Position numbers and translations under genes: made by a program. The notes below the pieces were generated by a model. It saw only the letters and a list, made by a program, of their open reading frames with translations, was not told the DNA's origin and did not search any database. 64,000 nt of DNA from Rhodamnia argentea. Taxonomy: Eukaryota > Streptophyta > Magnoliopsida > Myrtales > Myrtaceae. The stretch spans positions 21,817,294 through 21,881,293 of the forward strand of contig NC_063155.1 of the NCBI RefSeq assembly GCF_020921035.1, read 5' to 3'. Positions 1 through 64,000 of this stretch are shown here, one piece after another (position 1 is the first letter of the stretch; every line of letters begins with the position of its first letter).

Positions 1-483
1 CTGACCGTCTTTACTGCGTATCGCAAGCTATGTTATGTTGCCTCTACTTTTCTACTTGGTTGCAATCACAGGCATCCTACGAGTCTCGCTCTGCCCGTCC
101 GAGTCGTTTGGTCACGGCCTGTTCTGCTTTGCTCCTTGTGTCTGGCAATTTAAGTATGATTCGTGCATTAATTTGGTCTAACTTTGACAGGCTATGGGGT
201 TGATCAGCGACTGAGCTTGATTGAATGTTTAATTTGCTGTGACTAGATTGTTAAATAAATGGAAGAGGAAAGGAGAAACAAGCAATTTTACAGAACTATC
301 AGAAATTTTTTCAATTTAACAAGGACCGAAACATCATTTTGATCCTGGTGGGGGAGTGCCGGTTGCTGTCATACTCTAGGTTGTTTTCCATATGCATATC
401 TATCTGTGGCTTGTAGGGCATGTTAACATTGTCTCCTTCTAAGCTGGAAGATTACTCAATGGGCACTCTTTTCTTTCCCAGCG
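1..483 (+). promoter_or_regulatory. Upstream and leader DNA of the first hydrolase gene
   Basis: No coding exon is recognisable here. A pyrimidine-rich stretch ends in an AG at 480-481, two bases before the ATG at 484. This looks like the acceptor of a 5'-leader intron, and the paralogue on the minus strand has the same arrangement (AG, two bases, ATG at 23304). The first non-coding exon is therefore probably within or left of this stretch; its position is inference. Confidence 0.4.
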
Positions 484-2689
484 ATGTTGGGACCTATTGC
501 GGTGGCAGTGGTGGTAGGCGTTCTTGGATGGGCATATCAGGCGTTGAAGCCCCGGCCCCCAAAGATATGTGGCTCGAGAAATGGTCCTCCAGTCACGTCC
601 CCCAGAGTCAAACTCAGTGATGGGAGGTATTTAGCTTACAGGGAGATCGGCACCCTGAAGGAAGAGGCTAAGTACAGAGTCATTGTAATCCATGGGTTCG
701 ACACTTCCAAGGATCTCAATTTGCCAATTCCTCAAGTAATGAACGTCTCTGCTACTATTTACTGATGTAGATCGTACAGTTTGAGTGACCCATAATTGTC
801 ACCTATTTCTCATGTCGTGAGCATGGCATCAAATTACTGCATTTTTTCGTATATGTTTATTTCCTGATACATACTTTATGGGGGAAAACTTACTGTTGAA
901 TGAAAAAAAATTAGCCATACTGGCGAAGTTAAAGGTGGCGAATTCACCATAAGAATGTTATTGCACTATTGCATAACAGCTTTGGATACAATGCGAGGAT
1001 GTTGAACTGAGTTAGTTTTGGGTGAAGAAAGATAGAAACTGTTAGTGGCATTGCCTTCTTAAGCTTTCACATCTCCACTGTTTTTTTTAGATTATTACAG
1101 AGAGAACCCAACCTGGGTATGAAAGGACAAAACCAAAATCTTTTTAAAAGTGAAGAAAAAAACTCTTAAAATTTCGTACTTATCCGTATTCACATCATGG
1201 ATTTTCATTTCGCCCTCTGCAGTAATGCCTTTTGATTTCCCAATCTGATGCATGTAGTCCTTTTCCAGTGGGGATTGATTGCCGGCATTTCTGCATCTCA
1301 ATCAAATGTGGTAAAAGTCTTGTGGAACATGGTACATTCATGATTCTATTTTCTTCTACAGGAACTTATAGAGGAGCTAAAAATATACTTTCTCTTCTAC
1401 GACAGAGCAGGTTATGGGGAAAGTGATCCAAATCCATCTCGCTCCGTGAAAAGCGAGGCATTAGATATTCAAGAACTGGCTGACCAGTTACAGATTGGGT
1501 CCAGATTTTACGTGATTGGGATCTCAATGGGCGCCTACCCGGCTTGGGGTTGCCTCAGATATATACCCCACAGGCATTGTTCTAGCCATTAGCTTTTCGA
1601 TTTCGATTGCCTGCTTCAGTAGATGTTTTGAACTTTTCCCGTTTATTGACCCGTCCTCACATGTAGGTTATCGGGAGCTTCCTTAGTTGTCCCTTTCGTG
1701 CACTACTGGTGGCATTCATTTCCTTCCAGGCTACTAAGGGAGGCCTTTGGAAAATTGCTAGCGCCTGATCAGTGGACATTCCGAGTCGCTCATCATGCCC
1801 CTTGGTTACTTTACTGGTGGATAACCCAAAAATGGTTTACCTCGCTAAGCATGATGGCTGGAGACATGAGGATTTTCAGCCCGGGAGATTTGGAAATTAT
1901 CAAGAGCTGTGGGGACAAAATTAACCTTTGTCAGGTAACTTGTATTCTCTTATGCATTAATAAGAGTAGTATGCCTTTTGTTATGTCAATGCAAACCGAA
2001 GTATTTCCTTGCTGAGAGATGTTTCACTTTAAAAGCTTGTGCTGCAAATGCGAAGCTGTTTCATGCTCAGATGCACTAAAGGCTGGAGGCCTTCGTTGGC
2101 AGAATATATTAATGGAAAACAATTTTTTCAGAACATGTCGACACAGATGCTACTATCCTCTGTTTCAACAGAGACGACTCCCCTCATCGAGATTTTTCTT
2201 ATTCAGATCTGCATATATGTGTTGACCATCTCCTGGTTTTACTTGATTTTGTTTGCTGGGTAGTGTTTGAAAACAAATCGATCAGCCATTTCTTATCTGC
2301 AATCTAGTTAGGAAAGCGCAATCATTTTTTGGGTCATCAAAGTCAGGGCATGGAAAATTTAGAAACATTTTGTGTAACTGCAATTTTTTCAAATTCAGGA
2401 AAAGATACGGCAGCAAGGTGTTCATGAATCTCTACACCGGGATTTAATAGCGGGTTATGCAAGCTGGGAATTTGATCCCCTGGAACTGGAAAACCCTTGT
2501 CCCGACAGTCAGGGCTCGGTTCACATTTGGCAAGGGTTGGAAGACCGCATAATTCCTTATGAGATTAACCAGTACATTGCAGAGAAACTTCCATGGATTC
2601 GTTACCACGAGGTACCCAACGGCGGACACTTGTGCATCTTGGAGACCGAACTTTGCGTTGCTGTGATAAGGGCACTTTTACTGGGATAA
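484..2689 (+). CDS. Alpha/beta hydrolase superfamily protein, 340 aa, four coding exons
   Basis: Coding exons are 484-735, 1362-1573, 1667-1934 and 2399-2689; phases join cleanly to give 340 residues. A hydrophobic N-terminal stretch (about residues 2-20) suggests a membrane anchor or signal. The fold is shown by the VIHGF oxyanion strand in exon 1, the nucleophile elbow GISMG (Ser139), the acid in WQGLEDRIIP (Asp293) and the base in NGGHL (His321), so the catalytic triad is complete. Intron 2 (1574-1666) begins with GC rather than GT after CACAG. The substrate cannot be told from sequence; plant members of this group are mostly uncharacterised. A convergent paralogue lies at 21598-23304 with the same exon plan. 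The start is supported by the paralogue and by the leader-intron acceptor just before it. The gene looks intact. Confidence 0.88.
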
Positions 2690-3340
2690 GCTTGCTTGTG
2701 TTGGGGAACCTACCCCACCTCGCCCTGAGCAATTTCCGTGTAACCGGTGACGCTCCAGGAGAGGGTTGGCTTGTGTATGGGCCAGTGCACCTGGCGTAGG
2801 CGAGGGAACTAGCTTCTCTAACAATTTTACCATCAGTGAGTGTGCCGGAGTCGCCTCCGACTTTAAGATGCTTGAGATCTCTAGGTGCTGGGTATGAATA
2901 TGCTTGATGATTGGTCTCTTCCTCATCCTAAGTTCTGCTTTCTTACTTGTTCCAACTTTTCTTCCTAATCCTATCACTTGCTCGCTATGCTTGCTGTTTC
3001 GGACGCAGCAATCCGCTGAACAGAATCGATCGATATACATTCGTTGAACATGTTAAAACATGTCCCTCTTTGTTTGAACTCGACGTGGGTTTCGGTATAT
3101 CTTGAAAACATGCGTCTCCTTCACCTTCAGAAGGTGACCATTAGAACTTCCAATTGGAAAAACTGGTTTCTTCGAAGACCATTTGGTTACAAATCTAACA
3201 AACTAAGACACTAGCTCCATGTTTTTGTTTATTTCTGGTGTGCTTCATGGGAAACAGTTCTGATCTTGTACTCTAATTCGGTCGTTGTAGCTCTTCCCTG
3301 TTGAGGTCCATTATTCAATTGACAGTGAGAGGACTAGGTC
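2690..3340. other. Intergenic space between hydrolase and UGT 3' ends
   Basis: This holds the 3' untranslated region of the plus-strand hydrolase and, from the other side, that of the minus-strand glycosyltransferase; the two genes are convergent. No exon, RNA gene or repeat was recognised. Short open frames on the minus strand around 2.7-3.0 kb have no family resemblance. Confidence 0.5.
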
Positions 3341-4905
3341 TCAGCCACGTTTCCATAACGCCACCACCGCAGCCAATGAAACCCGAGAAGATCCGCCGTC
3401 ACTCAAGGCCTCCAGCACGCCGTCTCTCGCTGCCAAGACCCGCTCTCTGACCGCTTTTCCTTCTCCCGAGCCCGTCATCAAGTCGGTGACCCGCTTGGCC
3501 AACTCGTCCGCGCTCACGAACCTGTCCTCGCCCGACATGCTCAGAGGGAGCGCCAGGGCGGCCTCCTCCACGAGAAAGTTCCTGTTCACCTTCTGCTCCG
3601 CGTAGAGAGGCCAGGCCACCATTGGCACCCCAGCGCGCACGGCTTCGATGGTCGAGTTCCAGCCACAGTGGGTGACGAACCCGCCCACCGAGCCGTGACT
3701 CAGCACCTGTATCTGTGGCGCCCATGAATTCACCACCATCCCCCTCTCTCTTGTCCTCTCCAAAAATCCCTCCGGCAAGAACTTCTCTAAGCTCGTGTCG
3801 TCATCGTCTTTCCACGCCGATGTTGATTTTGCGGACTCATCCTGCGGCGGAGGCCGCACGACCCACAAGAATCTCACCCCGCTTCTCTCCAAACCTGGAC
3901 ACAAAGTGTTCTATGGTCAACTCCATTCTCGTAACCAAAAAGTGTAGTCAATCACTCGCTTCTCATAAACAAGACGATTGAATTTGAATCGCGTGATGTG
4001 ATTTTTGCATCACATACTTGTTATTACCAAAGCTTACCTGAGGCCATCTCCTTCAGCTGTGCGGCGGAGAACCTTCCCTCGCTGCCGAAACACAAGAACA
4101 CGATGCTTAGGCTCGGTTGCGAGTCGAGCCAGCTCAAGCACTCGTGCCTTCTTTCTCTCTCGTCACCACCGTCTTTGTCGTCGCCGTCGACCTTTGACTC
4201 AACCAAAGGCCCCACGGTAAAAATAGGGGGAGTCGGGAAGTCCGGCACGCATGATCCTTCTTTGATGGTACGGATGATCCGAGTCTCAAGCGACTCGCAC
4301 GTGTTAACAATGATGCCGGACGACGAGATCATGTTCCTGCAAGCATCCAAGAAGTAGCCGTAGAATCTCCCGCCCCGGTTAAGCATGCCGGTTGGCATTT
4401 CCAAGGCCTTGATCGGCGGCAACCCAGGTATTTTCACGATCTCGTCTCCAAGTTCCTTGAAGCCCTTGGTGGTGCTCCCATGGAGGGTCGGAAAATGGAG
4501 GAAGACGGCGAGGGCAACGGCGCCCGAGGTGAAGAAGTAGTAGGTCGGGATGCCGAGGGCGGCCGCCACAGGGAAGGCGGCGTCTGAGAAGACGTCGACG
4601 ACGAGGGCTCGGAGGTCCGCGGCGGCGGTGATGGCGACGAGGGCGAGGCGGAGGTTGGAGGTGTCACGGCGGGCGAAATCGAAGGGCGTCTCATCGTGCT
4701 CGGTGGCGGCGGATGGAAGGTGGAGGACAGTGATGGAAGCGGAGTTGGCGGCCGCTGCTGGGGCGGCCGCGGCGTTCGAGGCAGAGGAGAGGATTATAAT
4801 GATGGAGAGGCGAGGGTGGTGTTTGTGAATGAGGCGTCCGAGCTCGAACATGGCGACTATGTGACCCCTCAACGGCGACGGATAGAGGACTATGGTCTCC
4901 CCCAT
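3341..4905 (-). CDS. UDP-glycosyltransferase, UGT88-like, 473 aa, two exons
   Basis: Coding exons on the minus strand are 4905-4038 and 3894-3341, split by a 143-bp intron (phase 1). The product transfers a sugar, probably glucose, from a UDP-sugar to a small acceptor such as a phenolic or flavonoid. It is a family 1 enzyme expected in the cytosol. Visible features: N-terminal LYPSPLRGH with catalytic His15, a likely partner Asp104 in VVDVF, and a full 44-residue PSPG box at residues 347-390, starting at [10 protein letters not shown], containing HCGWNS and ending in the AEQ typical of UDP-glucose users. Length matches the family. The N-terminus resembles the UGT88 group; the acceptor is not predictable. 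Exon 1 is strongly GC-rich compared with its surroundings. The gene looks intact. Confidence 0.9.
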
Positions 4906-4998
4906 GTTTTCGTGCGTGGTACCTTAAGGCTGTTTTTCGTTTTTCCACTGCTCTTTCTATTACCGTATGCCTGCCTACGCATGAACGTCGAAACACAG

Positions 4999-5006
4999 TT
5001 TATATA
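4999..5006 (-). promoter_or_regulatory. Probable TATA box of the UGT gene
   Basis: On the minus strand this reads TATATAAA, about 95 bases upstream of the UGT start codon, a normal spacing for a plant core promoter with a short leader. Confidence 0.5.
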
Positions 5007-5009
5007 GAC

Positions 5010-6990
5010 AAAACAATCTGGCCGACCGGGTTCAATTACTTCATCCTTTGCGGCTTCTTTTAATTTCGTACTCTAATAAATTGTCCAAATCTCCGATGAA
5101 ATGATATCTCTCCGGTTACTTTCTTTTTAATATTAAGATCTTTCTTTCTTTCTTTCTTTCTTCCTTTCCCGACGTTAAAGAAGTTGATTCTTCAACAGGC
5201 ACCCATTCATTCGGATCTTTTCCTTTTTATCGATTTTGTCCAGATCCTCCTTTGCTTTCAAAAAAAAGGAAGATGAATGGTCTTTTTCAGTGAATCCCTC
5301 TTCTTCCTGTTCAATCCTATTCGTTTCGAAAGTTTTTGATATGTCTATATTTGTTTTTTCCTCGCTTCCCCATCTTTCTTCCATTTCCGAGGTTTCTTTG
5401 AATTTTCTAGTAATGATGAATGACACCAATCTGTCTAAGTAGTAAATACGGTTAATATATAAAAAAAGGAAAATGATAGTCTGACAGTACTTTCGGTTAT
5501 TTCTAGCCACACAATCTATTAATCAATGAGTGTTTTATTCAAAACACGCAATAATGATATGTGGATCTACTATTAAGATTGTAATATTCCTAAAGGTATT
5601 GACTATAAGAGAATACTGAAAAACAATCTCCTATTTATGTGGTGCTTAGTTGCTCACAGCATAAATCAGAAATTTCGAGCTCTCTGACAAAAGAGAGAAG
5701 ATCATAACCTATGCAAAAAATTATGGTTATATATAAGAAAGAAACACTTGAAATTACTTTACCAAAAATATTATTACAACGGATTTTTTTTTCGGTACTT
5801 GACTGTCCTTCGTTTTTATTTTTCCAATTGATTCGGTAGCATCCTTAATATATTCAACATTATGTGGAGTTTTACGACCATTGGGCCGACTTTGCGTGCC
5901 CATGACTTGGTCTGAACATAATGATAAGATATATTTTCTTCGGTCCGTTGAAACCGTCATTGCTCACGTCATCCCATACAACCAAAAAAATAAAAATAAA
6001 AAGTTGGAGGATAAAGAACGCAAGCTACCGCGTGTCCCATCATGGCTGACGTCACCAGAGTCAATGAATTTAATACATGGTGAAGAACTATAAATATAAA
6101 ATTAATACTTATAAGAATGTGTTGGCAAGTAACTCGAGAAAGTAATTTTAGGGTGTGCTTGTTTGAATGACAAAAATTTCAGCGAACTGATTTTCTTTCA
6201 TTTACGGTAAGAAAAAACATTCATGTGTATAAGAAGAAAAATGAATTCTCTAATCTGAAAAGAGAAAAATATTTATTTGAAAAAGATTTTCATGGAAGGT
6301 GTTTTTCTTATCGTGAAATTTTTGCCAAAATAAACATACCCTTTATTGGATAAAAATTGAAAAGTCATTTAAATTAAGGTTGATAAATTTTGAAAAGAGT
6401 TGATAAATTTAAAAGGGATAATGATACAAATAGTCATTGAATTTTCAATGTGCAATGTAGTTCCTGAATTTTAATTTAATTAATATGGTCCATGAACTTT
6501 ATAAACCATAAGAAAAGTTCGAAACTTAAAAATAAAACAAATAAATGTTGGTAAAAAAAGCCCGTACGTGAGTTACTAATTTAATATTTAGTGATAATTT
6601 AATCGAAGAAAAATTGGTGAATTGTACTATTCTAGGTTGGTGATAGGGTCAACAGATGTAAGGGATTGTAAATCAAGGCAAACAAAAATTGGTAACTCAA
6701 TGGGAAATTTAAGAAATAAATAAAAAAGAGGTCAAACGTTAGTGAATACTTAAATAAGAGTTGGTAGGCCAAAACTAGTGGGTAACTTAACCTACTAAAA
6801 GTTATTAAGTCACTCTAATTTAGGTTGGTAATTTCACATTAGGTTTAATAAATTCCAAGCATGATGCAAATAAGAATTGATAAGTTTATACAAACATTAC
6901 TAATTTTTGTATAAAAAAATTTGATATTTCACCAACGATTTTTTTTTACGCTCATATCCTTTGCCACAAAACAAAAGAATTATGTGACGA
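5010..6990. other. AT-rich intergenic DNA with MITE remnants
   Basis: No gene recognised. At about 6416-6540 there is one end of a repeat whose text (a TTGAATTTTCAATGTGCAATG-like stretch followed by a weaker copy) resembles the inverted-repeat element at 60418-60744. From about 6540 to 6900 a loosely repeated motif containing TTGGTAA or TTGGTGA recurs. A segment at 5944-6093 is similar to a piece inside the Mutator-like element downstream (about 8306-8390); both contain CTGACGTCA followed by C or T. The rest shows nothing beyond low complexity. Confidence 0.4.
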
Positions 6991-7009
6991 CAAATCTCAA
7001 TGATTCAAT

Positions 7010-7530
7010 CTACCTCCATCACAAATCTAGCCGCCGGCCTTCTCTAGGGAGGGGTTTCAGTTAGATCTCTCCTTTCCCTCCCCTCTTCGTTGACTGATTC
7101 AGTTCTCTGTTTTTTTTTTTTTTTTCCTTACTTGCCTTCTGTATGTGGAGCCTTTTTCTTTCAATCTAGTATGGATCTAGAAGCTTCTCTTTCCCATCTC
7201 GAGGAGATTGTTATCCTGAGCTAATCTATATTTGGGGTTCTTTGCGTGTGTGTACGGTGTATCGCTTCCTTCGAATTTCATTAGTGTAGAAGTTTTCAAT
7301 TTCAAAGGAGATCAAAGAAATTTCGTGAAGGTTTGGCTCTTATTCAACTTTTTATTCTACATGGAGTTGTTGTTAAAGACGCCGAATCTTGGCGCGTGCC
7401 TCCGAAAGGCAAGACCGTAGCAACAAATGAAGATCTCGACGTGCGTTCATTACCGAAGACAGATTTAGTGATCGGCCACGATTTTGATTTGAAGAAATCA
7501 TAGATTTGCTCTTTGAGTATATGACTTCTA
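7010..7530 (+). other. Gene-like fragment, unidentified
   Basis: Less AT-rich than its flanks, with a pyrimidine tract and T run (7100-7127) followed by an ATG at 7171 that opens a short frame beginning MDLEASLSHLEEI. An ATG-led frame of 62 codons lies at 7232-7420. The texture resembles a leader plus first exon, or a captured or LINE-like fragment. No family is recognisable and no splice structure can be supported. Confidence 0.2.
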
Positions 7531-7977
7531 TCTTTGTTTCGGTGGTTTATCTTATTATCTAGAGTTTATTTTGTTTTGAAATTGTATGAAATTTATCTGC
7601 TATTTCTTTCTTGTTATTCCTTTTTCAGAAATGAGTGAAATGTTAATTTCACATGAAATAAAAGATAATCTACCTCAATCAATTAACAAAGTTGCACTTT
7701 TAGATCCTTCCATTTCAATGGAAGAGACAAAACAAAATGCAAGCAAATGTGTATGACAATTATTATTTTCTTATTTTGGGGACACGAAATTAATGGTCAC
7801 GAACTGGACAAGTTCACTCCAAGAGGGGTCCTAAGTTTCTGTTTTCACAAATGCTTCTATGATTAGAAAAGCATCATACCAAATTCTATTTGGGAGTTCT
7901 TTAGTATTTTCTCATTGAAATCGTCTCAAATTTGACATTTCTAGATATCGAAGGAAGGATTTAAGTTACAAGTCACT

Positions 7978-9962
7978 GGGAAAAGTACATTAGAAATGCC
8001 ATAACTTTTGTATGGCGTTCACTTGAGTGACATAACTTTCAAAACGTTCACTTGAGTGTCGTATCGGAGCAAAAACATTCACTTGAGTGCTATTTTTGCC
8101 GGAAAAGCTGACGTGGACATTTTCACTATTATTTATTAATTTATCGGTACTACGTGGATTTTCTTTACATTTTTTTAATATTTTATAAAAATTTCTTTAA
8201 TTTTTTATTCATTTTAATGTTTTTATTTTTATTTTACTTATTTAATATTTCAAAAAAAAAAAGAAAAAACCCTGGTTTCTACGGTGGTAGGTATTTCATG
8301 GCCCATCGAGACCGTCATGGCTCACTACCCAAAAAAATTGGAGGCCGCGATAAGCCATCGCCTGTCCCATCATTACTGACGTCATCGCGTCGCTGTTCCG
8401 TGGCGAGGGCACAAAGCTAGATATGGCCGGTTCGGGCCCAACCGCGTTCCACAAAAGGTAGAACCAGTAATTTTCGGGTCTGGTTCCGTTTCCGGTTCGA
8501 AGAATCGTCGGTTCCGAGCCTAACAGCTCTTTCCCCGTGCCTCACCCTTTTTTATATAAAAAAAAAATTAAATCTCTAATTGAAAGCCGGTTTCAGTTTG
8601 AACAGTGTGATAGGGTTTCGGGATTGTCAAAAACGCAACGGAATATAATTCTAAACCCAAACCCTAGACAAGATCCATGCGTATATTGAAATCTATAGGA
8701 GTTCAAGACATACCCTTTGCAGATACTAATAAATTGACGATCGGTTGTGTCTAGATTAGTGCCTTTTACGTTGCGCCTCTACCGGTATCCACACACACGA
8801 ACTGAAGTCTCCAACGATCCAAGTGCTAGCTTATAGATCTTGGAGCTTCTCTTGCTATATTGCCTTTGATCTTCGAGACTCTCACAAAGATCTGAGAACA
8901 GAGAACAATTTTCTGTGTTTCCCCCTCTATTCTCCTTTGGAATAAGACTCTATTTATTCCAATTGGCGTATCTAGGGGTTTTTTCCCTTGTTTATATATA
9001 TATATATATAGCCTCAATATTTACGCATAATAAAGAAGTGAGGTCGGGTGATTCGGACCCACTAAACCGTCTATCTCCAATCGTGCGTTCAATCGTTATC
9101 TTATAACTTGCACGATCGCGTAGATATTTAGAATATGAGAATAAATTAAAATCTACTTCTTAAGTAAATCAAGACGCGGAGAAAATATGAATTCGGTTCG
9201 CTTTTGTTTGCGATCCTTAAGTTCACTAAACATTAGCGGTGTGCTCAAAACTCTTTTTGGCCCACAAGTCACAAACGGTCTCTAGCAACACATTATGAAT
9301 ACCTAAGTATAGTAAAGGTGGTTTTTCGACACAACCCAATCCACAACTAATGTTAGAGCATCAACCTTGATTAGTTCTTAGGGCGGACCGTTAACACCGT
9401 TGGCTGGCTCAACGGGCTGGTTCCGAGCCCCCGAGCCCATTTGGCCAGGTCTACGCAAAGCTCTTACCGGATCTAGGCGAGGGCTTCGCGCCCTTTTCGC
9501 CCAAAGGCCCCCCTCGGCAGCCGATCGTTGCGGCCTCACCGGCCTAGGGGGAGCCGCGGCAGCCGAAGCTGCGACGGCCGTTACCCATGGCCGTCGCGGC
9601 CTCGTTAGCCGAAGGCAAACCGACCCCGGCATTTGGGCCGGTGGTGACCCTCGTTGACCACCACCGAGAAAGCAAGGGTTTTACCTTTTTTTTTTTTTGA
9701 AAATATTCAATAATTAAAAATCCAAAAAATAAAATCTGTACAAAAATAAAAACTAATGAAAATTTCCATATATACATTAAAATATTCAAAAAATTGGTTA
9801 GTTGGTGCCATGTCACTGGAGCACATGCGTCCACATAAGCGTTGGTATTTAAGTGAATGATTTTTAAAAGTTATAGCACTCAAGTGAACATTTTTAAAAA
9901 AGTTACAACATTCAAGTGAAGCACCGTACAAAAGTTATAACACTTCTTAGTGTATTTTTCTT
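7978..9962. mobile_element. Non-autonomous Mutator-like element with 9-bp target duplication
   Basis: The two ends are inverted copies: one begins GGGAAAAGTACATTAG and the other, read on the minus strand, AAGAAAAATACACTAAG. Both continue with a block carrying ATAACTTTTGTA and repeated CACTTGAGTG motifs. The element is flanked by a perfect 9-bp direct repeat CAAGTCACT at 7969-7977 and 9963-9971, the Mutator target-site length. No transposase is visible. The interior holds a piece resembling 5944-6093, a 'ccggttc'-rich block (8423-8525), LTR-retrotransposon-like sequence (about 8610-9370) and a GC-rich block (9380-9660). The terminal repeats are diverged, so the insertion is old. Confidence 0.75.
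8610..9370. mobile_element. LTR-retrotransposon-derived fossil segment inside the Mutator-like element
   Basis: This block has the look of a plant LTR (probably copia-type): non-coding, moderately AT-rich, with stretches seen in many plant LTRs. No paired LTR, primer site or coding part was found, so it is a solo or captured relic. Family assignment is from memory of typical LTR text and is tentative. It is broken and old. Confidence 0.3.
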
Positions 9963-9971
9963 CAAGTCACT

Positions 9972-10349
9972 CATTTAAATCAAACAGTCCAAATGCCCCC
10001 CCCAAAACCAAAAACAGCAACAAAAAAAAAAAAGAAGACTGAAAATAATCAGGACACGAAGGAAAAAAAAAAAAGTGCAAGTTATCTGTCTGCTATGCAT
10101 AAAACATAAGACATATGAAAGCTGACCTTATTAACATCCATATTATTGTCGCCCGCTTGATTTTTTATCTGCTTGTGCATGCATGCAAATCGCAACAGCA
10201 TTACACAGAACTCGCTGTCATCATGATATCTACTGTATATGTGAAATATATTTATTCATATAGATATTTATGTATTTTTGACAATCAACTTATTCCCAAT
10301 CCAGAACCGCTACAACTTTGACCTCATCTTCTTTAAATATGGCGTTCCT
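9972..10349. other. Intergenic and bZIP 3' flank
   Basis: A-rich DNA (A runs at 10020-10035 and 10062-10075) followed by the probable 3' untranslated region of the minus-strand bZIP gene. No other feature seen. Confidence 0.4.
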
Positions 10350-11725
10350 TCACCAGGCACTGCTCGCTGTCCTCCTCATTGACTTGAACTTCTCGGCAGC
10401 CTTCTCTGCCTTGGTCGGCAGTTTCCATTTCATCATCATCTGTCACCGTCGCAACATTTTTAGCTCTCGGAATGTTCACATAAAAAGGACTTGCAGTGGT
10501 CGTGTCTGAATTGATGCAAGTTCATGCCTATAGGGAAATGTTCAGACAAAATTTTTACCTCCTTCCTGCGTTTATGCTCGCTCTCCGTCTGCGCGGAAAG
10601 GCGAAAAGTATAGGATAGTGAGATTGTGTAGTGAAGTAAATGAATGCAAAGGATCAAATCTTTTTTACCAAAATCTTTTTGAGCTTCTCATTCTCTTCTT
10701 TAAGTTGATTGAGTTCTACTTCCAACTCAACTGTGTATGCCTGCACGAAACGCATTGATTTATCAATGACACAATGTTGTCAATTTCGCATTATGTAGGT
10801 TCGATGTGGGGTGATTTTGGAAATACGACAAGGTCACCTGTTTCCTGGCTCGAGATCTCGCAGCCGATTCCCGGTTTTTGATCATCCGTCGCTGCCTTCG
10901 CTCAATCACTACTTCTGGTGGACCGTCGATTATCCTCCGGCTCTTCAGCCCCACCGCCTCCGCCAAGCTCTGGCATCGCTCGTTCATGACACTACTCGCA
11001 CATTCCCCCATGTACCTGGCGGTGGGCGGGTACATTTGGAACCCGGGGTATCCATTGCCCGGGAAGTTGTTCCCGCCGCCTTGAGGCGTGTTGGGGTATC
11101 CATACCCGCTCGCACTTCTCATCCCGAGTCCTGCGTCCAAAGATGGAGAAGGGTCCATCAAGTTCCTCTTGTGAACAGGCGGCTGCGGTGGTGGAGTCGC
11201 CTTAGGCAGGGGAGACTCTTGCACAACCCCGGCTTTGACCAGGAAGTCCTCCAAGGTCATCTCGCCGAAGGTTTGTTGCCGCCTAGGCGGTTCATGGTCG
11301 TTGAGGATGGTGTTGTTTTCGTTACTCAGGGTGCGGCCCTGGCCCTTGTGTATCTCGTCCCACACCTCGTCCACAGTCTTGTTGCAAAGCGGGGTCGGGA
11401 TCGAGAATGACCCTTGTCTCGCCAGAGACGATTGGCCAGCCGCATTTGTGTTAGCGCGAGGAGCCTCATTCTGGCACGGCAACGACTGGTTTTCGTCGAC
11501 ATTCCAAATGCTCGCTAGGAACTCGTCCATGTTCATCGAGCCGAAGGTCTTGCCGCTTCTGTACTGGATCTCATCAAGGGTGAGCGACAGGATCGAGTTT
11601 TGTTTGCGGAGAGATGACGACGACGGCTGCTCCGTGAGCGGTCCCCCCGTTGGCAGTTGCCCCGTGAACGGCGGTTCTAATTTGAGGTCGTCGCAACCGA
11701 CATTTTCCACTCCGGCAACTTCCAT
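10350..11725 (-). CDS. Group A bZIP transcription factor (ABI5/DPBF type), 359 aa, four exons
   Basis: Coding exons on the minus strand are 11725-10838, 10740-10669, 10588-10559 and 10439-10350, all joining in phase 0. The protein carries the conserved blocks of the ABA-response factor group: C1 around residues 39-54 (KQNSILSLTLDEIQ) with NMDEFL after it, C2 around 101-127 (LARQGS, then KTVDEVWDEI), and C3 around 150-168 (QQTFGEMTLEDFLVKAGVV). C1 and C2 contain the Ser sites that SnRK2 kinases phosphorylate in this family. The basic region is about 275-296 (NRESAARSRARKQ), followed by a short zipper with Leu302, 309 and 316. The C-terminus ends KSMRRTASSAW, the Arg-rich C4-type tail. Such factors bind ACGTG elements and drive ABA and seed or stress genes. 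It looks intact. Confidence 0.9.
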
Positions 11726-11758
11726 TTTAAATCAATTGCTCAAAAAAAAAATTTAAAT

Positions 11759-11800
11759 TCAATGGAGAGTGATGTTAATTACATGGGCTATTTCCAGCAT
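11759..11800 (-). other. Upstream ORF in the bZIP leader, 13 codons plus stop
   Basis: Starts at the first base of the predicted leader exon and encodes MLEIAHVINITLH, ending about 33 bases before the bZIP start. It could lower translation of the main frame. Whether it is transcribed depends on the inferred acceptor at 11801. Confidence 0.4.
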
Positions 11801-13180
11801 CTGCATGGAAGAAAAGGTAGATATAAGCAACAGAATCATTTGAAAGAACAAACAAATTGGTTGGTCCTCCCATGAAATCATTTCACCAAATCATAGCACT
11901 TCATTCTCAAATATGTCAAAAAGGGCACTTTAGCTATAGCAACAGTCAATTTCCACTATAAATTACTTTATAGATTGAATTACAAGAGATTTTTTAAATT
12001 TATGTTTTGACTAAGAATCACTAGAGATTGAAGAGTGAACTAAATGTTAGTACCGGGACAAAGAGGTTTGATTCAAAATAGGGAAACGCTTGCGATGACA
12101 GTGCGACCGTGCTATGCAAGCCACAAAATTTTTTCATGATTCTTTTTTTTTTATTAGTAACTTCTATACATCGGCCACAACTAAAATGAGTGGCCAATAT
12201 TATACCGTTATTTACGGGGAGTAACAGTTCTGTCAGAAAAAATCAGATCATACCTGATGCCATTTCTTTTTATTTGCAAATAGTATGGTTACTAGCTTGC
12301 TAGCTTGTACCCCAAATTGTCACCTGATCGTGCATTATATACATGTGAGACAACCTTACCCAAATCGAAAATGCTTGAATCTCCATGAGAAAAAAAAAGG
12401 TTACAGCTCATACTGTGATGCATGTCAAATTGTCAATGTCGCATTAAAAAAGAACAAGAAAAGATAATTATTACAAATTTATAATTTCGAAAAGTTTTGT
12501 GGGACAGCAACACTAAAATTGATTGCAAGACCCGAGTCCAATCTCTCTCTAGCGGACCAACCAGTATATCAAAAAAGCCCCAAAAACCAACCGAAGGAAA
12601 TGGGCCGAAAGGTTCCTGCAAGTTGAAAGCTCCTTGCTTAAGGGCGACAGCTCCTGACCCAAGAGCAGATCAATGGCGACGACTTGACAGGGAAAGCTGA
12701 TGCAAGTTTCTCTCTCTCTCTCTCTCTGATCGAAATTTTTTTTTACCCATTAATCGTCGCGGACTGTCGGGAAATCAAGAAATCCGCGCTCGGGGTTTCA
12801 TGCTCTGCCTTCAGTTCTTGAGGCGTTTAACGACGACCCATTCCATGATCGAGGGCAAAGAAGCGACATGCATGCAGATCGCACGCACTTCCTCCCACTC
12901 CACATTGCTCGACGATCAAGAACCGAACGGAGAAAGCAGGAGAGAAAAGGAAAACACAGAGATCGTTTCAGGAGATTCTTGCATGCGAAGAACACGTACC
13001 TGACCATCGAAGATCTCAGCTGCATGAGAAATCTTGAACAAGAAAGCCAAGTCCCCTCCGTCTCTCTCTCTCTCTCTCTTCAAAGGTTTCTCGTAACCTG
13101 CATTTTCTGAAAGGACTGAGAAACGATCTTATAGAGAGAGAGAGAGAGAGATTATGAAGCACTGAAGAGAGAGAAAGTGG

Positions 13181-13218
<38 letters not shown>

Positions 13219-13360
13219 GTGCAGTTGGGCTTTGTAGAGAGGGAGACTGGGTGGGTTCTTCTGTAACTGCACTAGCCCATGCACCATGCAAACCTAATGC
13301 CCCTTCCCACCGGGTACACAGTGGGCCCCCCCGGTATGCTCGGTTTTGACACGTTTGCGA

Positions 13361-13366
13361 CACGTG
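13361..13366. promoter_or_regulatory. G-box / ABRE core (CACGTG)
   Basis: Palindromic CACGTG within CGACACGTGCCGG, upstream of the ABI5-type bZIP gene. This is the binding core of the bZIP group the gene itself belongs to, so autoregulation is possible; inference only. Confidence 0.35.
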
Positions 13367-13860
13367 CCGGTCCTCCCCTGCCCATAAGTAAACAAACACT
13401 GAAGAAAGCCTACGTTGTCTGGTCTGGTCTGGTCTGGCCTGCCCAAAAAAAAAAAATAATAATAATAATAATAATTCAATTTTAAGAGAGGGACCAAAAT
13501 ATGGATGTCCGAAATTAGTTTATTAATTTGTGTGCCTAATAAGAGGAAAAACCCGATCAGGGACTAAATATTCGCCCCGTTTTCGAATATGGCTGTAACG
13601 TTCCTTAACTTATTGAGTTGATGAAAATAACCTCGAAAGATTCGAATAAGCAAAATTACGGCAGAAAATGATGGAATATGCTATTTTATTGAAAATGCAA
13701 TAACCGCATATTGTCGTGAAAGTACGAGACTGTCCCTATCAATCAAAACGATGATGTTTTTGCTCCATTACCTTAAGATTGATAAAATGCATTACATTGA
13801 TGGATCTAGATTAAATTTATCTACATTGAAGGTAATTTTACCCTCTTTCATCAATTGTAC

Positions 13861-16800
13861 CATTAATAAAGCTCGAAAAATGGTTATTTTGGACCATTTA
13901 AATTTTATGTTTGTATCTAAAACTATTTGACGAGTAGAAATAGCAATAGCATTAATAACAAAACATAGTTATATATTCAGATAACTACTTAGCATTATAA
14001 TCACTCAAATTTTGGACAAATCTGTCAATAGGATTAATGCACCCAGATTTACGTTAACTGCTCAATTTATGACAGCGATCCGATTTACCTATATAAGTCC
14101 ATCAATACAATAAATGTGCCCAAATTTCACGTGGACTATTCAATTTATGAGACCAATCCGATTCGATTCATATAATTAATTCGTCATTTGTTTTGGCTTG
14201 TTTTAAGGGAAAAAGGTTATGCAACGACATTCAAGTCAAACTTCTATGGTCTAATTGTCAAATCTAATATATAAATATGCAAGGAAATATTTTGAAAACT
14301 TTTAAGTATTTCATATTACTTAAAAATTCATCTTACACGTGCACTATTAATGAAGTCCTGATGAGAGCTACGTCGGACCATTTAAATTCTATGGTGTGTC
14401 TAAAATTATTTGAAGGGTAGAAATAGCGCGAACCTTGACAAAATAGTATGTTTATTTATTGAGATATTCACTTAGGATTATAATCGCTCAATTTTTTTTG
14501 AAAAATCATTCATTAAAATGAATGCACCCAAATCTTTCTATGAAGAAGATTTCTTTTGCTTAAAAAGAACCCAAATTTACTTGTACTGCTCAATATCTGA
14601 TAGTGATCCCATTCATATATATAAGCCCATCAATAGGATGAATGAGCTCAAATTTTATGTGGACTATTCAATTTATTAGAGCAATCCGATTCGATTCATA
14701 TAATAAATCCGTCGGGGTTGTTTGTTTCGGCTTATTTTAAGGGAGAAAGTTATTCATCGACCTTCAAGTAAAACTTGTATGATCTAATTGCGAAATCAAA
14801 TATATAAATATGCAAGGGAATATTTTGAAAAGCTTTAAGTTTTTTGTATTACTTAACAAAATCAAATTACACACGAACTATTACTGAAATCTCAATGAGA
14901 GCTATTTTTAACCATTTAAATTTTATGGTGTATCTAAAATTATTTGAAGGTAGAAATAGCACGAGCCTTGACAAAAGAATATGGTTTATTCATTGAGATA
15001 TCCACTTAACGTTATAATTACTCAATTTTTTTGAAAAATTCATCAATAAAATGAATGCGCCCAAATTTAAGTGGATAGCGATCCGATTCACATATATAAG
15101 ACCATCAATACAATGAATGCACCCACATTTTACGTGGACTATTCAATTTACCAGAACAATCCGATTTGATTCATACAATAAATCCGCCAGGGTTGTTTGT
15201 TTTGGCTAATTTTAAGGGAGAAAGTTATTTATCGACTTTCAAGTCAAAATTGTATGATCTAATTGCGAAATATAATATATATATATATATATATGCAAGA
15301 AAACAGTTTGAAAATTTTTAACTATTTCATACTACTTGAAAAAATAAATTACACATGGACTATTAATGAAGTCTCAATGAGAGCTATTTTTAAATGTTAT
15401 GGTGTATTTAAAATTATATGAAGAGAGGAAATAGCGTAGGGTTAATATCAGAAAAAAAAAAACTCCAAACTAGTACAATTGTGACAAATTTAGCCTAAAT
15501 TATTTTTCTGACCACGAAAAATTCTAAATTGGTATGTTTGTGATAAATTTACCTCACATTATTTTTTTGACTATGTAAAATCCCAAACTGGTATACTTGT
15601 GACAAATTTACCCAAAATTATTTTTTTTTACCACCAAAAATCCTAAATTGATATACCTGTGACAAATTAATCCCAAACTGGCACACTTATAACAAATTTA
15701 CCCTCCGTTAGTTTTTATTGAGTTAATACAATGAAAAATCCCAAATTGATATACATGTGATAAATAAATGGTCAAATAGCTACACCCGTTAACTATCATG
15801 TGCCATCTAACTTAACAATTTAACGGTAAAATTTAATAGAAACTAACGAAGGGTAAACTTATCATAAGTGTAATCGTTTATGGTAAATTTATCATAAGCA
15901 TACTAGTTTAGGATTTTTGGTGGGCAAAAAATAGTTTGAGGTAAATTTACCACATATGTACCAGTTTAGGATTTTTTATGGTAAAAAATAGTTCGAAATA
16001 AATTTGTCACAAGTATATCGGTTTGGGATTTTACGTGTATTAACCCAATAGCACAACCTTTGACAAATGAGTATGTTTATTTATTGAGATATTCACTTAA
16101 CATTATAATTACTCAAATTGTTTGACAAATTCGTCAATAAAATGAATGCGCCCAAAGTTTACGTGCGACTACTTAATTTATGATAGCGATCCGATTCACA
16201 TATATAAACCCATCGATAAAATGAATGTGCCCAAATTTTACGTGAACTATTCAATTTATGAAAGCAATCCAATCCGATTCATATAATAAATCTGCTATGG
16301 TTGTTTGTTTCTGCTTATTTTTAGAAAAAAAGTTATTCATCGACCTTTAAGTCAAACTTGTATGATCTAATTGCGAAATCTAATAGATAAATATACAAAG
16401 AAAATTTTGAAAAGTTTTAAGTATTTTGTATTACTTAGAAAATCAAATTGCACATGGACTATTAATGAAGTTTTGATGAGAGCTATTTCGGATCACTTAA
16501 TTTTATGGTGTATCTAAAATTATTTGAAGAGTGGAAATAACACGAGTCTTAACAAAAGAACATTTTTATTTATTGAGAAATCCACCCAGCATTATAATTG
16601 CTCAAATTTTTTACAAATTCATCAATAAATTGAATGCGCCCAAACTTGGACCGCTCAATTTATGATAGTGATCCGATTCACATATGATAAGCCCATCAAT
16701 ACAACGAATGCACTCAAATTTTACGTGGACTATTCAATTTATGAGAGCAATCCGATCTAATTCATATAATAAATCCGCTGAGGTTGTTTGTTTTGGTTTA

Positions 16801-19785
16801 TTCTAAGAGAAAAAGTTATTCAGGGACCTTTCAAGTCAAACTGCTATGATCTAGTTGCGAAATCTAATTTATAAATATGCAAGGAAATATTTTGAAAAGT
16901 TTTAAGTATTTCGTATTATTTGAAAAATCAAATTATACATGGATTATTAATGAAGTCCCAATGAGAGCTATTTTGCACCATTTAAATTATATGGTGTATA
17001 TAAAAGTATTTGGCGAGTGAATATAGCTCGAACCTTAACGAAGATTATGTTTATTTATTGAGATATCCACTTAGCAATATAATCACTCAAATTTTTTACA
17101 AATCCGTCAATAAAATCCCCCAAATTTACGTGGACTGCTCAATTTATGATAGCAATCCAATTCACATATATAAGTCCATCAATGGAATAAATGTACACAA
17201 ATTTACGTGGACTATTTAATTTATGAGAGCAATCCGATCCGATACATATAATAAATTTGTCGGGGTTGTTTGTTTGGCTAAAGGGAAAAAGTTATTCATC
17301 AACCTTCAAGTCAAACTTCTATGATCTACTTGCAAAATCAAATTACACATCTAATGAAGTCCCAATGAGAGCTATTTTGGACCATTTAATTTAATAATGA
17401 TAAGTTTTAAGTATTTCATGTTACTTAGAAAAATCAAATTACACATGGACTACTAATGAAGTCCCAATGAGAGCTATTCTGGACCATTTAATTTTATGGT
17501 GTATCTAAAATTATTTAAAGAGTGGAAAGAGAGCGAGCCTTCACAAAAGAGTATGTCTATTTATTGAGATATCCACTTAGCTGCTCAATTTATGATAGCA
17601 ATTTGGTTCACAAATATAAGTCCATCAATAGAATGAATGTGCCCAAGTTTTAGGTGGACTATTCAAGTTATCAGAGTAATCCAATCCGATTCATATAATT
17701 AATCTATCACAGTTGTTTGTTTTGGCTTATTTTAAGGGGAAAAAGTTATTCATTGACCTTCAAGTCAAACTTCTATGATCTAATTAAGAAATCTAATATA
17801 TAAACATGGAAGGAAATATTTTGAAAAGTTTTAAGTTTTTCGTATTAGTTAAAAAAGCAAATTACACGTGGACGATTAACGAAGTCCCAATAAGATCTAT
17901 TTTGGACCGTTTAGATTTTATGGTGTATCTTTTGACCAAAATCAAAACTTTGGTGTATCTAAAATTATTTGAAAAGTGGAAATAGTGCAAGCCTTAGTAA
18001 AACAGTATGTTTATTTATCGAGATATCCACTTACCATTTTAATTGCTCAAATTTTTGACAAATCCGTCAATAAAATGAATGCATCCAAATTTGCGTGGAC
18101 TGGTCAATTTATGATGGTGATCCGATTCACATATATAATTCCTTCAATAGAATGAATGCGCCCAAATTTTACGTGGATTATTTAGTTTATCATAGCAATC
18201 TGATTCGATTCATATAATAAATCCATTAGGGTAAAATTGAAAAAAAGTCACTCATCCACCTTCAAGTTAAACTCGTAGGATCTAATTGTGGAACGTAATA
18301 TATAAACATGCAATGAAATATTTTAAAAGGCTTTAAGTATTTCGTATCACTTGAAAAATCAAATTACACATGGAGTTTTAACGAAGTCCCAACGAGAGCT
18401 ATTTTGGACCAATTAATTTTTATTGTATATCTAAAATTATTTGAAGAGTGAAATAACGCGACCCTTAGCAAAAGCGTAAGTTTATTTATCCACTATAATT
18501 GCTCAAATATTTGACAAATCCGTCAATAAAATAAATGCACCCAAACTTACGGGGATTGCTCAATTTATGACAGCAATCAGATTCCCAGATATAAGTCCAT
18601 CAATTGAATGAATGTGCCCACTTAAAATGGGCTATTAAATTTATGAGAGCAATCCGATCCAATTAATATAATAAATCCATAAGGTTTTTTTTTTTTTTTT
18701 GGGGGTCGGACATGAGGTTTGTTTGTTTGGGCTTATTTTAAGGGAAAAAATTTATTCATCAACCTTCAAGTCAAACTTCTATGATCTAATTGCGAAATCT
18801 AATATATAAACATGCAAGGCAATATTTTGAAAATTTTTAAGTACTTCGTATTACTTAAAAAATCAAATTAATGAATGCGCCCAAAGTCATATGGACTATT
18901 AATGAAGTCTCAATGAGAGCTATTTTCGTCCCTTTAAATTTTATGGTGTATCTAAAAGTATTTGTAGAGTGAAAATAGTGCAAGCCTTAACAAAGGAGTG
19001 TGTTCATTTATTGAGATACCCAGTTAGCATTATAATCGCTCAAATTGTTGACAAATCTGTCAATAAAATGAATGCGCCCAAAATTTCTTGGACTGGTCAT
19101 TTTTTTATAGCAACGTGGCCCCAAATTTTACGTGGACTATTCAATTTATAAGAGCAGTTCGATCCGATTAGTGTAATAAATCAGTCAGAGTTGTTTGTTT
19201 TGACTTATATTAATGGAAAAAAGTTATTCATGGATTTTCAGCCAAACTTTTATGATCTAATTGCCAATCTGATGCTCGAACATGCAAGGAAATATTTCGG
19301 AAATTTTTAAGTAGTTTGCATTAATTAAAAAATCAAATTTATGAATGGGCCCAAATTCACGTGGACTAGTAATGAAGTCCCAATGAGAGCTACTTTGGAC
19401 CTATATTTTATGGTGCATCTAAAATCATTCGAAGAGTAAAAATATCGCAAGCCTTAATAAAACTGTATGATTTATTTGTTGAGATATCCTCTTAGCAGTG
19501 ATAATCGCTCAATTTTTGAAAAATCCATCAATAGGTTGAACATGACGAAATTTACACTGGACTATTTTATTTATGATAGCCATTCGATTCACATATATAA
19601 GTTCATCAGTATAATGAATACGCCCAAATTCATGTGGATTATTCAATTTCTGAGAGCAATCTGGTTCAATTTGTATAATAAATCCGTCGGGTTTTTTTTT
19701 TCAGCTTATTTTAAGTGCAAAAAGTTATTCATCGACCTTCACGCCAAATTTCTATAATCTAAATGTGAAGTGTGATACTTAAACA
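13861..19785. repeat. Tandem array of about 11 diverged ~485-bp monomers
   Basis: A landmark reading GAAGTCCCAATGAGAGC or close to it recurs at about 14352, 14885, 15368, 16467, 16952, 17355, 17458, 17881, 18383, 18904 and 19374, with an earlier truncated unit from 13861. Spacing is 470-533 bp, apart from one interval enlarged by a 608-bp insertion and a shortened/partially duplicated pair near 17.4 kb. Within each monomer an approximately 77-bp block (TCAATA-AATGAATG..CCCAAATT..CGTGGACT) occurs twice. Units are clearly diverged and carry many small indels, so the array is old and not recently homogenised. Short open frames inside it repeat the same peptide (LLRYPLS) only because the DNA repeats; I do not regard them as genes. 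Confidence 0.85.
15439..16046. mobile_element. Foldback Mutator-like element inserted in the tandem array
   Basis: A 608-bp element with long imperfect inverted arms (roughly 300 bp left, 200 bp right). Each arm is built of short direct repeats of the type 'GTGACAAATTTA ... AAATCCCAAA'. It starts GGGTTAATA and ends TATTAACCC. The flanking 9-bp repeats AATAGCGTA (15430-15438) and AATAGCACA (16047-16055) match at 7 of 9 positions and belong to the monomer text, which shows insertion into an existing monomer. No protein is encoded. Confidence 0.7.
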
Positions 19786-20830
19786 TAGGCAGAAGAACAC
19801 CAAAAGTGTCAAAGTTTGTGTACGACGCTCACTTTGATGCTATTTTTTTTTAAATTAAGGACCAAATTTTTTGAAAAATAATTATCTCTACCGGAAATCT
19901 TATGTGGTATTTTTTTTTATTAATAACTTAATCCTAATTGGCTCATCAAAGGATCCCATTCAGTAATAAGAAAATAGGGTTAATGTTACAAAAATTTCAA
20001 ACTAGTACACTTATGAAAAATGCCCAAAACCATTTTTTTTAACACAAAAAATCCTAAACAAGTATACATGTGAGAAACTTATCCCAAACTATTTTTTTTG
20101 GCCACCAAAACCCTCAAATTGGTACAATTGTGACAAATTTACCCTAAACTAAATTTTTTGACCACAAAAAATCTCAAACTAGTATACATGTGATAAACTT
20201 AGCCTTTAGTTTTCGTTAAATTCGCGTTAACATCATGAAAAACCCCAAACTAATATATCGTAAACAAACAGAAAGTAAAAATCACAAATTAGTACACCCG
20301 TCAACTGTTACGCGTCATCCAACTCGACAATTTGATGGTATAATTTAACGAAAAACTAACAGTGTAAATTTATCACAAGTGTATCGGTTTAGGGTAAATT
20401 TATCACATGTGTACCAGTGTGGGGATTTTGGTGGTCAAAAAAATAGTTTTGGATAAATTTATCACAGATGTATCATTTTAAAATTTTTATGATTAAAAAA
20501 TAGTTTTGAATAAATTTATCATATGTGTGTACCGGTTTTGAACTTTTGTGATATTAATCCTAAAAAAATAAAAGTTAATAAAATAAAAAAATGAACTAAA
20601 AAAAAAGGCAAAAGAAAAGGGTAGGTTTGAGAGGTGAGGGCTTGTGCAGCCCTCGCGCCGCCCCTGTGTAGTGGCCAGCGACCCCGCCGACAGCAAGTGA
20701 GGCCTTGCCAAGGTCAGCGGGGCCTGGCCGTCGCTGGACGAGGTCAAGTCTCTCCGTGGCTGGGCGACAGCGACCTCGCCTAGTTTGGAGTTCTTACCTT
20801 TTTTTTTTTTTTTTTTTTTGGGTCATAAGT
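19786..20830. mobile_element. Truncated Mutator-like element with GC-rich interior
   Basis: The left side begins with a terminal-repeat-like stretch (AGAACACCAAAAGTGTCAAAG, then TACGACGCTCACTTTGATGC) that resembles the ends of the 7978-9962 element. The interior has a foldback insertion (19977-20561), then a GC-rich block of CCTCGC/GGCGAGG-type words (20640-20780) and a T run (20799-20819). The matching right terminal repeat was not found, so the right limit is a guess. Confidence 0.4.
19977..20561. mobile_element. Second copy of the foldback Mutator-like family
   Basis: Same termini (GGGTTAATG at the left, ATTAATCCT at the right) and the same internal short repeats as the copy at 15439-16046, about 585 bp. 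Flanking 9-mers AAGAAAATA (19968-19976) and AAAAAAATA (20562-20570) match at 8 of 9 positions. Non-coding. Confidence 0.6.
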
Positions 20831-21597
20831 GAATTGGTACTTGCTGAAGAGGAAACTTCGCTCGTCTGATGTCGATGCTTTTGCGAATTTTTTTCCCTTT
20901 CTTTGGTTGCTCTCGTTACTGCTTCAGATATTTGTTCAGTTGGGTGTGCAACCAGCTTAAAGTACATGTCTTTTGGCGTTTTTTAGGCAGTGCTGTTAAG
21001 TTTTCAAAGTCCAGAGCTTCGTGTGAGCTTGAACTTGTCTGTTGAAAGGCCCAGCTGAACTGTGGACTGCTCCTTTTCTTTTTTTTCTCCCCCCAACCTA
21101 GAAAACTTAGAAAGTTATTCCTAGATAAGGTGAAAGTGCAAAGTTTTCAGGCTTTATTCTCCTGATATGTCCTAATCATGTTATGCATGAGCTCTAGATA
21201 TAGTTTTCCTGATATCAATGCCACATTTTTGTGCTTACCTATTTCTTGGTGGAAAAATGTTGGGAGTTGATCAGCCGAATTATCAATCTGTGGGAGTTGT
21301 TTCGATGCCATTGCTTTGCTGGAGTACCGCAATTCCGTTCATACATCAAATCCGAAAGGGCAACAATAGTTAATATTTCAGTCAGAACTGATTGTAGATT
21401 TCCTGAAATGTAGGTAAGATTCGGTAGCCGAGTGGCCTAGTGAGGAATCACTTCCCCCTTGAGCCTAACAGATGGAGAGAAGAAGAATTCATTCAAGGGC
21501 CCCCAAAATTTTCCAGTGGTAAAAGTATCAGGGTGAGATCAGTACACTTGCACATTATCATTGACTACAAGAGCTGCAGAAGCTACGCGAGTTGCAA
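20831..21597. other. Intergenic DNA, hydrolase 3' flank
   Basis: No gene recognised. The right part is probably the 3' untranslated region of the minus-strand hydrolase. A word at 21427-21450 resembles a tRNA D-arm but no complete tRNA follows. Confidence 0.35.
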
Positions 21598-23304
21598 TTA
21601 GTGTACAGCCATGGCCGTTGCCGGTTTGTCCAGAAGGTGTTCTCTGTTCAGAAGAGCCCAGAGAATCGCCTCGCATACCCCCTTGTAATGCACAATCAGA
21701 TGTCCGCCATCGGGAATTTCGTGATACCTGATCCAGGGTAGCTTTCCCGCAACATACCGCTGAAGTCGAAAAGGCACTACCTTGTCTTCATAGCCTTGCC
21801 AGATATGAACAAAGCTTTCATTCCGTGGGAACGGATTGCTTAAATCCAGCGGATCAAATTCCCAGTTGCCAAAACTGACCATAAAGTCATTTAGGAGCGT
21901 GTCGAACACCTGCCTTCTCCGTAGTTTATCCTGTTCACAACGGCCTTCTCTGGTCAGAAAGAAACCTTGAGAATGGGAAGAGATGATCACAACAGCCACA
22001 GCAAGGATTGGCCATGGACTCAAAGGACGCCACCCTTTTTTTTCTTAAACTCTGCTCTTAGCTGATAGAATTCATCCTTGCGTGCGCGAATAGACAGAAC
22101 ATGGGCCATTCAGGCAAACCTTCACATGCACATTGGAAAGACAAAGTACCTTGGTGAGCATTGGGAATCCAGGCGTCTTCTTGAGGACATCGACATCTCG
22201 ATCATTAAAAAAAGTCGGGTTCTTCTCCAAGAAAGTAGTTGAAGGGAGCCATTCTCGGGTCACCCACCAGTAGAGCAATTCGGGGGCGTAATTCGCTAGC
22301 CAGAGGGTCCACTGAATGAGCTTTCTCCTGTAGTCCAGCCTAGTCAAATTCTCAGGAAGAGATTTCCAGGAATAGTTGATGACTGGAACTACTAAAGCCA
22401 TGCCTTTAAGTCTGCACCACCGTGCACTGTAAGAGTTTGTTTCCAGGAGGGGGCTGCAAGTGATTTGAAAGTTATAACACTTGCCTATGTGGTATGTGCT
22501 TTAGGCAACTCCAGGCAGGGTAGGATCCCATCGAAACCCCGATCACATAAAACTTGGGCCCCAGTTTTAATTGATCTGCAAGTTCCTCAATGTCGTAAGC
22601 TTCACTCTTTGTCGAGCGCTTCAAGTTAGGATCACTGTCTCCGTAGCCAGCTCGATCAAATTGCAGAAAGTATATACCCAACTTCTCTATCTGTTCCTGC
22701 AAGCTTAAAACTTGAATATCCTCTGTTCTAGGATAAACCTGATGGCTTTCTTGTTTGCGTAGTCTTACTATGATTTTTTCGGGCCGAAAAATAGTGTTAC
22801 CATTAACTGGGCTGTACATTCCATTGCAAAGATAACAAAGTTTAACAATATCATGGCACAGACGAACTCATCATCAGGTTATTGCATTCTCGTATACGCT
22901 AAATATTTGGGAAGAAGTTACGGAGAGTGGTTCTAGATGTGCTTCTATGTGTACTTTTGTTCCTTGTTACGCTCTCTGTTTCGGCGACATTCAACATTAT
23001 CTCTCCTACAGTCTAATCACATCAGATGCAATGCAAGGGGGATTCGTGCTCGTACTTGGGGTGCCTGAAAACTCATCTCCTTGGAGCTCCCAAAGCCGTG
23101 CACTACAATGACCTTGTAGTTCGACCTTTCTCTAGCGACGCCTCTCTCCCTGTAAGCCAGATACCTTCCGTCGCGGAGCCTGATTCTTGTACAGGTAGTC
23201 ACAGTTTCTGCAGGGAGTACAGCATCCCGGGGAGGAGGAAGCTGCGCGGCCTTGTAAAGCACCATCAGACCCATCAGCAAAACCGCCACCGCTCTCATAA
23301 TCAT
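21598..23304 (-). CDS. Alpha/beta hydrolase superfamily protein, 351 aa, paralogue of the first gene
   Basis: Coding exons on the minus strand are 23304-23056, 22696-22485, 22411-22150 and 21930-21598. Exon 2 is 212 bp, exactly as in the paralogue, and exon phases are identical. The triad is complete: GVSMG (Ser138), WQGYEDKVVP (Asp290) and DGGHL (His318), with VVHGF as oxyanion strand. A hydrophobic N-terminus (about residues 2-18) suggests membrane association. Intron 2 (22484-22412) starts GCAAGT, a textbook GC-AG donor. The ATG follows a leader-intron acceptor by two bases, as in the first gene. The C-terminus is about 10 residues longer than in the paralogue. Substrate unknown. The two copies converge across 19 kb. 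Confidence 0.88.
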
Positions 23305-23612
23305 TCCTGAAACTAGTGGTCTACAAGAAAGAGTTAGCTACAACCCAAGAGAGAGAAGCACCTCAGAGGAAGGAAGGAGGAGGAGGAGGAGGAGGAGGAG
23401 AAGAAAGAAAAGGCAAGAATCCATCTTACCTGAAGCAACTACAGATGGTAAGTAAAGTTCCAGTCTTTCGGGGGTATTCGGAAGTCCAGATTGACTTCTT
23501 CTATGAGAGATGCATTATTTGAGCCATTGTTGATCCGAGGCAGGCAGCCTGAAGAATTTGACTAGATCGCGTCTGAATGAGTTGCCTCATAAAGTCGTTT
23601 CTGAGTGGATAT
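23305..23612 (-). promoter_or_regulatory. Leader and promoter region of the second hydrolase
   Basis: A leader-intron acceptor (TTTCAG) ends at 23307. A GGA-repeat (about 23380-23400) lies upstream. The first non-coding exon is not resolved. Confidence 0.35.
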
Positions 23613-23615
23613 TTA

Positions 23616-24489
23616 GGATGCGCATTATAACACTTCTAGAAATAGATTTCTGCTTCAGAAGTATTTCTGGAGCAGAAATCCATTTAGTAATACAACTTCT
23701 GAAATAGAAATTTGTTGGGTAAAAATTTGTATTTCTAAAAGAAATTTCTACTTTCGAAGTTAATTTTCACTTCTGAAATTGTTTTTTTCCTAATTTGATA
23801 AGTTAAAAAAAATTACTTATCAACTAAAAAAGTACTTTTCGCCTCACCCTCTTTTCATTATCCATTCATCTTCCTTTAATTATGCCTCTCTTGCCCAACC
23901 ATGCCTTCCAACGTCGCCGACCTCCATCAACCTCCGCCAACCACCACCGACTACCACCGCCAACCACCGTCACCCACAACCTCCTCTAACCTTCGCCGGC
24001 CACCGCCGACCACCTCCCGCCTCTATCATCAACCACCGCCAACCACCGCCGACTATTGCACACCTCCGACCTCCACCGGCCATTGCTTCCACCGCTCATA
24101 GGAGGCCCTCGCCGAGAGCTACCTCTCACCGCCATCGCCACCGAGTTGCCATCTTCGGCCGCCGGAATAAAAAATAAATAATATTTTTTTATTTTTAAAA
24201 AGTAAAAAATATTTTTTAATAATAAAAATTAATTTTTAAAGAAATTTTAAAAAATTTGAAAATGAAGTCAAAAATTTTCAGCCACCGACAATAATTCATC
24301 GTAGAAGATTTTATGTTAATAATGTTCAAGAAGAAAGATATTTTAACCGTTAACAAACGAATTTCTCTAATTAGAAATCAACTTCATGAGCAAAAGTGTA
24401 AAAATCAACTTTTACTTCTAAGTAGAAGTACAAAAATAAACTTTTAATCAAAAGTTTATTTCTGAAATGAAAGTGTTACCATGCGCGCC
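23616..24489. mobile_element. PIF/Harbinger-like non-autonomous element, 874 bp
   Basis: Inverted termini GGATGCGCATTATAACACTT and, on the other strand, GGCGCGCATGGTAACACTTT. The left flank is TTA, the right flank TTT, close to the 3-bp TTA duplication of this superfamily. Subterminal DNA is rich in TTTCTG/CAGAAATAGAAA words. A central CCACCG-rich low-complexity block (23900-24150) gives an open frame of Pro/Thr/His-rich peptide that I do not take as a gene. A nearly equal-length relative lies at 51908-52779. No transposase. Confidence 0.55.
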
Positions 24490-26090
24490 TTTAGAAGCAC
24501 GCTTTGGCTTATGCTGCTGAAGTGGTTTTTCCATCATTTGGAGAAAAGTGCTCAAGCAGCCGACTTGCTGGAATTTCCGCCGCCGCCACGTCCATCCGAT
24601 TCATCAAGCTACCTAAGGAAAAACAAATGAAGTTTAATGTGACATTACAGTAGTTTCTGAAGAGAAACCATCAGCAGAAGCTGGTGCTTTTGGACTCTCT
24701 CTCTCTCTCTCTCTCTCCGCCTCTCTCTTTCTATGACTAGTAGGTCTAGCTACTCCTCTTCGTCGTGCAAAGAGGAGCGACAAATCTGGAGAAGGGCAAA
24801 ACGGTGAGGACGACTCAGTCCCCTCAGAAACCCAAAAAGGCACTATTGCTGGAATCTTGCAGGACTTCCACTTGCTTCGCTTCGATGTGAATGGTGTACT
24901 TGTGTTCATATTGTAACCATTCTTATTCGAAAAAATAACTCCGACTAAAATTACTTTTTCTGATCCTGTTCCTTAGATGGATTTTAGAAAATCAGAATGT
25001 GTTTGGTAATTGAATAAAATTTTTGTTTCTGAAAGCAGAAACGCGTTTGGTAAATGCACATAATTTCTATTTTCAAAAATAATTGATCTTCTCAATTTTT
25101 GTCATTTAAGCTAAATAATTGCGTAGTTACTCTGTGAAATTTCATCCTACATTTCGAATTAACAGAATATTAATTCATAGTGATTCTCTTATATAACATA
25201 TTGCATATCAAAATATAAAAATAAATATCAAGAATCATCATGAGTCATTTTCTTTGTGAGGTTTCATCCAACTCTTTTGAGCGAACGGACAACCGATACG
25301 AGTGACACTCTCGTTTACGCAAGGAAAATACAATGCATTGCCCCGCATTGCTATACGTTTTTGATTCTAGAAAATCAAATCTCAATCTTAATTCATCCAA
25401 AACTTAAGAATGAAAACTTGCTAAGTGTTCACATTAGTTATTTTTGTCTTTCTCCACAATTTTCTAAAACTAGACTATGTCTAAAGTACATAAACCTAGG
25501 CAAATCACAATCAATAAAATCAAGTTCGCAATCAAGGAATCATGACATTGATAAATTGCATCATAAAATCCTAACCAAGCGCTAAGGGCATAAAGAAATG
25601 TGGTTCGGGTTGTTTATGATTTTCCTTAAAAAAAAAATCTATCAAATATAGGAAATATAGGCCCAAATTTACAAAAAATGAGGTCAATCCGGCATAATCT
25701 AAGCTTCTTCTATTTTTAGTGATTTTCTGAAATTTTTTTGATTTTTTTAGAATTTTTCCAATTTTTCCATTTTTTTTATTTCTTATTTTTTTTATTACCT
25801 TGTATATTTTTCTTTAAAAATGAAACCTCATTCTATTTTAGGTCAAGGAAAAAATGACGAGAAAACCGAAAGAGAAAAGTTAGAAATGTGGGATTTCATT
25901 CTGTTTTGTGATTCTTAACAGTAATTCTTTTTTTTTCAAAATCAATTTATTTTTTATTCTTGTTTTTACTCCAAAACTGTTTTCGAGAATAGAATAAGAA
26001 TAAGTTACGGTACTAAAATTCTCATCTTTTTTTTATTTTGTAGAATAGGATCATCAAAAAATCGGAATGGTTACTATATGGGCTCTAACT
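24490..26090. other. AT-rich intergenic DNA with element fragments
   Basis: Contains a (CT)n microsatellite at 24694-24718 and, around 24960-25090, words (GTTTCTGAAAGCAGAAACGCG) shared with the subterminal parts of the PIF/Harbinger-like elements, suggesting a fragment. The rest is AT-rich with T runs near 25740-25800 and 25926-25990. No gene recognised. Confidence 0.35.
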
Positions 26091-26900
26091 CCAAGACCAC
26101 CGATCCTCAGTGTAGTTCTACATATCGAACCAAGAGTCTCATCACAAGTTACACCCCCAAATGGAAAATCATTTGACTTGGAGCTTAACGCTGCACTAAT
26201 CCCGAGAAAACGAGAGGATTACGTACCGTGAGTGGCAGATGATGTCTGGTGTCTCCCACCCAGCAGCCAAAGACCCTGATCTCCTCCTCGTACAAACCCA
26301 GAAGCGTACGCGGAAGATGGACCCCGTTTTGCCTCGAAGTGGGGAGACAAATCGAGCCTCGGGTACTTGAGATGGAGCGATTTTCACAGCCACTGACGGA
26401 GCAACGTGCGCATGTATCGAGATAGCTACTAATTACAGCGCCAATCTTGTCGGTGAACCGAGTGAAAATGGCGGGACATGGAGTCGAACGATGGGCCAGG
26501 AACTGGAAGTCGTCAGCTCGTGAACACCCTCCGTGGAAGGGCTGGACCAGAATCGCAAGAAAGGTTGGGGCCGGTCGTGACTTTCTGCAGTGAACGGCAA
26601 AGAGGCGTTGATGATCGACATGTCCGGACGTGACTCGGGACAGGACATGTTCTGGTGGTTCATTCCAATCTTCTCATTTCCTTCTTCTTATCAGATAATC
26701 GATCCGTGATTCGTTATTACGGTGGTTTAAAAATCTGCGATTCGAAAATGACTCCAACTAGCATGAGACGAACTCGACACAAAATGAAGTTATCTCCGGC
26801 GTTTGTTGGCAAGTCATGCCATCGAACAAATAAAACTAATTTTGTGAACTCCCGATCCCAAATCGAATTTTAGGAAGCCGTTTGGTAAGAATCAAGTCCG
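26091..26900. other. Moderately GC-rich, non-repetitive segment of unknown nature
   Basis: This block stands out from its AT-rich flanks. It has short open frames on the minus strand at 26196-26393 and 26433-26663, none with a family resemblance, and no convincing exon chain. It could be a gene fragment, a non-coding transcript or a captured piece. Confidence 0.2.
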
Positions 26901-27877
26901 AGCCGGTCTCCGTTGTTGCTCCTAAGCTCCATAGAGGATGTGATTCGAGAATTTGCTGTTTAAATGAGCTAATTAGTGTTAAGTCACCAACTTTCTCGAC
27001 GATGTTTTTTTTTTAAATGAAAGGTCAAAAAAATAAAATAAAATAATCACTCAATCTTTCCACCTTCGCGCGGTTTTTAATTTGCAAATACGGCTAAGTG
27101 ATGCCGTGGAAAGCAAAAGAAGCATTAAACCCCTTAATTTTTTTTCTAAGCTTTTATTAAACCAGGGACCTAATCTTGATAAGGGACGTGCGCAAGTAGA
27201 TTAGAAAAAGGAGTTAGACAAGGTCATCTTCTTATATGCAATTGTATATGCTGAGGCCAAAAGGCACGCTGACAATGACGAATTGAACGGGATTGTTATT
27301 AGGAAAACGAATCAACTTAGTAATCGGGGAACGAATAGGGCGAGCGCGGACCGGGCGCGCCCGAGATAAGATTCCGCTTCCCCATGCGATCATGCACGAA
27401 CAATTTGATATTCGAAACTCCGTTCTGGATCATTCAGCAGTCTTCGACCGCTACTAACAAGCCGGCTTTAACTACACCGAGTGATAAAAGAGGACTGGAT
27501 TAGACAAAAATGAGCTCGAGTTTCCTCGAACTTTTATTCCGTGCACCGGTAATGTAGCGGAAAAAATCGTTACACGAACAGGGTTGTGGCACCGACACGT
27601 GTACAATTTCACGATTTACGAGAATTCCACTTCATTATATTTAAAATTTATTTTGACACGGACAATATTTCTTATAGGACTGTCTCATTTTTTAAATCAG
27701 GTATCAACTACTTAATTTGCACAGAGCACTTCACATTTACAAGACGATTAAAGCATTTTCTCCACTAATGAAAGAACTTTAAAAGTTCGACCAGAAGAAG
27801 AAAAAAAAAAAAAGAACTTCAAAAGAAAATAAATAAGGAAGAACCACCATATTGTTTTCCTCCTAATAAGCTGTAGG
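26901..27877. other. Intergenic, 3' flank of the TGA gene
   Basis: AT-rich with no recognised gene. The right end is probably the 3' untranslated region of the minus-strand TGA bZIP. Confidence 0.35.
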
Positions 27878-30550
27878 CTATCCAAAAGGAGGGAAGTGAT
27901 TTTGAGCAGATTGAAACACTTGCAGATCCGTCGTCGTTTGGCACGACCCGTCGTCATTGATCGAGTTCCTGAGCATGAAGAAGTATCTAAGTTCATCGCA
28001 AGAACAATCCGTTAAAAATTATTTGCTCTATGCATAGGTGAGCCAGAACAACCAGAAGCTGTAAGTAGTCGGAATTCTCAGCTTTTACGAATATCCTGAG
28101 AGATTGCATGAAATAGTGACGATAGATTTGATCTTACTCTCGTGGACGAGACGCCCATAGCGAACTTAAGGCTCGTAACCGGCCGTAGTACTCTCCGATC
28201 ATCAAGAAACAACGGGTCGCCTGCCTTACCGTCAATATCCGCCACAACTGATGAAGGGTTTGCTGCCTCAAGTTGTCAGCCTGCAGTGTTAACCATCTTC
28301 AACATCATCCTTTTGAACTTACCAAAATATAAATCTTGAACAAAATTGTCACCGAAATTTCGGTCACAAGGATGGAAGTTATTCTTTATACAACACTAAT
28401 CTTTTCTTGCTGAGAAAGCACTTTGAAAGTGGAATCTCCTTTGAGAGTATCTTTTCAAGAACATCACTTGATATAGACTTGCACTTGCCACCTTATGACC
28501 TTCTTCAAAGTCTGGACATCACCCATCAGCTAATCTGCTTATCTAATGTAATGTCATTTCAGAAAGTACTAGCTTTCAAGATATAGTCATGTTCATGGGA
28601 TCATAATTATATTTTGTTAGTCTCTTTATACTCATACCCGTCGAACTCATTCTCCCGAACGCGCTCGCAAAAACCTCAAATTTTTAATCAAATTTTTAAT
28701 GGCGTGTCGAGTGCTTGTAGGTACCTGGAGAACGAAGCTTTCGAGGTTGGAGAGCTTGCCAAGGGCGACAACCATCAGTTGCATGCTCTCGACAAGGGGC
28801 CCGCCGGCCACGGTGTCGACAAGCGAATGTTGGAGCTGCTCGAGGCCTTGCGAGAGCGCCTCCTCCGCCTGTTGCGACGATTGCTGGAGGCCGTAGATCC
28901 CCATCAGCTGTTGTTCCGTCAATGGGTCTAAATGGGGTCTCAACATCTGAAACAAGCTACTTGAATCGATTAGCAACCAGCTAAGATTTTAGATTGAAGT
29001 CTTTTTTTTTTTCCATTTTTATTTTCTTTGATAGAGATAGATTGGAGTTTTGTATTATCATGCAGAAGAGGCTGTAGACGAATTCTGGATTTTCTGGGGG
29101 TAGCATCGTCATTTGGCCCATGGACTTTAGCCGTAAATACCTTTGTACCTCATCTCATTCGGACAATAATTAACGCTAAACTAGATTTTAGAGGAATACG
29201 GTCAACGGCTGTCGGCTGAATCGTCCAAATCATAGGATAACGATGGGTGAAATTTACTTTCTTCAAATCCTTATTTTTTTGCAGCTTGTTCAAATTATGA
29301 TCTTAAAACGATTGCTTCTCAAGATAAATAGTCATGAGAATATAGCAAAATAATAAGAAATGAACGTGAAATTCTATTACCGACCTTGATGAGATCGGAG
29401 GGCCGGAACCCACCCATCCAGAAGAAGCAGCGCTCGGCGGAAGAACTCCACATGCCGGTGAGGAGGTGGAAGACATCGGTTCGGGCGGCGACCCCCTTGA
29501 GCCTGAAAATCTCGTCGTAGTGGGAAATGTAACCATCCACGATCATCCTCAGATCGCTGTCCGACAAATGCGCATTCAATGCGGTCCGGAGCTCCGACAT
29601 GTGCCGGTGATCATTGTCCAACCACCTTGCATATTCCAAATCGAATGCCGCAGCCCCTATCGATAAAAAGCTCGGTGTTTAGTCCGATCATAAAGATGAA
29701 AAATGAAGGCTTTCAACTAAGATGGCCAAAAGCATACTGCTGCTTTAAACTCACCAGAGCTGACGTCTCCGCCAGCGCCGCCATAAGCGCCCAAAAGCAA
29801 GCCGTGCGATCGTGTGCGCTGAACCTCTTGCTCTAATTGAGTAAGCTTAATCCTGCTTGATTCAAGCTGCTGTACATAAGCCTGTTTGGAAGAAAAAAAA
29901 TTCCTCAATCAAAGTTTATTAAAGAAGGATACATGTCAGAATACAAGACAGAAATCGAGAATTTGATGCTAGAAAATGTGCACGAATGTACCTTTTTCCT
30001 CAGACGACTTTTCCTTGCTGCTTCCCTATTTTGAGCTAAACGTCTCAATGTCTGCAATCAATTAACCAAAAAATGCCGTTCTTTCAACCCCAACAAGTAT
30101 ACACTCTATACAATCTACAGACACATATAAGCTGTCTGTCCTTCAAAGGAACATTATTTAGTATACAATAGTAAATTAGTGATTTACGGACCTTGGCATC
30201 CAGATTTTTCTCGGAGGTCGGACCAGCTGATCCTTTCTTCTGCAAAATCGAACCGATATTATGTCACCGAAATGAGAAGAATCAACAATAGAATAGAGAA
30301 ACCCCAATAGCTAGAAAAAGACTTATGAAGCATGATATATTTCCTCCTTGTATAATGATGCTTGTTTCAGTTGGGTCAGTAACTAAGAGATTCAATAAAA
30401 AAAAGGCCCTCTCTTTTGTGATTCTCTTCTATCCAAACAAAGTGTGAAATGGAGCTTTGACAAAGAGAAATTGTACAGTACAAAATGGCCAGGTGGGCAA
30501 CAAATACTATCATGACTCAAATCACACACAAATTTGCTGTCATGCAAATG

Positions 30551-30604
<54 letters not shown>

Positions 30605-33600
30605 ACATTTCAATTTTGCCTTTCTGGGATCATGTTCTTAATGTAGAGTTTCCATTGAGCTGGTGGGAGTTGGTCGTTAGGAATATGATGAACAGGGGGC
30701 AATAACCACCTCAGTGAGATTTTGCTTTTCCTCCGGAGTTTGCTGCAAATTCTTTTAAGGTGTCGCATCATAGGAACAGAAAACAGCTTCGTTTTTCACC
30801 TCTCAATGTCTTTCTTGCCAGGACGTTGTTTGGTTTTCAGGGAGTAGTTGGGATCTGTGCAAAGCATTTAAACAAAGACAAGATCCTCTCACATAGGGCG
30901 AGAAAGCTAGAGAGACAGAATCACACCGATATCCGAGACACCTAAAATATGAAGAAAACGAGGTTTTTTTTTTTTTTGTGAGATAAAGAGTTTTCATGAG
31001 ACAAGTAGCTTCGGAATGCCCAAAGAAAGGAAAGGTCTGTAGAGTCGAAAATGCAAGAAATGGTTTTCATCCCAGCCGGAAAAGCATTAAACGAGAAGAA
31101 GAAAAGAAGAACCTTGCTATTGTCTTGGGGCGATCGCGAAGCAGCAGGTGGATCTTGGGAGACGACACTCGCCATTTCTTGCTGCTGTGGCCTTTGCTGA
31201 TGAGCTGAGGAAGAAGAAGAAGAAGCCTTGTTACTGATGGGCGACTCTAGTTCAAGCTGCGCCTCAGTTTTGCTCGAAGTAAGCGGTGTCGGGCCGAGGT
31301 TGTTCGCACCCGACCATTCTGAGTCGCCGCTGCTCTCTCCTTCTCCTGACCTTGAACTTCCCTGCACGCCAAATGGACACCAACGATGAACCAGAAGGTG
31401 AGAAAAAGGACTCGTCTTTTGGAAAAGCAACCCGTCAACCCAAAAAGAAATGCTTAGTAAAAACCGCCGAAGAGATATACACGAACGTGCTGGGAAATTT
31501 TATGGAAGGCTGTGATTTTAGGCTGATGTCGTGCTTTGCATTTAAAGCATTCGCCAAAAGAAACAGTAAAGAAGAGAAAATGGTAAAGGGCATGTCGAAC
31601 AATGGAGGAGGAGGGGATTGAAAACTACTCTTGGGGTCTGCTGGAATCTCATTGGCCATGCAGGGAACATTTCCAGAGTAGCTGAAGGCCTGCCTGATGA
31701 GTGAAAAGCTGCAGGATATCACCAAAGCAAAAAAAAAAATCTCAGAGAATCACCCAAACATTAAAGACCGCCCTCCAAATATTCTTAATCTTTTGCAACC
31801 AATGTCAATCTTTTTCTTCAAACCTATGGTTTCACCAAGCAAAAAAAAAAAATGGTGGGGCTTTTCGTTTCTATATTGTTGTGGCTTCACGCCATTCGAG
31901 TCTTCTCTGTGTTGAAAATGATTGCTGTAATGGAAATGGAAATTCTCTCTGCTCCAGACATTTTCAGACAATTTCTCTCTCTCTCTCTCTCTCTAGAAAA
32001 TAATTTATTTTGCTTATAAGGCGTCACCAAATGAATTAGAAACAAAATAAAGAAACACTGCAGGTTTCAAAGAGCATGGCATACTGGCTTTATGATCTTC
32101 ATGATTTCGGGTTACTTTTATATACCACATCACGGAGAGCAAGAAGAACATAATCAAATCAGTACAATCGCTCAATAACTCTCGTGTTTCCACACCTAGA
32201 TTATACCCAAACCCTAAGTGTTTACAAATACAACAACTCAATCGGATATACGAAAATAAAACTCACAAAGACAATTCAATCGTTTTGTTGAAGCACGTTC
32301 GCACGCCAACGAAACGAGAACCGCGTAAGCATTGCTCCTTCCTTGTGCCCGCTACTTTCTTTCCTTCATATGGCTTTAATAGGATGAGTCAGAGCCAAAA
32401 AGCAAAACCTTTATATCTTTTCTTCAATGGGTCTCAATAACATATAATATATATGTAACCCTCTTTGTCGCCTAAGTGTGATAAAGAAAAAATTCTTTTT
32501 ATTTGTTTTTATTATAAGATGGAGGACAAGATATACTCCAAAAATAGAATATTCATGTGACTTCTTTATTGGTGAGTACTAAGATCAAATCTTGATTCAA
32601 GATTTTTTATTCGTAGAAATTCAAAACACGAGAACAAAATAACAATTCTCCACCTTGACTCGATGTTTGAAATCAAAGTCATAGTGCTTATTATCCATGT
32701 TGCTCTCTGTCGCCCTAATGGGCGATCCTCTATAGACGCCAAGGAGCTTGCCAAAGAAGGCTTAGTCATCATGGGGTTTTTGTAGCAATCTTTTTCACAA
32801 CAACCTTACCCTTCGCTAAGACATCTCGGATGAAGTGGTACCTAATATTGATATGCTTCGGCTCGTGATAAATCGGATTATATGGAAAAAACCTTGGTTA
32901 AGGTATATCAACACTTTTCTGTTTAACCCAAAGTCCATGAGCAAACCTTGCAACCATATCGCCTCTTTCGCTACAAAGGTCGGTGCCATGCGTGCACGCC
33001 CACCCGCAGGCGTAAACACACCCGGCTAAAGACCCGCACTCATCCAAGTCACCCGCATGATCGAAAAAAAATTCTGTCCCTCCGGATACTATACCAACGT
33101 CTGTTGTCCCCTTCAATATCAGGATCCATTTCAGCCTTCCCAATGAGTTTTACCGGACGCTTATATAACGACTAACCACACTGACTTGAAATATCGGCCT
33201 AGTGATACCATAGATACATAATACTACACGGCACTAGAATAAGGAACACGAGACATATGTTCCTCTTCCTCCTCGTTGGGTGATAACTTATGAAAGTTTA
33301 AAGTGCTTTGCTAATGGTGTACTCAGACTTCGTGATCGCATATTAAAACGTGCAACAATTTTTCAATATATTTCTTTTGAGACAAACGTAATAATGACTG
33401 TCACGCAAAATCTCCATACCCAAATTTTCTTGAGACCTAAATCTTTCATCTCAAACTCAAGACTCAACGCTTCTTTAGCACATCAATATGAAATTGCTAT
33501 CAACATATCATCAACATATAATAGCGAATATATCAAAATCCATCCTCCAATCCAAATAAACACGCTATCCATCGACTTTTGAATAGTCTCGACTAGCCAT

Positions 33601-36594
33601 GAAAGCTCAAACCGCTTATACCATGTCTGAGATTGTTTCACCATATAAAGATTTTTTAATAAGCAAACATGATCTTCCTTACCCGAATAGCAAATCCCTC
33701 CGCTGCCTCATGTAAACTGCTCCTCCAACTCACCGTGAAGAAACGCTGTTTCACATCAATGCTCCAACTCGAGATCTGCGGCAACTAAGGCAAGTAAAAC
33801 ACGAATAGAAGTATGCCTTACCACGGAGAAAACACCTCGTAGTCAATGCCTTTGCTGGTATACCTTCGCAACAAGCCTCGCCTTATATCTCTCTAGAATG
33901 CCCTCTTCCGTTTGTAGACCCATTTACTTCCGACAATCTTCGCTCTTGGGTACTTTAACTAGCTCCCATGGATTTCGATGGAGTGATTCCATCTCTTCGC
34001 TCATCCTAGCCACGGGTTATCGCTCCGTCACCTCTAAGATAAGCAAAATCTATAAGCATAACGTACGGTGGTTTAATTTGTCTTCTCTCTCTGCGGCTAT
34101 ACTACGCTGCGGCGTCTGTTGTTCATTATCACCTATTTCGGAATTGCGGCCTCATCTCAGTCTCTCAACCGTTACCTCCGGGTCTCCTAAGCTCCACCTC
34201 ACTACTAACACTTGGTTTGTCTCGCTCCTGCTCTCGAAGATCGCCCTGCCTTTCACCCCATGTGCATAACCCGAATATGCACTTCTTTGACCTCGGCTCA
34301 AGCTTACCATCACTCGCGTGAGCATACGCGACATCCGAATTTGAGTTTTCCCACCATACTTCCTCCGGAGTCTTCCACTGAAGCGGATGATGGAGATCGA
34401 TTAATCGTAGCCATGTTCTTCGGCCCAAAATTCCTTGCCTATTCCAAAGATGCTAAAGCCCCCCTCCCCCCCCCCCCCCCTCCCCCCCCACGATATCCTT
34501 TTTAACTCTAAATCTTTACACGACATGCCGTTATCGGTTCTCGCACTTGATCGTATATCGCTTCTCAATCAATGCTTTAAATTTCTGATTTGTGCTTTAG
34601 AAAGTATACCCATACCTTCCCGGAATAGTCATCGATAAATGGCATATAACGGGCACTCCTTTCGAAGGAAGAACATCCGAATGAATATATTCTACGTTGC
34701 TTGGTCGAATGAATACCCGTAGCAAACTTAATCTGCTTCCCAAAGATGCGGTGCTCACATAAGTCTAACTTACTTGTCTTCACCCTTTAACAACCCTCTA
34801 TCACTCAAGCCGCTCACTCATGTGCCCTAGACGCATATGCCATAAACGAGTTAGATCGACTCGATGAAAAGTCTTTGTCCCTCGAGATCTTCCTCCTGTA
34901 TTTACACCCGATATCATCAGTGTCCCAAGAAATAAGGTTCTTCTTGAGCTCGACATGCCTTCGTCTCAATGTGCGCACCACGCATCGTGCATGAATCCGA
35001 ATCTCCCTATCCCCACAACCTTTGCGTTATTCCTTAAACTCTACCACCACCCCGAGTAGTAAACCGTCTTATAGGGTCTATGATAAGAACACCCGAATCT
35101 AGCACCCATTCATCTCCGACGAACCCGCAACACACAAGAACTCGCATCACTAGTGCTTCTTCAACGTTCGCCACACCGTTGTGGCTTTGTATCACCTCTA
35201 TTTCTCAACTTAGGACAATCTTCCGATGTCCTCCTCGTGACACTCAGCACTTCCGCGTCCCTTGACTTTGTGGCTGACTTAGATCGCTTACCTTGCACTG
35301 ACCTCGTTGTTCTCTCTCCCAATCACTAGTCCTCTACATCCTGCGCTTCATCTCCAACTTTTCGCCACTCTTTAGAAAATAAGGACTTTACCTCTTCCGG
35401 TAATCTGGACACTAAAGTGCTCCCATGACTCGGTAGGGAAGCCAACAACATCATGCCCCGCTCTTCAAGTTATTCGACGCCTTTCGACATCTTTCAACAT
35501 ATATAGCGATTGTTCAAACTTTTGAGCGTTTGCCCCTTGCGGTATCCTTTCTACCAACTCTATTAAACTTCATCCGATAAATTCAGATCAAACTCTAGCT
35601 TTCTCATTACCACATCCTTTTCACTCCTTGCCTAATGTCTAACCTGAGTTGTCAATACGCATTTGAGACTCATAACCCAAGTTGTTCCTCCATTAAACTT
35701 TCATTTAGCTTACATAATTGAATAACAAATATCTAATAATAATAAAGCAAAGCCCCAAATACAATCTAGAATATCGAACCTGTGCTCGATACCAATTGTT
35801 GAAATATATATAACGGGGAAACTAACAATCTTGCAAATAAATCAATGAAGCACCAAATAACGAACATAAATGACACCGGGGTTTCGGTCCAATATTCACA
35901 CAAAAAACTATAATAGAATTTAATTTAATCTGTTTTAACCTATTATACCAAACCCTAGTGTTTAAATAAAAACTAATGATATACAAAATAAAATAAAGAA
36001 ATTAATGTTTTTAAGCACTTCCACAACAAATCAAGATTCCTTGTCTTCTTTGCCCGTACTTTTTTCCTTTATGGCTTTAAAATAGTAGCAAAAAGAAAAC
36101 CTTTACTATTTTCTTAATGTTTAAGATAACATATATATATATGTAATTTTTGGTTAAAAAAATTTTTATTTTTTTATTATAGATGAGGATATCAAAATAA
36201 ATATCTTTTTATAGAGTATATAAATTTGCATATTTTTTCATCTCCTAAAATTAAACACGAGACACAAAATAACAATTTCTAATATTGACTTCTTGCAGAA
36301 CCATTGCTTGTTCTAGCTCTCCGAAATCAAAAGCTGCTCCTTCTTGATTGCTGAACCGGCAAAAGGAAAAAGGATCCAACAGGGAACCGCGCATGTCAGA
36401 AGACGAAACAAAAAAGCCCATTTGACCAAAAATCAGAAAACGAAGAAAAGTTGTGATTTTTTTTTTTTTTAGTACCTGAAACTGGAGGAAGAAGCATTAA
36501 TTCCAAGAACTGGATAAGGAACATGGTGATGGTGATGACGACTTGAAGGTCCTGCTTCTGATAAACCAGTTTCTCCAAGTCTCTGACTCGCCAT
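27878..36594 (-). CDS. TGA9/TGA10-type bZIP transcription factor, about 495 aa, eleven exons
   Basis: Minus-strand coding exons: 36594-36476, 36350-36275 (3' edge uncertain), 31708-31629, 31361-31113, 30239-30192, 30051-29992, 29881-29755, 29656-29385, 28946-28725, 28280-28138 and 27968-27878. The N-terminus MASQRLGETGLSEAGPSS, the FDFGELEQAMVLQ block and ATLEMFPAWPMRFQQTPR are those of TGA9/TGA10. bZIP: about 192-245, with NREAARKSRLRKKAYVQQLESSR. A DOG1-type region follows (YARWLDNDHRHMSELRTALN to FRPSDLIK and on through LTEQQLMGIY). The tail reads DGSCQTTTDLQV as in the family. It binds TGACG motifs; TGA9/TGA10 act in anther development and redox-linked signalling. Exons 2 and 3 are separated by an old copia element abutting exon 2. 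If splicing uses the GT just inside the LTR (one extra base on exon 2), the frame into exon 3 is kept; this is inference. All other junctions are in phase. Confidence 0.85.
30552..30599. repeat. (TC)n microsatellite in a TGA-gene intron
   Basis: About 24 uninterrupted TC units between exons 4 and 5 of the TGA gene. Other dinucleotide CT/GA runs in the window lie at 13182-13215, 36841-36869, 37144-37173, 37211-37232, 43152-43176, 55568-55609 and 57572-57592. Confidence 0.9.
31911..36274 (-). mobile_element. Old Ty1/copia LTR retrotransposon (fossil) in TGA intron 2
   Basis: The element lies in the minus orientation, like the gene. The 5' LTR is 35797-36274 (bounded TG..CA, 478 bp). The related 3' LTR ends at 32644 and its other limit is unclear (a TGTTGAAAA at 31911 is the best candidate). 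A tRNA-iMet-type primer site (TGGTATCGAG) adjoins the 5' LTR and a purine tract (AAGGTGGAGAA) adjoins the 3' LTR. Between them are recognisable traces of copia polyprotein, including reverse transcriptase. The two LTRs differ strongly in sequence and length, so it is ancient. It is broken, with many interruptions, and codes for nothing complete. Confidence 0.75.
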
Positions 36595-36837
36595 GCCAAC
36601 AACTTTCGGAAGCTCAAACCGTGCTCATCTCTCTCTCCTCACAAGCAACTGAAAAAACACTGGAAACCAAGAAACATATTAGATCATAAAGAGTTTGAAG
36701 AACTGAGAGATTCTGATTCAGTAGGTGGTGAGCAGGACATGGAGCTGAGAGGTTCAGAAGTAACACAAGAAGATCGAAACTTTCTTTTCAGATGAGTACA
36801 TGCAAACAAGAAGATCGAAACTTGAGGGGCCAATGCC

Positions 36838-36870
<33 letters not shown>

Positions 36871-37140
36871 GCTTCTTCATGTGAAGAAACTTTTATTACA
36901 GGTTCCCTTCTTTGGGTTTTTGGTTCTGCTCTTACCCTCTGCCGTGAACAACTTCAGCAGGTTTTTGAGACTTGGCCCATAGGTCCAGAAAATCTTGTCC
37001 TTGCAGACCTTTCACAGGCCACCCTTTGGAGAATTATTTATATGCTCCTACAATACAAAATGAAACATTTAAAAAGGAAAGAAATTTAAATTAAGAGGTG
37101 GGGTCTCTAGAAGGAACCCACTAGAGTCACTGACTCCTAC

Positions 37141-37178
<38 letters not shown>

Positions 37179-38640
37179 CCGCCTGTGTCTTTCCATTGGT
37201 CCTTCCTTCTCTCTCTCTCTCTCTCTCTCTCTATGCAACCGCCGGTGTTTTTCAATTGGCTCATTTGTCATGAGCACGCAAGTACCTGTTGTACATAAAA
37301 ATGAGAGACATCTTTTTCTCAGAAGAAGGTAAAAGGGGGGAAACTCATCAATATCCTCAACTTAAAGGGCTCTGCTCATAAACCTTTTCTCAAAGGGGAT
37401 TGGTTTAACTCTGAAGCCTAACACAAGAGCCTTAGAGAGAGAACGAGCGTCCACAAAATTCCTGATCCAATGCCATTTCAACCACATCATTACAATAATC
37501 AAAGCACAGGCAAAGGTGCCCACTTGCATAATTAAAGAACCCCTGCTCAATGAGATGGATTTGTTTGGTATTATCTCCTTTTGTTAATGCGTCAACATCC
37601 TTTCCCTGTCATCACCTAAAATCATGCCACATTGAGATTCCTTTCCAATAATAGAAATTTATTATCTTTCTTCCTTCTTCTTCTTTTTTCCTGAGGTCTT
37701 CGGCTGGATGCTCCAGGCAATGATATGAATTCTTCCGTAGTTGAGGTCGAGAGTCCCTCACTTGTTTACATTGAGGCCGTCGAGTACGAGGCTAATGTAA
37801 ACAATCCCTGAGCCTGACCCTTGACATATCCTGTTCTTGTAGGAAGTATCCTAACGCAAAGAATTTACAAAATATTATGAGAGAGAGATTGTTTATGTCA
37901 ATGACTGGCATTATTGAAGATATATCTATAAAAGGGCTTGGTCTCCCTTATTTTGGACGGAGACTTTTAGGTCAATGGGTCCATGAGATCTTTTCATAAA
38001 GAGGTGGATGCAACTTCCCATTTGATAAAAAATAAGAATAGTTGTGCATCTACTACCATTGTGGGTAGCATACCTACACGAAGGGTTTGCCCTGCCTTGA
38101 GGCGTGGTTCGCACATTAGGTCAAAACACATGCTTTATATGGGACCTCCCTAATTCCCAATCCTAACCTATTTGTCTTGTCCAACATTGGGAGAGGCCAG
38201 TCTGAATCATAGACTCCGAGGATCTTTTAGTGATTGGCATTTAGCACAGCCATTTCATTGGAAGGTCTCATCGACTTGGTGTTTCTTGCACATGTATAGG
38301 TGATGATATCGTTCAAGATCGTTCCCTCGGGATCTTCTAATGGTGAAACATGAGTGGAATGGGCCTACATTCTAATTGCAGGCAACTTCGGATATTACTT
38401 CTACTGGACGTGTTGCTACTTTAATCTTGGGAGTTTCGGAAAAAAAAAAAGCCCCCGCGACCCAGTCACTTGAAGAAGCAGTGGCTTTGGCGCTCAACCA
38501 ACAATGGCAAATTGCAGACAGGTGCCTTGAAGAAGCTGATAACTGATGAGAGCCATTCCTTCCTTGACCTGCCACAGATGGCGAACCGAGAGTTTTAGAC
38601 TAGAGGAGACAAATTAATAAGATTATTCGTAGAATTCCGG
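36595..38640. other. TGA promoter/leader and unassigned DNA
   Basis: The first few hundred bases are the leader and promoter of the TGA gene; an acceptor-like TTTTTTCAG near 36643 hints at a leader intron. CT-rich microsatellites lie at 36841-36869, 37144-37173 and 37211-37232, the last two followed by the similar words GCAACCGCC, indicating a small local duplication. From 37.3 to 38.6 kb the DNA is less AT-rich with short minus-strand frames (37362-37550, 38372-38575) that I cannot place. Confidence 0.35.
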
Positions 38641-41475
38641 AGTGGTGGGGATGGGATTAAGGAATTTTACAAGAAACTACATGAGATACGATACATACTT
38701 CATGAAAATTGCACCAAGTACCTAACAGCCGGGGTGAGCTATCGCACCCCTCGAGTCCACCTTTGCCTGCTGCCAATTGTAAGACCATCTTTGGCCAAAA
38801 TGATTGATTTATTTTAACCTCTTCAAACTCAGAAGTCACTATAGAGAAAATGCGGTCCGTCATATGGACAAGAATGGAGAGATCAGTTCTCCATTTGGGA
38901 TTCATAACCATGATGGTGTAGTCAATATACCTGCAGCCTATCAGAGTCAAACATGAAAAGCAGAATCTTTTGCAGCTCACAAATCCCCAACCTCTCGAAC
39001 AGGATTTTATCATTCTGAAAATTAAGAAGCACCACTTATCTAACAATTGATAATTTGGGAAGTTTTGGAAGACCATATCAATGTGATCAAATTGGCATTG
39101 TTCTGACCTACAATGCCACACACTCACCCCAAATAGCACAAGACTTCATCCTTCCAAGCAAATACTAAACTTCAATCCCACAAAAAGATTCTTAGGTTCT
39201 ACCTGGAAAAATTGTATGTTTATACATATATTGACGACATAAATCCTGGACGATGATTTCGGTTGGAATTGTTGCTTTACCAGTATGCCACAATCCTGCA
39301 GAGAACAATCTGTTGCTCAACAACAAGTGGAACTTTGCAGGTTCGAAATAGTTCCAGGAATTCTTCACTTCAGTTTTAGCACTATGACTGATAACCAAAC
39401 ATGTGCTAAAGACATCTGCCAGGGCACCGCATTGCACATGTCTTGACATAAAACAGATTGGAATGCAAGATTGAAATATCTGAGTGACACTCTTACTGCG
39501 TCACCAGTTCACCGCACAAATCCAGATTACAGCACAACAGAAGCAACCCACCTGGTACTGAATCTACAACTTTTGGCCATCCATTGAGAGTGCAGAGAGT
39601 CTCCCTTTGCCTTCATGTTAAGCAAAGATGATCACATACTATGAAATAAAAGTCACTGGTAAAAAGTAAAATTGACCTCCTAGGCATAAAGCAAAGCTTC
39701 TCTGAGAGGGAAGACATGACAGAGCCAGAGACGGTTATGCTTGCACAACCTTAGATGAGACCATGGTGCATCATTACGCAACAATATAAATCACAGAGGA
39801 AATCTAAAACTAGATTGAAGAAATTTAGTACCAAAGGTCCCTTCGTTTCTGAACTTAACCCAGTGCTTGCATGACACCTTCACTCCTGCTTAGACTGTCG
39901 ACAATGATGTTGTGTTAAGTCACTGTGAATAATAATTCTTCCGTGCATAGATCTAATGGGAAGCAAAAATTATGCCTCAATATAATACACCTTTCCAGGT
40001 CTATTCAGGAAAGATAAGAAAAGGAAAAACAAAGACCGTACTTCCTACTTGCCTAGATAATCATATTCCAGTCTGAAAACAGGCTTAAGCTTTTAGAATA
40101 AAATGTCTAAATTGAATTTAAACCCGTAAATTTTGAGTTTGAAAGAGAATTATCTGCAGTACTGAATATTAATGATATTACCCCGCTGATGTTGTGATAC
40201 TTAGCTCGGCAGCCAGATAAGTGGAATATCCAGATCCAGCAAATAAGAACAAAGAGAACCATAATGACCTAAACTAATTCCCTCATATCATCAATCTTCT
40301 CCAGGTCTCGCTATTGACATTAAGTTTCCACATCTTCACCTTCCGCACATTTCTCAAGCAACTAACAGGCCAAGTTTGGAGTATAGCTGTACATATAGAT
40401 CATGCTGTCATAGCTTTCTAGCGTGATCTGTCCCAGCACTCGAAGTAGCCTTACAAGGCTACGTGTTAAGAAAAGGTAGCTCAGCTAACTGAGTTGACTT
40501 AACAGTAAACAAATAGAAGTACAATAGTTCCTCATATTGGATAATGATGACAAAGTCATCATAAAAAGGAGAGGAAACTAAAACGATGAGATAAACTAAA
40601 CCAAATTTCCAGGTCGCTGCAGATTCATATAAACGAGGAAAAAGGTGATGCATAATTTAGATACCAAATCTGACTTGCACCTGAAATCAATTAGGCATAT
40701 GAAACCTGGCTGCAGTTATGGTGAAAAAGAGTTCAATAAAAAAAAATGAACGTGAAGAATAAAGAGTTTGAACCAACAGAATAAAACCAAGTAGGAAATA
40801 GAATATCAAGAAAAATGATGCAGGTAAATAAAATCATATTGCTGATTGCTGACTATAGGATTCACTGTATCATTGCACTCTAAGAAGTCTGCTTATTGAT
40901 TTCTTCAAAGAAGCCTTAAGACAAAGAATTATCATTACAATCCCACAATTGATTAAGCACACATGCCAAAAAATTCAAAAGTTGCAGGGCTTAAAGCCAA
41001 CACATGGTGGATAATAATTTTGATAGATCTAACCACTCGTAAGCATCTTGTCTCGCACTTGATTGGTTGTTCATATATAAGGAAAATCTACAAATTTAAA
41101 TAAAGAATTAGAGCCCAGCAATTTATGGAAAATTATTTCAGTAGACCAAGTCGCTGGTAAGAATCTTGCAGCACATATCATCCCAGGATTGCTATCGTGG
41201 CTTGGCAAGCAACATGAGTGAAACCTAAATTTGACTTGTTTTTTTTTTTTTTTTTTGGTAAGGACCTAAATTTGACTTGTTGCTGACTGATGGAAGCTAT
41301 ATTTTATAATCAGGACTCTCAATCAACAAGTTTTCTAGTATCACATTAATGAAAACAAAAGTATAACAGCAATCACTTGTAGTTTGTTAATTTGTACATG
41401 TGACGAAAAAATGGACTTTGTTCACATATATGTGACACAAAATTGGAATTCTGCACACGGCCTTTCGAAGACATT
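38641..41475. other. Gene-free stretch downstream of the F-box gene
   Basis: A 160-codon open frame on the minus strand (38657-39139) and an 85-codon frame (39192-39449) lack any family resemblance. The remainder is AT-rich. The right end is the 3' untranslated region of the minus-strand F-box gene; a longer or spliced 3' region reaching into this stretch is possible but not visible. Confidence 0.3.
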
Positions 41476-42738
41476 CTACTTATACTCAAACATTACTTCT
41501 AAGTCGACATATTCCCGCATGACACATACAATAGCTGAGGTGAAACTACCCAGCAACTGATATTCTTTACAGGTTATGAGGTCTGAGACTACTCCATGAA
41601 TAACCAACTTCTTGAGGTTCGGGCAACGTTTTAGCATTAATTCGACCCAGTCTGAAAAGAGATCATTCAGAAAAGTCCATCCAAGCTCCAAAACGACCAC
41701 ATTTTCAAAATGACAAGATCCATGAAAACCATATTGAAGCATTCCATCTCTCAAGTCGCAATTCAACGACAGATGGGTAAGCTGTGGAAAACGAAGAGCA
41801 ATGGTTTCCATTCCCACGATCTCATCCTCATCATCAAACATTACATCCCAAAGTCGCAGCCTCCTCAACTTTGCTGATTTTGAAATCATCTGCAAGAACT
41901 TTGAGGATGTAATTGATAAGTCCCTAACATCCACTATCTCAAGATTATCGACAGTGTCACCGATATCAAGATGTAGAACGCCTACGTCGTCAATAATGAA
42001 ATGCTTCAAAGTCCCCTTTCCAATGAGTTCGAAAAGCTCAAGGAAGCACCTTTTTAGGTGCAAACATTCAATGTTATCTGCTTCCAAAACGAATTTGTCC
42101 AAACTTGTCGCCTCAATGTAAAAGCACCTCAACGTAACACTACTGACCTCAACTGTGACTTGTGCATCTGACATTGCAATGTCTGGACTAATGAGATCCA
42201 ATTTCTCAAGCTTCGGACACGTGCTGACTAAAAGACTCAAATCCAATGCTGAGATTCTGACATAACTCAAAGAGAGGGACTTCAAGCCAGGAAACCTGCA
42301 ATAATTTGGTTCGACCCCCGAGACAGAACTATGTGACAAGACCAAAACCTCAAGCTTCTGCCTCCCGCAAATTTCGAGGATGTTTACATCTCCGGTCACC
42401 CGGACATCATAATGCAGGCTGCGCAATGTCTCCCTAGTGTACAAGAGCCAAGCCACCACCGCAGAAGCCGAAAACTCTTCATCTACATCATCCAATTGAA
42501 GCGAGAGACTCTGCAATTTGGCGGTCTCGAATATGGTTTGGGTTATCCAAATTCCTGCTTGATTGCTACCATAATCACGATAACCAGACCAATCGTTCAC
42601 ACTAAACGAGAGACTACGGAGATGCTTACGGCGGGCTTCTAGCCACTTCCGGCACGTCGCAGAAGCCACAACCACATCCCTGGCCGCGGCAAGTCGCGAC
42701 AGTATGTTCCCGATAACCTCAATTGGCAGGCTCTCCAT
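41476..42738 (-). CDS. F-box/LRR-repeat protein, At1g67190-like, 420 aa, single coding exon
   Basis: Intronless coding frame starting MESLPIEVIGNILSRL at the ATG at 42738. The open frame reaches to 42780, but its first codon is TTG, so 42738 is the start. Residues 1-40 are an F-box, which docks to SKP1/ASK in an SCF ubiquitin ligase; the rest is a run of imperfect leucine-rich repeats (for example LKSLSLSYVRISALDLSLL, LKHFIIDDVGVLHLDI, LEIVDVRDLSI) that would bind the substrate. Length and text closely match the single-copy family containing Arabidopsis At1g67190, including the ends NILEICGRQKLE and the C-terminal EVMFEYK. The substrate is unknown. The gene looks intact. Confidence 0.92.
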   Translation of the reverse strand: MESLPIEVIGNILSRLAAARDVVVASATCRKWLEARRKHLRSLSFSVNDWSGYRDYGSNQAGIWITQTIFETAKLQSLSLQLDDVDEEFSASAVVAWLLYTRETLRSLHYDVRVTGDVNILEICGRQKLEVLVLSHSSVSGVEPNYCRFPGLKSLSLSYVRISALDLSLLVSTCPKLEKLDLISPDIAMSDAQVTVEVSSVTLRCFYIEATSLDKFVLEADNIECLHLKRCFLELFELIGKGTLKHFIIDDVGVLHLDIGDTVDNLEIVDVRDLSITSSKFLQMISKSAKLRRLRLWDVMFDDEDEIVGMETIALRFPQLTHLSLNCDLRDGMLQYGFHGSCHFENVVVLELGWTFLNDLFSDWVELMLKRCPNLKKLVIHGVVSDLITCKEYQLLGSFTSAIVCVMREYVDLEVMFEYK

Positions 42739-44079
42739 GATAAACGCGTAGTCACCAAATATTTCTAGTCCTACCACCAATTAAACTGATTACTCCACAA
42801 ACACATTCGAGCACGCAGAACCTAAAATCCTCAACGGATCAAACAACGAACATAATTCCCGAACCCGAATGCGCTCATACCAAGTCCAAACAGTGCGCAA
42901 ACAGTGAGACGAAGACGACGATGACCATCAAATCCGTCGGATCATCGAATAGATGCTATTCTGCGCACTAGAGGATCGCAACGAAATTTAAAACTTGCAT
43001 CACTCGACTAACCAATGAATCGTGCCACGGTTCGAGGCGAATGGGACCTCGCAAGAAGAACGATTCGGCTTTCCAAGAAGGACTCACGGGGCAGTGAAGA
43101 TCGTCCCGTCAGGGCGTTCGACGATGTCGATGCAGAGGATGTTTCGTCGGAGGGAGAGAGAGAGAGAGAGAGAGAGACGAAGGATCGATTCATATTCATG
43201 TCACGGGGAAGCAATTCACTCGTGGGGGGTGGGTCGGGCGGGTCGGGTCGTAAAACTTCCGAGCGCGTTCGCGCCTCTTATTTTGATTTTTTTTTTTTTT
43301 TGCGATTTCTATGTCTGTATTTTAGCAAATAATTATCAGGAAAAATAATTTGCATGTTAATAATAAATAAGGTAAAATTCATGCTGTAGTTTTGCATTAT
43401 TAAAAAAGATTAAATTACCATGTATCGCGCGCACACTTCAATATAATTTGCGTTATATAATATAAGGTGAGAGAAAAATTTTATCTCTTTTATCGAAGGC
43501 AAATTATGCAAGCTCCAAATTCTATTGATACGAAAAAAATAATAGTTTCTTAATTTTTTCAACTTAATTAAATGTTTATTAATTCTTGTTGGCTTGTCAT
43601 CTGTTTAATATGGTTGAGCGTAATGAATCAATTAGAAATGAATCAATCGATTATTGGAATCATTTACGGTTAGTTAAATGTAAAGCTAAATCTAAGCCTA
43701 AACTTAAAATATGTATTTTAAATTTAGCTATAATGCAATATGGTTCGTTGAATATATCATTAACGAATAAAATGCCAAATCAAAGAAAAAAAAAAGCTAC
43801 CTATCTAATGATTGGCCCGGCTGAGAATCGGATCGGTCTGGGTTAATTCCCGATCCTTGAAACCGGAAATCGGACTTCTTCTAATCCGGCTCCCCATTTC
43901 AAGATAGGATCAGACCAGACCAAAAACGGATCACGTCCGGTGTTTAAATCTTCTTCTTTAACTCCCCCGTCAAGTCGGGTCGGGCCAAGCACTCGAGCAG
44001 CTGAGCTCCCAAAATTGCGCGTTGACATTGTTCCCGTTGCATCCGTCTGGTTTTTCACTCTCTCGCGCTTTCTCCATCC
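42739..44079. promoter_or_regulatory. Divergent promoter region of F-box and TM9SF genes
   Basis: The two genes are head to head, 1.34 kb apart. A GA microsatellite (43152-43176) lies on the F-box side. The 43330-43800 part is very AT-rich with nothing recognised. GC-rich sequence just before 44080 is the leader of the TM9SF gene. No TATA box is obvious. Confidence 0.4.
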
Positions 44080-47000
44080 ATGGCGTTGGAGACCCTCCGT
44101 CTGAATCTCCTCCTCGCGCTGTTCGCGATCATCTCGCCGGGGAATCGGTTCGCCACGGCGTCTCCAGAGGATCATCGCTACAATGTAGGAGATCCCGTCC
44201 CTCTGTTCGCCAACAAAGTGGGTCCGCTCCACAACCCCAGGTATCTTCGCGCGAGCTCGCGCTCGATGTTCTGCGTATGAACAGCCATTCCGTTGTTCCT
44301 GAATTAGTTGCGAATTGTTTCTGGATCGCACGAGTTAGGTAGTGACGCGACCAATGATTTAGCTGCTGTCGCTCTTTGAAGTTGCGAGGATTCAATTGAG
44401 CGAGGTGGATTTAGTTTAGAGCTGATCCTTACTTGTCTTGTCATCAATGATAGTATCGGTGCTTCTTGTCATCCCGTGTTGCTAGTGGAATGTCAATATA
44501 ATTACAAGTTAGCCAATTTCGAAGTCAGCCATACTCGTGTTGTATCATGTCGGGTTGTAGTTGGGGTTTCTCTTAGTAATACTGTGTCGCATGCGAGTGT
44601 CATGTCTACAATTGCCTAATTTCGTTGCTGTTTCTGCTTGGTTGTTCCTTGCAACACTCAAATTTGAGGAATTTGCAGAATGTTAGTACGAGGCCTTTCT
44701 TTCTTTCTTTCTTTTTTTCGTCCCTTTTTTCCAACAGCTTTTGAGCCAATGTGTTCTTGTGCTGCAGTGAGACCTACCAATACTATGACTTGCCATTTTG
44801 CCGCCCAGGTTAGCTTTTTGATTTACTCATGTTTGCAATGGCAAGGATCAACCACTAAACAAGTTAAATCTGCACCTACATGAGGCACATTATAATTTTA
44901 TTGTAGTTTTGTCCTATTGTATTAATCTGATCAGGAGCTGCAGTTGTGTATTTGAAAGATTGTTTAATGAGCCTCTTACTGACACATTATTTCCTGGTGT
45001 TCTGTTGGTACCTTTGCCTGATGGAACGTCACTCATGATTTTAGCCCATGCATCAATGCTACTTATTCATTATCCAGTAAATCTAACAATAGAGGCTTGT
45101 GCTTCGTGTTATTGATCTTTAGCTATATCCTTTGCAGACCCACTTATCTGGAAGAGGGGATCTCTTGGGGAAGTTTTGAATGGTGATCGCTTGACCAATT
45201 CCTTGTACGATTTGAAATTTCGGGATGTTAAGGATGGGGAGATTCTCTGCGAGAAAAAACTCGAAATTAGTGATGTTGCGAGATTAAGGAGTGCTGTAAA
45301 TGAAGATTTTTACTTCCAGATGTACTATGATGATCTTCCAATGTGGGGGTTCATTGGGAAAGTGGAAAATAGTAGCTGGAGTCCTGGCATAAAGGGACCT
45401 AGGTATTATTTGTTCAAACATGTGCAATTTGATGCCTTTTACAATGGTGACCAAATAGTAGATATACATGCTTTCAGTGACCCAAATCATGTTGTCGATA
45501 TAACCGATGATATTGAGGTTAATGTAAAGTTTACTTATTCAACTTTCTGGAATGCAACCTCAATTGGTTTCGAGGAAAGAACGAGCAAATTTTCAAGGGC
45601 TTCATTACTGCCAATCCACCGACGGATACACTGGTTCTCACTCATCAACTCTACAGTCATCTTGATTCTTTTGATGGGTTTGTTGACACTTCTTTTCATG
45701 AGGCGCATGAGAAATGACCTAAGACAGTAATGCTCTTTCACTGATATTTCTTCTAACTCTACTGTCAATAATGACAGTTTGTTCCTTCTGACATACATCT
45801 GGATGTATGTGCTACAGATACTCTGCTGGAGACGACGAAGAAGAAAATGATGTTGCCAGGAAATATGTTTGTGGCGAATTATTCAGACCTCCATCCCATT
45901 TTCCCCTGTTTTGCGCAGTCTTGGGCTCAGGAATGCAGTTATTCACTATGTAAGCTCCTTTAAGCATCATATATGACCAAGTGCATTTGTCGCTTGCCAC
46001 CAACTTTCAGCATCTTTTGTCGTATGCTGCCTCAATTGGCTGTGAGAATAATGTTTGTCATGCATCTTTGAATTTTCTGAATTTAACTATTAAATGTCAG
46101 CTAGATTTACTACAAGAGAAACAGTATTCAGCAATATGCAAATCTCTCCTGTAAATTTGCAAATTTTGTGTTCTGGAGATTTATTTCCTAAGACTAATTC
46201 ACACTGCAGTGGTTGTAGGGAACTTTTCAGGATAAGTGCAGAGTTAGTCCTTGAAGTTATGGTCATTGGTCAATTGAGTCCTTATCGTGTTATTTTGGTC
46301 AATTAAGTCCTCAATGTTTTTAATAAAGTGCCATCAAATCCTCCATCAGTGGATTTTCGACACTGGAAGTCCTGCGTGGTCCTCAGGTCCTCGGCCGCAT
46401 GGCATTGAGAAAAGGCCACGTAAGAGACACGTATAATTTCGGTGTCGGGAAACCACTGATGGCCTGCCTAGAACTTGATTAGACATTTTTTCAAACTCTT
46501 AATGACTTAAGTGACCAAAATAAGAAGTTAAGGGCTCAGTTGACCAATGGTCAAAGTGTTGAGGACCGATTCTGCGCTTTTCCTGGAACTTTTGGTTTGC
46601 ATATATCTTGCTGACACAGACAGATTGTCCTCTGAAGCATCTACCTAACAGTTATAAACTTTTGCTCAGGGTTTTTTTTTATCTCTCCTAGCATTCCTCG
46701 GTGTCCTCTATCCATACAGCCGTGGATCCCTATGCACTGCTTTGGTTCTGAGTTATATTCTCACATCTGTGGTTGGTGGATTTACTGCGACTTCTTTTCA
46801 AAGTCAATTACCTGAAACTGGATTGGTACTGAATCTAATTTTTTTGTATAGGTCAAACAGATTATGTGATGCTGGTTATTTTTTCATTGCTCAGTTATCC
46901 GATACAAATGAATTTGAACTTTCAGGGGTGGACTGTTCTCCTTACTGGCATAGTTTACCTGGGCCCAGTACTTGTGATAGCTTTTGTCCTTAATGCAATT

Positions 47001-48184
47001 TCCATGGCTTATGGAGCCACAGCTGCACTTCCAGTTGGCACCATTTTCATAATCACCTTCATTTTTATGCCAATTACCATGCTGCTGCTTTCCTTGGGAG
47101 GGGTCATACAACGCTTCTTCAGGACAGAAGTTCGTGCACCTTATGTCACGAGGAAAAGTTTGAGAGAGATTCCACCACTAGCTTGGTACAGGAATTTGCC
47201 ATGTGAAATGATTCTCGGAGGTCTTGTATCATTTAGTTCTGTTGTTCTGGAGTTATACGAGCTGCATAACACCCTTTGGGGTTTCAAGATCAGTGTTCTT
47301 CCAGGCACTTTGTTTGTGACATTTGTCATCCTCATCGTAGTGACAGCTGTCCTTAGTGTTGTTCTGACATACATCCAGCTTTCATCCGAAGACCATGATT
47401 GGTGGTGGAGGTATGTTCTTTTGCCCAAGTGCCAAAGATGAAAATACCCGTCATCTGGTGTTCTTCAGGGGAAGAATATTCTAGTGCGAAACGGAACGTT
47501 TTATATTGAGATTATTCTTCCTGTTCAGTAGTATTACAAGATCTTAGATAAAAGTAGTCAGCTGGTAGTGGATAAGACTTATCAGGTGCATATCGAAGGA
47601 GTGATAAGGGTTGAAAGTTGCAATGTTGCATGTGTATTCAGCTCACAGTGCATTCTCTCGGTTGCTGGCTCACTGTCAGTGAGCCTCTGTCCCTCCCAGA
47701 AGGCATAGAAAATCTGGAGTTGCCAGACTAAAATTTTGTTTTTTAATTCTGTTTCATTCCACTGCATGCTAGAAGGGCATATTAAAGGATTATTACGACA
47801 GGCTGTTCGATTAGTGTTTGGATTAAGTAATTTTGATAGTTAACTTTTTGGAAATAGAAAAGGGGTAAATAAAATAGACACAAAATCTACTTGGTGAACT
47901 GTAAAGTGTTCATGCTTCTCCATCTGTATGCGTGATTATGTTCATAACTTCTGCTTCTACAATGCAGGTGCGTATTTCGTGGGGGCTCAGCAGCCATATT
48001 TATGTTTGCCTATTGCATGTACTTCTACACAAGGTCAAACATGAGTGGCTTCTTGCAGCTATCGATTTTCTTGGGCTATAGTGCTTTAATGTGCTATGCA
48101 TTTTTTCTCATACTCGGTACAGTCAGTTTCATTACTTCGCTAATGTTTGTCTGCCGTAATTATGAAGCTGTGAAGAGTGAATGA
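44080..48184 (+). CDS. Transmembrane 9 superfamily (EMP70) protein, TMN5-like, about 593 aa
   Basis: Coding exons: 44080-44240, 44768-44808, 45138-45726, 45818-45949, 46670-46825, 46926-47410 and 47968-48184. It has an N-terminal signal peptide (about residues 1-27), a lumenal domain (SETYQYYDLPFCRP, LGEVLNGDRLTNS, DFYFQMYYDDLPMWGFIGKV), a first membrane span (INSTVILILLMGLLTLLFM), then eight further spans, with EIPPLAWYRN and EDHDWWWR between them. Clade I members (TMN1-5) sit in Golgi/endosome membranes. Most junctions agree in phase, but at exon 5 the given bases are one short: exon 4 ends in phase 2 and the exon 5 start GGTTTTTTTTTA (nine T) needs a tenth T to read through into the membrane span. 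A homopolymer error or a real frameshift are both possible. All else looks intact. Confidence 0.85.
46228..46584. mobile_element. Mutator-like MITE in TM9SF intron 4, 357 bp
   Basis: Flanked by a perfect 9-bp duplication GGAACTTTT (46219-46227 and 46585-46593). Inverted ends: AGGATAAGTGCAGAGTTAG at the left and, on the other strand, AGGAAAAGCGCAGAATCGG at the right, with further matching words (GGTCATTGGTCAATTGAG against GACCATTGGTCAACTGAG). No coding capacity. Confidence 0.75.
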
Positions 48185-50091
48185 ATCATTGCTTCGGTGT
48201 GTTCAATGTGAGTTGCCTTGCGTCTTGTAAACTACTGAGATCGCGAAGCAAAGCCAGAATACTGGAAGCTACACAGAGAAGGCATTTCTTCCATCCTTCC
48301 TCCATGTATGATTGACCAAAAGGGTAGTTGATGTCGCCCATCTGAGTGTTGTCACAGATGAATGTCAGGTAAAAACAGTGCAGTAGCTCTTAGCATAAGA
48401 AAATCAAGATGATGAAGAGCATAGATGCATTGTAGGCGGAACGGTGTATGTTGGAGCAATTTACTCAGCCTTTTCTGGCAAAAAAATTGGTTAATATCAT
48501 GCTTTCTTTGTTGGTAATCAAGTGGTGTTTTTCACCTGATTCTTCCATGTAGCACAGCAAAAATGTTAGAAGACGACTGAAATGCTGGTGAAAAATGGTC
48601 TATTAAGCCACCCGAGACACAGAAAAATGGACGCACCCACTTCTTCTCCACATCGGCCGGACTCGTTCTTGTTTCTTCGTTGATGTTCTTTTCTGATTTG
48701 TCTATTGATCTAAATTCTAATTACCAATTTTGGGCTAAAACACTCGCAGAAAAATGCCTTAGATGGTGTGTCTGTGACTGAACCTTTGATGTCGACAGAC
48801 TCGTGTGAAACGTGACTCTATGACCATATGAACTAAAGAAGGACAAGCAAAGAGAAGGCTGCTAGAAAGTTCCACTCCTTTTGAATGTCACTGGAAATCT
48901 ATCAAACTCAATTTAGGTTGTGCTGATTTTTTTTGTAGCAGAGGTTATTGGAACTTTAATTTCACTATTTCTCTTGGATACGTGCAAACTTGTTTGTATC
49001 TCATGAATCGCCGGTTTACTTTAAATGAGAAACGTCATGATTCGAGCTAGAGGTGAGCACTAGGTCCGGTTCAACCCAGAAACCGACCAGTTTGGAATTG
49101 GGCTTTTAGGGAAAGGAAGGAAAAAAAACAAAAGCACTTGCACGCACATGGAGAATTGAACCACTTACCGAACCGGAACCAATCGGTTTGGTTCGCGGTT
49201 CCAATATCTTGGAATTGGGAGTCATAGGATTGGTTCTCAATTCTATACTAGGAATCGATTCACCTGGGAACCAATCACCCCCAATTTAAGCACAAGTCTG
49301 GCCCCCTCGAATTCGAGGGTTCGACTATTCAACCAGTTCTTGGAGTGGATCTAAATTCACTCTCTTGTGTCTGCTCAGCCAGTAGGTCCATCTAAAGCTG
49401 AACGAGGATGACCATCGAAATTTTGGGAAAATTGGTGGCTGTGTTTGATGCTCGATGGATCGAAGACAATATCTACGCGAGGTCCACATCTATGGCCGCA
49501 CCCCGAGAGAGGAAATCAATTTCTGTGTGCTCACTCATTCCACCTCCAGGCTCCATCAACTACCCACCGAACTCCCATTGAACCCATACGGTCCACCATC
49601 AATTTTACCCACTGTTTTCTTCCCCACCCCCCAAGTTGCATGGCCACCTTCCAAAAGTCCCAACAATTTCCAATAAAACAAAAAAAAGAAAACCCAGAAA
49701 AGAAATAAAAAAGATCGATACGAAAATGAGAATTAATTATGTTTTTTGAAAGACTGTTAAATTCACAACTTATTCAAGATCACAAAAAAATAATTAAAAA
49801 TTATTATGAGGTTCACTTCTTTAAATATTGTGGCTCGCAAAGTACCGCTGTTCTCACAGTCCGTCAAAAAATGTTTTGCTATGCTGGCAAAAACCGCTCT
49901 GAAAATCTCACTGCATGGCCACAAAACCACAAACGCACGCACAACCCTAGTCCAAGAGAAAAACACAAACCAACGTAGGAATCGCACGAACCATAGAAAA
50001 CATAAACTCATGACGTGTACATCGTCTCCCCACCCATTTCCCTCGACATGCTCCTTTGACAATATCTAGCAGATTTGAACCATTTAAATCG
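48185..50091. other. Intergenic DNA between TM9SF and BIC-like genes
   Basis: The left part is the 3' untranslated region of the TM9SF gene. At about 49040-49300 there is a dispersed-repeat-like block of 'ccggttc/ggaattgg' words, similar in style to 8423-8525. The last part holds the leader of the BIC-like gene. No other gene recognised. Confidence 0.35.
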
Positions 50092-50643
50092 ATGCTATCT
50101 CTCCCTCCAGCTCTACACGATTGTTGTGGCCCAGACAAGAAAATGAAGAACGCCGATTTCTCGTTCGCTACTAGAGAAGATTCAAAGGAGACGAAGACCC
50201 AGATCGGCGACGAGAACGATCCCCGTCGCCACGACCCTGCATGCGCGCGTCCGGCGAGCAAAACCGCGGCATCGGCCGGCGAGCCGCGCGAGGAGTCTCC
50301 TCCCCCATCTCCAAGATTACCAGAGCATCGACAACCGCAGCCGCCGTTTGAGCATAATGCTCATATCGGTGAGGCCAAAGACGGCTTGGCACGGCCTCAG
50401 CCAGACAACGCGTGCAGCGGGCGGGAGAGGCTGAAGAGGCATCGGGGCGAGGTTGCGGGCCGGGTCCCGATACCCGACTTGTGGGGTCAAGAGATCTTCT
50501 TGAAGGACTGGATGGACTACTCAGCGTTCGACGCGTTTTTGGCACCGAAGGGGGTCGCCTCAGCCCGCGAGGTGCTGATGGCCGAGGGGCGGCGGCGGCA
50601 GGCGACTTCGAATCAGAGGCTGAAAATAGAGGGCAGGTGTTGA
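50092..50643 (+). CDS. BIC-like protein (inhibitor of cryptochromes), 183 aa
   Basis: Single-exon frame. The C-terminal part (about residues 109-183) matches the plant BIC motif: [20 protein letters not shown], then [20 protein letters not shown], then [18 protein letters not shown] and the final IEGRC. BIC1/BIC2 bind photoexcited cryptochrome 2 and stop it dimerising, so they damp blue-light signalling in the nucleus. The N-terminal half is low complexity (Pro, Glu, Arg) and probably disordered. The frame is open from 50056, but its first codon is TTG. ATGs lie at 50092 and 50143; the second has the better context (AAGAAAATG) and would give 166 aa. The conserved part is unaffected. Confidence 0.8.
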
Positions 50644-51132
50644 TGATGAGGGACCCTATCGTTCATAAAGCTTCTTCCCATGGATCTCCGTGGAAATCAG
50701 GCCTGCGTTAAAACTTCAGTGAACTGCGGATTTTCACTTCTTTTCTATTGTAATGAACGCTGTGGTTCCCGGCGATTTAATTCATTCGATCAGGCTGTTT
50801 CCTTGCTTGTCCTTGTGCAATCGTAACGTTCGAGATATTAAGAATCGAAATTGTAAGCAGAATTAATTTCTTTCATCTTGTTTTTTTTATTCGTTTTATC
50901 GGGGAAAAGAGAAATTAAAGGATAACCGTCGATAAATGTCTTATCAATATTTAGTAAATCGGTGTCACTCTACATGTCCAATCATGATAGAAATATAGAT
51001 ACGAACCATATCAAAATTAATACGGGGACGACATATCAAAAGTTAAAATCCCACAATCAAAATAACTTTTGAGATTAATGAAATTGCTAGCGTATTGTTT
51101 TGGAAATTTATACTGCGCGCCCTATAAATTAA
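50644..51132. other. BIC-like 3' flank
   Basis: The probable 3' untranslated region of the BIC-like gene, then AT-rich DNA with nothing recognised. Confidence 0.35.
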
Positions 51133-51770
51133 GGGATGCATGATAACCATTTCACCACTCTATTTTTCTAATTTTTTATTCTAGAGAACGAGTTTGGAAC
51201 GTAAATTCGTTTGATGCCATAATTTTATTTTCCTATGTTTGGAATAAATTTTAGTCAAAAAATAGGTTTGGAATAGAAATGAGAAGTGAAAATTCTACTT
51301 TTTTCTTTGTGGAACGGAAATAGAAATAAGAATTTTTCTTATTGTTCACTCTCCGCTCTCTCAAGTCCCCGTCGTTGGCTGCCGTTTGGTGTTCTTTGAC
51401 CGTTGGCTCCCCGATCTCCGGTTACCCCGACTAATTGTCATCCACCCGTCACAGTCCGTCGATCTTTGGCCACCGATTTCTAGCCTGCGGCCATCGGTTC
51501 CCCGATCTCCAGCCGCCGTCCGCCAATCGCATTTTGCCGATCTTCCGCCACCGTCTGTTGATAGCCGGTTTTCAACCGCCAACAATAGAAAAAAATGTTA
51601 TGCTATTATCAAACGGAGTTCTGTTTCGGAAACAGAAATTCAGTGTTGTTGTCAAACGCATTTCTCTACTCAAAAACTCGTTTAGGAAATAGAACCAGAA
51701 AATTTTATTTCTGATCAGAAATAATTTTCGAAAACAAAAATTTATTTTGTCGCTTGGGCAAAATCCATCA
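51133..51770. mobile_element. PIF/Harbinger-like element, partial
   Basis: The left terminus GGGATGCATGATAACCATTT resembles the termini of the elements at 23616 and 51908. It contains CCGATCTCCGG/CCGCC-rich text (51365-51560) and the TTTCTG/CAGAAAT words typical of the group. A clear right terminus is missing near 51770, so this is a truncated copy beside the complete one. Confidence 0.4.
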
Positions 51771-51907
51771 CCTCTTACCTCACGGCCACCTTCCCGCTCA
51801 TGTCAGCACGACTCTCACCTACTTGTCCACGTTGCTTGTGTTCCACGAGAAATCCTAGCTCACAACCCAATCAAGCACTCGAGTTCCCTCACCACCTTAG
51901 CGGGTTA

Positions 51908-52779
51908 GGACGCGCACGATGACTATTTTATTTCTCTATTTTTTTTCAAACCTGTTTCCAAAACAAGTTTGGAACAAAAATTTGTTTGGTTGCAATTCTA
52001 TTTTTTTGTTTTCAAAATAAAATTTTGTTCCATAAAAAGATTTGAAAAAGAAATGAGAAGTTAAAAATTTTAGCTTCTCTATTCCAAAAACAAAAATGAG
52101 AAAAGACCTTCGTTTTTTTTTTTTCAAGTCTTCGTCACACTCTCTTTGTTGTCCTTCCTTTGTCGGTCACCACCCACCGCTACCCCTCATTGACCTTCGT
52201 CGATCGCCCCCAACCACCGCCAGCTGTCATCGACCCCTACCCCCCCCAAGGCGCAACCACCGTCGCAGTAACCACCACCGTCGCAACCATCGTCGACATC
52301 CATCGTCCACCGCCCCTCGCTACCAACCACCGCCCTTCGACGCCAACCATCGTGAGTCATGACCATCGCCAATCACTATCGACCCCACCGCTGTCAATTA
52401 CCGATCACCGGCGCCCATCGCCGGCCACCGTCAATCGCCCACCGCCACCCAACATCTTTGGTCGCCGCAATCGTTGCCGCCGACGGAGTAAAAAATAAAT
52501 AATTTTTTTATTTTTAAACAACAAACAATATTTTATAATAATAATATTTTTTGAAAGATTTAAAAATATAAAAATGAAGTAAAAAATTTTTGTAGAAGAT
52601 TTTGTGGTAATAATATTCTAGAAGTACAAATTTTCAATCGTTATTAAACGAGTTTCTGTTCTAGGAACGGAACTTTTATATCGTTATCAAATATATTTTT
52701 TTGCTCAAAAACTCATCCGGAAACTAGAAATAGGAAAATCAATTTCTGTCCGGAAATAGAATGGTTATCATGTGTGCCC
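51908..52779. mobile_element. PIF/Harbinger-like non-autonomous element, 872 bp, TTA duplication
   Basis: Begins GGACGCGCACGATGACTATT and ends, on the other strand, GGGCACACATGATAACCATT. Both sides are flanked by TTA (51905-51907 and 52780-52782), as for PIF/Harbinger. The central CCACCG-rich block and the AT-rich part that follows it (from 52490) closely parallel 23900-24370 of the copy at 23616-24489. Open frames in the CCACCG block are compositional. No transposase. Confidence 0.6.
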
Positions 52780-53009
52780 TTAGTTCATGGACTCGCTCAT
52801 TCTTCAAAGGCAATAATTTTAGAAGAAGAAATCTTGAAAATTGGAGCCTATGTTATAGGTCGGAACATGATTGGGTTCAGGTTGGGCCGACTATAAGCCG
52901 CCGAAATCGTATTGCACAGAAATGGCCAACATGGGCTCGACCATTTTCGACTCGTCGTGATCTCCCCCGGTTTGATTGACCTAGGGCGTCGCAAGGAAGC
53001 TCTCAACAT

Positions 53010-53140
53010 GGATCAGGGCTTCTTTTAACTTCAGGCCCATATAATTGGGCCCAAAAAGCAGGTTGTTTCTGTTAGGGCTTCTTTTGTTATTAGGCCCACA
53101 GAGAATTGGGCCCAGCAAGCAGTTTGTTTCTGCTAGGGTT
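53010..53140 (+). promoter_or_regulatory. Duplicated 59-bp promoter block with site II and telo-box-like motifs
   Basis: Two adjacent copies of a unit containing AGGGCTTCTTTT, AGGCCCA, AATTGGGCCCA and GCAG-TTGTTTCTG-TAGGG. AGGCCCA occurs at 53033 and 53092. TGGGCC/GGCCCA (site II) plus TAGGGTT are the usual promoter words of plant ribosomal protein genes, and this lies upstream of RPL10A. Confidence 0.6.
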
Positions 53141-53509
53141 CACGGCGCCGCATATTTATGTTTGCTCCATCAGAAGTTGAAGAAACCTGACCGGCACCAT
53201 CATCTTCTCTCGGGTACTCTCTCTTCTCTGCATCTTCATCGACTGCTCCTTAGTTAATCAGAATCTGTGTCGTTGCATCGGTGGTTCGGATCTGTAGCAT
53301 CCTATGTTGTTCATCTGTAGCGTGTAAGAATTAGGGAAATTCTGGGTTCCGATTCAACTTGAAAATCGAGTGAGATTGGGTGATGTAGCTCATGCGTCGC
53401 TTCTATGCAAGTCTTTCATTGTGATAGCTTCGGCATTTCTTCCTGACACTTTGGTTTATGTTCCCAGGAGAGCAACTTTTTCGCATTCGGTCGGTAGAGT
53501 TTCCTGAAT

Positions 53510-55566
53510 ATGAGGTACGTGTCGATATAGTCTTGAAGCTGGGACGTTCGTATGGTCCCGCCTGATTGCTAACGTTGTGATAAGCATGTTGATTTGTGTG
53601 GGTTCATGGGTGGCTATAGTTGCCCGTGTTGTGTCTGCCAAAATGGCCAAGTAAGCAGGACCTTATGGTGGTTCACCAGTACTTGATCCGATGTGCGTGC
53701 TGTCTGTCGAATTGTTCTAAGTGGCGGGTGTCATTGAGTTATTTCCTTGACATTCTTTTTTAGTTCTGCATGCCTTCACCGGTGCATGAATTAGACTTTA
53801 ACATTGTTTGATTGGGAAGTTGGGTGTAGGAGATAGTTTTGATTGAGTGCCTATATTTCTTATCTATTGCAAGAAGGTCAGTGAGTCATATTTGGTAATG
53901 TGGAGAAGCTACCCAGGTGGAAGGTTTCACCAGAGCTCCTTGCATTTTACTTGATGCGTGCCCTCATGAGCAATGACTTATTGGAGCTTCTCTTGACTAG
54001 GAGTTCCCTGCTAATGGCCATGAGAGAATAGTTTCTTTGGTATGAAGTCATTGGTTATTTTGTAGGGTAACGGCTAAGCTGGCATTAAAAAAATTGATTT
54101 TCCGGGGCTAACCAAATATATGCTGAATAAGTTGAAAGTTCTAGCCTATTTTGAAGTGTTTTCCCTCTAATTAGTATGTGATTCTCTGGTTATACCTTGT
54201 AAGAGCACATTTTTTCTCCTGCAGTAAGCTTCAGAGTGAAGCTCTTAGAGAAGCTATCTCGGGGATCTATAGTGATTGCAATGAGAAAAAACGGAATTTC
54301 ACTGAGACCATTGAACTCCAAATTGGGTTGAAGAATTATGATCCCCAGAAAGACAAGCGTTTCAGTGGTTCTGTTAAGTTGCCACACATTCCTCGTCCGA
54401 AGATGAAGGTCTGCATGCTTGGTGATGCACAGCATGTGGAAGAGGTATCTTTTCTCTTGGTCTCTTAGTTCCTTGATTATTAAGCATATAATGTTGTTAA
54501 ATAATCCTTTGGATGTTTTGTTGTATAACAACTATAAGCTTAAAGTGTGAGCCCAATGTGGTTAAATGCTTGTTCCACTGTTCTTTCTTTTTCTCAGCTG
54601 CTCTGCTTGTTTATGAGGTTAAATCCGATGCTGTAAGCGGATATTGCGCCTTGGCTGATCATTGAATTCACTACTCCTTTACGATTACTTGATGTTATTG
54701 GTTTTAATATAGCATCGAGAGATTTTAGGCCTTTTGACGTCATCCGGAGTCGTTCATTTCAGGCAGAGAAGATAGGCCTGGATTATATGGATGTGGAAGC
54801 GTTGAAGAAGCTTAACAAGAATAAGAAACTGGTCAAGAAACTGGCAAAGAAGTACCATGCCTTTTTGGCTTCAGAAGCTGTAATTAAGCAGATCCCCCGT
54901 CTTCTAGGCCCTGGTCTAAACAAGGCAGGCAAGTTCCTTTGTGTCTGAATTTGATTCATTTACTTAATGGGTTTTTATAGATGGAGACTCTCCACTCAAA
55001 TGCAGTGCTGTCATCTTTTGCAGTTCATCGGGATATGGCTGTTGTTGACATTTTTACTGTTGTCAGTGCACATAGGGTTTCTTCTGGGCCTGCTTTATTA
55101 TTATTTTTTCTTTTGGGGGGGTGGTGGGGGGTGTTGGGTGTTGTGGGATAAGCAGGACCTGCTTTATTTGCTGGTACATGAATGACCTTTCATTTTGCAT
55201 TTGGAAGAGTTGCCCAATAATGATTCGGTCCTGACCCACCATTCTCTGATTCGCAATCACAGGGAAGTTCCCAACGCTGGTTACCCATCAGGAATCTCTG
55301 GAATCTAAGGTCAATGAGACAAAGGCCATGGTGAAGTTCCAACTAAAGAAGGTCCTTTGCATGGGTGTTGCCATCGGCAACGTCAGCATGGAAGAAAAAC
55401 AGGTTTTCCAAAATGTTCAGCTGGGCGTGAATTTCCTTGTTTCCTTGCTGAAGAAAAACTGGCAGAATGTGAGTCAATTTACTTTTCTCAGCTATTTGAA
55501 TTCATATTGGCATCAAATGTCTCACAAAAACCCCAACTACCTTTATAACCTTTTCCTTTTTGATCC

Positions 55567-55612
<46 letters not shown>

Positions 55613-55704
55613 ACTGATATAAATCATGTGTTTTTTTTTTCTGGAACCAGGTCAAGTGTCTGCACTTGAAAAGCACAATGGGAAAGCCATATCGCGTTTT
55701 CTAA
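53510..55704 (+). CDS. RPL10A: 60S ribosomal protein L10a (uL1), 216 aa, five coding exons
   Basis: Coding exons: 53510-53514 (only ATGAG), 54225-54444, 54763-54928, 55263-55468 and 55651-55704; total 651 bp. The protein starts [17 protein letters not shown], contains [27 protein letters not shown], the [23 protein letters not shown]-binding loop, and ends [10 protein letters not shown]; this is full-length uL1 of the ribosomal L1 stalk. Intron 3 (54929-55262) starts GCAAGT after GGCAG, a GC-AG intron; no GT donor nearby keeps the frame. A leader intron probably ends with the AG at 53466-53467, just upstream of the ATG exon. An unprocessed pseudogene copy lies 7 kb downstream. Confidence 0.95.
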
Positions 55705-57100
55705 GCCATTTTGCTCAATCATTTGAAGAGTTTTGTAGGCAGAGAATTAGCCGGATTCCGGTGGTGGCTGGTTGGGATGGTTCTCTCTTTTGGTTTGTTT
55801 TTTCCTCAAAGATTATGCTATTCAATACATCTAAATTTTCGTAAAATTTGTATTTCAAAGACATTGATTTTTTTTTGGGTTTGGGCCGTTCCATCAATGA
55901 TATACCTATGTAGGAATGCTCATAATAGACTGAATGCTTATTCTGTCGGTCCTCTCTCGAGGAGAGCTAAACCTGAGCAAAGCGTGTAACGAAGTAATGA
56001 AATGGATGGTCCGTGGCATGGGACGTCATCCTTGCATAGGAACGATCACAGGCCAACGGCACAGTATATTTGTATGGCGGTAGCGTTAATCTGAACTTAG
56101 TAAACATGAAATTGATTCAAGAGTCGATAAGATGTAGTCCGAACAGGAAATTGAAGTTGTATATGGGTGTACGAAATAGAAAAGCTGTTGGACAGCTCCT
56201 ATATGTTTCTTTTAGCGCATTTACCGTGTGGCGCGCACTTCTTCGATGAACGTTTCTGTTTCGTGATGGCCTCTTTCGTGATTGCGTTAGGTGTGTGTGG
56301 AAAGGCGGCCGAAAACACTCGTGGGGTGTGAGTTTTACGTATGGATTTTCAATCTCTTGCAAAGCAAGAACTGACTGTTGGTTGAGTTGGTCTCCCCGTC
56401 AAGAGGGGCTAAATTAGGATCTACAGATTAAGTTGGTTGGTGCTCCATTAGTCCTTATGTCGTATCAAGATTAAGTTGGTTGGTGCTCCCTTTGATTCCT
56501 TGAGCACGTGGAAACAACAATGGTCCAATGTCTACTGAAAAGACCAGTCACTTGGGTTGTGTCCAAAAGTCAGGGCTGCTGCGGGCAGGCTTAATGTTTA
56601 ACAGATTAGCCCCAACCCATAAGGAAAACAGAAATAAAAGACCAAATAGGGGAAAAGTCACTTCGGGTTTTTTTTTTAGTTACTTAAAAAAAAGAAAAAA
56701 GTCATGATTTTGGTTTTTGCTGGTGTTGGGATTCTGGTGCTAGTTGCGTATGTGTTTAGTTTTTTTTTAATGGGTTTAACAAAGATTGAAGCCCCAACCC
56801 ATTAAGGAAAACGGATAATATTTGAAAGACTTTTGGTTTATTATAATTTTTGTTGCTCATTTCCTCAATCCTCAATTTTGACGAAATGGGATCCCGGAAT
56901 CTTTCCAATGTGTCCGCTCAAAAAGGAACTTATAATGTGGTTTTGTGCGTGACGCTGCCTAGCTAAACTTGAATCTAATCTATGTAGATGTAAAATTGTA
57001 AATCCCATGTAGAATTGCGTATCTTAGGGAGACGATGATACACATAATGAATCAGAGATATAGCGGGGAAAAAGTCGAAGGGAGGAGGACTTGGTGAAAT
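55705..57100. other. RPL10A 3' flank and intergenic DNA
   Basis: The 3' untranslated region of RPL10A, then unassigned DNA. A short tandem duplication (GATTAAGTTGGTTGGTGCTCC at about 56427 and 56471) is visible. No gene recognised. Confidence 0.4.
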
Positions 57101-57251
57101 GAGAATGGGGGGGTTATGCGAGGTTAGGTTAGGTTTTGGCTCTTTTCGGAGCGGGGGGAGGGGCATCTTTCGGACCCGAAGCTTTGGCCAGATGCCAAGA
57201 GCCGTTCTTTTGTTTCGGGGTCGCCATCGCACCCCACTCTCGGTCTTTTTC

Positions 57252-57298
57252 CACGTGGAGGAGCGGGCGGGACGATTTCGACGTCAAAATACCACGTG
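57252..57298. promoter_or_regulatory. Pair of G-boxes upstream of the ferredoxin gene
   Basis: CACGTG at 57252-57257 and again at 57293-57298, 41 bp apart and about 120-160 bp upstream of the TATA box. G-boxes bind bHLH (PIF) and bZIP (HY5-type) factors, which fits a light-, sugar- or stress-regulated plastid gene. Confidence 0.45.
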
Positions 57299-57411
57299 CA
57301 AAAAAAAAAAGAAAGAAAGAAAGAAAATCGGGAAATAGATCGGACAGAACCCGATTTCAAACCCGATAATGACGGGCGTAGGAGTAGGGGGTCCGGCCCG
57401 CAGACGCCGCC

Positions 57412-57418
57412 TATAAAA
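57412..57418 (+). promoter_or_regulatory. TATA box of the ferredoxin gene
   Basis: CTATAAAACG in a GC-rich setting. The transcript probably starts about 30 bases downstream (near 57445). A CT-rich leader follows, with donors CTCTCG|GT at 57569 or CTCTC|GTGAGG at 57593. The leader intron then runs about 1.4 kb to the AG at 58976-58977, just before the coding exon. Confidence 0.5.
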
Positions 57419-58986
57419 CGAGGGGGGGCACGCGCGCACGGCATAGCACACCGCTGCCCTCCTCCGCTTCAGAAACTTTTTTCCCCTTTGTTCTTGTTAT
57501 TCAGCGCTTCCCCCATCCAGAAGAAAACCCTACCAAACTCCTCCGGCGCTCTTCCTCGCTCCCTCTCGGTACTCTCTCTCTCTCTCTCTCTCGTGAGGTC
57601 GTGCATGTGCATCTGTGGCTTTGATCTCTCCTGCATGTTGGTTGCTGTATCTGCATAGCCTTTGATCTGCCTGCGCTGCCTGCGCTGCCTGCGTTGTTCA
57701 ATCTGTAGCCGCGCCGTCGGCTGTTTTTTTTTTTCTGGAGCTCTCCGCCGTCTGATCTCGTGGTCCTTCTTTGGTTTTGATCTTCCCCCCTATGCTTCAG
57801 AACACGCGACTGGTTGTCGTTTTGGTTGGTGGAAGGGGCGTTTTCTCTGCGTTGGTTTGATTTGCCCCGATTGTCTGTTTTTTTTTTTTTTCGAGAGAGA
57901 ATCCCCTCCTCTCTCTTTTGAGACGCGGGACTGCCGAATTCACGAGCCTTGGGGGTTCTCTTTTGCCCCGACTTCCGCTCTTTTTGAGCTGGGTTAGATA
58001 TAGATTGTGGGCGGGAGAGGCAAAAGAGAGTGGTGAGTCGTGCTTTCCTGGCTTCTAGTTTTTGCCTGAGAGAAATGATGAGGTGTCCGTGCCTGCAGAA
58101 GTTAGCATATCAAGTTGAAAAATCTATTCTTTCGGATCATAGAGTTCGATAATTGTAGTTGGTTAATCCATCTAATTGATGAGGATACGGCCAACGATTA
58201 TCATTGCAAATTTTTGGCAGATATATGTGCTCTTAGCTATGGAATTCCTTTTCAAACTTTTAATGTTTCCCCCACTTGAGCTGCGGTAGTGTGATTTTTC
58301 CTTTTTTCAGAGGAAAGATCTCGCACCAACCCTCGTGATGTGAGTTTGAGGGTCGCCACTGCGTCTAGCGATTTGCTGTTGACGGTTGAACTCGAATGCC
58401 TGCACTAGTTATTTTGTGTGGAGCGTCAAGTGAGGACTGGGGAGCCTTTGAGCTCGTGTCTTCTCATAATGCTCCGTAGATCAATTTTGCCTTGTTTAGC
58501 ATGGGATTGGGAAGCTTTTCGGCTCCATTCCCTCATGAATTTGCACGAGGCTGACACTTACTCTCTCTCATTCGGATCGCTTGATGGATGGTTTCCTCGT
58601 GAAATTCTGTTGCTTGTGAAAAGTCGGTTTTTACCCTCCTTTTTTTTCGTTAGGAAAGAGATGGATAAGTTTGATTGTTGATGAAAGGAGCTAATCATTC
58701 GATTCTTCTGTGAAAAGGAATGGCCATCCCTCTTTTCTTATTTATGAGCGCAAGGAGTATGCAATATGTATCCTTGCTTTGCTTGAATGTACTCCCAGAT
58801 ATTAGAGCTAGTTGCAGAAGCGATCGAACGTCCTATTTCCACATGTTAATGTATGATCATTTTAGCATATTATTGTAAAACATCAAGTCTTGCGTAATGT
58901 CTTCTCCTTTTCTGTTGCTTTTCTGATTGGGCTATGAATGCACTCCTGCTTGACCTGTTGTATTACTCTGTGTACAGCTGCTAAAG

Positions 58987-59436
58987 ATGTCGGCGGTGTC
59001 TCTGTCTTCCCCCTGCATGGTCAGAGTTGCACCACCGAGGATCAATAGTGCCATCATCAAGAACCCATCTTCGCTTGGATCTGTGAATAGCGTCTCAAAG
59101 TCGTTCCGCTTGAAGTCGTCCCCTGGTTTTAGAGCATCTATGGCTGTGTACAAGATTAAGCTCATCGGACCAGACGGCCAAGAGAATGAGTTTGATGCGC
59201 CTGATGACACGTACATTCTCGACTCCGCTGAAAACGCAGGGGTTGAGCTGCCCTACTCATGCAGGGCTGGAGCTTGCTCTACTTGTGCAGGGAAGATGGT
59301 GAGCGGTATGGTGGATCAGAGCGATGGCTCGTTCCTCGACGAGAACCAAATGAAAGAGGGTTATCTACTAACCTGTGTATCGTACCCGACTTCTGATTGT
59401 GTGATTCACACCCACAAGGAAGGTGAACTGTACTGA
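58987..59436 (+). CDS. Chloroplast/plastid [2Fe-2S] ferredoxin, 149 aa
   Basis: A single coding exon that follows a leader-intron acceptor by nine bases. Residues 1 to about 51 are a Ser-rich transit peptide; the mature part begins near [10 protein letters not shown]. The cluster ligands are Cys92, Cys97, Cys100 and Cys130 in the classic CRAGACSTC ... LLTC pattern. Ferredoxin carries single electrons in the stroma from photosystem I, or back from FNR, to NADP reduction, nitrite, sulfite and lipid metabolism. The mature N-terminus ([20 protein letters not shown]) and the final EGELY resemble the non-photosynthetic (root, Fd3-like) group more than leaf Fd, but assignment by eye is tentative. 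The gene is intact. Confidence 0.92.
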
Positions 59437-60417
59437 ATGTTCTCGCTTTCGGATTGAAGTAGGGCTTGCTTATGTCGTTTGTAGCTTTTGGCAGCGAAGG
59501 ATGATCATTAATGGCTCTGAGGAACTCTTCATTGTCGTGCGTAGCTTCCTGGTATATGTTCTTATGATGTTCTTCTGTTGGAGATAGTGTCGCATACTTA
59601 ATAACCTGCCCTGAAGATGATGGGAGACTTTGCACGGGCTCTCCTGTCTAATCGTTTTATGCCTAGGATAAACTTCTTTCAAGGATGTTTGCCGGAGAAT
59701 CTAAGGAAGAGGAAGACAAAGTGTGTTGTAATCTTGTCTAAGTTGAGGTGAAGATTTAGCCGAAGTTGGAATTTTTTTCGTTTAGAAAAGCGCATCTCGA
59801 TTAGATCAAGTATGAATCCAAAGGAACACAAGTCTTCTCATGGTCCGATGTTCATATTTACTTTCTCTCCTCCGATCAAAAGCGAAAGTAAAATCTTAAA
59901 TGTAGTTTGATACGGAGAGCTCTTTGGTTACTAGCGTTATTAACAATTCTTGGTGCTTGGCTTAATAGTAAGTTCCACAATGTTGGAAAACTGATCAATA
60001 ATTATCGACTTTTATGTTTCCTTTGTTTTGTGAATGGTGAATTAATGATTTGAAAAGTACTTTTCTAAAACCGATCGATTATGGTTTATGAAAAATAAGT
60101 GAACGGAAATATTTTTACCGTCCGTGGGAATGTGTAAACATAGTTATTGTCGATCATGAAAATATTTTTTATTGATTAATCATTTCAAGCGATATAAATT
60201 ATTATTTTTACGAAAATATTTTTAAATAATATATTTTTCGTGAAATAAACGGAGTCTTAGAATCATTGGACTTCGACGATAGTGGACTTATATATGAAAT
60301 ATTACTAATGCTTATTGATATGAGAAAGAAAATTGGAAGAATAGGCAGTACCGTAAACTCGTGCTTCTGTTTTATTGTGTGTATAGGTATTAAAAAGGGT
60401 GGGAAGATAAAAATGGA
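59437..60417. other. Ferredoxin 3' flank and AT-rich DNA
   Basis: The 3' untranslated region of the ferredoxin gene, then AT-rich sequence. No gene or clear repeat boundary recognised. Confidence 0.4.
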
Positions 60418-60744
60418 AAAATAACAAATGATTCTTGAACTTTGGTTCAATGTACAATGTGATTTTGAACTTTTAAGTTAGTTCAATGTGGTTCATGGAC
60501 TATAGATCAATTGGCAATGTGGTTCCCGAACTTTTGATACATTGTCAATTTAGTCATTGACTCATATGCAAATGTTCAATGTTTTCCCTAAACTTAAATT
60601 AGTGGAAGTATGACATTAAATATTTTTCATATAGTTCAGAAACTAAATTAAATATATACCAAAATTCCAGAGACGACATTGAATAATTTAAAAGTTCTTT
60701 AGACCATATTATACATTAGGTTAAAATTTTGTGTCATTATCTCG
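60418..60744. mobile_element. Inverted-repeat MITE-like element
   Basis: The left end (AATAACAAATGATTCTTGAAC, then TCAATGTACAATGTG, then GAACTTTTAA) is matched in reverse at the right end (GATAATGACACAAAATTTTAAC, then TAATGTATAATATGG, then GAACTTTTAA on the minus strand). About 325 bp, AT-rich and non-coding. A one-sided relative lies at about 6416-6540. Exact ends and target duplication are not resolved. Confidence 0.45.
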
Positions 60745-61107
60745 AACATCACCGCTAGCGGTGAAATAATCAAGTATATGGTTGCCACTTACATGTAAGG
60801 AAGATTGGTGTTTAGCGGCAAAGTCTGACTTTACTAAGAGAAGACATTTTGTTCATCAAACTCCATTTGTTTAGTAGAAAAATGAATGATTTGAAAATTA
60901 TTTTTCAAAAAAGGATCGTTTATAGCACCACAAAAATGATTGGACTCAAAATATTTCCATTGTCTGGGAGAAAATGTCTAGGCCTAAATTTTTCGTCAAT
61001 AAAGAAAATATTTTTTACTTACTAATTATTCCAAGAGATACAACCGATCAATTTATTTAAAAAATATTATCTAAATCATTCATTTTTCGTGAAATAATCA
61101 AAAGCCG

Positions 61108-61948
61108 CTAAAAATTCGATTTCCGGTGGCTAGCCAAATAAATGCTGAATTAGTCGAAAGTGCCCCCGTGTTTTGAAGTATTTTCCCTCCAAAGAACGGG
61201 TGATTTTCTGGCTATAGCTTCTAAGAGCATTTTTTTAGCGATTCCGACGAGAGGAAGCGGAAGTTTGCCGAGACCATTGAACTTCCAGATTGGTTTGAAG
61301 AGTTACGATCTGCAGAAAGACGAGCGTTCTGGTTGGTTCTGTTAAGTCGCCGCGCATTCCCCATCGGAAGATGAAGAAGGTATGCACAGCATGTAGAAGA
61401 AGAGGTGATCTTCATGGCTGCTGTCGGTCTCTTAGTTTCCTTGACTAGTAGGCATATGATGCCTGTTATCATCAGCTTAAAGCGTGAGCCCAATGTGGTT
61501 TGATGCTTGCTCGACTCTCCTTTCTTTTTTCTCAGCTGCTCTGCTTGTTCACGGGGTTTAAAACCAGTGCTTTACGCAGATATCGTGCCTCGGTCGATCG
61601 CCGAGTTCGCAACTCTCCTCGACCTTTTCTTGATTGTATTGGTTTCCACTGTGACATCAAGAGATTTCAGGCCTTTTGATGTGATAATGGAGAAATTCAT
61701 TTCAGGCAGAGAAGATAGGCCTTGATGGAAGAAGGTCAGCAACAAGAAGAAGCTGGACAAGAAACTGGCGAAGTAAGTATCATTCCTCTTTTGGCTTCAG
61801 AAGCTGCAACTAAAGCAGATAAAAACAAGGCAGGCAAGTTCCTTCCTGTCTAAATTTGATCTATTCACTTCATGGATTCTTGTATATGGAGACTCCGCCC
61901 CTCGGACACAGCGTCTTCGTCTTTCGCAGTTCATCGGGATATGGATGT
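61108..61948 (+). pseudogene. Unprocessed RPL10A pseudogene fragment
   Basis: This stretch parallels about 54090-55050 of the RPL10A gene in the same order and strand, introns included. It has the intron 1 end, exon 2 remnants (GCCGAGACCATTGAACTTCC, then AAGACGAGCGTTCTGG), the end of exon 2 near 61390-61405, intron 2, exon 3 remnants (AGGCAGAGAAGATAGGCCT, GACAAGAAACTGGCGAAG), the GC donor (AAGGCAGGCAAGTTCC) and part of intron 3 up to CAGTTCATCGGGATATGG. Exons 1, 4 and 5 are absent. The 5' third of exon 2 is missing, exon 3 has internal deletions, and the frame is lost. Because introns are present it arose by DNA duplication, not retrotransposition. Confidence 0.85.
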
Positions 61949-62700
61949 TGCCGGCATTCGGCTTTGTCAGGCGGGGGGATACATTAGTGCCGATGGATTC
62001 TCAAGCAAGGAAAATCCCCGATGTAACTCAAGTAATCGGCTTTTCAAAAGCAACGACACTAAATTTCCCGGTAAGCCAAATATTCTGCTCATGCAAGTGT
62101 CCAAATTCAGACGGTTTTGTGATTCGATTAGAACTTTAACCGGCATACCGGCCAAAAGACGAGAATTTTGAACCAGAATGAATGTAGGGATGGATGAAGC
62201 TTGTCCACGCCCGTCGAGAAGAAGCCGAGGCATTCGCGGCTTTTGCTTGTGGATTCTGCGATAAGAAACAGGGCCAGAGTTTTCGCCAGATGACAGAATC
62301 CATTGTTGTTCCAACAGAGAAAACAGACAAGACACAACATCAGAGAAACATGACTAGTTTCACATGGAGGGTAAATGTAAAGTCGAGAGCAGACGGAGCA
62401 TTAAGTTGAACATTTTCTTTTTTTTTTTTTTTTTTTTTTATTTTCTTACTGTTTGCCATAAATTAATAAGGACCCCCACTTAAGTCCGAGAAACACGTTG
62501 GGAGGGTTTTGAATCTTCAACCAACTACCTTAAGGTCAAAGGCTCAAGCCAACGCTGTCTGGGTAGAGTTAAACATTTTCTTTATGTTTTGCCATTAAAT
62601 TAAAGAAAGCAACTTTTCGAAAAATTTTTATATGAATTAATTAGTTTCTTCCTGATAAATAGAAATTGCTGTAGAAATTATTTGTTGTTTTTTTTGGGTT
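61949..62700. other. Unassigned DNA between pseudogene and NAF1-like gene
   Basis: A minus-strand open frame of 122 codons (61967-62335) and overlapping plus-strand frames lack recognisable family features. A T run (62419-62439) precedes AT-rich sequence. The word GTAAGCC at 62071, after an open plus-strand frame, could be a fossil splice donor. Nothing firm. Confidence 0.25.
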
Positions 62701-62816
62701 TTGCGTACCAACTTTTGGAGGTCGATAAACACAAATAAAAGAAAAAAAAAAACCCAAAATAAACAAGAGCGGTCGGCTTTGCTTAAAACCCCCTCCTCTC
62801 TCTCTCTCTCTCTCAC

Positions 62817-62824
62817 TAGGGTTT
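62817..62824 (+). promoter_or_regulatory. Telo-box in the NAF1-like promoter/leader
   Basis: TAGGGTTT, directly after a CT repeat (about 62793-62813). Telo-boxes (AAACCCTA) are frequent near the transcription start of plant genes for ribosome biogenesis, consistent with the downstream product. Confidence 0.5.
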
Positions 62825-62988
62825 TAGCGTCAACCTGTTCGCGGGAGGAAGGGAAAGAAGGCCCATCTCGCGCTCCCAAACTACAAATACTTGCCCATTC
62901 TTCTTCATCTTCTTCTTCTTCTTCCTCATCATGATATTCCGCTCCAGTTCCATCCTCCTGCAAAACCCTAGTCTCCCCTTCATCGGAA

Positions 62989-63894
62989 ATGGTTGGTTTT
63001 GTTACCGGAGCTGCCGTTGATGAAGAGCAAGACGGCTCCAATCAGACTTCCGACCCGAAAGGAATCGGCAATCCGCTCGCCCTCCTCGATCAGAAGATTA
63101 GCGACTTGTCTTTCGCCGACTCGTTCCTGGATTTCGAGTCCATTCAGAGCTGGTTCGAGGACATTCCGATGGAGCCGGCGGCCGCGCTGCCTGGGAACTT
63201 GGATGGTGTGAAAGTTGAGGAAGGGCCCTGCGGTCGTGAAGGTGCGGAGGAGGTGTTGAAACCTGGGTCTGAGCTAAAGTCCGGCGCTTGCGAGGCGGTG
63301 ACTGGAGTTTTCAGTTCTGCGGTGAAGGTTGAGGAGGAGGATTGGGAAAAGTTGGGGCCTTTAGGCGGTTCTATTGAGGAAAACTTGGGGAGGGTCAGTT
63401 TGGCCTGTGGTTCTGGGGTTCCGGTGGTTGCTGATGGTATCTCTGTAAAGACTGAAGTGGGAAGTGATGATGGCGGGTATGATAGTATTTTAGTGCCTGC
63501 TAGTGGTTTCGAGAGTGATGACACGGTAAATGCAGTGAAGGGGGAACAGATGTTTGGCGATGATCATGAAGGCTCTAGTTCAACTTCGTTGTTGTCCTCC
63601 ACTAGTAGTGACGGCGATGCTGACACCGATGACGGCGATGATGGCAGGGAGGAAGAGAGGGAGAGGGTGGACATAAAAGGAAATGTGGATGAAACGGGTG
63701 AAATGGAAGAAGGTGAAATACGGGAAGTTGATGGAGGAGATGAATCGGGTGAGGAGACGAACAATAAAGACAGTGATGAAGAAGGTCAGGTCATAGAGGA
63801 TATGTTTAGTTGGAGTGATGCTGAAGATGAAGATGATGGTGTTGCCGGCACTGGTGCTAAAGGCGAACCCATCAGGTCAAAAAATGAGGTCAAG
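62989..63894 (+). CDS. NAF1: NAF1-like H/ACA snoRNP assembly factor, first coding exon (gene runs past the window)
   Basis: Exon 1 of 302 codons ending at AAG|GTAAAT (63894), phase 0; the rest lies beyond the window. It starts MVGFVTGAAVDEEQ and has the ADSFLDFESIQSWFEDIP block, long acidic Asp/Glu/Ser stretches (about residues 200-295), then SWSDAEDEDD and IRSKNEVK. In plant NAF1-like proteins the conserved Naf1/Gar1 domain begins right after such a SKNE segment. NAF1 chaperones assembly of H/ACA snoRNPs and is replaced by GAR1 in the mature particle. It acts in the nucleus. The identification rests on the N-terminal region only, since the Naf1 domain itself is outside the window. Confidence 0.7.
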
Positions 63895-64000
63895 GTAAAT
63901 CTCGATTCTTATAGCTAATATCGGTTTGTTTCTTGGTGCTGACTCTTTTCTTCTTGTATTTTCAACTTTGTGAATCGTGATGAATGCTAGATTTAGTCAA

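Follow-up and report, generated by a model that had tools for sequence, protein, structure and literature searches.

The window, a 64-kb stretch of DNA from Rhodamnia argentea, carries a tandem array of about 6 kb among protein-coding reading frames. Ten reading frames of the window were compared with Pfam, and seven of them matched a domain (Table 1), while the frames at 4024-4923, 22072-22500 and 1650-2015 remained unmatched. Frames with Pfam matches are found on both sides of the array, in agreement with the initial annotation, which had placed the array between genes. For the ferredoxin, the best solved relative is named chloroplast ferredoxin-3, a mark of plant DNA. Segments 1359-1576 and 22482-22699, about 21 kb apart on opposite sides of the array, match each other in inverted orientation (218 bp, 68%). 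These apparently belong to two related alpha/beta-hydrolase genes, with a Pfam match, a weak one, for the right copy only.

The array extends from 13862 to about 19815 and consists of eleven units in head-to-tail order, all on the plus strand. The consensus monomer is 489 bp long and AT-rich (G+C 31%), and the individual units measure 416-534 bp when the inserted element is left out, the last unit being truncated. The G+C content of the array, insert included, is 29.7%, against 41.7% in the rest of the window. In a self-comparison, long diagonals run at offsets of about 485 bp and multiples of it, one of them pairing 16169-18224 with 17581-19685; the initial annotation had named a lack of such diagonals as what would overturn its claim of about eleven head-to-tail units over 6 kb, and the claim passes this check. 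Within 13862-19785 there are 27 forward self-matches longer than 150 bp, and none of 50 dinucleotide-preserving shuffles produced any. A profile built from the unit and searched against both strands of the whole 64-kb window (E ≤1) matched nowhere outside 13869-19815 and only on the plus strand, which further supports the claim. TRF, the kind of tandem-repeat check that had been suggested, did detect the repeat, reporting only 3.1 copies at 16047-17581 under a period limit of 500 bp.

A landmark sequence recurring at 470-533 bp had been used to recognize the units. The landmark does recur, in 11 copies when up to four mismatches are allowed, and these copies are not distributed one per unit. 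Unit 1, starting at 13862, is without it, and unit 6 has an extra one, since the copies at 17356 and 17458 are only 102 bp apart and the former lies inside the partial duplication of that unit. With the extra landmark at 17356 excluded, the spacings run from 423 to 534 bp, together with one of 1099 bp, so that the range first given was too narrow. The 1099-bp spacing is explained by a 608-bp foldback element inserted inside unit 4, and the short length of unit 7 (423 bp) by a deletion of about 65 bp.

Table 1. Units of the array, the inserted foldback element with its target duplications, and Pfam-matched reading frames of the window.
Feature	Position	Strand	Remarks
Unit 1, left edge	13862-14351	+	landmark decayed; 13.9% from leave-one-out consensus
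Unit 2, core	14352-14885	+	insertion of ~43 bp
Unit 3, core	14886-15367	+	
Unit 4, core	15368-16466	+	split by foldback element
Unit 5, core	16467-16951	+	
Unit 6, core	16952-17457	+	additional partial copy of unit junction near 17327-17391
Unit 7, core	17458-17880	+	deletion of ~65 bp at 17581
Unit 8, core	17881-18382	+	
Unit 9, core by divergence	18383-18903	+	17 bp of sub-repeat at 3' junction, absent in units 1-8
Unit 10, right edge	18904-19373	+	14.6% from consensus; the 17 bp of unit 9 also at 3' junction
Unit 11, right edge	19374-19815	+	truncated at about unit position 445; most diverged, 19.4%
Left target duplication AATAGCGTA	15430-15438	+	by eye
Foldback-type transposon 1	15439-16046	.	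608 bp, inside unit 4; ends GGGTTAATA...TATTAACCC
Right target duplication AATAGCACA	16047-16055	+	7/9 match to left copy AATAGCGTA; by eye
Glycosyltransferase (UDPGT)	3341-3910	-	Pfam
bZIP (bZIP_1)	10763-11731	-	Pfam, below cut-off; domain cut at frame end
Alpha/beta hydrolase	22472-22867	-	Pfam, below cut-off
DOG1 domain	29319-29678	-	Pfam
F-box with repeats	41476-42780	-	Pfam
Endomembrane protein 70	46839-47441	+	Pfam
Ferredoxin	58954-59436	+	Pfam

The units differ in detail (Table 1), and in unit 11 the final ~25 bp match only weakly. The monomer also contains a nested sub-repeat. A motif of about 80 bp occurs twice in the consensus, at 150-236 and 227-318, the two copies being 82% alike. 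Using a profile of these two full copies, a third and decayed copy was located at the unit junction, scoring 18.6 bits at the 3' junction of unit 9 and 19.3 bits at that of unit 10. Because the other junctions score at most 5.8 bits, only these two units show the third copy clearly; 50 shuffles in which two-base steps were dealt out gave at most 5.4 bits. The right side of the array may have kept an older form of the monomer. Local conversion would be an alternative source of the 17 bp common to units 9 and 10, and the same appearance would be expected from it.

The element in unit 4 has arms made of tandem repeats of about 58 bp, inverted to each other, as is characteristic of foldback transposons. 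The consensus of the unit at the insertion point reads AATAGCGCG. Since the decayed target duplication AATAGCGTA / AATAGCACA lies within unit sequence, the array was in place before the insertion, and the transposon, a non-autonomous, foldback-type element, is a later guest. A second foldback of the same family lies at about 19977-20561, just to the right of the array; an alignment of 604 positions gives it 69.5% identity to the first. The outermost bases of this second element are ambiguous, and its target duplication, AAGAAAATA / AAAAAAATA, matches at 8 of 9 positions by eye. A target duplication of 9 bp is a mark of the Mutator superfamily; the duplications of the first (7/9) and the second element (8/9) were both read by eye, and a reading of 8 bp is also possible. 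The array unit has no significant match to either foldback (best E 0.14), and an origin of the array from the foldback arms was therefore rejected. In the available text of PMC4079207, the Tetris foldback and the TIR-220 satellite likewise combine a foldback carrying tandem repeats in its arms with a tandem array. Unlike that case, the array unit here does not resemble the foldback arms and the transposon arrived later.

To describe the age structure of the array, all 55 pairs of units were compared, and identities of 72-85% were obtained, with 85.1% for the best pair. Averaged over all units, identity is 81.2, 81.2, 81.0 and 81.0% for pairs separated by one, two, three and four steps and then declines to 71.6% for the one pair that lies ten steps apart. 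For the eight core units, pairs separated by one, two, three, four and five steps average 83.2, 83.2, 82.6, 82.5 and 82.6%; the 2 pairs six steps apart average 80.8%, and the single pair seven steps apart is at 81.9%. Identity in the core is thus nearly flat with distance, and most of the fall seen over all units is caused by the edge units. In the maximum-likelihood tree, internal branches make up 4.2% of the total length, and ultrafast bootstrap values are at most 72% at every node, so that the tree is near to a star. These values bear out the earlier view of the array as old and too diverged for a young one, and they agree with a local amplification that has stopped.

Divergence from a leave-one-out consensus ranges from 8 to 19% among the units. 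One rate for all eleven was rejected, the counts being overdispersed (p 6e-5). Core units 2-9 share a single divergence of 10.3% (chi-square p 0.64), and edge units 1, 10 and 11 exceed the core rate with p values of 0.010, 0.004 and 2e-7, for a division into core and edge that was chosen after the branch lengths had been seen. The units share 237 pairs of non-consensus variants, against 186.5 expected if each unit had mutated alone (sd 12.5; highest value in 500 shuffles, 220). This excess is found chiefly in units 2-5, with units 3 and 5 as the top pair (13 vs 3.9 expected), which indicates that the star is imperfect and still bears the mark of some exchange or stepwise duplication among these units. 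Transitions occurred at 61 of 298 CpG sites versus 137 of 1281 other C and G sites, an excess that would fit methylated DNA. Plant sequences accumulate between 2.5e-9 and 6.5e-9 substitutions per site each year. At such rates, the corrected distance of about 0.11 would correspond, as a guess, to roughly 17-44 million years.

Several searches for coding and RNA signals were carried out. Substitutions by position modulo 3 numbered 178, 200 and 201 (p 0.34), showing no coding pattern. Against Pfam (E ≤1), a consensus unit translated in all six frames, each frame thus spanning one unit only, gave zero matches, and no domain was found in two edge reading frames. A coding origin was rejected on the flat modulo-3 counts together with the Pfam blank in the six frames of the unit. 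Neither Rfam nor a tRNA search gave a match anywhere in the window, and the one unit folded, unit 5, was no more stable than its shuffles, 19 of 100 of which did as well (z -0.99); an RNA gene or structured RNA was accordingly rejected. A bacterial promoter scan of 13800-14400 scored under its shuffles, a bacterial model being uninformative for a plant.

The array therefore has two features of satellite DNA, a single unit repeated head-to-tail and a non-coding sequence. It lacks a third, present-day homogenization by concerted evolution, as the near-star tree and the diverged units indicate, and was homogenized in the past at most. Taken together, these data make it probable that the locus is a small, local, satellite-like array which went through amplification in one episode, or a last round of homogenization, and has since decayed. 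A single burst and the end of a long homogenization would leave the same pattern, with the edges older in either case. The proposed course of events would begin with duplication of the ~80-bp motif within a longer stretch. A stretch of about 490 bp would next have been multiplied head-to-tail, for which unequal exchange involving sister or homologous chromatids is the simplest route and reinsertion of a rolling-circle copy at its place of origin another. Exchange would have held the middle units alike while the edges were left behind, and would then have ceased, the units since mutating mostly independently. The foldback transposon entered unit 4 once the array existed, as its target duplication shows. 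The array itself presumably has no role for the cell.

A close precedent is available for the pattern of core and edges. In the accessible part of the review PMC5615363, repeats at the centre of an array are reported to be better homogenized than those at its ends, and longer units to derive from shorter ones. The edge units studied here are likewise more diverged than the central ones. The present array differs from those in that text by having only eleven units and by a centre without any sign of recent homogenization.

It is also conceivable, if unlikely, that the array is an outlying piece of an abundant satellite family, centromeric or subtelomeric elsewhere, that was left in or moved to a chromosome arm beyond the reach of homogenization. 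Old units with little recent exchange are the pattern expected of an isolated outlier, but the unit is absent from the remainder of the 64-kb window. Usual centromeric satellite units are shorter than 489 bp, which also counts against such a source. Dispersal of satellite repeats in euchromatin has a precedent in a beetle, where TCAST of Tribolium castaneum, according to the available portions of PMC3411249 and PMC5844308, consists of satellite-like non-coding repeats that also lie close to genes. TCAST is, however, an abundant family as those portions describe it, whereas the present repeat occupies a single place as seen in the 64-kb window. Among the eucalypt satellite literature matches listed, titles and the beginnings of abstracts contain no such unit, and the available parts of two genome papers on eucalypts or Corymbia do not mention one.

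Somewhat more doubtful is the idea that the array is a decayed copy of a tandem repeat from within a dispersed mobile element, which might be of Helitron type or a retrotransposon carrying the repeat in its untranslated part. Tandem repeats of transposons can grow into satellites, as with a Drosophila foldback in the available text of PMC4079207, but the flanks of this array have no long direct or inverted repeats. Comparison of one flank with the other yielded at best two A- or T-rich runs, one of 24 bp (E 0.003) and one of 36 bp (E 0.04). An enclosing LTR retrotransposon was rejected because no LTR pair surrounds the array in the self-comparison of the window at E 1e-5, and a Helitron was rejected since the consensus has no clear terminal signature as judged by eye. 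The blank Pfam results for the unit and the edge frames, as well as the insignificant best match to the two foldbacks, also speak against this origin. With neither a transposon domain in the frames of the unit nor a flanking pair of long repeats, a dispersed element is unsupported within the window.

A more specific proposal, which we regard as improbable, sees in the array a fossil of concerted evolution whose arrest could be dated: homogenization would have ceased at one moment for all core units, perhaps through disruption of unit pairing by the foldback insertion in unit 4. Arguing against it, units 3 and 5, which flank unit 4, are the very pair whose shared variants exceed expectation the most, and exchange therefore once crossed the place of the insertion. 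Were the proposal nevertheless true, and were sister species found to have orthologous arrays, some carrying the insertion and others lacking it, the effect of a single insertion on homogenization would become measurable. Finally, retention of the array for a function, as an insulator, a small RNA source or an upstream regulatory region for the adjacent bZIP-like gene, is hardly credible: the array does occupy about 60% of the interval that separates the bZIP-like reading frame from the next long frame (from 21598), and variation is lowest at unit positions 31-60 (5.8% vs 11.3% overall), but the 16 bins jointly do not differ significantly (p 0.10), this low bin contains no CpG, coding and RNA-family signals were not found, and the core units decay at a single rate.

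The locus as favoured above, a local array amplified or last homogenized in the past, is an ordinary, old repeat of a known sort. It provides a clean example of the birth and decay of local arrays among plant genes, of modest importance, and its consensus monomer can be used as a probe for a satellite family, if any exists.

Two further repeats were observed elsewhere in the window. Segments 54270-55052 and 61236-61958 form a direct duplication of 0.8 kb (71% alike) of a gene that we take, by eye, to encode ribosomal protein uL1 (L10a). Segments 7980-8288 and 9660-9960 match each other twice in inverted orientation, over 110 and 138 aligned positions and at about 74% identity; these arms, separated by about 1.4 kb, are possibly the ends of another transposon.
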